Source: Bacteroidota bacterium (GTDB lineage Bacteria; Bacteroidota; Ignavibacteria; Kryptoniales; JAKASW01). From it: a stretch of DNA of 53,513 bases. The position numbers were made by a program, and so were the translations under genes. Location of the stretch: NCBI GenBank assembly GCA_021811615.1, contig JAJZNW010000088.1, positions 1 through 53,513 of the forward strand, given 5' to 3'. How positions within the stretch are numbered: the first letter of the stretch is position 1; each line of letters starts with the position of its first letter. The notes under the pieces were generated by a model. That model was not told the DNA's origin and searched no databases. It was given only the letters and a program-made list of their open reading frames with translations. Shown here piece after piece: positions 1-53,513 of the stretch.

Positions 1-75
1 CGGCTGTCCGACAACTCGTCAAGCATTGCTTCCCACTTCGCTCTTCGCTTATAAGGTTGCTTATCCTGACTCCTG

Positions 76-100
76 CCAGGAACTCGACGAGTTCTCCTGG
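76..100. repeat. Imperfect GC-rich hairpin
   Basis: The arms CCAGGAACTCG and CGAGTTCTCCTGG pair around a single A, with a two-base bulge. The outer part shares the CCTG/CAGG flavour of several other hairpins in this window. No T-run follows on either strand, so a role in termination is only possible. Confidence 0.4.
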
Positions 101-380
101 GGTCACGCTCAAATCTTCCATACCGTGCCGCCCGCACACACCTTGGTTCGATGGGTGGATGAGTAGCGCCTTCGCCTCCATAGTGCAGGCTCGACCTTGT
201 CCCATCTTTGGCCGACCGGTTCATCTGTGGGTACTCCACTTCGATTGCGGCCCGGTATTTCTCCTCATGCCCTTCGGATTCCATCTCGCAATGGACACCC
301 TGCCCTCCGATGTCTCTTTCACATCGGCCAGCGAGATTTCACTCCCGCTTTCGGATATAGTGCTCCTCATCCGAGCACCA

Positions 381-397
381 GAGGGACTCGAACCCTC
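381..397 (-). other. tRNA T-arm-like fragment
   Basis: Read on the minus strand, GAGGG-TTCGAGT-CCCTC is a perfect five-base-pair stem with a seven-base TTCGAGT loop, as in a tRNA T-arm. The flanking bases do not give a matching acceptor stem, D-arm or anticodon arm, and there is no CCA. It is either a decayed tRNA or a chance resemblance, not a working tRNA gene. Confidence 0.25.
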
Positions 398-726
398 CTG
401 ATCTGAGCGCTGCCCAGCGCACAATATGGCCTCATCCGACTCCCTGCCAACACTCTTCCACTTCGTTTCCTTATCGGAAAAGTCCTTTTGTTCAGGCTCA
501 CCACCTGTACAGTTGGCGAGGGTCTCCCAAGTCCCGTCTTGTCTCTGTCTGCTCATGTCGCCGCTAACACCCCGGAGATGCACCATGCCGCATTTCTCTG
601 CTCTTACCATGATATTCTGACTTCTCCCGACAAATTCATAGAAATTGTCGGGATCGTCCATCTCAATCATATTTACGAGGCTACCTTTGCGTTCACTCAC
701 GTTGCAACCTGGTCATTTGCGTCGCT

Positions 727-752
727 CCCGATTCCTGCCGGCAGGAGTCGGG
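727..752. repeat. Near-perfect 26-bp palindrome, possible terminator
   Basis: CCCGATTCCTGCC is followed directly by GGCAGGAGTCGGG, giving 13-base arms with one mismatch. It lies about 130 bases past the stop of the SGNH esterase gene (882) and would form a strong hairpin in that transcript. No U-run follows, so it may be a REP-like or RNA-stabilising element instead of a classic intrinsic terminator. Its CCTGCC/GGCAGG core recurs at 52065-52091. Confidence 0.45.
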
Positions 753-881
753 ATACGTTGTCGAGTCGCTTAGCGTGCAGCCGTTTCCAGCCATACACCG
801 ACTCCTCACTACACAGCTGCAGAGTCTTACTGTGTTCGGAACTTTTCATCCGAATAGAAACAAGACAGTTTACCTTGGCAC

Positions 882-2471
882 TCATTTCAACAACAGTAGT
901 TTCCTCGTCTGCACGAACGAACCCGCATGCAGCCGATAGTAGTAAACACCGCTCGCCAAGTTCGTCGCATTCCATTCACGCGAATAGCTGCCCGCAGGCA
1001 GTTCTTCAGAGACAATTTCCGCGACTTCTCTTCCGATCGAATCGAATATGTCGAGCGAAACGAACGATCTCGAAGGAAGGGTGAAGGAGATATTCGTCGA
1101 CGGGTTGAATGGATTGGGATAATTCTGTTCGAGCACATAGCCGTAGATCGTCTTCGTGGATTTCACTCCGGACGCCGTGGTATCCGCCGCGGCGAACAGG
1201 CTCAGGTCGACCGATTCGCCCATCTTCTTGTGTCCTGCTGCATCGGGGTGCAGCCCGTCGTTCTGGTACGACGATACGAGGCTCAGCGTGTCCAGCGGAT
1301 TTCGCATCGCTTTGTCGAAATCGATGCACGCATCGAAATTACCCGGAGTACGAATCCATTGGTTGACACTCTCGCGGCACGATTCGCTGTACTGGTTATA
1401 GTAGCCGTTGCCTTTGAAGGGCATAATGGTGGCGCCGTAGATTCTGATATTTTTTGCGTGAGCTTTGATGATCATCTGGCGATAAGCGGCGATGAGGTTG
1501 GCCTCCATTGTTGTCGCGGCCGAGGAGGAGCGCACACCGCCTATATCGTTGACTCCTTCAAACACAATCGCCCATCGTACTCCGCTCTGGTTGATAATGT
1601 CCCTGTCAAACCGGCTGACTCCCGTGGGTCCCAATCCACCCGCAAGCACGGCGTTGCCGCCGATCCCCATGTTGAGGACACCGATGTCGTCAGTGCTCGA
1701 GTCCTGGAGCAGGCGTTCAGAAAATATGTCGGGCCATCTGTTTTGCATATTTGTGGTCGAGCCCCGTCCGTCGGTGATGGAGTTGCCGAGGATTGCGATA
1801 CAGGCGGCATTCGACGGCGCCAGCACTTCGATCGTATTGATATTGTACCAGTGCTCCGTAGCGGCAGCTCCCGCAAAATCAGTCTTAGCCGCGTTGTTTC
1901 CTGACAAAATATATGACGTGGTACGCGATCCCGGATGGCCGGTGACGGTGGAGGAGGTCTGGCCGTAGTAGATAGTGATCGCCAGCTGCATCCTCGGCGT
2001 CAAATAGAATGCTATCGGATCCGACGTAACCGCCGCACCGGCATCTATCGTGACCTCGGGGCCGCCATCGAACTTCAATTCCTCATCTGTCGATGTATCG
2101 ATAGTGCTCCCTCCCGTCGATACGGCGATGTGAACAGATTTCATCGTAACGGCGCTCGTGCTGAATTCATTTGAAAACCCGACACGCAGTGTGTCTCCGC
2201 CTATAGAGACTGCGACGACCTGCCGCAGCGCATTATCCGTCAGGCCCGGCGATGGGGGATTGTTGTATGTTTCAACGAGCTGCGGCGCCGTGCTCCACGT
2301 TCCAACCCACTTCTTCGCGCCGACTATCTCCTGTTGCCCGTATGAAAGCGAATAAAGACCGAGCAGTGAGATAAGCATGACCGAAACTACCTGGCTGCGA
2401 CGCAGGAACCGAAGAGCCTCACGATGCCGTAAGTTAGATATGTTATGCACGACAGGATTGTTATTCATCAT
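882..2471 (-). CDS. SGNH/GDSL hydrolase, probable carbohydrate esterase, T9SS-sorted
   Basis: A 529-residue secreted hydrolase. A hydrophobic signal segment spans about residues 27-45. The SGNH blocks are visible: GNSITDG (229-235, Ser231 nucleophile), GIGG (269-272), GVND (306-309, Asn308) and DGLHPD (405-410, Asp405/His408 of the triad). The C-terminal 80 residues form a sorting domain (NYPNPFNPS near 450) ending in a basic-Leu tail, so the protein should cross the outer membrane by T9SS and stay on the surface. The start overlaps the GH3 stop by four bases (ATGA), with AGGAG eight bases upstream, so the two are translationally coupled. Beside a GH3 it probably removes acetyl groups from hemicellulose. 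Substrate is inferred. Lysophospholipase-like SGNH enzymes share these blocks. Confidence 0.85.
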   Translation of the reverse strand: MMNNNPVVHNISNLRHREALRFLRRSQVVSVMLISLLGLYSLSYGQQEIVGAKKWVGTWSTAPQLVETYNNPPSPGLTDNALRQVVAVSIGGDTLRVGFSNEFSTSAVTMKSVHIAVSTGGSTIDTSTDEELKFDGGPEVTIDAGAAVTSDPIAFYLTPRMQLAITIYYGQTSSTVTGHPGSRTTSYILSGNNAAKTDFAGAAATEHWYNINTIEVLAPSNAACIAILGNSITDGRGSTTNMQNRWPDIFSERLLQDSSTDDIGVLNMGIGGNAVLAGGLGPTGVSRFDRDIINQSGVRWAIVFEGVNDIGGVRSSSAATTMEANLIAAYRQMIIKAHAKNIRIYGATIMPFKGNGYYNQYSESCRESVNQWIRTPGNFDACIDFDKAMRNPLDTLSLVSSYQNDGLHPDAAGHKKMGESVDLSLFAAADTTASGVKSTKTIYGYVLEQNYPNPFNPSTNISFTLPSRSFVSLDIFDSIGREVAEIVSEELPAGSYSREWNATNLASGVYYYRLHAGSFVQTRKLLLLK

Positions 2472-5281
2472 TGAACGTTCTCCTCTTTATCGGGTCTTTG
2501 CCCGATCGTTATTGCCTTCCTCAATCGAATGTCCTTGCACGAGCTCCCGATTTGGATCTCCCACTTACCGGGTTCAATCTTGAAATCGTTCATACCGGTA
2601 TCGTAGAATGCGAATTCCGACGCAGGTAATTCAAACGAAATAGTCTTGCTTTCCCCGGGAGCGAGCGTGATCCTCCGAAACCGTTTCAGTTGATTGACAG
2701 GTACCTTCATGGTTGCATCGGCATAATGCAAGTAGAGCTGTGCGGTCTCGTCGCCTTCCATTTTCCCTGTGTTTCGGACCGTGAACCCGACTGCGACCGT
2801 AGTGTTTTGCGAAACCGTATCGGCACTCAGTTCCAGATCGGCGTATTGGAAAGTCGTGTACGAAAGGCCGTATCCGAACGGGTAAAGAACGGGCCTATCG
2901 AAATACATGTAAGTCCGCGGTTGATTGACAATGTCGTAGTCCGGCATGGGCGGGAGCTCCTTCGTCGACGCGTAGAAAGTTTCGGGAAGCTTGCCGCCCG
3001 GATTGACATCACCGAATAGGACAGCGGCGATCGCATCGCCCTGGAATTCGCCGTCATACCATGCCTCGACTAATCCCTTCGCTTTCTTCTCGGTTCCCTC
3101 AAGGGCGACGGGGCCTCCGTTCACAAGAACAATAACGATGTTCGGGTTAACGGCAGCGACCGCATTGACGAGATCCCTCTGGACTTCCGGCAATTCGATT
3201 TCGGTTCGATCCAGCTCCTCGCGTGAGATGGTCGGAGAAGTCCCGAGCACGAGAACGACGAGATCGTTTCTCGCGGCAACCTCCTGCGCCGATTCGAATT
3301 CTTTCTGGCCGAGATCCCACGTCAGTCTTGCAGCCGCGCCCAACTCGTTGTCGTACTGCTCGAACGCGACATCGTACTCTTTGCCGGGTACCATGTCTAC
3401 CTGCACGCTATGCGGCTCTTCGGCGTGATCCCTCCAGTCGTTGATCAGCAATTTCCCATTGATATAGAGACGGCCGCCGTCGTCGGTGCTTATTCCGATG
3501 TGATGCACCGTGTCCGGGGGAATTATCCTGCCCGTCCACCGGATGGAAAAATGATCTTTGGGGAGGCCGGGAGCGGGCGAGCCGGTTCCGAAGTTGAAAT
3601 TCACCGTTGAGTCGACGCGCGTCAGGACCGGGTTTCCCTTCAGATTCATATTGTCGAAGTATTCGCCTTTCATACCGGCTTTGCCGGTTCCCTCAACTTC
3701 GGCGAAGTATCGGGATTCGATCGGTCTCAGCGCTCCGCTGGCGATAGTGGATCCCATGGCATACTCCACTCTGATCCCCGAGGCTGCGGCTTTCCGTTTT
3801 ATCCCTTCAAGGGGACTGACCTGTACGTTCGGAAACCCTGTATAGATTCCCAGCTGTGCCTCGGCCGCATTCGGACCGATTACCGCTATCGATTTAACTT
3901 TGCTCCTGTCGAGCGGCAGTATGCCGTCGTTCTTGAGGAGCACGATGGCCTTGCGCGCTGCTTCGAGCGCAAGCTCGCGGTTCGCCTTCGAGTCGAGTCT
4001 CGCCGGGGTAATGGCATCGTAAGGCACGGCGGTGGGTGGATCGAACTCGCCGAGCCGGAATCTTGCGGAAAGGACCCGCTCCAGCGCCCGATCGAGATCT
4101 CTCTCATCCAGCAATCCTTCATCGAGAGCTTTCTTAATATTGTCGCGGTAGGTTATTCCACAGTTCAGATCGCACCCCGCACGAATGCTTCTCGCGACAG
4201 CCTCGGCGGCGGTCTTGAAAAAATGGTGGCTTGTCACCATGTCGTTGATGGCGCCGCAGTCCGAGACGACATATCCCTGGAATCCCCACCTTCCTCTCAG
4301 CAGATCGGTCATCAGAAACGTATTCGCGTTGCACGGAACCTGGTTCAGCTCGTTGTACGCACCCATGATGGAGTAGGCCCCGCCTTCCACAATCGCCGCT
4401 TTGAAAGCCGGAAGGTAGTACTCGAACAGGCTTCGCATATCGACGTCCGAGGATCCCGTATGCCGGCGTTCTTCCTCGTTGTTCGCGATGAAGTGCTTGG
4501 GTGTGGATACCGTCTTCAGGTAATAGGGATCGTCGCCCTGCATCCCTCTGACGAACGCCACGCCCATGCGCGAAAGCAGATACGGATCTTCGCTGTACGA
4601 TTCCTCGTTCCGGCCCCAGCGGGGATCGCGCGAAATGTTGAGAGTCGGACTCCAGTAAGTCAGTCCTTTCCCGTCGAGGACGTTCAACGCACGCGCTTCG
4701 TCGGATATCGCCGAAGCGACGCGGTGCACGAGATCCGGATCCCATGTGGCTCCCATCGCAACGGCCTGGGGGAACGAGGTCGCCCCCATCGCGAGCACTC
4801 CATGCAGAGCCTCGTTCCAATAGTTGTACCTCTCGAGGCCCAACCGTGGAATCGAATCCGCCTCGTTGATCAGCTGCGCGATCTTCTCGTCGACAGTCAT
4901 CAGGCCTATCAGGTCCGAAAGCCTTTCCTTGTAGGAATGCGGTTTGAAGACGTTCACGATCAATGAACTTGTTGGAGAGTCACCCGCCGTGCCTTTGGCC
5001 TCGAGGACCAGCAAGTAGTAACCGGGGCGGGGGAAGGTCACTTCCGTAACGGGGTCAGAAGCATCCTTGAAAACGACGCCGGAGTTCTGAGGACATGTCC
5101 ATTCCGTTCTGATACTCCCCGGCGAAATTCTGCCCTCGAGTTTTGCTGAATGCGCCTTCTCCCATTCCAGGATTTGATTTCTTCCGGCACTGACAGAGAT
5201 AGTCTGAGCAGACGCTGCTGCATAGATAACGAGCAGGAGTGCAGCTATCGCTATCGCCGGCCTGACGATTCTAGCTTTCAT
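2468..5281 (-). CDS. GH3 beta-glycosidase (xylosidase/glucosidase) with PA14 domain
   Basis: A 937-residue enzyme starting at the ATG that follows CGGAGA and opens a clear signal peptide ending AAASAQ. An in-frame ATG 33 bases earlier lacks these features. After an N-terminal beta-rich segment comes the GH3 barrel with the typical NISRDPRWGRN, KHF and GYVVSDCGA motifs. Asp341 in SDCGA is the family nucleophile. A PA14 insert (roughly residues 535-670, with STDDGGRLYINGK) lies in the second domain and a fibronectin-III-like domain ends the protein. PA14-bearing GH3s release terminal glucose or xylose from oligosaccharides. With this neighbourhood beta-xylosidase is the likelier role. No sorting domain is present, so it should be periplasmic. 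Spaced 45 bases from the DUF362 gene upstream and overlapping the esterase downstream. Confidence 0.92.
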   Translation of the reverse strand: MKARIVRPAIAIAALLLVIYAAASAQTISVSAGRNQILEWEKAHSAKLEGRISPGSIRTEWTCPQNSGVVFKDASDPVTEVTFPRPGYYLLVLEAKGTAGDSPTSSLIVNVFKPHSYKERLSDLIGLMTVDEKIAQLINEADSIPRLGLERYNYWNEALHGVLAMGATSFPQAVAMGATWDPDLVHRVASAISDEARALNVLDGKGLTYWSPTLNISRDPRWGRNEESYSEDPYLLSRMGVAFVRGMQGDDPYYLKTVSTPKHFIANNEEERRHTGSSDVDMRSLFEYYLPAFKAAIVEGGAYSIMGAYNELNQVPCNANTFLMTDLLRGRWGFQGYVVSDCGAINDMVTSHHFFKTAAEAVARSIRAGCDLNCGITYRDNIKKALDEGLLDERDLDRALERVLSARFRLGEFDPPTAVPYDAITPARLDSKANRELALEAARKAIVLLKNDGILPLDRSKVKSIAVIGPNAAEAQLGIYTGFPNVQVSPLEGIKRKAAASGIRVEYAMGSTIASGALRPIESRYFAEVEGTGKAGMKGEYFDNMNLKGNPVLTRVDSTVNFNFGTGSPAPGLPKDHFSIRWTGRIIPPDTVHHIGISTDDGGRLYINGKLLINDWRDHAEEPHSVQVDMVPGKEYDVAFEQYDNELGAAARLTWDLGQKEFESAQEVAARNDLVVLVLGTSPTISREELDRTEIELPEVQRDLVNAVAAVNPNIVIVLVNGGPVALEGTEKKAKGLVEAWYDGEFQGDAIAAVLFGDVNPGGKLPETFYASTKELPPMPDYDIVNQPRTYMYFDRPVLYPFGYGLSYTTFQYADLELSADTVSQNTTVAVGFTVRNTGKMEGDETAQLYLHYADATMKVPVNQLKRFRRITLAPGESKTISFELPASEFAFYDTGMNDFKIEPGKWEIQIGSSCKDIRLRKAITIGQRPDKEENVQ

Positions 5282-5326
5282 ATGATTCTCCGATTGAATG
5301 ACATGAGTCGACACGCAGGTCGTATG

Positions 5327-6844
5327 CTATTTTTCGTAGATCATCTTGATAGTTTCGGCGAAATGCCCGGCCTGCATACGGCACAGGTATACTCCGCTGG
5401 CAAGACCGGTCGCGCTCCACTGCAGCTTGTGTTCACCCGCCGGAACCCGGCCGTCGACGAGAGTCTCGATCTCTCTTCCGGTGATGTCGTAGACTCTCAC
5501 GGTGACGCGTTCGGCCCGCGGCAAATAAAAGACTATCGACGTGGACGGATTGAATGGGTTAGGATAATTGGCGCAAAGCTGGAACCTGGAAGGTTGTGCC
5601 GGGGCGGCAATCGGTCGAACAGCCGTCACGAGGCCGGTGCCGTCTCCGACGAGCTGGATCTCATCCATATTGTTGGTACCGATCCCCTTTTGACTGAGCA
5701 GGTGAAGATGATTGTCGGTCGTCGAGGAGGTAGCCGAACCGTCGGTCAAAGGAGCGGGCAACGGGAACAGGTTCGCCGCGGGATTGAGTCCCATGAGATT
5801 TGCACCGATGCTGTCTGTAGCAACCGGGTCGAGCCCTGCGAACAATGCGTGTTTAGTGACGGGAGCGAATCCGGAACACCAGACACCTTCGCCTCCGGTC
5901 GCGCATTTGATTGCGTCCACTACAGCGAGATGGACCGGCCGCGCGGCATTCAAGTCACAAATCGTTTCAGGAAGATAATTCCATTCGGAGTCGGAACTCT
6001 TCGCGTGGTGAAGCATTCCTCTCCGGCCGTTGTCGTTCGTTATCGTATATAATGATTTAGGAACTATTCCGATCTGGTTCTTTAGAGAACATGTCAGACC
6101 CGCGGCGGAATGATGCTTGAGTTTAGGAATGGAGACATAGACGTCGACTTCGTTCAGAATCTTGTTCAAAGTAAAAGAAGCGAAGTTGAAATGGCTGTCC
6201 CCGGTCGACGTCGTGGTGATATTGGAGGCCGTGGTATCGTTCAGATCGACGACGTTGCATCCCAAAGCCTTCACGACGTCGGCATATCCGAACGCGTCGT
6301 CGGATCCGAAGGGAACTTTCGAACCTGTGGTCTGCCACGTCGCATCCCAAAGGGCCTCGACTATATAGAGATCTGTCGGGTTCACTCCCGCGTCGATGAT
6401 GAACTGGCCGACGGCCTGGATGACGGCTGGATGTGTCCACATCGCCTCGGTCACGGTATATCCACCCAGCTTTGGATTTGAAGCATTTCCAGACCCGCCC
6501 GTGAGATTGATTTTTATCGCCACCTTCTTTCCTTTACCGAACAGAGCGGACACTTTGCCGGATTGATTCTGATCGAGAAGCTGGAGAAGATACCTGACCT
6601 TCTGTTTGACGCCACCGTTATCCGGGTCATCGTAGACATAGCCGTCGGCCGATGTATCCTTCGTATCGGTGATCGCCACGGTTGCAAGAAACGAAGAAGG
6701 TCTTTTGAAATTGTACCCGAAGACACCTGATGGCTTCAGGTAAGGTACGACAAGCAGGCCGGCGACTGCGGTGCCGGCTTTCCTGATGAAGTCACGCCGT
6801 GAAGAATCCATGCCCTGTGGATTTTCCTTGTCCCTTTGTCTCAT
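5327..6844 (-). CDS. DUF362 protein with Tat signal and T9SS sorting domain
   Basis: A 505-residue protein. The N-terminus carries a twin-arginine signal, SRRDFIRKAG, followed by a hydrophobic stretch (about residues 15-45). The middle matches the DUF362 family: KVAIKINLTGG, IPKLKHHSAAGLTCSLKNQ and a C-terminal LDPVATDSIGANLMG segment. No cysteine cluster for an iron-sulfur centre is evident in this copy. The last 80 residues are a T9SS sorting domain ([11 protein letters not shown] near 425). It would therefore be folded in the cytoplasm, exported by Tat and then secreted by T9SS. It is first in the apparent DUF362-GH3-SGNH operon. The biochemical function of DUF362 is unknown. A cofactor-binding role is a guess from the Tat signal alone. 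Confidence 0.85.
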   Translation of the reverse strand: MRQRDKENPQGMDSSRRDFIRKAGTAVAGLLVVPYLKPSGVFGYNFKRPSSFLATVAITDTKDTSADGYVYDDPDNGGVKQKVRYLLQLLDQNQSGKVSALFGKGKKVAIKINLTGGSGNASNPKLGGYTVTEAMWTHPAVIQAVGQFIIDAGVNPTDLYIVEALWDATWQTTGSKVPFGSDDAFGYADVVKALGCNVVDLNDTTASNITTTSTGDSHFNFASFTLNKILNEVDVYVSIPKLKHHSAAGLTCSLKNQIGIVPKSLYTITNDNGRRGMLHHAKSSDSEWNYLPETICDLNAARPVHLAVVDAIKCATGGEGVWCSGFAPVTKHALFAGLDPVATDSIGANLMGLNPAANLFPLPAPLTDGSATSSTTDNHLHLLSQKGIGTNNMDEIQLVGDGTGLVTAVRPIAAPAQPSRFQLCANYPNPFNPSTSIVFYLPRAERVTVRVYDITGREIETLVDGRVPAGEHKLQWSATGLASGVYLCRMQAGHFAETIKMIYEK

Positions 6845-7300
6845 ATAGCCTCCTGACTGCTAACGTAAAGTGTTTTTAATTAAAGCTTACCCAATTTATC
6901 TCCACATTCTTGATCTGAGTCAGTTGTACAACCAGGTTGTGAATTCCCGGTGGAAATTCCGATAGCGCCGATCGTTTCACCGCCGAGAGCGTCTTGCATC
7001 CGATTATGCAATTTAAGCAATACGGCACTATGTGATGCAGCCTTTTTTTCTTGAGGATGCTGTCGGAACGATCGGAATCCCTGAATCGCATCCGGTACTT
7101 TTCTACGCGGCTCGAATCGCCCGCATTCCCGGTATTCCTTGCGTTCGAACCTGCACGAATATATTTCACTCCGCTGTCCGGAGATCAGGATAATTGCCGC
7201 CGGGTATTCCCGATATTGCTTTCACAATCAGCGGTCTTTTGCCCGCATTCGATTCCATTACCTGCAGATCGTCGGTTCCGTATATGCGCATGCTCTTTCC
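6845..7300. other. Degenerate stretch between the DUF5989 and DUF362 genes
   Basis: Several short minus-strand frames overlap here. One of 41 codons (7166-7291) starts nine bases after the DUF5989 stop with a weak ribosome site; another of 97 codons (6876-7169) opens at its stop. Neither resembles a known protein. In intact carbamoyltransferase clusters further membrane and hydrolase genes often follow DUF5989, so this may be what is left of them, but the sequence does not prove it. Confidence 0.35.
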
Positions 7301-7489
7301 TCAGAATAGAGTATAAATGAACGGAGCCAGAGCCGAACCCTGCGTAAGGACGATGAAGAGACCCATGATCATGAGGAGAAAAATGATCGGCCCGAGCCAC
7401 CATTTCTTTCGAATTCTCATAAACGCCCACAACTCTCCGAAAATTTCGAGCCTGCTCCTGATTCTCTTCGTTATCTTCATTGCTAACAT
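7301..7489 (-). CDS. Small DUF5989-like membrane protein
   Basis: A 62-residue protein with a basic amphipathic N-terminal half (RIRSRLEIFGELWAFMRIRKK) and one transmembrane helix (WWLGPIIFLLMIMGLFIVL). This layout matches DUF5989, a small protein found beside NodU/CmcH-type carbamoyltransferases. The chosen start (7489) has GAGGG six bases upstream and overlaps the stop of the carbamoyltransferase fragment by seven bases, the operon arrangement expected for the pair. Its function is not known. Since its partner is truncated it may no longer serve a purpose, although its own frame is intact. Confidence 0.65.
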   Translation of the reverse strand: MLAMKITKRIRSRLEIFGELWAFMRIRKKWWLGPIIFLLMIMGLFIVLTQGSALAPFIYTLF

Positions 7490-7884
7490 TCGATTCCCTC
7501 CCGACATAGGTGGAACTGAGTACGAGATTGATCCAATTCAAAATCCTCATAAAAGATCATTTCGTGGTGCAATCCCGGATTGTCTTTTTCCAAAATGAAG
7601 CTGCCCATGATAGGAGAATCCATCCTGGTACGCATTAAACGCTGCCACGCGTCTTCAGGTCTACATACAATGGGTTCGCCGCGAACCTTAAACGAAACGT
7701 TAATGACTACCGGGAAGCCTCTCTGACGATTGAACTCCAGGATCAGATCATAGCACAACGGATTTTGCCTGCGTGAGATTGTCTGCAGCCTTACGGAGCC
7801 ATCAACGTTCGTCGCGGCAGAAATGCTGCATTTGCCATCCCGCACGGTTGCCACGAACGGCGGTTCCATTTTGTTCTTTCCCAT
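7483..7884 (-). pseudogene. C-terminal remnant of a NodU/CmcH-type carbamoyltransferase
   Basis: The 133-codon frame matches only the end of the carbamoyltransferase family: VDGSVRLQTISRRQNPL, then VINVSFKVRGEPIVC (family form LNTSFNVRGEPIVC) and a final GSFILEKDN. Full-length members have about 550-620 residues, so roughly the first 450 are missing. These include the N-terminal Kae1-like ATP-binding fold that does the chemistry. Upstream (7885-8029) there is no continuation in any frame before the next gene, so the gene was truncated by deletion rather than frameshift. An in-frame ATG remains, so a short peptide could still be made. Confidence 0.75.
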
Positions 7885-8029
7885 TCAATGCTCCCTCCTG
7901 ACAGCTAAGTGTTCTCTTCTTCCCTCTTAATTTAATCCGAGGACATTCCTTTCCAGACTGAAGCAGAACAACATGATTCACTCCCAAGAGAATTATCAAC
8001 AACTCTGCAAGCCCTGTAAGATATAGACT

Positions 8030-10453
8030 TCATTTTACCAAGACCATTTTTCTCACCTGGTGGAAAGCGCCTGCAGTTATTGAATAGAAATAGACTCCGC
8101 TCGACAATTTCGTCCCATCATATGAAATCGAATACCTTCCCGGATATTTTACCTCGTTCACCAACTGTGCCACCTCCCTGCCGAGAATGTCATACACCTT
8201 AAGGGAAACAAAAGTGGATTTGGGAATATCAAATTCGAATACGGTTGACGGGTTAAAAGGATTTGGATAGTTCTGACTGATAGTGAATGCAGTCGGCAGA
8301 TCGATACCGCTCTTGACGGTGGTCGGCAAGACGCCTCTGCCGGTTACTACGAGCGTGTCTGGTGAAACCGTCGCATTGTGTGTCAAGATGATATAGCCCG
8401 TCTGCTCGGATGTGTCATCAGGTGCGAACATCAATTTCAAATAGACATTTGCGGATGGTGCGAGTTGTAATGTCCCTGGTGAAAAAGTGAAACTGCTATC
8501 AGTGGAGACGATACTCGTAATCCGCAGGGTGTCTGTACCAGGATTAGATATCAAAACGCTATCTTTCACCGAAGAATTGAGCAAGACATCTCCAAAGTTG
8601 GCGCTATCGGCAGATATGCTGAACCCGGGGAGAAGCGGAAACCGGGTTCCATTCGGATTCTGCCAGGACAGGTACGGATAGCCATCGTTAAGTGATGAAT
8701 CCATGCACCAGAGTGTGTCGCTCCAGCTTGACTCGGAGAAAGTGGCGGGCATCTTCATTTGTAATGTTGTTTTGCCGGTGCCGCCGGCGCTGGCCGCCCG
8801 GCCAGAAGTCCCGATGTCCCAGAACGAAGAAATTACCGGATGAATGGCTACACTGTATCCTATCAATCCGCCGGCTTTCAGATCCGAAGTCACCGATCCC
8901 GTCGAATAGCAGTGTTCTATGGTCGCTCCCTGTTCGACGTCTCCAATCAAGCCGCCTGCATACTGTGCTCCCGTCACTTCAACTCTTGAGTAGCAGTCGC
9001 TTACCGTCAGAGTATCGAAAGCTCGCCCGATCAATCCACCAACAGCGCCTTTTGTCCCTTTGACGATCCCGGTGGAGAAGCACTGCTTGATAACCGCAAA
9101 GTGATCATAGCCTGCCAGAGCACCGCCTCCGCCCCCTCCGACAAAATTCACATTTGTCACGCCAAGACTATCGATGGTTGCGTTCGTTGCAATTGCAAAC
9201 AACGCCGCCCAGCCAGTCGCGGTCGGTCGATTGATGGACAAGCCGTCGATGATGTGTCCGGTGCCATTGTAGGTACCCGTAAGAATCCCGCACGCACCGA
9301 TCGGAATCCATCCTTCGCCGTTGTTCCATTCGGACGTTCGCGAAGCGTCGATATCCGCAACTTGAACGAAGTGAGCGCCGGATACTATTGGATTTCGCGC
9401 GATCCAGTTCAAGTTCTCAAGCGTCGCTATCTGATACGGGTTCTGTTCGGAACCGTCGCCGGTTGAGGGTGGAATCGAAGTCCCTGTCGGAATCGGTGTG
9501 CCGCCGGGGTTCTGCCAGCTCAAATATGGATACCCGCTGTTAAAGCCCGCATCCATAGACCAGACGGAGGAAGGCCAGCCTGCATCTGAGAAGAATGAAG
9601 CGTTCCGCATTTCTGAAGAGTCGATTCCCGTACCTGAGGCGCTCGACGCCTGGCCTGATGTCTCCACGTTCCAAAACGAATCGTAAGTGACACGCGTTGA
9701 ATCTGATCCGATCAGGCCCCCGACACTCGCAGCTCCTGTGACTTTTCCCGCTGAGTAGCAATTCAACAAGGCAGTTGCGTATATATTGAACCCGATAAGG
9801 CCGCCGACGTCTTTGGTGCCAGAAACGCTTCCCGTGGAATAGCTGTTACCTACGCTCCCTTGGTTCTCTCCGACCAGTCCTCCGACACTAAGGCTGCCCG
9901 TTGTACTTGCGCCGGAACTGCTGTTGAAAATTGAGCCGTCGATACCATTGTGTCCCACAAGACCTCCGACTCTTTGAATCCCGTTCAAGCTTCCTGTCGA
10001 AAAACAATTCCGAACAATGTTGTCATTTAACCCTACTAGCGCACCGGTTGACGCGTCTCCGGTGATATTTGCATGAGTGATCCCCAGGTTTTCGATCGTT
10101 CCGCCGTTGATGCAAAACAGTCCACGAAATTGGCTCTGCGGTTGATTGATGTAAAGACTGTCAATTACGTGCCCCCTGCCATTGTAGTGAGATCCGCTGT
10201 TAATGGTGGCAGACGTCCACCCTTGACCGCCAAACCAACTTGAAGTCTCGGATGCGTTGATATCCGCGGTCTGGACGAACCACTTATTGGAGCCTGTGCC
10301 GTTGGACGCCATCCAATATAGGTTTCCCAACGTTGCTATCTGGTACGGATTTGCCGGGGTTCCGTCACCTCCTGCAGGTGGAACAGCAGTTTGTGCCATG
10401 ACACACTGAATCGACAAGGTCATCCATAATGCTGTAATTAAGATTCGTTTCAT
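8030..10453 (-). CDS. GLUG-repeat surface protein with ASH/Hydin-like domain, T9SS-sorted
   Basis: An 807-residue protein opening with a signal peptide ending CVMAQ. The start at 10453 has GGAGG eight bases upstream. The body consists of two similar halves, each starting with GDGTPANPYQIATL-like and GDGSEQNPYQIATL-like motifs, followed by several GLUG repeats (GGLVGHN, GGLVGEN, GGLIGFN, GGLIGR) that form a beta-helix. A DPF-W segment closes each half. Next comes an immunoglobulin-like ASH/SPD-2/Hydin domain (FGDVLLNSSVKDSVLISNPG) and a sorting domain ([14 protein letters not shown]). GLUG proteins are usually adhesins or surface-layer components. The ligand cannot be read from the sequence. 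It stands alone, with 430 empty bases upstream. Confidence 0.85.
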   Translation of the reverse strand: MKRILITALWMTLSIQCVMAQTAVPPAGGDGTPANPYQIATLGNLYWMASNGTGSNKWFVQTADINASETSSWFGGQGWTSATINSGSHYNGRGHVIDSLYINQPQSQFRGLFCINGGTIENLGITHANITGDASTGALVGLNDNIVRNCFSTGSLNGIQRVGGLVGHNGIDGSIFNSSSGASTTGSLSVGGLVGENQGSVGNSYSTGSVSGTKDVGGLIGFNIYATALLNCYSAGKVTGAASVGGLIGSDSTRVTYDSFWNVETSGQASSASGTGIDSSEMRNASFFSDAGWPSSVWSMDAGFNSGYPYLSWQNPGGTPIPTGTSIPPSTGDGSEQNPYQIATLENLNWIARNPIVSGAHFVQVADIDASRTSEWNNGEGWIPIGACGILTGTYNGTGHIIDGLSINRPTATGWAALFAIATNATIDSLGVTNVNFVGGGGGGALAGYDHFAVIKQCFSTGIVKGTKGAVGGLIGRAFDTLTVSDCYSRVEVTGAQYAGGLIGDVEQGATIEHCYSTGSVTSDLKAGGLIGYSVAIHPVISSFWDIGTSGRAASAGGTGKTTLQMKMPATFSESSWSDTLWCMDSSLNDGYPYLSWQNPNGTRFPLLPGFSISADSANFGDVLLNSSVKDSVLISNPGTDTLRITSIVSTDSSFTFSPGTLQLAPSANVYLKLMFAPDDTSEQTGYIILTHNATVSPDTLVVTGRGVLPTTVKSGIDLPTAFTISQNYPNPFNPSTVFEFDIPKSTFVSLKVYDILGREVAQLVNEVKYPGRYSISYDGTKLSSGVYFYSITAGAFHQVRKMVLVK

Positions 10454-10883
10454 GCCTCCTGCCTCCACTATTCTCAATGAAGGATCTTCCTGAAATACCG
10501 CCACTTTCAGACATTGGCCGTGCGGAGCCTGCGCCGATCAAACACCTTCACGCCTCCAGCTGACCACTCGTGACGGGGTCTGTCTTGTTAATCTACCGGT
10601 ACATCAGCTCTTTCCCACTCGATTTGTTTATGGAAGAACCGGTGTATTTATAAGTACCAATTTAATTTCTAATCGTTCTCCGTTACGAATTCAAGAGGTG
10701 GTACCGGCCGCAGTCCTGAACCAGTGAGAATCGACATTACCGCCCAAGGACTTCGTGTCACAATTAAACAAACAGAATCTGTTTCCAGCGAATATCTTCA
10801 ACCTGGCCCTCATGTAGAGCACGTATTATCAGCGACCTGCAGCGACCCTGGTCCATAACGGATGCATACCAATGACTATGACC
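10454..10883. other. Intergenic stretch, no gene seen
   Basis: This 430-base gap lies between the SGNH/TPR gene and the GLUG protein gene. It is AT-richer than its surroundings around 10640-10680. It should contain the promoter of the GLUG gene, but I see no convincing -35/-10 pair, repeat or RNA. Confidence 0.5.
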
Positions 10884-12824
10884 CTATTTCAATGTATTCA
10901 TTATTTGTCGTCTTAAATCATTTGCTCCGGGGTAATTCGGTTTCAAAATCAAACATCTTTCAATTATCTCAAGAGCCGACTTGAAATCTTTCTCCTTTAA
11001 ATAAGCCTGCGAGAGGTGATATAATACCGCCGGATCCTTCGGGTTTGAATTGAGAGCCTCTGTCAGATATTTAACTGCATCATCGTATTTACCTCTATAC
11101 AATTGTATTATTCCAACCCTCTCAGAAGTGTAATCCGACATATCTATTTTGTTCCTGTAGTAGAAATACGTTATCAGGGTATTATAATCTTTTAAGGCGG
11201 GATACTGGTAAAGCAGGATATTTATGTGTCTCAGGTAATCCTTGATATCATTCATTCTCAAATAAGCTGCAGCGGCAAGCAGATGCGCATCGGTCCAGGT
11301 TATCCGTCCCTCAATCTTGTACATCGCGATGGAATCGATGAAATCCCGTGGATGAAGCAGATCGACAAAATCTCTTTGATGAAAGTTCGACATCACTTTG
11401 CTTGTCTTTACGTACGGCCAATTTTCCTTCAATATAGTAATGCCATCATTACCCATGATTGAATCGAGCTTTGTAAACATGAAATTGGCCCGTGTAAGAC
11501 TATCCTGCTCATCAAAAGGAATTTCTGGCTTTTCCGCTTCAGGAAGATATCCCGCTTTTTCCATACAATCGTAAAAGGCTTTCCCCACGAGTTTATAACC
11601 TTCTACATTCGGATGTAAATGATCGATGATCAGATTGTCGCCAACTATTCCATCCGGACTCTCGGCATCAAATATCGAGTCTATCGGGACCACTGGATCA
11701 TGAAACTCCGAACCCAAATCGTCGATGATCTTGTTCATCTCTTCGGGCGCCCTGAACCGGAGCGCGTCCAAATCTTTCGCCAGTTTGAAAAGAGAATCGG
11801 CTTCCGCAAAACGATTCCCTGCCAACGCATTCTCCGCCTCTTGGTAAACCTGGTCTGCGGTTTGGTAGCCCGGCGTACTGACAGAAATGAACGGCTTCTG
11901 ATCCTTTAAATTGCTTACCAGCCTTCCTAATATTACCGGCACTCCCCTGTTTCTGGCCAACATCAGGATATCGGTCATGTTCTCCCTGAATTGTTCAACG
12001 CCTTCATTGAACAATTTTGAATTCAGAAGAATGTATTTGTCTTTCGCCATGTTCGACATCAGTGTCCCGGCATCTGAATTATTCCTGGATGAGAATAATG
12101 AGAAGACCCAATGAAATGAGTTGCGTACCAGCTGAGTCGTCCTGAAGCTGTTCAAATACAACATTAACCTAATTAGAGCACTGGATGAGCCGAATGATTG
12201 AACCGAACCGACACCCAGTGCACCGTAATATTCGTTATGGCCGGTATAGATCAGAATCAAATCGGGCTTTTGATCCAGTACGCCGGGCAAAAGATCCAGC
12301 AAAGTGTACGAGCTTATCGCCGTCATACCCAAATTGACAACCTCGATCGGCGTTTTGGGATAGACCAATTCCAACCTTCTCCGTATATAACGGGAAAACG
12401 ATCCCATGGGGCTGTATGGAAAACCTTCAGCACTGCTTTCACCCAGAACAAAGACCCTGAATGCATTTGCCTTCTTGTGAATGTCGAATTCATCTTCACC
12501 AGTGCTGGGGGCAAATTTGCTGTCAGTGAAATATTTCTTCCCGATGTCGGGATTTAATGTATATTTCCCCTCACCGATATCCTTCCATTGATCGAAATTG
12601 TAACCATAATTCACGATCCTTAGAGATACTTCAAGAAGGACTAAGAGAATTATCGGAAGCGAAACCAATACTGCGTAAAACCACTTAGGCGGTTTTCTTT
12701 GGGAAGCTTGAATAATACTCTTCACTTCGGAACGCGAAAAATTGTATTTCCTGGAAATCTCCTTTATGGAAAGCCGACCTTTATCGGCCAGGACTTGATC
12801 CTTAATATCCCTTGATGCTTTCAT
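10884..12824 (-). CDS. Membrane-anchored SGNH hydrolase-like protein with HTH-like N-terminus and TPRs
   Basis: A 646-residue protein. Residues 1-45 read like a small helix-turn-helix (LSIKEISRKYNFSRSEVKSII), then a single membrane helix (about 50-70) places the rest outside the cytoplasm. The SGNH domain shows VLGESSAEG (126-134, Ser130 in the GDS position), NLGM (164-167), YTGHNEYYG (193-201) and a late DHLHPNVEGY block with Asp and His. The last ~90 residues are tetratricopeptide repeats (YDDAVKYLTEALNSNPKDPAVLYHLSQAYL). The start lies one base after the upstream gene's stop, so it is the third gene of an operon with 12826-15171 and 15168-16913. Related proteins modify exported glycans or lipids. 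Substrate unknown. Confidence 0.8.
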   Translation of the reverse strand: MKASRDIKDQVLADKGRLSIKEISRKYNFSRSEVKSIIQASQRKPPKWFYAVLVSLPIILLVLLEVSLRIVNYGYNFDQWKDIGEGKYTLNPDIGKKYFTDSKFAPSTGEDEFDIHKKANAFRVFVLGESSAEGFPYSPMGSFSRYIRRRLELVYPKTPIEVVNLGMTAISSYTLLDLLPGVLDQKPDLILIYTGHNEYYGALGVGSVQSFGSSSALIRLMLYLNSFRTTQLVRNSFHWVFSLFSSRNNSDAGTLMSNMAKDKYILLNSKLFNEGVEQFRENMTDILMLARNRGVPVILGRLVSNLKDQKPFISVSTPGYQTADQVYQEAENALAGNRFAEADSLFKLAKDLDALRFRAPEEMNKIIDDLGSEFHDPVVPIDSIFDAESPDGIVGDNLIIDHLHPNVEGYKLVGKAFYDCMEKAGYLPEAEKPEIPFDEQDSLTRANFMFTKLDSIMGNDGITILKENWPYVKTSKVMSNFHQRDFVDLLHPRDFIDSIAMYKIEGRITWTDAHLLAAAAYLRMNDIKDYLRHINILLYQYPALKDYNTLITYFYYRNKIDMSDYTSERVGIIQLYRGKYDDAVKYLTEALNSNPKDPAVLYHLSQAYLKEKDFKSALEIIERCLILKPNYPGANDLRRQIMNTLK

Positions 12825-12825
12825 A

Positions 12826-15171
12826 CTAATTCTGCTTACCGGCGAAAGAACCCGAACCCATGAACACAAAGATGAGTAAGTACATGCTTAGTCCCGCAAA
12901 GAAACTCAATGTAAATCCCCAAACCATGGAAAGAATAACGGATAAGACAGAACCAACGACCGACATTATTCCGTTCACGCCGTACATCCATGGAATATAT
13001 TTTACAAGGTCGTTCTGTTTCAGCCATTGTATTCCCGTCGGGAAAGGTATGCCCAGCAGGAAACCGAACGGCGACAGTAAAACAAAAGACACAATCGCCC
13101 TGATTGCCAACCCGTAAGCCAGAAATCCATCCAGAATCACCGGATGTATAACGAACAGGAGCACCCCGGCAATTACTATCAGGCCCGAAATACTCCTCAA
13201 GCGCTTCATGACATCCTGTGGAAATATTCTCCCTCCGAAAAAGCTTCCCACGCCCATTCCGACCATCAGCGAACCGAGCAAAACGGACAATGCGATCGTC
13301 GGCGAGCCGAGGTAAAGAATGAATTTCTGGAACAGCGATATCTCCAAAATCATAAACCCGATACCGATACCGATAAACATCATGAGAGGAGGTAATACTC
13401 TTTCTTTTTCTTTGCCCTTTTTATTCTTCTTCAATTTTGAGTTTATCTTCTTCAAAGGAATCAATACGGACAGCAAGGCAACCAGCAACGTTGCTGTCAA
13501 GAGATACGCAAGGTCGCCGGGCACGCCCTTGTCCACCTTGTAAAAAAAGGGACTGTCATCTCGAACAGGATATATATCGGAGCTGTTCCTCGCGGTAATT
13601 TCTTCGAGAGAGCTCCGCCCGTATTTAACATCCTGCAACAGAACATTTTCAATTTCATTGTTAACAGGATTATTCATAAACGGAAGATAGGTTATCCGGG
13701 GAAGTCCTGCGGGAAAAGAGCTGACGGCTTTCGATATAGCTCTTACCTCATCGGCCGTATAGGCGGATTTTTTGATAACGATTGTCGGAGCGTAGTCGCT
13801 GCCTAAAATCATGAAGTGGCTGAGGGCCTCGGAATTATCGACCCCGTTTTCCTTAAAGGCATGGAAGGCTGTGACAATAAGCTTGACAAGTTCCCATCTG
13901 TTGTGCAACGTGAAAATCAGTTCTCCGTTTTGAGTCAGGCTTTTCAAATAGTCTTTGATAGCTTCCACTGTCAGAAGGTAGTTTTCATTGGAAGCGAGCC
14001 CGTCGATGTTCTGCAGCTGCTTGGTTGAAGGAAGGGCCAGAACTATGATATTGTAACGCTGACGGGTGCTTCTTATGAAATGACGCCCCTCCGCCACTTT
14101 GATTTTCACGTTTGGGAAACTTGTGTAGATGCCTCCATTGTAGTCGCGATACTTTTTCACCAGGTCGACGAAATCCGGGTTGACTTCCACACCGGTAATG
14201 TTCCTGACTCCCCAGAGAAGCCCCGCAAGTATCTCGCCTCCGCCGCCCGGCCCGATTACGAGCATGTTGTCCTTTTCTTGCCCGGACAGAAGCAGGAGAG
14301 GAATTGTCGTGGAATGATGCAGGAGAATTTCATTGAGAAGGGTGTCGTGGTGTGCGACGTTTCCGTTAAACCTGTACATCTGGGATCCCGCCGCACCATC
14401 AATAAAAAGATCTTTGACGAAATCGCGATTGTCATACTCTACCAGGTCCGACCTTCCGTTGATACTCCACCTGCTATCCGCTATATGTGGCTCCATGTTT
14501 GGGTCATCATAGGTATAGTAGATGTCCTTTTCAGGAAAATGACCGATCGGGATTTTTCCTAGTAGATCTCTTTTTCCAAAGACGGCCAGCAGTACGACGA
14601 AAAAGAAAAGAGAACCGTACAACAATGTGCGTTTCTTCTTTTCGATGCCAAAGTAGTGAACCGATGAAGTGAAAAGGACAAGGGCCATGAACAGAACGGC
14701 GTTGACCGCATTGAACAAATCAAAGATGTATATCGACAGGATAGAGCCGGCTGCAGCCCCCATCAGGTCCGAAGCATAAATTCTAAAACCGGCGCTTGCA
14801 TAGTTACGGAAAAACTCAGCGTACACGATCCCGGCAAAGAAGAACGGGAGGAAGAGGAGAAAGAAATAGACGTACTGGTCAGTTATGGAGAAAACGATCT
14901 CAAGTCCGACAAACGATACGAGCGAAACGCCCGAAAGGAGGATGAACCTGCTCAGTACTTTTGGGCCCATGGCTGATCCATCTCCCGGCTTCATCCGATA
15001 AAACGAATAGATCCCGCCGCTTCCCAGGCCCAAAATAGCCAGAGACAAAATCATGAAGGCGTAATTTTGAACAAATATCAGGGAGGAAATTCTCGTGGAT
15101 ACTATCTCAAAGCAGATAACGACCGCCGAGACTACAAACACACTCAGAGTCGTGCTTCTTGAGTTGTTCAT
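12826..15171 (-). CDS. Polytopic membrane protein with spermidine-synthase-like methyltransferase-fold domain
   Basis: A 781-residue protein in three parts. The N-terminal block has about six membrane helices (residues 5-185). The middle soluble domain (about 230-530) has the Rossmann motif VIGPGGGGEILAG, then GVEVNPDFVDLVKKYR and VAEGRHFIRS, the pattern of spermidine synthase and related S-adenosylmethionine folds. The C-terminal block has seven or so further helices with MGVGSFFGG and GIPFPTGIQWL, the signature of fused MFS/spermidine synthase proteins. Such proteins are widespread, but polyamine synthesis has rarely been shown for them. The membrane embedding makes a role in envelope chemistry more likely. 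The ATG overlaps the upstream PPIase stop by four bases. Confidence 0.8.
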   Translation of the reverse strand: MNNSRSTTLSVFVVSAVVICFEIVSTRISSLIFVQNYAFMILSLAILGLGSGGIYSFYRMKPGDGSAMGPKVLSRFILLSGVSLVSFVGLEIVFSITDQYVYFFLLFLPFFFAGIVYAEFFRNYASAGFRIYASDLMGAAAGSILSIYIFDLFNAVNAVLFMALVLFTSSVHYFGIEKKKRTLLYGSLFFFVVLLAVFGKRDLLGKIPIGHFPEKDIYYTYDDPNMEPHIADSRWSINGRSDLVEYDNRDFVKDLFIDGAAGSQMYRFNGNVAHHDTLLNEILLHHSTTIPLLLLSGQEKDNMLVIGPGGGGEILAGLLWGVRNITGVEVNPDFVDLVKKYRDYNGGIYTSFPNVKIKVAEGRHFIRSTRQRYNIIVLALPSTKQLQNIDGLASNENYLLTVEAIKDYLKSLTQNGELIFTLHNRWELVKLIVTAFHAFKENGVDNSEALSHFMILGSDYAPTIVIKKSAYTADEVRAISKAVSSFPAGLPRITYLPFMNNPVNNEIENVLLQDVKYGRSSLEEITARNSSDIYPVRDDSPFFYKVDKGVPGDLAYLLTATLLVALLSVLIPLKKINSKLKKNKKGKEKERVLPPLMMFIGIGIGFMILEISLFQKFILYLGSPTIALSVLLGSLMVGMGVGSFFGGRIFPQDVMKRLRSISGLIVIAGVLLFVIHPVILDGFLAYGLAIRAIVSFVLLSPFGFLLGIPFPTGIQWLKQNDLVKYIPWMYGVNGIMSVVGSVLSVILSMVWGFTLSFFAGLSMYLLIFVFMGSGSFAGKQN

Positions 15172-16913
15172 TTCTGACCGGACGCGATTGCGTTGGATAA
15201 AACGCCTTGAAATATTTTCACCCGGTATTTCTTTTTCAGCCCCGCCTCAACGTCGTCCGATATCTTGCGGCGATAGTAGCTTCTGAACTCTTCTTCTACC
15301 GTCTTGCCTTCAACCTCGTCATAAGTTAGCTGCTTCTCCGGCTGGAGCTGAAAACATTTGATGACCGCGAATTGTTTTCCGTTCGTAGAATCGTAGTACT
15401 CGACCGGTCCTGCAGATTCGCCCAACTTTAGTTTGAATGCCGCCTTTGCCAGGTAGTCTCCGCCCGCGGTCCTGTATGCTTCAAGCGAGCCATCGCGTTC
15501 ACGAATGAATATTTTGACCAACCAGGAGTCTGAGACTTTTTCGAACGGGGTACCTTTGTTGATCTCATTTATGTCCGCGGCGGCCTTCGCGCTGTCCGAA
15601 TATACTCTTGCGTAAATGTACACCTTCTTCAACTGATAAAAGGTCGGATCTTTATGAGTTTCATAAAACTCGCGCAGTGCTTCCGATGTCGCTTTGGGTA
15701 TTCGCTCTTCAATAACCGCCTGGTTATATGAATAAATCAGCCTGCCTGTTATGAGGGGGTCTTGAGTATACGGATTCAACAATTTCTTTTCCAAACCAGA
15801 ATTTATCGCGGCCATGACAACGCTGTTATCATTTACAGCATCCAGGATAAAATCCTTGACATTGGCGGAGTTTAGCAGCGTATTGGGGCTAAGCACTACA
15901 ACTTCCTCCAGCAGCCGGAGATATTCCTTCAAATCGACCTTACCATTGTTGTACGAGAGTATTTCAAAATTATCACCTCTCCGGATAGCATGTTCAATGG
16001 TATCTTTATAAGCAGCGGCATAGAAGCGGTCGTCTTCGGACGACCATTTCACGAGCTGGTCCAGTCCCCTTTGATTCCACTTAAGCGAGCTCTTGTCAAC
16101 AAGTCCGTGTCTATAGTTCTCGTACGCATCGTTGTAAGCCACATAGTATCCCTTGCGAAGCTGCGATATTATCTCGTCTTTCATTGTCTCAAACGGTTCC
16201 AACTTTATTCTTTTAATATCCAGTACCTTCACTATGTGGAAACCGTCCGCTGCTTCTACAACCCGGGTGAATCCTTTCTTAAGTTGAAAAATCACGTTAG
16301 CAACCGCGTCAACCATGGTTTCCGGCCAGGTCACCTTCCTGTCAGCATTCACCTTGAAGCTCTTCAGCGAATAAGGTTTCAGGAGACTCTCAAGATCAAG
16401 AGATTTGCCAAGACCGTCTTCTATTCGTAGCGCTATGGTCTTTAGTGAGTCGAGCTTCTCTTTTGTCTGATCTGCCGGCATCGGTAATGTTATTTCGAGA
16501 CAAACAATTTCCTTGTCCATTTTCTTGTAAGCCTCGGCTGCCGTCTTTTCGTTGGCGTACTTATCAACGAAGCTCTTATCGTAGAAAGCGTTCATCAATT
16601 GGTAATTAATGATGCGACGTGACGGCCTCATCAAATCCCGGTCATTATTTAGTTTTTTATCGAAGAAATCAAACAGCTTCAAGCGATCGACTATCAGGTG
16701 ATTCAGTGCATTGCCGTAAGCTTCAGATATATCTGGAAATCTCCGGTTATACCACCGGTCATTTACATATTGGATCAGCTCCTTGACAGTTATTGCATAA
16801 TGCCCTCCGACTATAGCTACAGTATCATCGTTACTGATAGCCAATTTGCATTGCGCACGACCCGCGAACGCAGAAAACAACACGATGAAGAACAGAATCC
16901 TTACTGATTTCAT
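15168..16913 (-). CDS. Periplasmic parvulin-type peptidyl-prolyl isomerase (SurA/PpiD-like)
   Basis: A 581-residue secreted protein. The start at 16913 opens a signal peptide (VRILFFIVLFSAFAGRAQC). An alternative ATG at 16958 adds 15 residues and would overlap a doubtful upstream frame. The central part shows a parvulin-like pattern: LKKGFTRVVEAADGFHIVKVLDIKRIKLEPFETMKDEI matches the conserved GFHIIKV and PFEEVK of this fold. A second, weaker isomerase-like region lies near residues 425-530 (LKLGESAGPVEYY, FAVIKCFQLQPEKQLTYDEV). Such proteins fold outer-membrane or exported proteins. It is first in a three-gene operon, so it may be a dedicated chaperone for an envelope process carried out by the next two. 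Confidence 0.8.
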   Translation of the reverse strand: MKSVRILFFIVLFSAFAGRAQCKLAISNDDTVAIVGGHYAITVKELIQYVNDRWYNRRFPDISEAYGNALNHLIVDRLKLFDFFDKKLNNDRDLMRPSRRIINYQLMNAFYDKSFVDKYANEKTAAEAYKKMDKEIVCLEITLPMPADQTKEKLDSLKTIALRIEDGLGKSLDLESLLKPYSLKSFKVNADRKVTWPETMVDAVANVIFQLKKGFTRVVEAADGFHIVKVLDIKRIKLEPFETMKDEIISQLRKGYYVAYNDAYENYRHGLVDKSSLKWNQRGLDQLVKWSSEDDRFYAAAYKDTIEHAIRRGDNFEILSYNNGKVDLKEYLRLLEEVVVLSPNTLLNSANVKDFILDAVNDNSVVMAAINSGLEKKLLNPYTQDPLITGRLIYSYNQAVIEERIPKATSEALREFYETHKDPTFYQLKKVYIYARVYSDSAKAAADINEINKGTPFEKVSDSWLVKIFIRERDGSLEAYRTAGGDYLAKAAFKLKLGESAGPVEYYDSTNGKQFAVIKCFQLQPEKQLTYDEVEGKTVEEEFRSYYRRKISDDVEAGLKKKYRVKIFQGVLSNAIASGQK

Positions 16914-17342
16914 TGATAGCTCACTGTCATGGTTCGACCTTTGCAATGACTCTGTCATACCGGTAATGAAAATGGTTGCTTTGCACTGATTGTGCGCCCC
17001 CGGGAAATCTCGACATGTGCATTTCCGGCTACTCTATAAACGATCTTCATCCGTTGAGCGAGAAGCTGCTCAAGATTGAAAAGGAGAACAACCGCTGCCG
17101 CGGAGAGAAGGAAGCGTCCGTTCACGATGGCTCTCCACGAAGTTGGTCCAGACTGAAGGACTGGATAGCTCCCGCCTGAGTAGGTGCGGGAAAATTGGTT
17201 TCCCCTGGATGGATCACGCGCCCCGGTATCCGATGGAGATGGCGGCTTCTTTGCAGGCAACTCAGCATCACTATATTGTCCAGCCCTGTGATTTCATTCC
17301 GTCCTGTCCCTCGAGGAGGGACAGGACGGATCGTCATTGTAT
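16914..17342. other. Intergenic stretch with terminator and possible gene remnant
   Basis: A 429-base gap. A minus-strand frame of 101 codons (16955-17260) contains a signal-peptide-like segment (FLLSAAAVVLLFNLEQLLAQ) but its remaining residues are unlike any protein I know. Its stop overlaps an alternative ATG of the PPIase gene. It may be a decayed secreted-protein start. The strong hairpin at 17299-17329 belongs to the gene ending at 17343. Confidence 0.4.
17299..17329 (-). terminator. Perfect 14-bp-arm hairpin after the beta-helix gene
   Basis: CCGTCCTGTCCCTC and GAGGGACAGGACGG form a perfect 14-base-pair stem with a three-base loop, 14 bases past the stop codon at 17343. The position fits transcription termination or 3'-end protection of the receptor/beta-helix transcript. 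No U-run follows on the minus strand. Confidence 0.65.
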
Positions 17343-19118
17343 TTACTTAAGGAGAAGCATCTTCTTGGTGATCGACCGGTCACCATACTTGAGCGTATAG
17401 AAGTAGATGCCCGTTGCGAGGTTGGCTCCGTCGAAATTAACCGTATAAGCCTGAGGAGCCTTGAAGCCGTTCACAAGTGTCGCCACTTCCTGGCCCAGCA
17501 CGTTGTAAACCTTCAGCGAAACGTAGCCAGCTTTGGGAATCGTGAAGTCTATCGCAGTGGTCGGGTTAAACGGATTCGGATAGTTCTGCTGCAGCTGGAA
17601 CTTCTGGGGAAGCGCCTGTCCTTCATGAACACCAACCATAACCGAGCCATCCAGAACTCCGGCAATAGTTGCCAGTTCAGCGCTTTCCTGCGCTTTCCAC
17701 GAGGCGTATTGAGTCGGGAACCAGTTCAAATCGCCTAACGGGAAACCACCTAACCCGGCGCTCAACAGGTCGGCATCGGTATAAGAGAGATCGATCGGGA
17801 CGGGCCAATCAGCGTAAATGAAATTTGAAGTTTCCAGGTTACTGGACTGCCGCCAGGAATCCAGCGGACTCCCATAGGATGTGTCAACACATGCTATTGC
17901 ATAGGCTTTCAATTTTGCAAGCTGAGTTGAAAACAACACATCCGTGTTCTTGAAAGCAGGATAAGCACTCGGCGTAATCCAGCCGGTGCTTACAAGTTTA
18001 GGATAGGTCGTGTTATCGTTGAACAGGGAAGCGGTCCTTGTGTTCATTGGAATCATCTGAGAGACCCACTGCGTATTGTCATCCACCTTGTTGGTGTTTA
18101 ATGTTGAGATGATATCGGAAAGAGATGGATCCCAGTAAGCCAGGTTCTTGTTAGCATAAAAGTTCTGACCGTTTGCCAGGAAAGTAGAATCGACACGCAC
18201 ATTGACAAGACCCATTGCGAGGCTATCCATATCAACCTCTCCCGCATCGGCCTTCTGAAGAACATTGCAATATCCCTGTAACTGACAATTTACAAAGATA
18301 TTGTTTGTAACGCTCATATTGGTCTGATCCCCATTATTCATGAAGACAAAGCCTGCACAATCGATGAAGTCGTTGTGATTGAAAACTACTTTGTCGACAG
18401 CTACACCGTATCTGAATTTATACAGAGTTCCCTGGACATTCACGTGTGTGCAGTTTTGGACGGAGAGCGTATCCTCGTGAGTAACGCCAGTGCCGTTGAA
18501 ATCCGTGACGCCACCATTTCGACGGCAGGAATGCCCATCCAAATTCACAAAGTAATCGTTTGTAAAAAACACGCGCGTGTCGGCAGGAGGGCCTCCGACC
18601 CATGTCCACCAGGTATGTTCCATGATGCAGTTGTCTACTTGAAGTCTGTAACCGGATCCATTGAAATTAAAGAAGGCCCATCCGCCGCCATTGCCGGCAG
18701 AATTACCGATTTCAAGATCGACGTTCTTAATAAGCAGGTCTTTGCCGACGTTCATACCTCCATAGGTGGGGGTTGCGGCTGTCGCATCACCGGTAATGAT
18801 CGGCGGCGCAAGAGTAGCCTTGCTCGTTTTCAATGAACTTTGGTCCTCTCCCATGATAATGGTCCTGTACTTCGTAGAAGTCACAGGGTTGTTTGCGCAC
18901 GAGTAGACCCCCCCGCTTTTCAGTACATACACACGGGTTGCGGGAGCCATACTATCCGATGCCATGAGAAGATAAAGAGTATTTGTATGACCATATTCAA
19001 AATCATCCTTCACTACGAGAGTGTCGCCGCTTTGGCTCGAGACATACTGCATATCCTGAGCAAATGCCGACGGTAGCAGAAGAAATAGCATACTGAAAAG
19101 CAAAATAGCACTTTTCAT
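17343..19118 (-). CDS. Beta-helix surface protein paired with a SusC-like receptor, T9SS-sorted
   Basis: A 591-residue protein with a signal peptide ending SAFAQ. Residues ~60-320 read as a right-handed beta-helix: short repeats with small and Asn residues such as LLIKNVDLEIGN, LQVDNCIMEH, FFTNDYFVN, LSVQNCTHVN, VVFNHNDFIDC and MSVTNNIFVNC. Near residues 470-500 is a conserved block, LLSAGLGGFPLGDLNWFP then QYASWKAQESAE, which also occurs in the second such protein at 23587-25320. A sorting domain ([10 protein letters not shown]) ends the chain. Proteins of this fold bind or cleave polysaccharides (pectate-lyase-like). No lyase catalytic residues are clear. It follows the TonB receptor by 120 bases, the position SusD holds in Bacteroidetes, so surface glycan capture is the inferred role. 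Confidence 0.82.
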   Translation of the reverse strand: MKSAILLFSMLFLLLPSAFAQDMQYVSSQSGDTLVVKDDFEYGHTNTLYLLMASDSMAPATRVYVLKSGGVYSCANNPVTSTKYRTIIMGEDQSSLKTSKATLAPPIITGDATAATPTYGGMNVGKDLLIKNVDLEIGNSAGNGGGWAFFNFNGSGYRLQVDNCIMEHTWWTWVGGPPADTRVFFTNDYFVNLDGHSCRRNGGVTDFNGTGVTHEDTLSVQNCTHVNVQGTLYKFRYGVAVDKVVFNHNDFIDCAGFVFMNNGDQTNMSVTNNIFVNCQLQGYCNVLQKADAGEVDMDSLAMGLVNVRVDSTFLANGQNFYANKNLAYWDPSLSDIISTLNTNKVDDNTQWVSQMIPMNTRTASLFNDNTTYPKLVSTGWITPSAYPAFKNTDVLFSTQLAKLKAYAIACVDTSYGSPLDSWRQSSNLETSNFIYADWPVPIDLSYTDADLLSAGLGGFPLGDLNWFPTQYASWKAQESAELATIAGVLDGSVMVGVHEGQALPQKFQLQQNYPNPFNPTTAIDFTIPKAGYVSLKVYNVLGQEVATLVNGFKAPQAYTVNFDGANLATGIYFYTLKYGDRSITKKMLLLK

Positions 19119-19238
19119 CTCAGACCTCCTGAAATAGGTTATTGTTTGACAAATTTGTGTGAAAACGCTAATTCACGCTTGCCCAAGAATTCGCCAACAC
19201 CTCCTTCCTCTAAGCACGACAGTGACTGAACGGACATT

Positions 19239-22200
19239 TTAGAAAGAATACCTCAAATTCAGCTGGAACACCGACGGAGAATATAAAACTGAAACCAGGT
19301 TCCTGGTAATCGGAGCACTCGGACTCATTCTGTAAGTCTGATACGTGCTTACTCCATTGTGAAATATGTTTACTCCGTTCAAAGCTATGCTCAAACCATT
19401 AACCGGCAGATCCTGTTTAAGAGTAAAATCCCACCTGTAAATATTGCCTGTAAAGGAAGTCGCTTCAGGCCTGCTGCCTACACTGTTCAATAGATTTCCG
19501 GTCATGCTAAACGATATGCGGCCGGAGAAACCTTTGTAGTCGACACCAAGCGCAACGTTCACCACGTCGTTTGCCTGTTGAATCAATCTTCCGACATAGA
19601 CCGTGTCTTTCGTAGTGAAGACGTTTATGATATGATGAGGGGGATTCGGATCACGAACCTGTGTGTTTTCCAGTGTAAGAATATTGTAAGCCGTATTTGA
19701 CCCTGATTTTGTATAGTTGACATCCAGGACCAGCGCACTAAGCGGACCGGGCAAATACCAGAAATTCGTCTGCCAATCAATCTCAACGCCTCTTACATAG
19801 CCGAGGCTCGGATTGTTTAAACTGAGACTAACCTGCTGATAGAGGGGCACCGTGAATCCGAATCTCTGGCTCAAAAATGATGAGTCGGGGATAGGAGCGT
19901 AAGCGGCATATTGAGCGCGGTTCGCGTAGTAAATCGTAGTATTGTACATTTGATTTGCAATTATTTTGTAGAATGCATCTATTGTAAAGAGACCGATCGA
20001 ATTATTGTGAAAGGACGCAACGACATCGAAGTTTTGTGCTGTGGCTGGTTTCAATAAAGGATTGCCAAGTTCCATGCCGCCGTCATAGAAAGCAACCTTA
20101 GGAATAATTGCCGAATAGTCGGGCCGGGAAATTCCGGTCGAATAGGCAAGCCTGAGATCCGACCAATCATTAACCCGATACTGGAGCTGCACATCGGGGA
20201 ACAGGTTGTTATCCGTGCGGTTCACGTTGAAAGCATTATAGGGTACTTTGTAATGCGGGTTAGCTGGATTAGCAGAGTCGTTAACGGTAATAGCAGGCGG
20301 GTTGCCTTCGGTACTGGCACAGTCGCCATAGACAGTATGAATAACATAAGTATACTGGGCATGGTAAATCATATTATAACTTTCGAACCGAACACCGCCC
20401 AGTAAAGTCAGCTTTGGACCAATGTTGACGGTACCCATTGCATAGCCCGCTGAAAATTGTTCCGCACCGTTCCAGTCATTCTTATAGCTGTCGGCGTACT
20501 GTATGGGCACCTGCCAGCTCGGCTCAACCAACTGTAGCCAGGTATCAAACACATTCCGATTAAGTGTATACTTATAGCCGCCGTTAGTAAAATCGTACAG
20601 ACTATTCAGATAGTATTTCCCTCTGGTAAAGTCATTATTCATAACCATAGGGAAACTCACCGGATTGGACTGACTAGACCCAAGGTATATATTTGCCTCC
20701 GGACTCGCATACAAATCGTTAGTCCTATTGGTCATATCCTCATTGACATTATTTTCACGCGTTGTTCTTATATACTTAGCGCCGGCTTTAAATGTGGCTG
20801 TGAGGTCATTAGAAAAGTTGACCGGCGCCGACACATCGAAGGATGCATTATATAAATGCTGACTAAACTGATTCCAAATACTCATGGCCCACCCGTTTAG
20901 CGTTGCGCCAGTAGCGTCTAACGGGTTAAGATTGTTGAAGACTCCGAGTGCGTTTGTAAGCGACATGCTCTGCTGCGCAGCCTGGGAACTATAAGTGATC
21001 GCGTTGCCTGAAGCATCGTAGCCGAACGGTGCAGTAGCATTCTGATTATAAAACTGGTTCCATCCCGCACCATTAATACCAGGTGTATATCCGAAAATTG
21101 TATGTTGGTTGGTGAAAGAATGAGACAAGCTCACATCCAGCTTTATTACGCCAAACATATTTTCTACCTGAAGCGCGTTAATCCACAGGTCCTTTCCATA
21201 TAGATTGCGGTCCGGGGTGAATATGACCTGATTATTTGTGAAGTTGATCGAGGTGTAATTATTCAGTTGATCTGTAATGTTCCCGGAATACGTATTCTGG
21301 AGAACCACTTTACCGGTTGGAAACCGATAGTCAAGTATAAGACTCCCGCCGTTGGTTTTGACAATGTTGGCGGCGTATTGATAAGTCGCACCGGTAGTTA
21401 TGTAGGTAGCTTGACCGTATTCATTATTGGTTGTCCCGAGGAACGCCGGTGTGATGGAAGCTATTTGATTACCACCATCGGTGCGGTCCATATTCCCCTG
21501 CAGGAATACACCAAATTTATCGCCGAAGAAACGATCACTTATACTCGCCCAAAATTTGTAGTTGTCCGCCACCCGATCTGTCGAATTGTAATTTCCCTGA
21601 GCGAGCATATCAAAATGAAAAGCGCTTGGGGCCTCCCTCAATCTTAGATTAACCACGCCGCCAAGTGCGTTGGCATCCATATCCGGCGTAAGAACTTTTA
21701 TGACTTCAATGCTGGAGAGCAAATTCGATGATATGAAACCAAGATCTGTTGCCCGGTTGTTCATGTCAGTTGAAGGCAGCTCGATACCGTTTATCAGGAT
21801 CTGATTCAGTTTAGCCTGAATTCCACGAATAACTACCTGGTCTCCGTTCATAAGCGAAACACCTGGCAAGCGGCTGAGCGCGGTTGCAGCGTTGTCGTCC
21901 GGCAGCTCATGGATCTTCTCGGAAGACACAACGTTTATTATAGTATTCGAGGAGAGTTGCGTGTTGATCGCTTCCCTCTGACCCTGGGCCTGAGCAGTCA
22001 CCGTCACGGCTTTGCCCTGTATGCCCACGGCTCTGAGGTCAAAGTCCTTTTCAAGCGTCCCGCTGGTCGGGACGTTGACAACCTCACTTCTGCCTTCGTA
22101 TCCGACATACGATATAACGAGCGTGCATTGTCCGGCCGGGGCATTGTAGACGACATAATTCCCGTTAATATCAGACGAAGCTCCGATGCTGGTGCCTTTG

Positions 22201-22409
22201 ACGACAATTGTGGCACCGGGTAGAGGGTCTTTGGTGTCCACGTCGCGCACTTTCCCCTTGACCGTCGCCGTCCCAGCGGCCATTAGAGATTGAGACGCGA
22301 ACAGCAGAACAATCCCACTCAGAGCAAACCCCCTGATGCTTGAGTGAAACACAGCACTTCCACAAAGGAGCCGCAGTAACGACCTAAAAGTAACAATTTT
22401 CTTGTTCAC
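19239..22409 (-). CDS. SusC-like TonB-dependent receptor 1
   Basis: A 1056-residue outer-membrane receptor. After a signal peptide ending SLMAAG comes a carboxypeptidase-regulatory-like domain (VKGKVRDVDTKDPLPGATI, about residues 48-125), then the plug domain (about 145-260, with LPDDNAATALSRLPGVS, VVIRGIQ and LGGVVNLRL), then a 22-strand barrel with the C-terminal NLRYSF ending in Phe. Such receptors import oligosaccharides using TonB energy. Because the downstream gene is a surface beta-helix protein rather than SusD, and the locus encodes hemicellulases, xylan oligosaccharides are a reasonable but unproven cargo. It shares architecture with the receptor at 25500-28472, with clear divergence in the barrel. 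Confidence 0.93.
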   Translation of the reverse strand: MNKKIVTFRSLLRLLCGSAVFHSSIRGFALSGIVLLFASQSLMAAGTATVKGKVRDVDTKDPLPGATIVVKGTSIGASSDINGNYVVYNAPAGQCTLVISYVGYEGRSEVVNVPTSGTLEKDFDLRAVGIQGKAVTVTAQAQGQREAINTQLSSNTIINVVSSEKIHELPDDNAATALSRLPGVSLMNGDQVVIRGIQAKLNQILINGIELPSTDMNNRATDLGFISSNLLSSIEVIKVLTPDMDANALGGVVNLRLREAPSAFHFDMLAQGNYNSTDRVADNYKFWASISDRFFGDKFGVFLQGNMDRTDGGNQIASITPAFLGTTNNEYGQATYITTGATYQYAANIVKTNGGSLILDYRFPTGKVVLQNTYSGNITDQLNNYTSINFTNNQVIFTPDRNLYGKDLWINALQVENMFGVIKLDVSLSHSFTNQHTIFGYTPGINGAGWNQFYNQNATAPFGYDASGNAITYSSQAAQQSMSLTNALGVFNNLNPLDATGATLNGWAMSIWNQFSQHLYNASFDVSAPVNFSNDLTATFKAGAKYIRTTRENNVNEDMTNRTNDLYASPEANIYLGSSQSNPVSFPMVMNNDFTRGKYYLNSLYDFTNGGYKYTLNRNVFDTWLQLVEPSWQVPIQYADSYKNDWNGAEQFSAGYAMGTVNIGPKLTLLGGVRFESYNMIYHAQYTYVIHTVYGDCASTEGNPPAITVNDSANPANPHYKVPYNAFNVNRTDNNLFPDVQLQYRVNDWSDLRLAYSTGISRPDYSAIIPKVAFYDGGMELGNPLLKPATAQNFDVVASFHNNSIGLFTIDAFYKIIANQMYNTTIYYANRAQYAAYAPIPDSSFLSQRFGFTVPLYQQVSLSLNNPSLGYVRGVEIDWQTNFWYLPGPLSALVLDVNYTKSGSNTAYNILTLENTQVRDPNPPHHIINVFTTKDTVYVGRLIQQANDVVNVALGVDYKGFSGRISFSMTGNLLNSVGSRPEATSFTGNIYRWDFTLKQDLPVNGLSIALNGVNIFHNGVSTYQTYRMSPSAPITRNLVSVLYSPSVFQLNLRYSF

Positions 22410-22456
22410 GTAAGTATCTCCTCAATGGTTTAGAAAATCTCCTATTGCAGACAATT

Positions 22457-22483
22457 CTTTCGCGAAATGGTACGCCGCGAAAG
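22457..22483. promoter_or_regulatory. Inverted repeat in the receptor 1 leader
   Basis: CTTTCGCG and CGCGAAAG are perfect eight-base arms separated by 11 bases, 47 bases upstream of the receptor start codon. It could be a protein-binding site or an RNA hairpin affecting translation. No similar pair is seen upstream of receptor 2. Confidence 0.4.
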
Positions 22484-22564
22484 CTGTGCTTAGATGAATT
22501 AATCCAAATCTTCTTTGCATCTTTATAGTCAAGCTTCTGACCGCACAATTTCGCCCCTCAAGCA

Positions 22565-22599
22565 ATTCCCGCCCTGCCGACACCGGTCAGGGCGGGAAT
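22565..22599. repeat. Strong 12-bp-arm hairpin in receptor 1 leader
   Basis: ATTCCCGCCCTG and CAGGGCGGGAAT are perfectly complementary over 12 bases with an 11-base loop. Hairpins of this make follow intact sorting-domain genes elsewhere in the window (for example 52065-52091). Here none precedes it, which supports a lost gene or an attenuator between promoter and receptor. Confidence 0.55.
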
Positions 22600-23248
22600 A
22601 ACCTTAAGGAGAAGCAAAACTTCTGCTAAACGGATTCCTTTCACGCGACGGTGACGCAAACGCCGCATAACGAATCACGCACTCCCTGTTCGGCGGGAAA
22701 ATGGTAGTACGACCGACCGATTTCCGGGGTGCCTCGCGATTTGGTGCTTGGGAATAAGTGGTGTGGTGCTTGGATGGAATTTGAAATGGTAGGAAAGGAA
22801 TTACGCCCTGACTGAAACTAACCTTAAGAATCGATCTGGTGCGGGGTCTTAGATGAGAATGAATTTCCCTGATGTCAGCCCCGTGAACAGACCCGGCGCA
22901 CTCTTCGCCCGCGAAATACAGGGGGGCTCCCTCCCGCAGATCAGCCGACCGGCCGATGAAGGATACGGAGAACTCCGATCCTGCTGTCCCCTGAATGCCA
23001 GACATCTCAAGCCTCACTTCTTCGATGGTTGCTTCGGCAGCCAAACGGCTTTCTGATCTCAAAGAGCCGTATCGCCGAGCTTCTTCAGTTCAAATCATCG
23101 CCTAACGGTCGGGTAAGGCGGCCTTGGATTTAGTTGCCATCTTGCAATTCCACACGGAAGCTTAAATGTGGAACAATCGCGGCTGATCAGCCCTTGACCA
23201 ACCGCTCACCCAGGTTTTACGCCGGGCGAACGAAACAAAACGACTCGC

Positions 23249-23274
23249 AACGGTTCATGAACGATTGAACCGTT
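23249..23274 (-). promoter_or_regulatory. Operator 1: inverted repeat overlapping the start of transcription
   Basis: AACGGTTCA - 8 bases - TGAACCGTT is a perfect inverted repeat of nine-base half-sites. It begins three bases downstream of the -10 box of the promoter at 23278-23306 and so covers the expected transcription start. A site with the same half-sites, spacing and position occurs at 30567-30592. The geometry suits a dimeric repressor; the cognate protein is not identified in this window. Confidence 0.7.
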
Positions 23275-23277
23275 TTA

Positions 23278-23306
23278 AATATATTCATGCTGGATTGTAA
23301 TGTCAA
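23278..23306 (-). promoter_or_regulatory. Sigma70 promoter of receptor operon 1
   Basis: On the minus strand TTGACA (23306-23301), a 17-base spacer and TATATT (23283-23278) match the sigma70 consensus at 11 of 12 positions. It lies about 270 bases after the stop of the previous gene and reads toward the receptor whose start codon is at 22409. Confidence 0.75.
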
Positions 23307-23537
23307 GGAAATTCGACGTTGTCGTGATTTCGAACTCCGCGCAAAGCACGAAGACTGCAGAGGCATGCTGGTATTCCGGAAGTGCTCCCACGGACAATTG
23401 GAAAGTAACACCCTCCCTCGCCACCCCCACGACACTTTCAGCGCGACGTCGTGGGAAACGAATACTCATCATCGTGTCTTCCCGCTTCCGCGAAGAGACC
23501 TTCGAGGTCAAATAGTCTTGAATCGGGGAAAATGTAG

Positions 23538-23565
23538 GAAGGGGGGGCATTGACGCCCCCGCCTT
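23538..23565 (-). terminator. Terminator hairpin after beta-helix gene 2
   Basis: GAAGGGGGGGC and GCCCCCGCCTTC pair over 11 bases with a one-base bulge and an ATTGAC loop, 21 bases past the stop at 23587. On the minus strand the sequence that follows contains ATTTTCC, a short U-run. Confidence 0.65.
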
Positions 23566-23586
23566 CTTCGGACTAACCAATCCGTG

Positions 23587-25320
23587 TTACTTGAGGAGAA
23601 CCATTTTCTTTGTCAATGAAACGCTTCCGGCATCAAGCCGATAGAAATAGACACCACTTGCAAGACCTGCGCCGTTGAAGTCCACTTCGTGATTCCCCGG
23701 GGCCTGGACTCCTGATACCAGGGTAGTGACTCTCTCTCCGAGGACGTTATAGACCGCAATGCTCACAAATCCTCTCTTCGGTACGGAATAACTGATGACC
23801 GTCGTGGGGTTAAATGGATTCGGATAGTTCTGATCGAGGGAGAACTGCTTGGGAACTTCCGGCGCTGCAGATGTGACGGCGGTTATGAAATTGAGACTGT
23901 CATTGATCGCCGCGTTCTCTGCGGCTTCCTGCTTTTGCCATGTAGCGTATTGCGCCGGGAACCAGTGGTAAAGATCTCCGAGTGGGAATCCTCCCATTCC
24001 AGCAGTGAGCAGTGTGTCGTTGGTGTATGTCATGCTGCCGGGCAACGGCCATTTACCCTGGGTACTCGAGTCGGGGTCGTACGACCAGTCCACAGTAGCA
24101 CCGCCTGCCCATACGCCTTCGAGGAAGGCCTTCGCGCTGTCTATGTTGGTCGGTGGATCTATCATGTGCGGATTGACACCATCGTACAGATCCGAGATGT
24201 GAATGTACGGATAGTCGGGATTGTCACTGAAGCTCATCGTCTTCTTGCTGACCATCGGCTGGGGGGACACTTTATCCGAATCGTTCTTGACAGTATCTGC
24301 AAACGGGCTGGTTGCCATCCAGTTGGTGAGCCATGACTGTTCGTAATACGCGCTGTGCGTGAAGATTATGTGACGTTGCAGTGAATCGTACGGCACCGTG
24401 AATCCTATTGTCGACAGGGAATCTATGTTTAAAGTCCCTCCGTTCGGCGCTCCATGCGAATAGCCGGCGAGTGTCGACCCAACCATGAACGTATTCTCAA
24501 ACACGCAGTTGGCCACGGCAATGTTATGCCAATAGCCGGACTCCATCGGGAACAGCATGATGTTCAGGAAGGTGCAGTGGTTGAACCACACATTGTCGGC
24601 ATATTCCGGAGATTCCTGCATGAGCCCGTATCCCATATTGTTGAACGTGCAGTTGACAAAGCTTATGCTGTCGGTATGCCAGGCAGTCGACTGGTACGTC
24701 CAGGAGACTGCCCTTCCGTACCATTGGAAGGTCGGAGAGACGTCGTTCCGGAAGTAACAGTTGGTGAAGGTTCCCTTGAAATCTTTGCATTGAAGCGTCA
24801 CTGAACCGCCGCTTCCATCTCCGTTGCTGGAATAGTCAAAGATGACATCGTTGAAATCGGCGACTTCGCCTGCGCCGCTCAGATCTGCCAGCGAGTCGTC
24901 TTCTATCACGATAGCGCCGCCATCCTGAAGGCCCTGGGTATTGGCATAGAGAAACCACACGTTTTTCATGGTAATGTTTCCGTAAATGTCGAGGATGGGG
25001 CCTCCCCAGCTTATACTTGAAGTCTGGATAATTTGCGGCAATGCTGTACTACCATTGCCCTGGTTGGGGCCGATGATTGTGAGTTGGGACCCCTTCGGCG
25101 TAGTGATTATGCCGGAAAGGACATAGTACCCCGCCGGTTGCAGTTCAAAAACGGTATTGGACAAGGTGTTGTTGTTGATATGAGTCTGGATCGAATCATT
25201 CAAATTTCCCTGTCCTGTGTACGAGTCGCTCTGTACTATCACGGTGTCCATGGTCTGAGCCTTTAGGCCGATTGGAACCATGAATAGTGCCACGAGCAAA
25301 GAAAATATAATTTGCTTCAT
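23587..25320 (-). CDS. Beta-helix surface protein paired with receptor 2, T9SS-sorted
   Basis: A 577-residue protein. The start at 25320 follows GGAGGTCC at a suitable distance and opens a signal peptide ending GLKAQ. A longer frame reaching 25503 has no such features. Residues ~60-300 show beta-helix repeats (ITMKNVWFLYAN, FNDVIFDYSSN, FTNCYFRND, ISFVNCTFNNMG, VWFNHCTFLN, IAVANCVFEN). The block LLTAGMGGFPLGDLYHWFP and QYATWQKQEAAE near residues 455-485 is shared with the protein at 17343-19118. The rest of the two chains is much less alike. A sorting domain ([14 protein letters not shown]) ends it. It follows receptor 2 by about 180 bases. Role inferred as surface glycan capture or cleavage for import. 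Confidence 0.82.
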   Translation of the reverse strand: MKQIIFSLLVALFMVPIGLKAQTMDTVIVQSDSYTGQGNLNDSIQTHINNNTLSNTVFELQPAGYYVLSGIITTPKGSQLTIIGPNQGNGSTALPQIIQTSSISWGGPILDIYGNITMKNVWFLYANTQGLQDGGAIVIEDDSLADLSGAGEVADFNDVIFDYSSNGDGSGGSVTLQCKDFKGTFTNCYFRNDVSPTFQWYGRAVSWTYQSTAWHTDSISFVNCTFNNMGYGLMQESPEYADNVWFNHCTFLNIMLFPMESGYWHNIAVANCVFENTFMVGSTLAGYSHGAPNGGTLNIDSLSTIGFTVPYDSLQRHIIFTHSAYYEQSWLTNWMATSPFADTVKNDSDKVSPQPMVSKKTMSFSDNPDYPYIHISDLYDGVNPHMIDPPTNIDSAKAFLEGVWAGGATVDWSYDPDSSTQGKWPLPGSMTYTNDTLLTAGMGGFPLGDLYHWFPAQYATWQKQEAAENAAINDSLNFITAVTSAAPEVPKQFSLDQNYPNPFNPTTVISYSVPKRGFVSIAVYNVLGERVTTLVSGVQAPGNHEVDFNGAGLASGVYFYRLDAGSVSLTKKMVLLK

Positions 25321-25364
25321 ACTAAAAGGACCTCCATAGGTTTTATGTTTTGTACTTTTTGGCA

Positions 25365-25475
25365 GAGGCTTCAACCGGAAGCCTCCACCATTGTTATTTG
25401 TAAAGTCTGCCGTATCCACTGGACTTATAGCTTTTGACTGTGGCGGACAAAGCGCCAGGACTCTACGTCCGCCAC
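25365..25475 (-). promoter_or_regulatory. Two hairpins between receptor 2 and its beta-helix gene
   Basis: GAGGCTTC-AACCG-GAAGCCTC (25365-25385) and GTGGCGGAC-18 bases-GTCCGCCAC (25440-25475) are perfect stems within the intercistronic region. Hairpins in such places commonly set different transcript levels for two genes of one operon by blocking exonucleases. A second promoter here is not visible. Confidence 0.5.
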
Positions 25476-25499
25476 TTCTCGAATAATCTGCACCCAAAC

Positions 25500-28472
25500 T
25501 CATAACGCGTATCTTATCCCGAGATAAGTCGTAAATCCATAATACTGTTCGGACGTGAATCCATTTATGGCGTTTTCTGCAGAGATGTTCGCTTCGCTGT
25601 TCAGGTTCTCGCCGTCAAGATAAATCTGGAATCCCCTCCATGGCAGCATCTGGGTCACTTGCGCATCCAGCCTGAGATATCCTTGCGTGTATGCATCCTG
25701 GGAGGTGTAGGTTCCTACGGCGATGAGGAAGCTTCCCGTGTATTGTAACGAGACCCTTGCCGAGAAGCCCTTGTATTCATAGCCCAGGTAGGTGTTCAGA
25801 ATGGTATTGGGCTGATCGATCAGTCTCGCGGCCCTGCTGCTATCGTGAAGTACCGTTACTCCTCTCGCCACGGGCACACTCGTGATAACCGGGTACCGCG
25901 CAACTGAATTTAGAGTTGTAAAATTCGCACCCAGTACGATTCCGTTAAGGAATCCGGGCAAATACCAGAGCCTTGTCTGGTAAGACAATGAGATGCCCTT
26001 GATATAGGCATTGTATGGACTGTTGATGTTAGTGCCAAGAGACATGCCGCTTGGAAGAGCCGGCTGCGTAAATTGGCCGAGTGTATCAAAACCCTCGGCG
26101 ACCAGATTCGGCGGGAGGGTCTGGTAGAGCTGATAATACACGCCATAGTCGAAATGAGCCACCGTCTTGTAGAACGCGTCCACAGAGAACAGTCCAATAG
26201 TGTTGCTGTGCACATCGAACGAGATATCCTCGTTATACGACTTGGGGGGCCTGAGGTTCGGATTGCCGCCTATCACAGTGCTGTACTGTGAGTAGTAGTG
26301 CGGGTTAGTTTCGTTATAGTTAGGCCGCGCTATGGTCTGACTGTAAGCAGCGCGCAAATCCAGCCAATCGTTGACCGTGTACTTTCCTTCTACCATTGGA
26401 AGCAGGAACATGTTCCGGGTATCGGACGACACTGCATAACTGAGCTGGTTAACCGGGTTGTTAGAGACGTTGAGGTTAAAGACATCGTAGTGAGAGTAGT
26501 CCGCTTCGTATCGCGCACCGCCTACTACGTCCAATTGCGGGCCAATGTTCAGGTTAGCCATCAGATATCCGGCGTAGTACCTTTCGATGTAGGAGTATTT
26601 GTTAGGATACCAATAGTCGGGGCCATTCGCCCAGCCTCCGTTCACAGTACCTGACCAGCCCGCAGAATTTTTCGGGTATGTGGCGTTTATGTAGTTTGCT
26701 ATCGAAGTGAGCAACGCAGCCTGAGGGACCCAGTACATTGCTCCGAACCGATTGTTCAGAAAGCTGGCGTACAATTTTGAATCCGTGCTCGTGAACAAGT
26801 TGCCGGGAAATTCTCCGGTACCTTTATAGTACTGGAGATTGAACCTCGAGGCGATCGAATCAACTGCCGCCGTGTTGTTGACAAGTCCTGCTACCGGGTT
26901 TATGAAAGGGTTGTCGCTGGCGTTATTGCGGTAATTATACCTCCATTCGCCACCGAACTTGAAGTAGCCCGACACCGCCGAGGCAACGCTTACCGGCACC
27001 TTGATGTCGAGCCTGAGTTGCTGATCGTTCTCATGGTAGACACTCGAGGTGAGGTTCATGTTGTTCAGATAAGTGGTTGTTGCGCCACCGGCATTTTCGA
27101 ATATGATATTGTTGGTGAGGTTCTGGGGAGGCTCGTTGATAGGCGCCACTCCTGATATACCGGCCGTCTGGCCGAAATTGAAGCTCGGCTGATTTGGGTT
27201 TGAATTAAGAGAGTAAGTGTTTGCCGCCTGCAGGCTCAGGGAGAACAATCCGAAATCGTTAACCCAGTGAAGGGTGTTCAAAGCAAGGTCCTGCGTATTG
27301 TTGAACCCCGTGAAATTGAACTGTAGGCTCTTGCTGCCGTAATTGAGCGTTTCGGTATAATCCTCGCCACCGGAATTGAACCTGCTGAACATGTTGGTAG
27401 AAGTGATCGCGCCGTGCGGCAGCGTATAATCAAGTATCAGGTTCGCTCCGTACCTCCGTCTCTGCTCGATGTGGCGGTCAAGCGTCACATCGTCCACTTG
27501 AACCGGCTCGAATCCGTTAGGCAGGACGTTAGCGCTCACCTGGTTGTACACCGCACTCATGTTGTCGGCATTTGCACTGTAGTTTTCCGCATTGACGAGG
27601 GCGTAAACTCCGAGAACGTTATTGAAGAACCGGTCACTCGCCGATGCAACTGCCTTGTAGTTGCCGTACGTTGCGTTTTTCGATACATATCCGGACTGCC
27701 ACATCAGGTTCGAGTGAAAGCCCTTCGGCGCCTGGGCCAGTTCCAGATTCACGTATCCGCCGATCGCATCAGCGTCCATATCCGGCGTCAGCGTTTTGTA
27801 AACCTGAATAGATTTCAGCATATAGGGCGATATTGACGACAGGGAAATCGCCCTGCTCCCACCCTGGGAAGCCAGCGGAACGTTGCTGATGGCTACTTCA
27901 TTATATTGTGGTTGAATCCCTCTTATGGTTATCTGGTCGGCTTCACCGTTGCTTCTTTGTATCGAAACGCCTGCCAATTTGCCGATCGCGGAAGCCGCGT
28001 TGGTTTCCGGCAAAGCTTGTATCTTCGCCGCCGAAACCACACTTACAATCTTGTCCGATGACAATTCCTGGTTGATTGCCTGAAGCTGACCTTCCGCCTG
28101 GCCTGTCACGACAACGGTTTTTCCCACCACAGCAGTCGCAGTGAGACCGACATTCTCGATCACAGTCTCATTCTCTTTGACATCCACAACCCCTTTGAAG
28201 GTTGTGTATCCAACATACGACACCACAAGCGTCTGTTCGCCGGAAGGGGCGTCATGAATTATATAGTTCCCGTCCAGATCCGTCGATGCGCCAATGCTGG
28301 TCCCTTTCACGAACACGGTGGCTCCTGGCAAAGCCGACTTGGTCTTTTTGTCGAAGATCTTTCCTTTCAATGTTCCTGTACCGGCCGCAAAAGCAGTTTG
28401 CACGGCAAGAAGAAAGGCGAAGCTTGAAATCGCCACTGCCTTCAATAGCAGTTGTGTGTAATCCTTAACCAT
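25500..28472 (-). CDS. SusC-like TonB-dependent receptor 2
   Basis: A 990-residue outer-membrane receptor built like receptor 1: signal peptide ending AFAAG, carboxypeptidase-regulatory domain (LKGKIFDKKTKSALPGATV, about 32-110), plug (about 125-250, with LPETNAASAIGKLAGVSI, ITIRGIQPQYNEVAI and IGGYVNLEL) and a beta-barrel ending GIRYAL. The plug motif TLTPDMDADAIGG is nearly identical to receptor 1 (VLTPDMDANALGG), while the barrels differ, which suggests different cargo. ATG is preceded by AGGGAGAATTC. It is the first certain gene downstream of the promoter at 30596-30624, but with a leader of about 2.1 kb. Confidence 0.93.
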   Translation of the reverse strand: MVKDYTQLLLKAVAISSFAFLLAVQTAFAAGTGTLKGKIFDKKTKSALPGATVFVKGTSIGASTDLDGNYIIHDAPSGEQTLVVSYVGYTTFKGVVDVKENETVIENVGLTATAVVGKTVVVTGQAEGQLQAINQELSSDKIVSVVSAAKIQALPETNAASAIGKLAGVSIQRSNGEADQITIRGIQPQYNEVAISNVPLASQGGSRAISLSSISPYMLKSIQVYKTLTPDMDADAIGGYVNLELAQAPKGFHSNLMWQSGYVSKNATYGNYKAVASASDRFFNNVLGVYALVNAENYSANADNMSAVYNQVSANVLPNGFEPVQVDDVTLDRHIEQRRRYGANLILDYTLPHGAITSTNMFSRFNSGGEDYTETLNYGSKSLQFNFTGFNNTQDLALNTLHWVNDFGLFSLSLQAANTYSLNSNPNQPSFNFGQTAGISGVAPINEPPQNLTNNIIFENAGGATTTYLNNMNLTSSVYHENDQQLRLDIKVPVSVASAVSGYFKFGGEWRYNYRNNASDNPFINPVAGLVNNTAAVDSIASRFNLQYYKGTGEFPGNLFTSTDSKLYASFLNNRFGAMYWVPQAALLTSIANYINATYPKNSAGWSGTVNGGWANGPDYWYPNKYSYIERYYAGYLMANLNIGPQLDVVGGARYEADYSHYDVFNLNVSNNPVNQLSYAVSSDTRNMFLLPMVEGKYTVNDWLDLRAAYSQTIARPNYNETNPHYYSQYSTVIGGNPNLRPPKSYNEDISFDVHSNTIGLFSVDAFYKTVAHFDYGVYYQLYQTLPPNLVAEGFDTLGQFTQPALPSGMSLGTNINSPYNAYIKGISLSYQTRLWYLPGFLNGIVLGANFTTLNSVARYPVITSVPVARGVTVLHDSSRAARLIDQPNTILNTYLGYEYKGFSARVSLQYTGSFLIAVGTYTSQDAYTQGYLRLDAQVTQMLPWRGFQIYLDGENLNSEANISAENAINGFTSEQYYGFTTYLGIRYAL

Positions 28473-29129
28473 GAATTCTCCCTATCTTTGAGTTAAATGT
28501 ACTGATCTACGCAGCGCGTTCGATTTTTGTCCTTTACTCGGATGGGCATTAGAAGACAGCGGGCCCTTGAAATACAGTACGGGTACAAAACTACATCCTT
28601 GTATTGATCTGCTGGGTTTATTTGCGTGGAATTGAATTATTCGCCCCCCTCGCTCGAGTGATGCATTTCTGTGAATGACGACGAGGCTGGATGTAATAAC
28701 GGGAGCAATGTCCGTTCGGACACCTTCTTCTCGAGCGCGAACGAGGGGTCGGAAAAATGACAGGCGAGCGGGGCCCCGCCAAGATTCATTGTGATGGCGG
28801 TGTCGCGCCGTATGAAAGTGCGTATTGTAGTTCGAAGGCCCGACCGGGGCGCTCAAACTAATCAGTAAAGGTCGGCTGCTTTCTTTCTCCGATGTTGTCA
28901 TGGTGCTTCTGCCTGTTGACATTTCTGGTTACTTGGTGTTCGGTGGTTCTCCGATTGAAATACATTACGAGATTATTTGTAGTGCTCGAATTTGAACTCG
29001 ATTTTATTTGGAGAGCTATGTTCATCGCTCGCATGTCCAAGTAGGGTTCCTGTTTGATCCCAATCCTGTCGGTTGGGTAAATACCGCCCGTTTTTCACGG
29101 CGGCACCTACCGATTCGCATGATCATTCT
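28473..29129. other. Leader segment upstream of receptor 2, no gene seen
   Basis: A 657-base stretch between a possible small gene (29130-29531) and receptor 2. Frames on both strands are short and of random composition. I see no promoter matching the sigma70 pattern and no tandem repeats. Confidence 0.45.
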
Positions 29130-29531
29130 TCACACCAGTAATCTGTGGCTTAAACATTCTGTAAATAAAAAGAGTATTGACGCCGGCGGAAGAGAGAGGA
29201 AATACCATTCCCCCTTCGGTATGTTCATCGCGTAGGATTCATTCTCTTCCCACATGTAATTCGTCTTGTCCTCGGCAGAAATGTCGATCCTAAGGCTGTG
29301 GGGAAAATTCTCTCCGCCCGGAATGAACACGCAGTAAATGATCATCCATGCTCCGTTCGTCGAAACTTTTAACAGGCCGACGGTTCCGTGCTGTTGTCCG
29401 TGGGCATAACTGCCGGCCACAAAGTCGACACATTCAGTGTCGACGGGAGAGTTGAAGTTGGCTATCACCTTTGCACTCACCAGACGGGCCGCTATGAGAG
29501 GTCCTCTCGGGGATAGTAATAACTTTTTCAT
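29130..29531 (-). CDS. Small protein of unknown function in the receptor 2 leader
   Basis: A 133-residue frame starting at an ATG two bases after AGGAG (a short spacing) with a plausible basic start, MKKLLLSPRG. Residues 15-115 look like a compact beta-rich domain (VDTECVDFVAGSYAHG, GTVGLLKVSTNGAWMIIYCVFI, LRIDISAEDKTNYMWEENESYAM) with well spaced Trp and Tyr. The end is hydrophobic (YFLSLPPASILFLF). I do not recognise a family. It sits between the promoter at 30596-30624 and receptor 2, so it would be co-transcribed with them. It could be a genuine small gene or a remnant of a larger one. Confidence 0.45.
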   Translation of the reverse strand: MKKLLLSPRGPLIAARLVSAKVIANFNSPVDTECVDFVAGSYAHGQQHGTVGLLKVSTNGAWMIIYCVFIPGGENFPHSLRIDISAEDKTNYMWEENESYAMNIPKGEWYFLSLPPASILFLFTECLSHRLLV

Positions 29532-30566
29532 CTCTCCTCGACTTCTTTTGTGAATAAAATCCATCCCGCCTGGCCGTGGGGTGCGCAGGCGGGACTGACC
29601 TTTAGGAGAAGCAACTCCTATTGCCAAAAACTCTTTGTGTTTCATATGCGCCGCGCGAGGGAACTCGCTCAAAATGGATACCGGAATCCCGCTTAACTAC
29701 CCCCGCCGGCCCGGATCGAATTCCCCGCAGAGCTTCGAAAGAATCGGACTCACCCGGATTCAGCATCACCCTTGGATGGCGGAAATCTTCGGCAAACGGA
29801 GAAACCGATCCGGGAAATCGTGAGGAATCGGTGAGATTGAATCTCAACAGCTTTCTTAAGCAAGAGGCTCGCACTAAAAAACTCGGGGGTGGATCTGAAG
29901 TCCGTAATCGGTTCGGCAGTGTTCCTGTAGACGCCGACAAGTTCTTCCGTTTCACAGTAAATGGTGCTCTCTTCCTTCTTACTACAATCGAATTCGGCTC
30001 CTCGGCGGAAGCTCTCGATCCTGCAAGCACTCTCTCAAGTACCGGTAATCACACCAAGGGTGTGGCGGCGCTAGATAACAGCGACACCAGCGCCGATCGG
30101 CGGTCCGAACGACAGGTCTCTTCTTGAGGGATTTGTGATCCAGGATGGGCGGAGATGCGGTCATCAAGACTCGACTCGATTTTGTCCGAACGTAGACCGA
30201 GAATCGAATCCCAGCAGCATCTTTCACCATTTTTGAGCCCGGTGTTCACTCCGTGTGGACACCGTCTCGGGGCCTCGCCACTGAGGCTCGCAGGCGATAT
30301 TTCCCCGATACCGTACATCCGAAGTTCTCCTCCTTCGATGATAGATTGGTTCGACAAGTTAGCATCAAGCATCACACGTGCCCATGCTACGTACCTTCTC
30401 CTAAAAGGTCTCCACGCCGCGACCACAGGCGGCTCTCCGAATCCAACTTCACCTCCGCCGCGTATCGATCCACGCAACGTAAAAGCGATTCTCACTGAAA
30501 CCAGTACTCATCAGCCAGACAACTCAATCTCCCATGAAGATCAGGTGCGGGAGCAGATCATCAAAC
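29532..30566. other. Upstream part of the receptor 2 leader, probable gene debris
   Basis: About 1 kb follows the operator. Three minus-strand frames show stretches that look protein-derived, for example SNQSIIEGGELRMYGIG (30049-30495) and, in a different frame, VKDAAGIRFSVYVRTKSSR, which resembles the KGIRFxVxGDGxxYR pattern of glycanase-associated beta-sandwich domains. Frames change repeatedly, as expected of a decayed secreted glycanase gene. The sequence also ends beside a hairpin (29564-29594). A regulatory RNA cannot be excluded. Confidence 0.4.
29564..29594. repeat. GC-rich hairpin in receptor 2 leader
   Basis: TCCCGCCTG and CAGGCGGGA are perfect nine-base arms with a 13-base loop. 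It is preceded on the minus strand by CTTCTCC, like the ends of intact sorting-domain genes, and mirrors the hairpin at 22565-22599 in the other receptor leader. Confidence 0.5.
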
Positions 30567-30592
30567 AACGTTTCAGAGCTATTTGAACCGAT
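30567..30592 (-). promoter_or_regulatory. Operator 2: inverted repeat overlapping the start of transcription
   Basis: On the minus strand ATCGGTTCA - 8 bases - TGAAACGTT. Sixteen of the 18 half-site bases match operator 1 at 23249-23274, and the distance to the -10 box (three bases) is identical. The eight-base spacers differ, so it is the half-sites that are conserved. Confidence 0.68.
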
Positions 30593-30595
30593 TCA

Positions 30596-30624
30596 ATTAT
30601 ATCAAGAATTTCTTTGAATGTCAA
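30596..30624 (-). promoter_or_regulatory. Consensus sigma70 promoter of receptor operon 2
   Basis: TTGACA (30624-30619), a 17-base spacer and TATAAT (30601-30596) match the sigma70 consensus at all 12 positions. It reads toward receptor 2. A promoter this strong next to an operator implies tight repression in the absence of inducer. Confidence 0.78.
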
Positions 30625-30893
30625 GTGAAAATATTCTCAGGCGATGGAGGTTTCATGGTAATGATTCTCTCAAGCGGGATTGAAACCAAAGCCGGACTAT
30701 GTGATTCCTCAGAGCCCCGGGTTGTCCCCTTTTGTCTTCAACACGAAGTTGCGCAGAGTCCGCGCCACCGAAGGCGCGGGCTAAGCATGCACAGCTGTGT
30801 GAAACAGCATCGCCTGAACGGCCGGGACAATCCGGCGCTGAGACATTTGGGTGCGAATCCCACCATCCGCACCCGACGTCGATCGCCGCGGAC
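30625..30893. other. Intergenic stretch after GH10, with tRNA-like debris
   Basis: No gene is supported. On the plus strand, 30848-30862 reads TGGG-TGCGAAT-CCCA, a T-arm-like hairpin followed by ACCATCCGCACC, similar to a tRNA 3' end. A GCCGG-GACAAT-CCGGC stem lies about 25 bases before it. The arms do not assemble into a full cloverleaf. Confidence 0.35.
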
Positions 30894-31880
30894 TTATTTC
30901 GTGTCGTGCGACGAAGCGACATACTCTTGCATCCACTTCAAAGCGGGCCTCTCGGTGCCGTTCTTCCTCACAAGGTAAGAGTCCTTTCTCCAGATGATTC
31001 CCTGGATGTAACCCCAAAGCGTGATACCCTTGACCGCAGGATTCGTCCAGAATAACGGAAACTGCTTCTTGTATATCGCGAGCTGAGCGGCATCGTTCGA
31101 CTCGTTCACGTCATACTCTGAGATGTAAATAGGGAGTCCCGTCTTTGCCAGAAGATTGAGGTTGGACTCGATGGTGTCCGGGCTGACCTTCTCCATGAAA
31201 TGACCCTGGCAGCCGATGCCATCGATCAGGTGCCGCTCTTTGAGTAAGTCGATGATGCGGATAAACTTCTCCGTCATTTTCCGGCTACGAAGAATGTTAT
31301 ACTCGTTGAGGAGGAGCTTCGAGTGCGGAAATGCTTTCCTTGCACGCTCGTATGTCCATATCACCCAATCCCAGCCCGTCTTTCCGTCTCCGCCCAGTGC
31401 GTTCTTGTAAACCGGCGGGTGCTGGATCGGCTCGTTCACCACATCGACCATCGCAGATTTCGGATATCTTTCTCCCGCCTCGCGTATCCAGAGCTCGACC
31501 ATCTCCTTCTGTTTGGCCGGCGGAAGGCCGGCAATCCACGTCGGCTGCTGGTGACCCCAGACAAGGTTGTGGAACTTGAACGGGAAATGGTGTTCGAGGG
31601 CATAATCGTAAATCGAATCGAGCGGCGCCCAACGCCACTTTGCCGGATTCTCACTGACGGCAACGTTCCCCCACTTCCCAGCATTCTCCGGGGTGACCTG
31701 GTCCCAATATTTCGCGAAGTCGGCCGGGATGTACGATCCGATCACGTTGCCGATGAATTTGGATTGGCCTTTTGCTATCTGCGAGAAAGCCCCCGGCGAT
31801 GAAAACAACACAATCATGACAGCGAGACTGCCTATGAGTCCAACGATGGTAAGTCTATTATCCTTTCCATTGGATAACAT
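30894..31880 (-). CDS. GH10 endo-1,4-beta-xylanase without sorting domain
   Basis: A 328-residue xylanase. The start at 31880 follows AAGGA by seven bases. A hydrophobic export signal or anchor lies at residues 10-34. GH10 motifs are clear: KFHNLVWGHQQPTW, VVNEPI with acid/base Glu150, and YISEYD with nucleophile Glu255. The TPENAGKW motif near residue 63 is also typical. It cuts internal xylan bonds. Unlike the paralogue at 47795-49372 it has neither a fibronectin domain nor a T9SS sorting domain, so it should act in the periplasm, or anchored, on imported oligosaccharides. A weak relative of the 44-bp element (see 34495-34538) lies around 31976-32018, about 100 bases upstream. Confidence 0.93.
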   Translation of the reverse strand: MLSNGKDNRLTIVGLIGSLAVMIVLFSSPGAFSQIAKGQSKFIGNVIGSYIPADFAKYWDQVTPENAGKWGNVAVSENPAKWRWAPLDSIYDYALEHHFPFKFHNLVWGHQQPTWIAGLPPAKQKEMVELWIREAGERYPKSAMVDVVNEPIQHPPVYKNALGGDGKTGWDWVIWTYERARKAFPHSKLLLNEYNILRSRKMTEKFIRIIDLLKERHLIDGIGCQGHFMEKVSPDTIESNLNLLAKTGLPIYISEYDVNESNDAAQLAIYKKQFPLFWTNPAVKGITLWGYIQGIIWRKDSYLVRKNGTERPALKWMQEYVASSHDTK

Positions 31881-32076
31881 TTGTTCTTCCTTCTGGCTTG
31901 TTGAATGCATCTCTCACTGAATTTTCGTCGATCTTGGATAATCGGGCAGAGAGTTTGCCCTTTTACTGAAGTTACAATGTGAGAGCCGACAAGTACAACG
32001 TGATGCGAATTGTGCGGATTTGATTTTACATCCGGAACATCCGTACCGGCGGTTCAACCTGATCGTGTTACCGGGA

Positions 32077-34356
32077 TTACTTAATCAATATCATTTTATG
32101 AGTAAGGAGCTTCCCGCCGGCATCGAGCCTGTAGAAATAGACGCCGCTCGCGAACCTCGCGCCGTTGAATTGGACCTCATAATTTCCCGGCTGTTCCACC
32201 TTGTCCACAAGAGTTGCTACTCTTCTTCCCAGCACATCATATACTTTCAGAGTGACCAATCCGGCGTTCGCAATCCGAAATCCTATATTCGTAGTCGGGT
32301 TGAACGGGTTCGGATAGTTTTGGAGAAGCTCGAACTGGCGCGGCAGCTGAGCCGTTTGAAGCACGGGGGTGGCCCCAGCGTGCGAGCTGTCTATGAAATT
32401 CAGCCATTGGACCTGGTATAGACTGCCGGAACCGCTCCCCGTAAATTTCAGGTAGACGTCATGGCTGCCGGACACCGGTGCGAGCACGGGAGCGGTGAAG
32501 GTGCGGAAGTTGGTAGAGCTTCCGGTATTTGTGATATTGCAGTCTGCGATTTTCCTTCCGGTATCGAGTGAATCGAGCCACACTTCGATCGTCCCGCCGG
32601 TAGAGGCGCATGAAGCCGAGATCTGAACCGAATCCGGCTGCATCGGGTATTCGGTGGAATCTCCGAACTCCACTCCCGCGTACATTGCCCAGTCACCGTT
32701 GACGATGTTGGTGAGCGAAACAACTCCGTTGATATCCGGCCTGGATATGCCGGTGCCGTACTGGTTGGCGGGACTGTTGGCAAGTATGGGCGTGTAGGCG
32801 TCGCGATAGATGTAAAAATCGAACTGAGCCATGCTTCCCTGCACGAACAGACCCTGACGGTTACCCGTCCATGAGTTATAATTGGGCTGAAGGCCGTCCA
32901 TGTCCGCCACGTTGACGGTGTTGCCCACCTTGATCCAGTTGTACCCGTTCAGGCTGCAATATCCGGTCAAAGTATGCGCGACGCGAACCAGTTTCAGCCA
33001 CAGCGTAGTGTCGGTCGCGGTCGCCGGGCTTTTCACCGTGTAGTATGTGGACTCGTAGCTGAACGCAACGATTTTGTTCCCGGCGCTGTCTACGGAGGAA
33101 TACAGTTTAGCGAAGATGGTTTCATTGCCGTTGAAGACCCACAGTCCCGCCTCGTCGCCGGTGGATTGAGGATTGAAGTCCATCCTCGTCATCACCGAGT
33201 AGTTATGTTCCGCGTCGTTTTTGATCACGGTGTTGTACTCTTTCCCTCTCGGCCAGAGAGTGAGCCATCCCGGACGGGCGGTGAGTGAATAAGTATTGGA
33301 GGCAGTGTACCCGAGGAACGACCATTCGGGATTGAGCGTGCCAGAGTCGAAGAAATCTGAATGCGGAACCATCCAAGGTATGCCGCTGCTCGGGAGGTCG
33401 GGTGCGGTCATCGGGGAATTGTCGGGGTAGTGTGCCGTCGGGATGCCGGCGGAGTTGTAAGTAACCTGGCACAGCTGTCCCTGCCGTCCCTGTCCCCACC
33501 ACTCGTTGTTGTTCGCGGTCTCCCAACCGGGGGTGAGCACCCAGTAAGTACTGTCTCCACCCGAGACGACAGCGGAGCAATGGTTGGGTGTAACGAACAA
33601 CGAATTGTTAGCGGAGGGACCGAAGAGAGGGACGGGTTTCGACCACGCGGACGAGTCGGCTGTGAGAGTATCGCTCCTCATGACCCATTCCCCGCCATAG
33701 ACGTTACCGGCGAAGGCGTAGTAGTAGTAGCCGTCGTGTTTCCACATAACCGGACCTTCGGCCCAGCTGTACGGATAGGAAGGAGAGGGATTCAGCCAGG
33801 TCATATTCAGGACTTGTCCGGAGGGCTGACCGTTGTTTCCCAGTTGAACGATCCAGTTGTTGACCTGTCCGTTCTTCACCAGGAGGTACCATGTGCTGTC
33901 GTTGTCGACGAATATCGAATTGTCATAGCCGAGGCCGGGGACGCCCGAAGGGGTATTGATCAATGTCGGTGTAGACCACGGGCCGGTGACGCTGTCTGCG
34001 GTGACGAAATACATCTGGAAATTCCGCGCGAAGAAGTCCCACCACTTATTCTGGTAGAACTCGACCTGTCCTCCCCAGCATCCTCCCGCAGGGGCGTCGC
34101 CATATCCCGACCATGATGCGCTGACGGGTTGGGCGATGGCCTCCCAGTGTACAAGGTCGGTAGAGTAGTAGATCACGGGGGTGGGATTGAAGGAGGAGCC
34201 GGTAGTATAATAGCCGTTGCCGATTTTGGTAACCGTGCAGTCGGCGTGGTCTCCGGGGATGACTGGGTTCATGTAAGTCTTGAAGGAAAGCGACTGCCCG
34301 AATGCTGCGACCGCGATGAGGAGACTAATAGCGATTTCCGTGATCAGAGTTTTCAT
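32077..34356 (-). CDS. GH43 arabinofuranosidase/xylosidase with carbohydrate-binding module, T9SS-sorted
   Basis: A 759-residue secreted enzyme with signal peptide ending AAFGQ. The five-bladed propeller of GH43 covers about residues 25-330 with the three acids Asp39 (DHADCTV), Asp145 (LGYDNSIF) and Glu200 (YSWAEGPVMW). A concanavalin-like GH43 C-terminal domain follows (about 345-530, from FFDSGTLNPEWSFLG). Next is a CBM6-like module (about 555-660: MYAGVEFGD, GTIEVWLDSLDTGRKIAD, HDVYLKFTG), which binds xylan chains. It ends in a sorting domain ([14 protein letters not shown]). It probably removes arabinose or xylose from xylan at the cell surface. The conserved 44-bp element lies 139 bases upstream of its start. 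Confidence 0.9.
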   Translation of the reverse strand: MKTLITEIAISLLIAVAAFGQSLSFKTYMNPVIPGDHADCTVTKIGNGYYTTGSSFNPTPVIYYSTDLVHWEAIAQPVSASWSGYGDAPAGGCWGGQVEFYQNKWWDFFARNFQMYFVTADSVTGPWSTPTLINTPSGVPGLGYDNSIFVDNDSTWYLLVKNGQVNNWIVQLGNNGQPSGQVLNMTWLNPSPSYPYSWAEGPVMWKHDGYYYYAFAGNVYGGEWVMRSDTLTADSSAWSKPVPLFGPSANNSLFVTPNHCSAVVSGGDSTYWVLTPGWETANNNEWWGQGRQGQLCQVTYNSAGIPTAHYPDNSPMTAPDLPSSGIPWMVPHSDFFDSGTLNPEWSFLGYTASNTYSLTARPGWLTLWPRGKEYNTVIKNDAEHNYSVMTRMDFNPQSTGDEAGLWVFNGNETIFAKLYSSVDSAGNKIVAFSYESTYYTVKSPATATDTTLWLKLVRVAHTLTGYCSLNGYNWIKVGNTVNVADMDGLQPNYNSWTGNRQGLFVQGSMAQFDFYIYRDAYTPILANSPANQYGTGISRPDINGVVSLTNIVNGDWAMYAGVEFGDSTEYPMQPDSVQISASCASTGGTIEVWLDSLDTGRKIADCNITNTGSSTNFRTFTAPVLAPVSGSHDVYLKFTGSGSGSLYQVQWLNFIDSSHAGATPVLQTAQLPRQFELLQNYPNPFNPTTNIGFRIANAGLVTLKVYDVLGRRVATLVDKVEQPGNYEVQFNGARFASGVYFYRLDAGGKLLTHKMILIK

Positions 34357-34494
34357 TTCGACCTCACAATACCTGGACTGAATGACAAGGACAAAATTCC
34401 GCCGATTACTCCCGGCCGCGACTCATGCCCCGTCGAGGAAGCGGCCAGGAGATTCAATCGTATCTGGAATAACAAATTAGGCTCGGGGGGAAAA

Positions 34495-34538
34495 AATGAA
34501 AGCCACTTTGTATAAATGAATCACCAGAATGCGCAAGC
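34495..34538. promoter_or_regulatory. Conserved 44-bp element upstream of GH43, candidate XylR operator (copy 1)
   Basis: This 44-base sequence matches 43262-43305 at 36 positions, with blocks AATGAAAGCCAC, TTGT and TTCACCAGA/ATCACCAGA then TGCGCAAGC. Read on the minus strand it contains two direct TTCATT half-sites 20 bases apart and a TTGCGC that could serve as -35. Direct repeats two helical turns apart are typical of AraC-family operators, and a XylR-type gene ends only 10 bases away. Confidence 0.6.
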
Positions 34539-34548
34539 GGGAGATACT

Positions 34549-35688
34549 TCAGTGAGGCTGGTGGAGCCTACGAAATTCCTGAAGTGTCATCCCTCTCTCT
34601 TTCTTAAAATAGCGGGAGATGTGTTCGATATCCGTAAAATCGAAAAGCGAAGTGATCTCGGAAACAGGAAGATCTGTCTCTGTCAGCATCCTGGAAATCA
34701 ATTCGATGCGCACCTGGAGGATTTCCTTGTGGATCGACCGGTGAATAGTCTTCCTGAATCTCTTTTCGAGAGTTCTCCTCCCGACGCCGGTCACCCTGAC
34801 TACGTCGCCGGCAAGGATTTTCTTTCTCGCGTTATTGCGTATGAAGTTAATGGCGGACGCGACCTCCGGGTCGTTCACGGCGAGAATATCCGACGACTGA
34901 CGCTGGACTACGTGGCTGGCGGTGACCATTATCTGTTTCTCGGGGACCTTCTTTCGGTTAATCAGCCGGTCGAGGAGTTTAGCCGCTTCGAACCCTGCCG
35001 CCTCTACATTCAGTGCAATACTGGAGAGCGGCGGGTCGCCGATGTCGCAGATCATGAGGTCGTTATCCACTCCGAGGACAGTCACATCCTCAGGTACTTT
35101 GAGCTTATTCATCTTGCACACTTCCAGGATATGCTGACCGCGGTCGTCGTTGCAGGCGAATATGCCGACGGGTTTGGGAAGCGATTTTACCCAATCGCTG
35201 ACGTGATGCTGTTCGTTTTCCCAATCGTCTTTCCTGATCTTGTTCGGCGGGGCATAGAAGTGAGTCTTGCAGCCGGCGTCGGCGTTATACCTGCCGAAGA
35301 ATTCGCCGCGTTCTCTCGACCAGTCGTAGCCGTCGAAACCGCAGAAGGCGAGATTCTTTAGTCCTTTGTCGAGAAGGTGTTCGCTCGCCATCTTCCCGAT
35401 GGAGAGAGAATCCGTTTTGATGACGGGGAGGTCTTCCGGATATTTAGAATCATGGATGGCGAGGATGGTAGGTATTTTCAGCTTCAGGAGCTCTTTGGTT
35501 ATCAGGGAATCGCGCATGATGATTCCATCCGGCTTCCAGCTGGTCAGGTGAGGGATGGATGATTTAAGGTCGGTGGGCTCTTTGTAGAACGACCATGGGC
35601 CGTTCACCCTGGAATAGCGGGCAATGCCGATGATGAGCTGCCGGCCGAATTCCCGCGATGTTTCGAGAAGCAGTACAATTTTTTTCAT
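34549..35688 (-). CDS. xylR: XylR-type transcriptional regulator (LacI-like sensor plus AraC DNA-binding domain)
   Basis: A 379-residue regulator. Residues 1-275 form a periplasmic-binding-protein-like sugar sensor (VLLLETSREFGRQLIIGIARYSR, GIFACNDDRGQHILEVC, VTVLGVDNDLMICDIGDPPLSSI) and residues ~285-379 an AraC-type double helix-turn-helix (VTGVGRRTLEKRFRKTIHRS, VSEITSLFDFTDIEHISRYFKKERGMTLQEFRR). This order is that of E. coli XylR, which activates xylose genes on xylose binding. It lies among xylanases, so it is expected to control them, possibly through the 44-bp elements at 34495-34538 and 43262-43305. The start has only a weak ribosome site, consistent with low expression. The actual inducer could be xylose or a related sugar. 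Confidence 0.88.
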   Translation of the reverse strand: MKKIVLLLETSREFGRQLIIGIARYSRVNGPWSFYKEPTDLKSSIPHLTSWKPDGIIMRDSLITKELLKLKIPTILAIHDSKYPEDLPVIKTDSLSIGKMASEHLLDKGLKNLAFCGFDGYDWSRERGEFFGRYNADAGCKTHFYAPPNKIRKDDWENEQHHVSDWVKSLPKPVGIFACNDDRGQHILEVCKMNKLKVPEDVTVLGVDNDLMICDIGDPPLSSIALNVEAAGFEAAKLLDRLINRKKVPEKQIMVTASHVVQRQSSDILAVNDPEVASAINFIRNNARKKILAGDVVRVTGVGRRTLEKRFRKTIHRSIHKEILQVRIELISRMLTETDLPVSEITSLFDFTDIEHISRYFKKERGMTLQEFRRLHQPH

Positions 35689-35777
35689 GATGCGGTTGTT
35701 GAAACATATAACAAACGCCCCCTAACTCGCAAGGAAAAGTGCAGTTCACCTCCGAGATGAGCCGCACTTCGGCATCG

Positions 35778-38123
35778 TCATTTCAGCATCAACATCTTCT
35801 TCGTGATGACATGGGTGCCTGCAATTAGGCGATAGAAGTAAACACCGCTCGCCAGGCGTGAGCCGTTGAATTGAACTTCATAATTGCCCGGCTGTTCTAC
35901 CCTGTTCACCAGCGTTGCTACTCTCCTTCCTAACACGTCATACACCTTCAACGTGACAAATCCGACATCCGCAATGCGAAATCCGATATTAGTTGTCGGG
36001 TTGAACGGGTTGGGATAGTTCTGACTAAGTGTAAACCGATTGGGGACAACACTCCCTGAACCGAGATCCTGAATCGCGGTGATTTCGGAAAGCGGCCTTA
36101 CCCAGAGACCGTCGGTTGTTGATGCAAAGAGGTTCGAGTCGTTCACGATCAAAGAGGATACGTTCAAGTGCCCCATCCCTGAACTAACATCGTCCCAGGT
36201 CGTGCCGTAATCTGTCGTCCTGAAGACGCCGCTGTCGGTGGCAGCGAAGATGTTCTTGCCGTTTGCGGCGAAGTCAAACACTGCATCACCCATGAACGCG
36301 GAATCAGCAACATTCCAACTCGTGTCTCCCTGAGTGAGCTGATAAAACCCTCCGCCATAGGCCACGGTATCGGAGTAAGTGGGGAGATAGAAGTTCATTG
36401 CCCGCATGCCAACCAGCAGGTGGCTGCCGGAGGCATAGATGGAAGAGATGACCGAAGCGGTGTCGTAAAACTGTTCTGTGGTCGGTCTGCTGGGGCCCAG
36501 CGGGGTTTTTAATTGCGTCCAACTGAGCCCGTTGTTGTCCGAGACCGCGAGCAGATTCGTAAGCATTAGCTGGACTCTCGACGAAACAAGGGTTGGATAC
36601 ACCCAGCCGCTGCCCGCATAGATCTTACTGCCATCGAAAGCAAAATCATAGAAGTAAGGATGTTGCCCAATACCCGGAGATGCCGTTTCCAAAGTCAGGC
36701 CGGAATCCGCCTTGTTCCACGTTTCTCCATCATCGGCCGACCTTAGAAGGATCCCGCCTTGCGAGCTGTTGCTGGTGCTGATGAGAAGGTTTTCGGAATC
36801 AGCCCCTATGGCAAGAGATCCCGTTACGGAATCGGCGTATACGGTGTGCCAGGTAATTCCGTAATCTGTTGACGAAAAGAGGATGCCGTTGCCGGATGCG
36901 TAGAGAATGACTGCACCTCCCGTTCCTGTCCTGGCAACTAATGATGTCACCTCGGAGTTGTTCTGGAGATGGCCGGAAAAATCTTTCATCCAGTCTGCCC
37001 CATCGTCGGTGGAGCTGTAGACCGCCGTTCGGTAATCGTAAGTTTGTTCTTCGGCTGAATTGAGGGAGGCATTTGAAGAAACCGCATACAATACCGAGCC
37101 GGAAGATGCAAACTGCCACTCGGTCGGACTTCCCATCAGCGTCCAGGTGGTGCCATAATCGGTCGATTCGTAAAGCCCTCCGCCGGTCCCGGCAAAGAGA
37201 GTAGTGTCGCCTCCGTTTTCCCCGGGCCCAAACGCAATCGAGTAAACCATCTTCGAACCGAGTCCGTTGTTGGCCGCAGACCAGTTTTGTCCGTCATTCG
37301 ACGAACGGAATACTCCGGAGTCTGTCCCAGCGAACACGAAACCACCGGCGCTCCCCTTCGGGGCGAAGACAAGCGAGGTTACAAAAGAACAATCCAGAGA
37401 GAACGGAGCAGACCACGATTGGCCGCCATTGAACGATGTAATTACGCTCCCGGGACCGGTCCCGTCAGGCCACGTCGCCAATACGACCGACCCGGAAATC
37501 GCGATCGCGCCGGGCATGTACTCGGGAAAAGAAATCGAACCGGTCTTGTTCCAGCTTGATCCTCTATCGGTAGTCACATAGAGTGCAGAATCTGTCTCCA
37601 CTACCCCTAGCGAACCTGAAAGGGCAACCGCCTGAACTGAGATGAGGCCGCCGACCTTTGACCAGCTTTCGCCGCCGTCGGTCGACTGATAGGTATTTCC
37701 GAACGTTGGGTTTCCTCCAACTACCCAGTTTCCCTGTGCCGCGATGGCAATTGGTGTTGCTCTGGTCCCTGCCTGAATCCCCGCTTCCGTCCATGTTTGA
37801 CCGTTATCGGAAGAGACGTAGACGTTCGGCTCTGCAAATGCGACAACTAGATTATTGCCTGCCCTGACTATAGACCAGGTATACGGATCATACTCCCTGG
37901 GCGGCAGGTCAGGATTGATCTTCATCCAGAGTTTGCCGAAGTCGGTCGATCTGAAAACGCCAGTCTCAGTTCCGACAATTAGCCCGGAATCCACGGTGCA
38001 GATTGAACGGACGGCTTGGCCCTGAATTCCGGGGAGAGTTGTTTCCGCCCATTGGGCGTTTGCCGCACCCGATGCAACCGTCAAGAAGAACATCAGCGCT
38101 AGAAATAATTCCGCCGCTTTCAT
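35778..38123 (-). CDS. BNR/sortilin-like propeller protein, T9SS-sorted
   Basis: A 781-residue protein. The start at 38123 has GGAG at good distance and opens a signal peptide ending GAANAQ. The body holds more than ten BNR-type Asp-box repeats ([60 protein letters not shown]), the pattern of multi-bladed propellers. A sorting domain ([14 protein letters not shown]) ends it. Similar repeats occur in GH74 xyloglucanases, sialidases and uncharacterised surface proteins. I do not see a clear GH74 catalytic pair, so no enzyme activity is assigned. Its sorting domain is nearly identical to that of the GH43 at 32077-34356, suggesting recent copying of that segment. Confidence 0.82.
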
Positions 38124-38519
38124 TTCCACTCCATCCTTTCTGTTGGGGAGCCGACCTGAATAGAATGATCGTACAGAAATCGAGCTTACCTTCTGTCCGA
38201 GTCGCCTTCCGGTAACTTCCACCTCTTATGGTTCCTAATCAGTCTTTCTATGTCCGTCCGCCTCGATTCCGGACTTTAGTGATCACAACATGAACCTGCA
38301 TCCTACAAATTCATGAGTTCTCATTCGAAATTCCCGACAACGTTCCCATTTCTTCGCTCTCCTCTTTCTTCCCTCGAAACCAACGCTCCGTTTGCGTCAT
38401 CGCTCTGAGGCTTTGTCTTCACATTCGAATATGCTTCGGCGCTGCCAGTGATGTCTGGATTATATGTCCACCCCCCTCAGAAAGTCAAGGGCTTGGATGG
38501 CGTTCTTTCCGAACCTGAA
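38124..38519. other. Intergenic stretch upstream of the BNR gene
   Basis: A 396-base gap containing a good sigma70 promoter at 38459-38488 and otherwise no gene. The leader of the BNR transcript would be about 330 bases long and has no obvious structure beyond short palindromes near 38310. Confidence 0.5.
38459..38488 (-). promoter_or_regulatory. Probable sigma70 promoter of the BNR gene
   Basis: TTGACT (38488-38483), an 18-base spacer and TATAAT (38464-38459) on the minus strand match the sigma70 consensus at 11 of 12 positions. No copy of the TGAACCG operator is near it. Confidence 0.6.
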
Positions 38520-39068
38520 TCAGAAGTTTCTGATGTACGACGCCTTGAGCGGATGCATGTCCGCACGGCCGTCGCAGTATACCGCCACCCATTCTGAAAG
38601 ACGTCTTCCAAGCCGCCGGCACGAATCGATCTCCCTCCTCTCCCGCGGTTCGCCGGCCTGAGTAGCTCCGTAGTGCGTCGTGAACTGACGGGCCGAATAG
38701 TCCGTTACACCAAACACGAGAAAACCGAAGTTCATGAGGATTGTCAATATCGATTGGCAGGCGAGTTCAGCTCCGCCTCCCCATCCGCCTTCGGAGCTGA
38801 AAGCGCATCCGAACTTCCCGTCGACCTTCTGCCAGTCCGGCAGAAGATCTTCCCAGAATTGTTTCATCTTCGCTGAAACGGTCCCGAGATGCGTGGGCGA
38901 TCCGACCGCTATTCCGTCGCACCAAAATATGTCGCTGCGGTCGGCTTCCTCCACGGATCTTACGCGGACTTCGGTTTTGGGAATCTCCGACGCGCCTTCC
39001 GCGACATATTCCGCCATTCTTTTTGTGCTTCCGTCTTTGCTGTAGTACAAAACCAGAACACGACCCAT
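38520..39068 (-). CDS. Flavodoxin-fold NAD(P)H:quinone oxidoreductase-like protein
   Basis: A 182-residue cytoplasmic protein. The FMN phosphate loop is visible at the start (VLYYSKDGSTKRMAEYVAEG) and the second FMN loop as GIAVGSPTHLGTVSAKMKQFWED. GKFGCAFSSEGGWGGGAE is the third typical element of the WrbA/flavodoxin group. These enzymes carry out FMN-dependent quinone reduction. There is no evident link to hemicellulose use. The start lies two bases after the stop of an 89-codon frame (39071-39340) that overlaps the end of the GH27 gene, so it may be translated from the GH27 transcript. Length is close to the family norm of about 190. Confidence 0.85.
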   Translation of the reverse strand: MGRVLVLYYSKDGSTKRMAEYVAEGASEIPKTEVRVRSVEEADRSDIFWCDGIAVGSPTHLGTVSAKMKQFWEDLLPDWQKVDGKFGCAFSSEGGWGGGAELACQSILTILMNFGFLVFGVTDYSARQFTTHYGATQAGEPRERREIDSCRRLGRRLSEWVAVYCDGRADMHPLKASYIRNF

Positions 39069-39179
39069 TATTATCGTCCTTTTGTTTCAGCTGTTTGAAT
39101 ATGGAAGGAGATCGCCACGTCGCCCCTTCCGCTTTCGCGGAACGTTCGTCTCGCGATGACCGGTTCGGGCGGGTAATCG

Positions 39180-41150
39180 CTAAGATTGCCCCGGCACCGG
39201 TCGAGATGCACGCTCGTCATCAGCACCCTGCGTCGCTCGATGCCTGAAGCCGCCTCCGGTTTGCGCGCGGCTGCTTTTTGAATAACCGGAACCGCCAGAG
39301 GTTTCACTCCGGACCCCGGAGCCGACATCTTTCTTTTCACTTACCTTCAACAGCCGCGCCCCGTGCTTCCCGACGTACACCGATACTCCGTTCGTGAAAA
39401 TCCCGATATTCTTCTTCGCCCACAGGTCGCGGACCTCGCATGGTCCTTTGAGGCCGAGCTGATCCAACTTGAAAGAAATCTTGACGGAGTCGGGCGGAAC
39501 CGATGCACCGGGATACTTTGTGAAGACATGAAACCTCACCGCCGCACCTTCTGTGTGCGTGACGGCTTCCTGGTCGATCCCGGCGATTGCGGAAAAGGTA
39601 TCGTATCCCGGCGGAATGTCGTATTCGATTATCGAATTCGCATGTGTGCCGATGCCGTCGGAGTACGCTTTGCCGTCGACCGTAAGCCTGTTCCCCATCA
39701 CGCTCCTGTCCACCGTCGCACTCCCCCAGCCTGCCGTAGCGCTTACCCATTTGAGATGCGTCAGGTCAAGCGTTCCATTTTTCCCTGTGAGCTTCGGTTC
39801 GATCCAGTCGGCATGGTCCCAGTCGTTTCCCTTTCCGCCTTCCGTGACGACAAGGTAGAGCTTCTTTGCCCCGGCGATATTCACTTCGACTTTCGTGCTC
39901 CGGTGTCCGGGTCTCCATGAAATGAGTTTGCTGTTCCATAGTGCCTTGCTCTCGACTATCGGCTCCCCGGCGGAGGCATAGAAGAGCGCCACGTATTTGT
40001 TATCGCTGTGCACTTCGTCGGCCGCCCATGCGATTTCCTTCCCGTTGTCGAAGAGGAGCCTGTTGTTTCTGCTTTTATGCAGGACCGCGAGAGCCTCGCG
40101 GTTCGTTATCAGGCCGAGAGTGAATTTGTCGTTGTCGGGAAGATTCCCGCCGAACATGAGCGGCGACCGGCAAATAAGAAAGAGCGACATAAGCGTAACC
40201 TGCTCGTTCCTGGTCAGCCTGGTCATCCGCCCGTCGCCGTACTGGCCGCGTATCGCTATCCTCCCGAGCGGTAGAATATCTCCGTCGGGCCAGTGGCCCG
40301 GGCTCATATACGGTATCCACTTTTCAAAGAGGGAGAAGTGGTCGTAAAGCTGCGGCCAGTTGTCCCAGAAGTCGTCCATGATGCGCCACATATTGGCGTG
40401 AGTGCTGACATGTTCTGCATCCGCCAGCGGGGTCGGGCCCGGGGACAGGCTCAGAACGATATGGCGGCCGCAGGCGTCGATAGCCTTCCGGATCATGCCG
40501 ATCTCGCGGCGGTGGTAAGGATTTGAGATGTCGTCCACCTTCACGAAATCGACGCCCCACGACGCGTACAATTTGAAGAGCGAGTTGTAATATGCCTGCG
40601 CGCCGGGTTTGGCCGCATCCACGGTGTACATATCGTTCAGCCAGGTGCACAGGCCTTTTTTGCTGTAAATGTCTCTCGCAGTTTCCGTGGTACCGAGAAT
40701 CGGGGTGTTTCTCTCGACCGCGAGTTTCGGGATGCCTCGCATTATGTGGATGCCGAATTTCAGTCCGAGACTGTGGATATAATCGGCCAGGGGTTTGAAA
40801 CCTTTGCCGTCCGCTGAGGAGGGGAACCGATTGACGGCAGGAATGAGCCTGCCGTATTTATCCATGCAAATGGCGGGGTCTTTTTGGTTGTAGCCGTCGG
40901 TGCCCGGGTTTTCCACGTACCAGCGGATATCAACGACTATGTATTTCCACCCGTATTTTTCAAGATGGGCGGCCATGTATGCCGCGTTCTCTCTGACTTC
41001 CCGTTCAGTTACCGTGGAGCCGAAGCAGTCCCAGCTGTTCCACCCCATCGGAGGAGTCTCCGCCCACCTGGCGAAATCCTGGGCGTGCAGTGAAACCGCT
41101 GAGATGAGAACGGCCGTGAAGACCACGACCGCTCTCGATAAAAGCTTCAT
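39180..41150 (-). CDS. GH27 alpha-galactosidase with NPCBM domain and odd C-terminal tail
   Basis: A 656-residue enzyme starting at the ATG that opens a signal peptide ending SLHAQ. An upstream GTG at 41186 would overlap the GH51 gene. GH27 motifs: PPMGWNSWDCFG (33-44), KVDDISNPY with nucleophile Asp206, and MWRIMDDFWDNW with acid/base Asp259 or Asp260. An NPCBM (novel putative carbohydrate-binding) module covers about 455-600 (DGIGTHANSIIEYDIPPG). The normal end would be near HGARLLKVSEK, residue 602. The chain then runs on for about 53 residues rich in Ser, Gly, Arg and Gln with no recognisable fold. This tail probably arose by loss of the original stop. The enzyme removes terminal alpha-galactose from hemicellulose side chains in the periplasm. 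Confidence 0.9.
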   Translation of the reverse strand: MKLLSRAVVVFTAVLISAVSLHAQDFARWAETPPMGWNSWDCFGSTVTEREVRENAAYMAAHLEKYGWKYIVVDIRWYVENPGTDGYNQKDPAICMDKYGRLIPAVNRFPSSADGKGFKPLADYIHSLGLKFGIHIMRGIPKLAVERNTPILGTTETARDIYSKKGLCTWLNDMYTVDAAKPGAQAYYNSLFKLYASWGVDFVKVDDISNPYHRREIGMIRKAIDACGRHIVLSLSPGPTPLADAEHVSTHANMWRIMDDFWDNWPQLYDHFSLFEKWIPYMSPGHWPDGDILPLGRIAIRGQYGDGRMTRLTRNEQVTLMSLFLICRSPLMFGGNLPDNDKFTLGLITNREALAVLHKSRNNRLLFDNGKEIAWAADEVHSDNKYVALFYASAGEPIVESKALWNSKLISWRPGHRSTKVEVNIAGAKKLYLVVTEGGKGNDWDHADWIEPKLTGKNGTLDLTHLKWVSATAGWGSATVDRSVMGNRLTVDGKAYSDGIGTHANSIIEYDIPPGYDTFSAIAGIDQEAVTHTEGAAVRFHVFTKYPGASVPPDSVKISFKLDQLGLKGPCEVRDLWAKKNIGIFTNGVSVYVGKHGARLLKVSEKKDVGSGVRSETSGGSGYSKSSRAQTGGGFRHRATQGADDERASRPVPGQS

Positions 41151-41172
41151 CGTTCTGCGGACCGCGATAGAT

Positions 41173-43173
41173 TCATTTTCCTTCACGGAACAGCATACTC
41201 GAAGGAATCTTTTCTCTCTTCAATCCGGGACCTTCGATCTCCGCCTTCAGATCCATACCTCCGCCTGCCTGGAAGTATTCGACTTTGATCTTGTGGAATC
41301 CAGCTCCGAGGTAATCGGTGCCTGTCTGAAACACCACTGCATGCTGACCGTCGTTCGAGACGACCAGCTGCCCGTCTATGTAAAGGCTCGATCCGTCGTC
41401 GGACCCGATCGAGAAAGTGTAGAGTCCCGTCTTCGGAAGCTTTATGTAGCCTTCGTACTGAACTCCGAAGTCCTGACCTGAATTCTCCTTCGGAATTGTG
41501 AAGTCTTCGATTGTCCCCTTCCTTTCAGGCGAGAGGCGAGCGAAGTTCGGCAGCTGCTGCCATGTTCCCTGGTAGTACTGGTAGTTGAGTCCCTCCACCG
41601 GATTCTCGACCTTCAGCGGGGGCGGAGGCTCGACGGTACCTTTGAGGGCGAGGACAACCACCGACATCGGCGGCATCGTGACAGTCATGACGCTGTCGTT
41701 CTCCAGCTTGTAGCCCGTAAAATCTTTCGGGACGACCTCGTTCGGGTTGTCGAATGTATTATGGGCGTTCATTTTGTCCGCCGTCAACACTTTTCCGGAA
41801 ATCTTATCTCCCTTGAAACTGTCGAACCGGAATGAGACCACCTCCGGCGAATTCGGATCGACGTTGCAGAGCGAAACGTGAACGGTCCCCGTACTGTCGA
41901 GCGAAGCCGAAGCGTTCACCGCCGGTATCGAATCCCCGTCGAAGACATACTGGGCGGAGTTCAATTCGATCGGGATCATCATGGCGTTCTCGTTTACCTT
42001 GTACATATCGAACACCCAGTAGGTCGGCGTCAGTACCATCTTAGGGCCATCGGTGAGGATCATCGACTGCAGCACGTTCACCATCTGCGCGATGCAAGCC
42101 ATCCTGACCCGGTCGCAATGGTTGTTGAAGATGTTCAGGTTGCAGGCAGCGGCTACCGCGTCCCTCATCGTGTTCTGCTGGTAAAGAAAGGCGGGGTTGG
42201 TCCCGGGCTGGACGGCGTACCATGTTCCATATTCGTCGACCACGAGGGCGATCCTCTTACCCGGGTCGTAGATGTTCATAATGGAATCGTTTTTGTCGAT
42301 GAGAGTGTTCATGTAGAGCGTGCTTTTAAGGATATCGAACCAGCCCTTCTGGGTGAAGTCGGTCGCAGGTTTTTCATTGGCAAAGGAATAATAATGGAGA
42401 GACAACCCGTCGAAACTCTGTCTCGCGTCTTTCATGACCGTGTTAGTCCAGCTGTAATCGTTTCCGCCCGGACCGACGGCGATCTTGAACAGCCTGTTCT
42501 TGCCGTAGTCTTTCATGAAAGTAGAGTACCGGCGAACGAGGTCGGAATAATATTCAGCGGTCATGTTTCCTCCGCATCCCCAGCTTTCGTTGCCGAGTCC
42601 CCAGTATTTCACATCCCACGGTTTCGGATGTCCGTACTTCGCCCTGAGTTCCGACATCGAATTTATGCCGTCGGAGTTGCAGTACTCGACCCACTGCGCC
42701 AGTTCGCGGACGCTGCCGCTTCCGAGGTTGCCGGTAAAGTACGGCTGGCATCCGATAAGTTTGCAGAACTGGAGAAACTCGGCAGTGCCGAACGCATTAT
42801 CATCGGTGACGCCGCCCCAGCTTGTGTTGGTAGTTTTTGGACGAAGCGCACTCGGGCCTATCCCGTCCTTCCAGTGATATTCGTCGGCAAAACATCCGCC
42901 GGGCCATCGAAGGACACCGACATCGAGTTTGCGAAGTGCGTCGACGACATCTTTCCTCATCCCGTCGATGTTGGGGATTTTCGATTTCGTCCCGACCCAA
43001 ATGCCGCCGTAAATGCCGTGGCCGAGGTCTTCGCTGAACTGGCCGTAAATGTTTCTGTCGATCTTGTACCTGATTTTCGCGGCATCGAGAACGGCGGTGC
43101 TCTCGTTGGTTTGTGCACTGAGCACGGGCGCCATGGCGAATATCATGACCAACAGAACCAATAAATTCTTCAT
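41173..43173 (-). CDS. GH51 alpha-L-arabinofuranosidase with C-terminal PA14 domain
   Basis: A 666-residue enzyme with a signal peptide ending VLSAQ. The barrel shows NIYGQFSEDLG (41-51), LRWPGGCFADEYHW (88-101), GLGNESWG with acid/base Glu196 and VVDEYGTW with nucleophile Glu314. These are the retaining GH51 signatures. A beta-sandwich follows, then a PA14 module (about 535-660: YQYYQGTWQQLP, FSIGSDDGSSLYIDGQ). It releases arabinose from arabinoxylan. No sorting domain, so probably periplasmic. The GH27 gene starts 22 bases downstream. The 44-bp element lies 89 bases upstream of this start and a degenerate repeat array beyond it. Confidence 0.93.
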   Translation of the reverse strand: MKNLLVLLVMIFAMAPVLSAQTNESTAVLDAAKIRYKIDRNIYGQFSEDLGHGIYGGIWVGTKSKIPNIDGMRKDVVDALRKLDVGVLRWPGGCFADEYHWKDGIGPSALRPKTTNTSWGGVTDDNAFGTAEFLQFCKLIGCQPYFTGNLGSGSVRELAQWVEYCNSDGINSMSELRAKYGHPKPWDVKYWGLGNESWGCGGNMTAEYYSDLVRRYSTFMKDYGKNRLFKIAVGPGGNDYSWTNTVMKDARQSFDGLSLHYYSFANEKPATDFTQKGWFDILKSTLYMNTLIDKNDSIMNIYDPGKRIALVVDEYGTWYAVQPGTNPAFLYQQNTMRDAVAAACNLNIFNNHCDRVRMACIAQMVNVLQSMILTDGPKMVLTPTYWVFDMYKVNENAMMIPIELNSAQYVFDGDSIPAVNASASLDSTGTVHVSLCNVDPNSPEVVSFRFDSFKGDKISGKVLTADKMNAHNTFDNPNEVVPKDFTGYKLENDSVMTVTMPPMSVVVLALKGTVEPPPPLKVENPVEGLNYQYYQGTWQQLPNFARLSPERKGTIEDFTIPKENSGQDFGVQYEGYIKLPKTGLYTFSIGSDDGSSLYIDGQLVVSNDGQHAVVFQTGTDYLGAGFHKIKVEYFQAGGGMDLKAEIEGPGLKREKIPSSMLFREGK

Positions 43174-43261
43174 GGGACATCCTTTCTTGAGAAGAACAGA
43201 ATTGAAGCCTTTATTACGTTGTTGCCATCCAACGGCTAACTATTAAGAACGATGCGTTTCA

Positions 43262-43305
43262 AATGAAAGCCACATTGTGCCATTAATTCACCAGATTGCG
43301 CAAGC
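43262..43305. promoter_or_regulatory. Conserved 44-bp element upstream of GH51, candidate XylR operator (copy 2)
   Basis: Identical to the element at 34495-34538 in 36 of 44 positions with no gaps. The conserved ends (AATGAAAGCCAC and TGCGCAAGC) flank a variable core, as expected of a two-half-site operator. It lies 89 bases upstream of the GH51 start, so both copies precede arabinoxylan side-chain enzymes. Confidence 0.62.
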
Positions 43306-43420
43306 CTGATTCGTGACGTGATCACTGTTATCCTGGAAGCGGCCCGGGCCGATCCAATATCGGCGGCTTTCATCGGTATGCCGTCTGTTTACCTCAACGG
43401 CCCGGCTGTTCTCCTCACGG

Positions 43421-43822
43421 ACCCCATCGTCTTCTTCCGTTACCCCGTCGGTTTCGCTCCCGTCCCAATCGTTCTCATTCGCAAGCCGGCAGATGGGGTT
43501 ACAGACCCCGTCGTTCCCCTCAGCAAGCCCATCGTTCCCGTTCCGGACGCCATCGTTCGCCTTCCCAACCCCACCCGATGGGGTTGCCGACCCGATCAGA
43601 TGGGGTGCCAAACCCGATGATGGGGTCGCTGACTCAACCGTTCGGCCCGCCGACCCCATCGATGGGCTCCATGACCGGATCAGATGGGGTACGCGACCCC
43701 ATTCGACAGGATCCGGATGAGAGAGACGGGGTGCTTAACGAAAACGCCCTCCTCCGCGACCCGACTGATGGGGTTCACAACCCGATCTAATGGGGTTGCC
43801 GGCCCCATCCGGCGGGATCGGC
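43421..43822. repeat. Degenerate 20-24 bp repeat array with GATGGGGT / ACCCCATC octamers
   Basis: The octamer GATGGGGT occurs at 43492, 43578, 43599, 43619, 43683 and 43767, with a one-base variant at 43789. Its complement ACCCCATC occurs at 43421 and 43653, with variants (ACCCCGTC at 43442 and 43505, ACCCCATT at 43697, CCCATCGTTCCC near 43530). Neighbouring units are 20-24 bases apart. Both orientations alternate, so the array can fold into many stem-loops. Units are too diverged and unevenly spaced for CRISPR or a simple satellite. Confidence 0.7.
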
Positions 43823-43842
43823 GGCGGATTTCAATCATCTCC

Positions 43843-45723
43843 TCAGTTCGAGACATACGTAGTAATGCTCGATGCTCCAAGTTCCGCTGTGAAGGCGCCG
43901 TTTGAAACCGGCACAATATTCCCCTCGAGCCGGTTTTGAGTACCGCTGGTAACGTAGGGTGTGAATGAAGCGACGCCGGAATTCTTCAGGCTAAAGGGTT
44001 GAAGTGTAGGATACGAATTCATGTTCACCACCACGATGACAGTCTTTCCGTTCCCCGTATAAGCCGTAAGGTAAACGTTCGGCTGAGGATTCTCCGTCGC
44101 GTACACCCTGTAATAACCCGGCCGAACGAACCTGGCATACTGAGAGATGACATAACCTCTCTTGGTAATCTGGCCACTTTGGTCCAGCGGGCCGTAGGAA
44201 ACCAGGGTCCACCAGTACACATATGCGCTCATATCGTCGTACATGCAGTCGTTGATTTGCTTTCCGGTTCCCAAATCGCCCGACCAAGATGTGTTTTCAT
44301 TCAGTATCTCCGTCATCCACACCTGTTTTCCTTTGCTCAGCGCAAGTGAATAGACGAACGGGCTTAAGTTGGTTGTGAGGTTTGGGCCGTAAAGATGACC
44401 ACCAACGAACGCGGTATGGGCGCATGCGACGGAATCCTCGAGAGTCGGGTCGGTGTAGGCCGTATTGTAGTTCTCGGATTCCGCCATGAAGACGGGAACG
44501 CCGACCTCGGGCGCATAGTATTTCATGAACCTGAGAATATCCGACGGCGTCCAGAAGCACGATTCGTAAGTGACAACGGCATCCGGTTCGTTCTGTACGG
44601 AGATCGCGTAGATATTTACACCGCCGGCAGCCATAGTATCGGCGAACGCCTTCAAGTGCGCCGCATAGGCGGCATACTCGTTGGTATCCAGGTAGCCTCC
44701 GGCTATGCTGTCGTTGGTCTTCATCCAGTACGGAGGCGTCCACGGGCTGGCGATAATTTTTGTGCCGTAGGATTGGGCCTGCTTCGCGGATGGAATACTC
44801 GCGCTGAAGTCCATGGAATCGGGTGCGATACGCAGCCGCATTATCGAGAATCCGAGGTCGCCGGCGGCGGTGTCATACACTGTCGCGACTTCGGCGGGCG
44901 TCAGGTTTCCCACGTCCCAATTCACGGTGTTTGCAGATCCGAACCCCTCTATGAGCTGCTGCGTGCTGTCAGAGTATATTGTCGCCTGCTTCAATGCTAC
45001 CGTAGTGAAACCCAAAGCAGTATCGCTGTTCACCCTGATCGAGCTGAAGTCCGCGGGGACTATTAAAGGGTAAGTGCTGTCGGCGTTTGTTATCATCACG
45101 GTAAAATCCTCCCCAAAAGCGGAGACATCCTTCACGAAGCTTGTCGGGGATGCGGCGGATGGGATGATTCCGCTCAAGGAGACGGGTGCATTCCGCGCGC
45201 CGAAGCCGAAAAGCATTTTCCTCGTGAAGGAACGGCCGTTAGCCTCAAGCCGGTAGAAATAGACTCCAGGCGCTACGCGACTCCCGAAATTGTCTCTACC
45301 GTTCCATATCACTCCGTGAACACCGGGACTCTGAATTCCCATGGAGTAGCTTCTCACCACCTGTCCAAGTACGTTGTATATGGTCACCTTCGTCGCGGAG
45401 TTCTTCGCGAGATCGTATGAGATCGCCGTCTTCGACGCGAACGGGTTCGGATAGTTCTGCTCGAGCTTGAAGCTCACAGGAGTCTCGCCGGTCGACTTTA
45501 TCCCGGTTATAGATCCGATGTTGAACACACCGTTGGAATCGGTGACTGCGGTATAGCTTATCGAGCTGTTTGTGTTATCCATGAATGTGACGGATGCATT
45601 CCGGACAGGAGTTCCGGATGCGGTGATCGTGCCCGTGACGGAATACATTTGTCCGTAAGAGCGGGCCGGAAGTGCGGCAATTGTAAGTATAATCGGCAAG
45701 ACAAATACCCAGATGTTCTTCAT
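43843..45723 (-). CDS. GH30 glucuronoxylanase-like enzyme with internal sorting-type module (copy 1)
   Basis: A 626-residue secreted protein starting at the ATG that opens a signal peptide ending RSYGQ. Residues 27-75 are a carboxypeptidase-regulatory-like domain (VTGTITASGTPVRNASVTF). Residues ~85-175 are a module otherwise found only at protein ends in this window: LEQNYPNPFASKTAISYDL, YNVLGQVV and GVYFYRLEANG, followed by RKMLFGFG. A linker leads to the GH30 barrel from ~255 (LIEGFGSANTVNWD) with SVQNEPD (acid/base Glu379) and VWMTEILNE (nucleophile Glu472), ending in a beta-sandwich. GH30 subfamily 8 members cut glucuronoxylan at methylglucuronic acid branches. With no C-terminal sorting domain, the usual T9SS route is in doubt. 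92 bases downstream of its paralogue. Confidence 0.88.
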   Translation of the reverse strand: MKNIWVFVLPIILTIAALPARSYGQMYSVTGTITASGTPVRNASVTFMDNTNSSISYTAVTDSNGVFNIGSITGIKSTGETPVSFKLEQNYPNPFASKTAISYDLAKNSATKVTIYNVLGQVVRSYSMGIQSPGVHGVIWNGRDNFGSRVAPGVYFYRLEANGRSFTRKMLFGFGARNAPVSLSGIIPSAASPTSFVKDVSAFGEDFTVMITNADSTYPLIVPADFSSIRVNSDTALGFTTVALKQATIYSDSTQQLIEGFGSANTVNWDVGNLTPAEVATVYDTAAGDLGFSIMRLRIAPDSMDFSASIPSAKQAQSYGTKIIASPWTPPYWMKTNDSIAGGYLDTNEYAAYAAHLKAFADTMAAGGVNIYAISVQNEPDAVVTYESCFWTPSDILRFMKYYAPEVGVPVFMAESENYNTAYTDPTLEDSVACAHTAFVGGHLYGPNLTTNLSPFVYSLALSKGKQVWMTEILNENTSWSGDLGTGKQINDCMYDDMSAYVYWWTLVSYGPLDQSGQITKRGYVISQYARFVRPGYYRVYATENPQPNVYLTAYTGNGKTVIVVVNMNSYPTLQPFSLKNSGVASFTPYVTSGTQNRLEGNIVPVSNGAFTAELGASSITTYVSN

Positions 45724-45763
45724 GATCTCATCCCCATTTTTAAACGACAGTCTAATTCTGTGA

Positions 45764-45795
45764 AGAGGCCGCCCGGCCGAATACCGGGCGGCTCT
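45764..45795. terminator. Strong hairpin between the two GH30 genes
   Basis: GAGGCCGCCCGG and CCGGGCGGCTCT pair over 11-12 bases around a CCGAATA loop. It lies 20 bases past the stop of the upstream GH30 gene (45816) and 40 bases before the next start. The T-run (TCTTTTC) follows on the plus strand, so on the minus strand it more likely acts as a partial terminator or RNA-stability element. Confidence 0.55.
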
Positions 45796-45815
45796 TTTCA
45801 ATTAAATCGCATCCC

Positions 45816-47756
45816 TCAATTGGATACGAACGTTGTAACGCTCGACGGAGCAAGGTTAGCAGTAAATTTGCCGTTCGATACCGTCACGCTGCCCTGCTGT
45901 TGACAATTCAGAGAGGCCGACGTGATATAAGGAGTAAACGACGTGACTTTGGAATTGGTCAACGTTATCGGTTGAACGGTAGAGATTGTACCCATGTTGA
46001 GAATGACCATTACGGTTTTGCCGTTTCCTTCGTAGGCGGTCACGTAGACATTCTGCTGGGGGTTGTACGGCGCGAACACGCGGTGGTAACCGGGGCGAAT
46101 AAACCTGGCGAATTGGGACATGACATAACCTTTCTTCGTCACCTGTCCGGCCACCGTCCCATAATTTCCGTCTCCTATCATCGAATAGTATCTGGGCAAC
46201 TGCCAGGTTATGTACGCGCTCATGTTGTAGTTCATACAATCGCTGATGGTCTTTGCAGTCGCCATGCCGCCGACCCAACCCGTATCGACGCTTGATATGG
46301 GGGGTGGATTGGGGGTATCGATCAGGAATTCGGTCATCCACAATTGTTTTCCCTTCTGGAGGGCAAGCGGGTACTGCACTGAAGACGATACGTCGCCTTT
46401 GCTGTCGACGTCTCCGTAAATATGCCCGCCTACGAAAGCGGTATGCGCACAGGCAACCGAATCGTTCAAAGTCGGATCTGAAAATGTATGATTGTAACTC
46501 TCGGACTCCGGCATGAAGACGGGCACCCCCACCGCGGGGGCATAGTACTTCATGAAGTCGAGATAATTCGTCGGGCTCCAGTAGCACGATTGATAGCCAA
46601 CGCTGGCATCGGGTTCGTTCTGGACAGAGACGGCGTATACAGGCGCGCCGTGACTCGCCATCGTATCGGCGAAAGCTTTCAGATGCTGCGCGTAGGCGGC
46701 GAAGTCGTTCGTATCGATCGAGCCTCCGCTGGTGCTGTTGTTAGACTTCATCCAGGCCGGAGGGGTCCACGGGGTGGCAATGACTTTCGCGCCGAGCGAT
46801 TCGGCGATCTTTGCATCCTGGACGTCCTGAACGAACTGCGTGGAGTCGGGCGGAATCGAGACACGCATTATCGTCAGCCCGATATCGCCTGCAACGCTGT
46901 CGAAAGCCGTTTGGATTTGGGTTGAGGTCATGGCCGGGTAGAAGATCTGGGCATTCGCGCCGCCGAAACCTTCGATTACTTGAAGGAGGCTGTCGGGATA
47001 TACGGTTGCCGGGTTAAGCCCGACCAAACTGAAACCGAAGCTTGTGTCGCTCTTGACCATGACGTACATGAATTGCTGCGGCACAATGAGCGGATAAGTG
47101 CTGTCGGTATTCGCGATCTCTACCGTAAACGACTCTCCCTGAGCGTCGACCAGGTTTGCGCTTCCCGCCTGCGATGCAGATGAAGGGATCAGGCCGCTCA
47201 AAGAGACGGGCGCGTTAGCCGCGCCGAACCCGAACAGCATTTTCCTCGTCACCGATTGTCCATCCGCCTGCAGTCTGTAGAAGTAGACCCCGGGCGCTAC
47301 CCGGCTACCGATATTGTCGCGGCCGTTCCATATCACTCCGTGTACTCCGGAACCCTGGTATCCAATCGCGTACCTTCTCACCACCTGACCGAGGACGTTG
47401 TAAATCGTGACCTTCACGTCAGAGTTTTTAGCAAGATCGTACGAGATCGCCGTCTTCGAGGCAAACGGGTTGGGATAATTCTGCTCGAGCTTGAAGCTTA
47501 CAGGAGTCTGGCCGTTCGACTTTATCCCGGTTATCGATCCGATGTTGAAGACACCGTTGGAATCGGTGACTGCGGTGTAACTTATGGAGCTGTTGGTATT
47601 GTCGAGGAAGGTAACCGACGCATAACGCACGGCCGTTCCCGATGCCGTTAACGTGCCCTCGACAGAATACTGCTGGGCGAAGGCCGACGTTGAAAAGGAT
47701 GTGGCTACAAAGAAAGCCAGCAGAATGAATCCCCTGATTTTCATAGAAACTATCAT
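45816..47756 (-). CDS. GH30 glucuronoxylanase-like enzyme with internal sorting-type module (copy 2)
   Basis: A 646-residue paralogue of the next gene with the same order: signal peptide ending SAFAQ, regulatory-like domain (~29-78), internal sorting-type module (~88-178, NYPNPFASKTAISYDL, GVYFYRLQADG), linker and GH30 barrel from ~258 (VIEGFGGANAQIFYP). Catalytic acids are Glu381 (SVQNEPD) and Glu476 (LWMTEFLI). By eye the first 180 residues match copy 1 at about five of six positions, the catalytic part at about three of five. The start at 47756 has AAGGAAG five bases upstream; an ATG 12 bases later is possible. Lies 38 bases after the GH10 gene. Substrate inferred as glucuronoxylan. Confidence 0.88.
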   Translation of the reverse strand: MIVSMKIRGFILLAFFVATSFSTSAFAQQYSVEGTLTASGTAVRYASVTFLDNTNSSISYTAVTDSNGVFNIGSITGIKSNGQTPVSFKLEQNYPNPFASKTAISYDLAKNSDVKVTIYNVLGQVVRRYAIGYQGSGVHGVIWNGRDNIGSRVAPGVYFYRLQADGQSVTRKMLFGFGAANAPVSLSGLIPSSASQAGSANLVDAQGESFTVEIANTDSTYPLIVPQQFMYVMVKSDTSFGFSLVGLNPATVYPDSLLQVIEGFGGANAQIFYPAMTSTQIQTAFDSVAGDIGLTIMRVSIPPDSTQFVQDVQDAKIAESLGAKVIATPWTPPAWMKSNNSTSGGSIDTNDFAAYAQHLKAFADTMASHGAPVYAVSVQNEPDASVGYQSCYWSPTNYLDFMKYYAPAVGVPVFMPESESYNHTFSDPTLNDSVACAHTAFVGGHIYGDVDSKGDVSSSVQYPLALQKGKQLWMTEFLIDTPNPPPISSVDTGWVGGMATAKTISDCMNYNMSAYITWQLPRYYSMIGDGNYGTVAGQVTKKGYVMSQFARFIRPGYHRVFAPYNPQQNVYVTAYEGNGKTVMVILNMGTISTVQPITLTNSKVTSFTPYITSASLNCQQQGSVTVSNGKFTANLAPSSVTTFVSN

Positions 47757-47794
47757 ATTCTTCCTTTCGTGGTACTATCTGTTATCATTTGAGA

Positions 47795-49372
47795 TTACTT
47801 AATGAGCATGAATTTCTTAACGGCCGAGAACGATCCGGCGGTCAGACGATAGAAGTAGACACCGCTCGGGAGGTCGTTGCCGTTGAACGTGGCCGTATAA
47901 TTGCCCGGTTGCTCCTCTCCTGAAAAGAGGGTGGCCACTTTTTCGCCCAGGACGTTATACACATCTAGAGACACGAAGCTCCTCCTGGCAATGGAGTACC
48001 CGATCTGTGTCGTCGGGTTGAACGGGTTCGGATAGTTCTGCGACAGCGAGAACCCGCTCGGGATGACGCGTCCGTCTTCGATCGCAGTGATCGTGCTGCC
48101 GGTGGTGAAGCTGCCGGTATCCGAATAGGTTCCGGTGTCCGTCGTGTTCATCGCGAGAACGTGCCAGTAATATTTCGAGTCGGCTGTCAGCGGGCTGAGC
48201 CTCAGTGATGTGTCGGAAACTGTCGTATCGGTAACGATGTCGGAGAAAGTGCTGTCGGTTCCGACCTGAACACGGTAGACGGTCGCGGCAATTGAAGGCG
48301 CCCAGGTGAGGAGCGGATTCCGGGACACGCCTGTCGAATCGACGGGAGAATCGAGCGTGGTCACCAGGTAGTTCTGGAAATACTGGACGAGCCACTGCAT
48401 CGCCGGACGCTCGGCATTCCGATCGGTTATCAGATAAGTGTACGGAATCCATGTATAGTTTTGCTGGTACCCCCAGAGCGTTACTCCCTTGACGTCGGGG
48501 AACTGGTAAAGGACCGGGAAAATGGTCTGGTACTCCTGCAGCTGGGCGGCGTCGCTTTGTTCATTTATGTCCAGTTCGGAAATATAGATCGGAAGTCCCG
48601 TCGTGGCGAGGCTGTCGAGATTCGCCTCCATCACGCTGACGGGCGTTCCGACGACGGAAAAAGTGTGCGCCTGCACCCCGATGCCGTCGATGAGTCCTCT
48701 CTCCTTGAGCAGATCGATTATCTTGATATACTCCGCGGTGGTAGAGCTGCTGTTGATCACGCCGTATTCGTTCAGAAGTAGCTTGGTGGTCGGCGGGAAA
48801 GCGGCTTTTGCGAGCTCGAAGGCTTTGATGACCCAATCCCATCCGGTTTTGCCCGCACCGCCGAGGGCCTGGATATAGTCGGCCCTTGCGGGACTACCTC
48901 CGCCGTCGGGCGGGGTGTGGATGGGCTCGTTCACAACATCGCACAGTGCGGACTTCGGGTACCTATGTCCGCACGAATCTATCCAGGCCTGTATCGCACG
49001 GTATTGCTGGGCGGAGTCGAGAACTCCCTTCATCATGAAGTTTGGTTGCTGCGCTCCCCAGATAAGGTTGTGATACTTGAACGGGAAGTTGTGTGAGATT
49101 GCGTAGTTGTAGATCGCATCGAGTTGTGACCAGTTGAAAGAGCTAGTGTCAGTACCCTGTACGCTTCCCCATTTGCCGGCGTTCTCCGGGGTGACCTGGT
49201 TCCAGAAAAGCGGGAAGTCCGACGGAATGTTGTAAGCGTCCATGATGTTTCCCAGGAATTTACTCCTCCCTGCAGCCAACTGTGCGAACGACATAGACGG
49301 CAGCAGGAAAGCAGAGAGCAGAAATATGAACGATGAGATGAACAGGTAGAATTTCCCTGACTTGAATGACAT
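47795..49372 (-). CDS. GH10 endo-1,4-beta-xylanase with fibronectin-III domain, T9SS-sorted
   Basis: A 525-residue surface xylanase with signal peptide ending SMSFAQ. GH10 barrel at about residues 32-345 with TPENAGKWG, YHNLIWGAQQPNF, VVNEPI (acid/base Glu149) and YISELD (nucleophile Glu266). A fibronectin-III-like domain covers about 350-430 (PLLTWAPSIAATVYRVQVG, SKYYWHVLAMN) and a sorting domain ([14 protein letters not shown]) ends the chain. It starts backbone cleavage of xylan outside the cell. It lies 37 bases after the SDR gene and 38 before the GH30 gene, inside one apparent operon. The paralogue at 30894-31880 lacks the last two domains. Confidence 0.95.
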   Translation of the reverse strand: MSFKSGKFYLFISSFIFLLSAFLLPSMSFAQLAAGRSKFLGNIMDAYNIPSDFPLFWNQVTPENAGKWGSVQGTDTSSFNWSQLDAIYNYAISHNFPFKYHNLIWGAQQPNFMMKGVLDSAQQYRAIQAWIDSCGHRYPKSALCDVVNEPIHTPPDGGGSPARADYIQALGGAGKTGWDWVIKAFELAKAAFPPTTKLLLNEYGVINSSSTTAEYIKIIDLLKERGLIDGIGVQAHTFSVVGTPVSVMEANLDSLATTGLPIYISELDINEQSDAAQLQEYQTIFPVLYQFPDVKGVTLWGYQQNYTWIPYTYLITDRNAERPAMQWLVQYFQNYLVTTLDSPVDSTGVSRNPLLTWAPSIAATVYRVQVGTDSTFSDIVTDTTVSDTSLRLSPLTADSKYYWHVLAMNTTDTGTYSDTGSFTTGSTITAIEDGRVIPSGFSLSQNYPNPFNPTTQIGYSIARRSFVSLDVYNVLGEKVATLFSGEEQPGNYTATFNGNDLPSGVYFYRLTAGSFSAVKKFMLIK

Positions 49373-49409
49373 GATGGTTCTCCTTGAAAATGTGCTGATG
49401 TATTTCGTT

Positions 49410-50198
49410 TCAGAATCCTATTGAGTTTCCCCCGTCAACCGGCAACACCACCCCCGTAATGAACTTAGATTGCCCGGAGCCGAGGAACAGAGCTGCGTTG
49501 GCCACGTCGGCGGGATCTCCGAGTTTCCCCATCGGCGTACGAGACAGGACCTTCTGTTTTCTTTCTTTATCGTTATCAAGCGCTTTTGCGGACATGTCTG
49601 TCGCTATGAAACCGGGTGCGATACAATTGACCCTCACGCCTCGCGGCGACCATTCGACGGCGAGCTCCCTCGTCATACCTTCGATTGCAGATTTCGATGC
49701 CGTATAGGCAACGACCTTCGGAATGCCATATTGTGAAGCCATCGAGCTTATCATGATAATGCTGCCGGTTCCGCGCCTGACCATCGATTTTGCAACTTCT
49801 CTCGACAGTGCGAAGACAGCGGTCTGGTTTGTCCTGACAATTGATTCGAACTCGTTGTCGGAAACCTCGAGCGCATCTTTCTTCAAGTTGATGCCGGCGT
49901 TGTTCACGAGAATGTCGATTTCGCCGACCTCCTTTTCTATTGTTTCCACAAGCTCGGGCAATTTCCGGAGATCGCCGAGATCGAATGCATAGGCAGATAG
50001 GTTTTCTCCCAAATTCCCCGCAACTGAATCGAGCTTCGTTTTGTCCCTGCCGACGATGACCACCTGCGAGTCGTTCGCGGCAAACGCCGACGAGATGGCG
50101 AGACCTATTCCGCCCGCGCCGCCGGTTACAAGTACGACTTTGTCTCTGAGATCTCCATATGTACAAGGTTCCGATATATCATTTGGATTGTGCTTCAT
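49410..50198 (-). CDS. Short-chain dehydrogenase/reductase
   Basis: A 262-residue cytoplasmic oxidoreductase. The start at 50198 has AAGGA five bases upstream and overlaps the GH43 gene by 20 bases. The longer frame that continues through that gene is not used. Classical SDR motifs: VTGGAGGIG (nucleotide binding), NNAG, catalytic Ser in IISSM-like ISSMAS, YTASK with Tyr and Lys, and the C-terminal PVDGG. It resembles gluconate/deoxygluconate dehydrogenases, which oxidise or reduce sugar acids. In this operon it could handle a xylan-derived sugar or uronic acid such as released glucuronate, but the substrate is not readable from sequence. Confidence 0.88.
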   Translation of the reverse strand: MKHNPNDISEPCTYGDLRDKVVLVTGGAGGIGLAISSAFAANDSQVVIVGRDKTKLDSVAGNLGENLSAYAFDLGDLRKLPELVETIEKEVGEIDILVNNAGINLKKDALEVSDNEFESIVRTNQTAVFALSREVAKSMVRRGTGSIIMISSMASQYGIPKVVAYTASKSAIEGMTRELAVEWSPRGVRVNCIAPGFIATDMSAKALDNDKERKQKVLSRTPMGKLGDPADVANAALFLGSGQSKFITGVVLPVDGGNSIGF

Positions 50199-51900
50199 TG
50201 TTTCCTTTATATTTAAACCAATCAAAATAAACCGAGTTTCCCGAAGGCTTGCCGAGAGAAGTGGCATAGAGAGCGTAGAAGCAACCGACAAAACCGCCTG
50301 CGACTTTCGTGCTGAGGAAACTCGCATCGAGGCCGTCTTCCAGCACCTCCCAGTCGCCCGGAGAAGTGCAGTATAGAAAAGAGTAGCTGCTTCCATGCGA
50401 TTCAATCTCAAGATCGATCGGGCCGCCGGCAGGATTTCCGTCGAGCCCTCGCGACGCGACCAACTCCATTCCGTTGCCGGGACGTTCCGTATCGGTCGAA
50501 CTGTAAAGTTCGATGACAGGATGTCCGTCATTCATCGACTTGCACAGATAGTAGAAGTGCGTCTCGTTCTGAAAGACGATGAGTCCGGCCTTCTCGTTTT
50601 CGGCGTGCGGGGTAAACTCCATCGCGGTGCTCGCAGAACTGTATGCATCCTGCTGCCGCCGCCCGATGAAGCCCGGGTTCATCTTTCCGGAAACCGTTTC
50701 GGGCCTAAGCTTCATTTCGAGCCACCCCGGCTTTTCCGTCAGACCATACCATTTCTCATGCGGCGCGCGGAGAAACTCCCAATTGAGATTGAGCGACCTC
50801 GAGTCGAAATTGTCGGTATACTCTATGTCTCCGCTATACCGGAGTTCTCCCTTCGCCCCTGCGGGAGGGAGCGGATAGGGATAGTGGTGCGCAACTTCCT
50901 GACCGTGGGGGATTATCTCCGGCCAGCCGTCTTTCCATGTCACCGGCGCGAGAAACGTCTCCCTGCCGGTGTTGTAATAATCTTTCTCATAAGGCGGATA
51001 AGGCTGACACCCGAGAAAGACCGACCACCACGTCCCTTCCTGGGTCTCGACGAAGTCGGCGTGGCCGGTGCAGGTTATTGGGTCATTACGATCTGGACTG
51101 AGATCTCTTTGAGTAAGTATCGGGTTTCCATCGAAAGATTCGTACGGCCCCCAGACGTCCTTGCTCCTGAAGACGACCTCGGAATGATTCTCGGCAGTTC
51201 CACCCTGAGCGCAGATGAGGTAATAATAGCCGTCCACTTTGAATATGTGTGGACCTTCGATCCAGATGGGTTTCTCCTTGATGTCGGTTCCGCCGTTGAC
51301 GAGAATCTTCTCATCGTTCCCGACGCGAAGTCGTTCGGTATCGAAGCTGCACATCCTGATTGTACGCTGCCCCTGATAGAGCGGCTTACCTTCGGGCGGG
51401 ACGCTGTTGTGGACGAGATAGGCTTTGCCGTCGGAGTCGAAGAAGAGTGACGGATCGATTCCGCTTACCTGGGGAAGCCAGACCGGTTTGGACCACGGGC
51501 CTGCGGGATCCTTTGCGGTGCAGACGAAGTTGCCGCCGGCATCGACGAACGTGCAGGTAACGTAGAATGTTCCATTATGATACCTTATCGCAGGCGCGAA
51601 AATTCCGCGCGATACTCCGAGACTGTCGTAGTTGAGCTGGTCGGGCCTGTCGATGACGTATCCGATCAGCTTCCAGTTCACCAGATCCCTGCTGTGAAAG
51701 ACCGGTATGCCGGGAAAGTATGCAAATGTCGAATTAACGAGGTAATAGTTATCGCCTACCCTGCATATGCTAGGGTCAGGATGAAAACCTGCGAGTATCG
51801 GATTTGTAAATTCCATTTTACTTCCTGCGAGTGCTACGTTGCAGAAATTGCTGGTTAAGACCGCCAAGACAACTAACAATAAAATTCCTGAGTTCCTCAT
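50179..51900 (-). CDS. GH43 beta-xylosidase / alpha-L-arabinofuranosidase
   Basis: A 573-residue enzyme with a signal peptide (LLLVVLAVLTSNFCNVALAG). The propeller shows the GH43 acids: GFHPDPSI with base Asp42, GIDPSLFF with Asp149 and WIEGPHIF with acid Glu215. FGVNSTFAYFPG-type text (VNSTFAYFPGIPVFHSRDL) is typical of the two-domain xylosidase group. A concanavalin-like C-terminal domain follows (about 370-570: DNFDSRSLNLNWEFLR, KAGLIVFQNETHFYYL). It trims xylose or arabinose from short xylo-oligosaccharides. No sorting domain, thus periplasmic. It is the first gene of the SDR-GH10-GH30 operon, with 213 bases upstream. Confidence 0.92.
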   Translation of the reverse strand: MRNSGILLLVVLAVLTSNFCNVALAGSKMEFTNPILAGFHPDPSICRVGDNYYLVNSTFAYFPGIPVFHSRDLVNWKLIGYVIDRPDQLNYDSLGVSRGIFAPAIRYHNGTFYVTCTFVDAGGNFVCTAKDPAGPWSKPVWLPQVSGIDPSLFFDSDGKAYLVHNSVPPEGKPLYQGQRTIRMCSFDTERLRVGNDEKILVNGGTDIKEKPIWIEGPHIFKVDGYYYLICAQGGTAENHSEVVFRSKDVWGPYESFDGNPILTQRDLSPDRNDPITCTGHADFVETQEGTWWSVFLGCQPYPPYEKDYYNTGRETFLAPVTWKDGWPEIIPHGQEVAHHYPYPLPPAGAKGELRYSGDIEYTDNFDSRSLNLNWEFLRAPHEKWYGLTEKPGWLEMKLRPETVSGKMNPGFIGRRQQDAYSSASTAMEFTPHAENEKAGLIVFQNETHFYYLCKSMNDGHPVIELYSSTDTERPGNGMELVASRGLDGNPAGGPIDLEIESHGSSYSFLYCTSPGDWEVLEDGLDASFLSTKVAGGFVGCFYALYATSLGKPSGNSVYFDWFKYKGNNEAQSK

Positions 51901-52064
51901 GATTCCCTTCCGGGTCAGGTTGAGACATCGGACTCCTCAAAGAGCCCTTCGCACCAACTCCAAACAAACGTTAATCTCCTACCAAGCGAAGAGAAGATCT
52001 TTGGGATGTTCGGGAGTCTGATCCTGACAAATTGGACCCGCTTAATCTCTTAGTAAAAGACCCT

Positions 52065-52091
52065 CCCGGCCCTGCCTGAGGCAGAGCCGGG
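52065..52091 (-). terminator. Terminator after the surface protein at the window edge
   Basis: CCCGGC-C-CTGCC-TGA-GGCAG-A-GCCGGG forms an 11-base-pair stem with one mismatch, 23 bases past the stop at 52114. On the minus strand it is followed by AGGGTCTTTTAC, a short U-run, so intrinsic termination is likely and the GH43 operon starts afresh downstream. Confidence 0.7.
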
Positions 52092-52113
52092 ACGATTGAA
52101 AATCAGAGGATCA

Positions 52114-53513
52114 TTACTTGAGAAGCATCAATTTATCTACGTGAACATAGCTGCCGGCCACCATTCTCACGAAGTACACGCCACTTGCGTACCTGTCCAT
52201 GTTGAATGTGACCCTATAGGAACCCGCTGCTACTCTTCCGTCGACGAGCGTCGCGACCTCTCTGCCGATGGCGTCGTAGACTCTTATCGTGACGTTCGAC
52301 GCCTTTGGCAGGTCGTACTGAATCATCGTCGATGGGTTGAACGGATTCGGGTAGTTTGGAAGCAGCGCAAAGACTCTGGGAAGTCCTCCCAATTCACTGA
52401 CCGCGGTAAGGCCGGTTCCGGTCGTGAAGGACGAGGTTGAATAAGCTGTGCTATCGCTCGTCATTAACGCATTGACTCTCCAGTAGTACTTCGTAGATGC
52501 CGCGAGAGGAATGCCCAGCATCACCGAGGTGCTTCTCGTTGTCGAATCGAAGACAACCGAACTGAAAGCATTGTCGGTAGCAACCTGCACATGGTAAGCC
52601 ACTGCGTTCGTTGCCTTATTCCAGGTCAGTGTTGCCTCCCGGGCGATTCCTGTCGCTCCGGAGACCGGTGTCGCAAGAACGGGTCCCGGCGCCGGACCGG
52701 CCGGTTTCGGTACCAGCGAGAGACTATCGACAAACCATTCAGTCGCAACACCTGTTCCACCGACATTTCCGACACTATCGCAGTTGATACCCAACGTAAG
52801 ATACACTGTACCGCTCATGCTCGAACTGCCGGTGAATGGTATATTGATATTCTCCCAGGCTGTCGATGCTGTCGACTTGGAGCGATTATAGTAGCCCAGT
52901 GTATCCGTGAAGGCAGCTCCCGTAGGCATACTCGAAAAGTTCTGTAAGATGATATACTTGTAGCCTACATCTCCCTGCTTGAAATAAGCCTTGAACTTAA
53001 ATCCGTCGTAATCCGCCATTGTCTTTCCTGCAGGCAGGACGGCCGTTAGAATCGTAGCCGCTCCGTAGAAGTGGTCCATATTCTCAAGGACCTGGTGCCC
53101 GCTCGTCGGGTTCACCGGATCCAATGCCACGACGGGATCGACAGGTCCCAAATGAGGCAGTGTATCTCCGAGAGTATACGACTGGAATGTCCACATCGTT
53201 GTCGGCACTGGTGCCGGTACGAGCTGGAGACTATCGACAAACCATTCAGTCGTGTCTCCTGCCGCTCCGACACTTCCGGTACCTGCGCAGTTGATGCCGA
53301 GGGTAAGATATACCGTATCGCTCATGCTCGCACTGCCGGTGAATGGTATACTGATATTCTCCCAACCCGTCGATGCATTCGGATTAGAGCGATTATAGTA
53401 GCCCAGTGTATCCGTGAAGGCAGCTCCCGTAGGCATACTCGAAAAGTTCTGTAAGATGATATACTTGTAGCCTACATCTCCCTGCTTGAAATAAGCCTTG
53501 AACTTAAATCCGT
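52114..53513 (-). CDS. Surface protein with tandem 169-residue modules, Fn3 and sorting domain (5' end missing)
   Basis: The gene enters from beyond position 53513, so its start is missing. The visible 466 residues contain two consecutive copies of a beta-sandwich module of 169 residues: FKFKAYFKQGDVGYKYIILQ, GAAFTDTLGYYNRS, TAWENINIPFTGSSS and TEWFVDSLSLVP. The DNA repeat is exactly 507 bases, and 53387-53513 is identical to 52880-53006. A fibronectin-III-like domain (TLTWNKATNAVAYHVQVATDN) and a sorting domain ([14 protein letters not shown]) follow. Such modules look like jelly-roll carbohydrate-binding domains (CBM-like), and the missing part may hold a catalytic domain. It is upstream of the xylanase operon and separated by a terminator. 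Confidence 0.8.
   Translation of the reverse strand, partial: GFKFKAYFKQGDVGYKYIILQNFSSMPTGAAFTDTLGYYNRSNPNASTGWENISIPFTGSASMSDTVYLTLGINCAGTGSVGAAGDTTEWFVDSLQLVPAPVPTTMWTFQSYTLGDTLPHLGPVDPVVALDPVNPTSGHQVLENMDHFYGAATILTAVLPAGKTMADYDGFKFKAYFKQGDVGYKYIILQNFSSMPTGAAFTDTLGYYNRSKSTASTAWENINIPFTGSSSMSGTVYLTLGINCDSVGNVGGTGVATEWFVDSLSLVPKPAGPAPGPVLATPVSGATGIAREATLTWNKATNAVAYHVQVATDNAFSSVVFDSTTRSTSVMLGIPLAASTKYYWRVNALMTSDSTAYSTSSFTTGTGLTAVSELGGLPRVFALLPNYPNPFNPSTMIQYDLPKASNVTIRVYDAIGREVATLVDGRVAAGSYRVTFNMDRYASGVYFVRMVAGSYVHVDKLMLLK
52880..53513 (-). repeat. 507-bp tandem duplication within a coding region
   Basis: Positions 53387-53513 repeat 52880-53006 without a single difference over 127 bases, offset 507 bases. 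Sequence on the low-coordinate side (about 52730-52879 against 53237-53386) is similar but diverged. Further copies may lie beyond the window edge. Confidence 0.9.

Follow-up and report, generated by a model that had tools for sequence, protein, structure and literature searches.

The window, that is, the whole stretch of 53,513 nucleotides that was analysed, carries two gene pairs of the same build on its minus strand. In each pair, a gene for a TonB-dependent transporter (the receptor) is directly followed by a gene for a secreted beta-helix protein with a T9SS sorting tail (the partner), as the first-pass annotation had described and as the coordinates and the TIGR04183 matches bear out. 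The genes of pair 2 lie at 25500-28472 and 23587-25503, and those of pair 1 at 19239-22409 and 17343-19118. Receptor 2 (990 aa) has a CarboxypepD_reg-like N-terminal domain, a plug and a beta-barrel according to Pfam, and is of the TonB-Xanth-Caul type; receptor 1, of the same type and with these Pfam domains as well, has 1056 aa. The open reading frame of partner 2 encodes 638 aa, but its start is probably M62 at 25320, which is preceded by GGAGG and followed by a hydrophobic leader as judged by eye, giving a protein of 577 aa. Partner 1 has 591 aa. By eye, both partners have hydrophobic leaders and neither leader ends in a lipobox cysteine. The T9SS type A sorting domains are located at 23590-23826 in partner 2 (residues 560-635) and at 17346-17582 in partner 1 (residues 513-588), and scored 44.2 and 41.0 bits on TIGR04183 against a cut-off of 23; Pfam recognised them as Por_Secre_tail. 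Ahead of the sorting domain each partner carries the GGFPLGDL block that had been noticed before: GGFPLGDLYHWFPAQYATWQKQEAAE at 23917-23994 in partner 2, and GGFPLGDLNWFPTQYASWKAQESAE at 17676-17750 in partner 1.

Further genes on the same strand set the pairs among enzymes for xylan. At higher coordinates, Pfam identified a GH10 xylanase-type enzyme (30894-31910), a GH43 enzyme with CBM6 and a T9SS sorting domain (32077-34356), a XylR-type regulator with PBP1_XylR and an AraC-type HTH (34549-35688), an alpha-L-arabinofuranosidase with Alpha-L-AF_C, ASD1_dom and PA14 (41173-43173), a second GH10 with a T9SS sorting domain (47795-49372), and a GH43 beta-xylosidase-type enzyme (50179-51900). With two GH10, two GH43, the arabinofuranosidase, the regulator and weak GH30 matches, the window is a xylan locus. 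A TonB-dependent transporter, CAZymes and a sugar regulator are co-located in it, as in a polysaccharide utilisation locus, and the canonical susC/susD pair of such loci was not found in the window. The weak GH30 matches lie in two adjoining open reading frames of about 650 aa (43843-45801 and 45816-47756, minus strand), in which a T9SS-type domain stands ahead of the GH30 match; this placement is unusual and is possibly a start-codon or frame artefact. At lower coordinates, the partner 1 gene is followed by genes for a parvulin-type PPIase of 596 aa with two rotamase stretches (15168-16958, Pfam), a membrane protein of 781 aa with a spermidine-synthase-like stretch (12826-15171, overlapping the PPIase gene by 4 bases), and a TPR protein of 661 aa (10884-12869, overlapping the membrane-protein gene by 44 bases).

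The receptors had been called SusC-type, an identity that we rejected for both. The SusC/RagA model TIGR04056 matched them with 53.5 and 74.6 bits, in the N-terminal part only, against a cut-off of 368, and the best family was TonB-Xanth-Caul (TIGR01782). Receptor 1 scored 321.4 bits on this model, above the curated NCBIfam cut-off of 310. Receptor 2 scored 289.1 bits over the full model, under the cut-off, and its nearest relatives scored alike; we regard it as a transporter that probably works like, and is closest to, TonB-Xanth-Caul TonB-dependent transporters (TBDTs), without being a strict member. When a structure model of receptor 2 (mean pLDDT 76) was searched against the PDB, the closest folds were the classic TBDTs PfeA, FepA, Cir, FecA and XusA, and RagA was absent among the best 50 matches. 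By sequence, the best PDB match of the receptors was 9gbc_A (XusA), and the RagA match was confined to the N-terminal end (profile 34-182). "SusC-like" is therefore a loose label resting on the N-terminal domain.

A second correction concerns the two partners, which had been taken to differ through most of their length and to share the block. After removal of the block and the tail, the two bodies aligned with 24% identity over 456 columns (E = 1.6e-9), almost full length, and with the tail included the proteins are 33% identical. They are thus homologous over their whole length, and the block as sole shared part was rejected. In the structure model of partner 2 (mean pLDDT 68, mediocre), mostly short strands are followed by a helical cap with a pLDDT of about 82-90, which holds the block, and then by the strands of the tail. 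A fold search with this model returned nothing at E 0.001, its top rows being mostly Ig-like domains that matched the T9SS tail, and a PDB sequence search gave no relative of note (one match, E 0.26). The bodies of 14 family members from the same genome were also compared with Pfam at E <= 1: Beta_helix matched 8 of them, DUF4957 matched 2 and DUF5123 matched 1, no other family appeared, and the matches shown individually were under the curated cut-offs. A T9SS is present in the genome, which encodes two SprA homologues over the cut-off; PorU-model matches were only below the cut-off of that model. The SprA homologues lie on different contigs (C69 and C80), possibly representing two T9SS translocons.

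The kinship with DUF5123 proteins also bears on the meaning of the block, which had been proposed as a conserved surface for docking to the receptor. Seven DUF5123 lipoproteins from five other genomes of the phylum all end in GDPRW or GDTRW, and multi-repeat T9SS proteins bear the same G-D-x-x-W ending, some of them twice. A profile of the DUF5123 lipoproteins aligned with the partner family in hhalign at 97.9% (E = 4.7e-13) over 212 columns of helix, an alignment outside which the shared ending falls and whose score, as for any repetitive beta-helix sequence, can be inflated. The gathering score of DUF5123 (PF17161, 35.1 bits) was not reached: one of the 14 bodies matched (E = 1.3e-4), and the full protein of L070 scored 20.6 bits. 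Judged by the hhalign match, the partners are homologous to DUF5123 beta-helix proteins. Because the DUF5123 lipoproteins and the multi-repeat T9SS proteins end alike, the block is the C-terminal ending shared by a DUF5123-like family of beta-helix folds, and is therefore no specific sign of docking. It is more conserved than the body (3.19 against 2.47 bits per column), and the TNCxFRN stretch is more conserved still, so that a special docking surface is not supported. The related concern that the block might be a general part of an unrelated enzyme family was partly justified: it is general in a beta-helix family. A W-F-P and helix extension after the block gave the impression of being common in receptor-linked members.

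We then asked how regularly the two genes occur together. Our genome contains 16 TonB-Xanth-Caul receptors after merging of pieces, 10 of them over the cut-off, with five weak partial rows (<=40.6 bits) dropped. For 14 of these, the next gene downstream on the same strand encodes a T9SS-tailed protein of the partner family; the two without a following partner are on contigs C45 and C9. Conversely, 14 of 16 partner-family members come after a receptor. This is far above chance, considering that the family search gave about 139 matches genome-wide, the majority confined to the T9SS tail; given an assumed number of about 3800 genes in the genome, the binomial probability is about 1e-18.

The same neighbourhood was found in other genomes. 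At E 1e-10 the partner family matched 21 of 61 genomes (our own included), and at E 1e-8 it matched 53 of 395 genomes of the phylum. Three sets of loci were read in six frames, which overlap and favour the top-scoring matches. The first set comprises 30 loci from 21 genomes, two of these loci from our own, and 28 of the 30 have an adjoining upstream receptor (27/30 with open reading frame calling in place of six frames). Of 33 loci from named records, 27 have one, four more have a receptor at a longer gap and two have none. In the phylum-wide set, all 26 loci have one. One of the named loci (L134) belongs to the isolate Stygiobacter electus. Within the genus, position lists were available for seven of the 12 other genomes, in which a partner follows 55 of the 79 receptors and a receptor precedes 55 of the 69 partners, leaving 24 receptors without a listed partner; the 55 pairs are a lower bound, for 69 of the 78 counted partners were listed and one receptor was maybe counted twice. 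Both the 28 of 30 loci and the 55 of 69 same-genus partners indicate that relatives of the beta-helix proteins are mostly found beside TonB receptors, as the first-pass annotation expected. One genome of the genus (G004) had neither such receptors nor the partner at the thresholds used, and three order-level relatives each gave a single weak match to TIGR01782 and lacked the partner.

Exceptions to the order receptor-partner were also noted. Family members without an adjoining receptor occur on contigs C55 and C89 of our genome and in L129, L136 and L174. A wider reading of 20 stretches showed no receptor in L174 and L183, and a partner ahead of the receptor in L185. The members on C89 (L183, 4887-8855) and C55 (L065, 563-3142) are large beta-helix proteins of 1322 and 859 aa, and close to the former is a 1644-aa frame that gave PorU-like matches. 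In L135 (3168-5024 and 5116-6849) and L186 a receptor is followed by two tandem beta-helix genes, and L172 has three beta-helix genes, several other T9SS genes and one receptor in a 20-kb stretch.

Adjacency was complemented by a comparison of the receptor and partner trees. For the 14 pairs of our own genome, receptor and partner distances correlated with r = 0.87, a value that none of 5000 shuffles reached. For 40 pairs from many genomes, the correlation was r = 0.92, compared with a mean of 0.43 for shuffles within genomes (0 of 2000 reached it). The T9SS tail alone correlated with the receptor at r = 0.79 in our genome and at 0.17 over all pairs. Seven of the 33 named loci (L117, L123, L129, L130, L131, L136 and L137) were left out of the tree comparison on account of an intervening gene or longer gap, a split receptor frame, no receptor, or a contig end. 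These results show that receptor and partner are inherited as a unit. Contact between the two proteins is not thereby demonstrated, and correlated trees are expected anyway because adjacent genes travel together.

SusD was absent from the pairs, as had been claimed: no SusD match was found among the window genes scanned (20 by Pfam, 9 by NCBIfam), and no SusD model was among the Pfam matches of the partners, which do not belong to the SusD family. Genome-wide, three SusD models matched only on contigs C133 and C25, in an assembly that is 84% complete, so that a gene could be missed. These contigs also carry the two genes of the genome that are over the SusC cut-off, each adjoining a SusD-like gene (PF12771 over cut-off). 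The question whether a SusD homologue serves the receptors of the pairs has a divided answer. In our genome the SusD-like genes adjoin two other receptors, but in the published xylan locus of Rhodothermus marinus a SusC-SusD pair stands a few genes from the receptor and its partner, according to the excerpted text of PMC6987092. For Melioribacter roseus, of the same class, the excerpted text of PMC3534657 reports SusCDE for starch. Because of these two cases, SusD is not generally replaced.

The glycan setting of the pairs varies between loci. In three distant loci from other genomes of the phylum (L170, L176 and L177), receptor, partner and a parvulin-type PPIase lie beside GH10. The gene order of L170 matches that of the R. 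marinus locus Rmar_1067-1081, and we infer from this order that L170 is R. marinus. As given in the excerpts of PMC6987092, that locus has in order GH43-CBM6, CBM4-GH10, a TonB-dependent receptor and a T9SS-tailed hypothetical protein; the receptor Rmar_1070 and the hypothetical protein, Rmar_1071, which has a Por sorting domain, are predicted to be co-transcribed with Xyn10A, and a terminator is predicted after Rmar_1071. A different set was found in L127 and L140, where ROK genes, receptor, partner, GH18, MFS and GH94 (the last three in varying order) form a chitin-type set. We counted the 57 genes downstream of the partners in 21 named loci, with 6 near-duplicate loci skipped; among the 25 of 64 families listed, the T9SS tail was the most frequent (9), followed by GH18 (5), GH2 (5), GH94 (4) and MFS (4). 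For one partner, in L167, a weak match to CBM_35 was obtained, with 21.9 bits against a cut-off of 28.

Taken together, we consider it probable that the two proteins of each pair form a unit for glycan uptake at the outer membrane, in which a TonB-dependent transporter other than SusC works with its cognate, T9SS-delivered surface partner, a beta-helix protein that binds glycans. The beta-helix protein would cross the inner membrane by Sec, be exported by the type IX system and presumably be retained at the surface. There it may bind the oligosaccharides that T9SS-sorted xylanases encoded in this locus set free and, in complex with the receptor, hand them over to the barrel, and the receptor would import them using TonB. 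The partner is kin to the DUF5123 surface lipoproteins, placed right after a receptor of another subfamily and with a T9SS tail in place of the lipid anchor. In six of the 26 listed DUF5123 matches, all of the single-domain lipoprotein type, the gene context was read, and the DUF5123 gene was third, after SusC and SusD, in 6/6 loci. These relatives beside SusC-SusD suggest a component like a surface glycan-binding protein (SGBP) that has here become the sole encoded partner. Since the SusCD-linked relatives hold this third position, "surface glycan-binding partner" fits better than the earlier proposal that the protein plays the part of SusD. From that proposal the conserved, co-inherited neighbour of the receptor, the lack of SusD at the locus and the glycan setting stand.

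Three other explanations of the pairing were weighed. The partner could be a parallel beta-helix enzyme (lyase, esterase or hydrolase) that trims polysaccharide at the mouth of the receptor, in which case the pairing would be metabolic coupling. Right-handed beta-helix folds are often catalytic, a pectin methylesterase was rank 7 in the Foldseek search, albeit weakly (E = 0.012, TMq 0.19), and the family has invariant D217 and H248 and a near-invariant R316 (A6 numbering), of which D217 and H248 could be catalytic. The 14 bodies, however, reached only Beta_helix, DUF4957 and DUF5123 in Pfam even at E 1, the single PDB sequence match is the weak one given above, and one scaffold in both xylan- and chitin-type loci would be odd for a single active site. 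We thus judge the enzyme unlikely. Only a little more doubtful is a surface adhesin or anchoring scaffold on insoluble fibre, which would be co-regulated with the receptor and never touch it. The receptor-free beta-helix T9SS proteins of our genome (C55 and C89) and of its relatives, as well as the multi-repeat T9SS proteins of the DUF5123 kind, would suit such a role, but the place as the very next gene after the receptor and the agreement of the trees inside one genome exceed what co-regulation would give, and an adhesin independent of the receptor would be expected to wander within the locus.

The third explanation leaves the architecture of the unit intact and changes its cargo to a siderophore, cobalamin or a peptide, for which the partner would be a binder of the XusB kind. 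By structure and by sequence, the closest solved receptors are largely iron-siderophore TBDTs, including XusA, which was solved with its surface lipoprotein. The neighbours of the pairs, however, include glycoside hydrolases, sugar-type regulators (XylR, ROK) and MFS genes, and we consider non-glycan cargo very improbable, more so than the enzyme or the adhesin.

The glycan uptake unit can be set against several known systems. In this phylum the textbook glycan importer is SusC-SusD, and polysaccharide loci are located by looking for such pairs. Like SusC-SusD (RagA-RagB) of Bacteroidia, the window pairs have a TonB barrel with a CarboxypepD_reg-like N-terminal domain, a surface partner encoded next to it and a CAZyme locus around them. 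Unlike in SusC-SusD, the receptor stays below the cut-off of the SusC model, the partner has a beta-helix where SusD has an alpha-helical fold, and it carries a T9SS tail rather than a lipid anchor. With the DUF5123/DUF4957 lipoproteins of SusC-SusD-DUF5123 operons the partner shares the beta-helix, the G-D-x-x-W ending and the profile match. In those lipoproteins an N-terminal cysteine is invariant and by eye resembles that of a lipobox, part of the N-terminus has an Fn3-like appearance (also by eye), and the gene comes third, whereas the window partner is second in order, T9SS-sorted and without SusD.

Receptors of the TonB-Xanth-Caul model TIGR01782, as in the window, occur in carbohydrate loci of Xanthomonas and Caulobacter; these bacteria are not known to have a T9SS, and no T9SS partner is known for their receptors. 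BtuB-BtuG is a non-SusC TBDT with a dedicated surface lipoprotein partner and cobalamin as cargo. The closest precedent by receptor is XusA-XusB (PDB 9gbc), likewise a non-SusC TBDT with a dedicated surface partner, and it demonstrates that a receptor need not be SusC to have a surface partner; it differs in its siderophore cargo and in that the partner is a lipoprotein. The atypical polysaccharide utilisation locus CHU_1276-1280 of Cytophaga hutchinsonii is similar in that glycan is used without SusD and another surface binder is essential, but this binder, CHU_1279, consists of two CBM-like beta-sandwiches and not of a beta-helix (both from the excerpted text of PMC12016534). The R. marinus locus has the same gene order as L170 and, unlike the window, its own SusC-SusD pair. 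In the literature searched, the receptor/beta-helix pairing was not found described as a unit; the excerpts of PMC6987092 contain one such pair and list its TonB receptor and "hypothetical protein" without joining them.

A stronger reading goes beyond the single unit, and we offer it tentatively, with appreciably less confidence than the uptake unit itself. Ignavibacteria, Rhodothermus-type and scattered other lineages may have a further type of TonB-dependent glycan importer, in which a beta-helix protein exported by T9SS sits as a lid on a barrel other than SusC. It would have evolved independently of SusD, from the beta-helix stock that supplies others with a third component, SGBP-like, beside SusC-SusD, and would serve xylan, chitin and other glycans. 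This raises the question whether a T9SS-exported protein without a lipid anchor of its own can be the lid or the catcher for a TonB transporter. With 16 TonB-Xanth-Caul receptors versus two genuine SusC in the genome, searches based on SusC/SusD may miss many of its glycan loci. The pair is testable, because it occurs in Stygiobacter electus and, by the gene order reported in the excerpts of PMC6987092, in Rhodothermus marinus.

Beside the pair itself, a PPIase gene of about 590 aa recurs in this setting. It follows the partner in five of 74 stretches, namely the window, L170 (11267-13042), L173 (11695-13422), L176 (10923-12782) and L177 (5923-7689). GH10 is present in four of the five, L173 being outside the GH10 scan. 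The PPIase may be a chaperone in the periplasm that is dedicated to the receptor or to the T9SS cargo. In R. marinus, its gene may be a separate transcript because of the terminator predicted after Rmar_1071 in the excerpted text of PMC6987092. A membrane protein of about 780 aa, which had no Pfam match in the two copies scanned, follows the PPIase in the window, in L173 (13428-15752) and in L177 (3584-5926).
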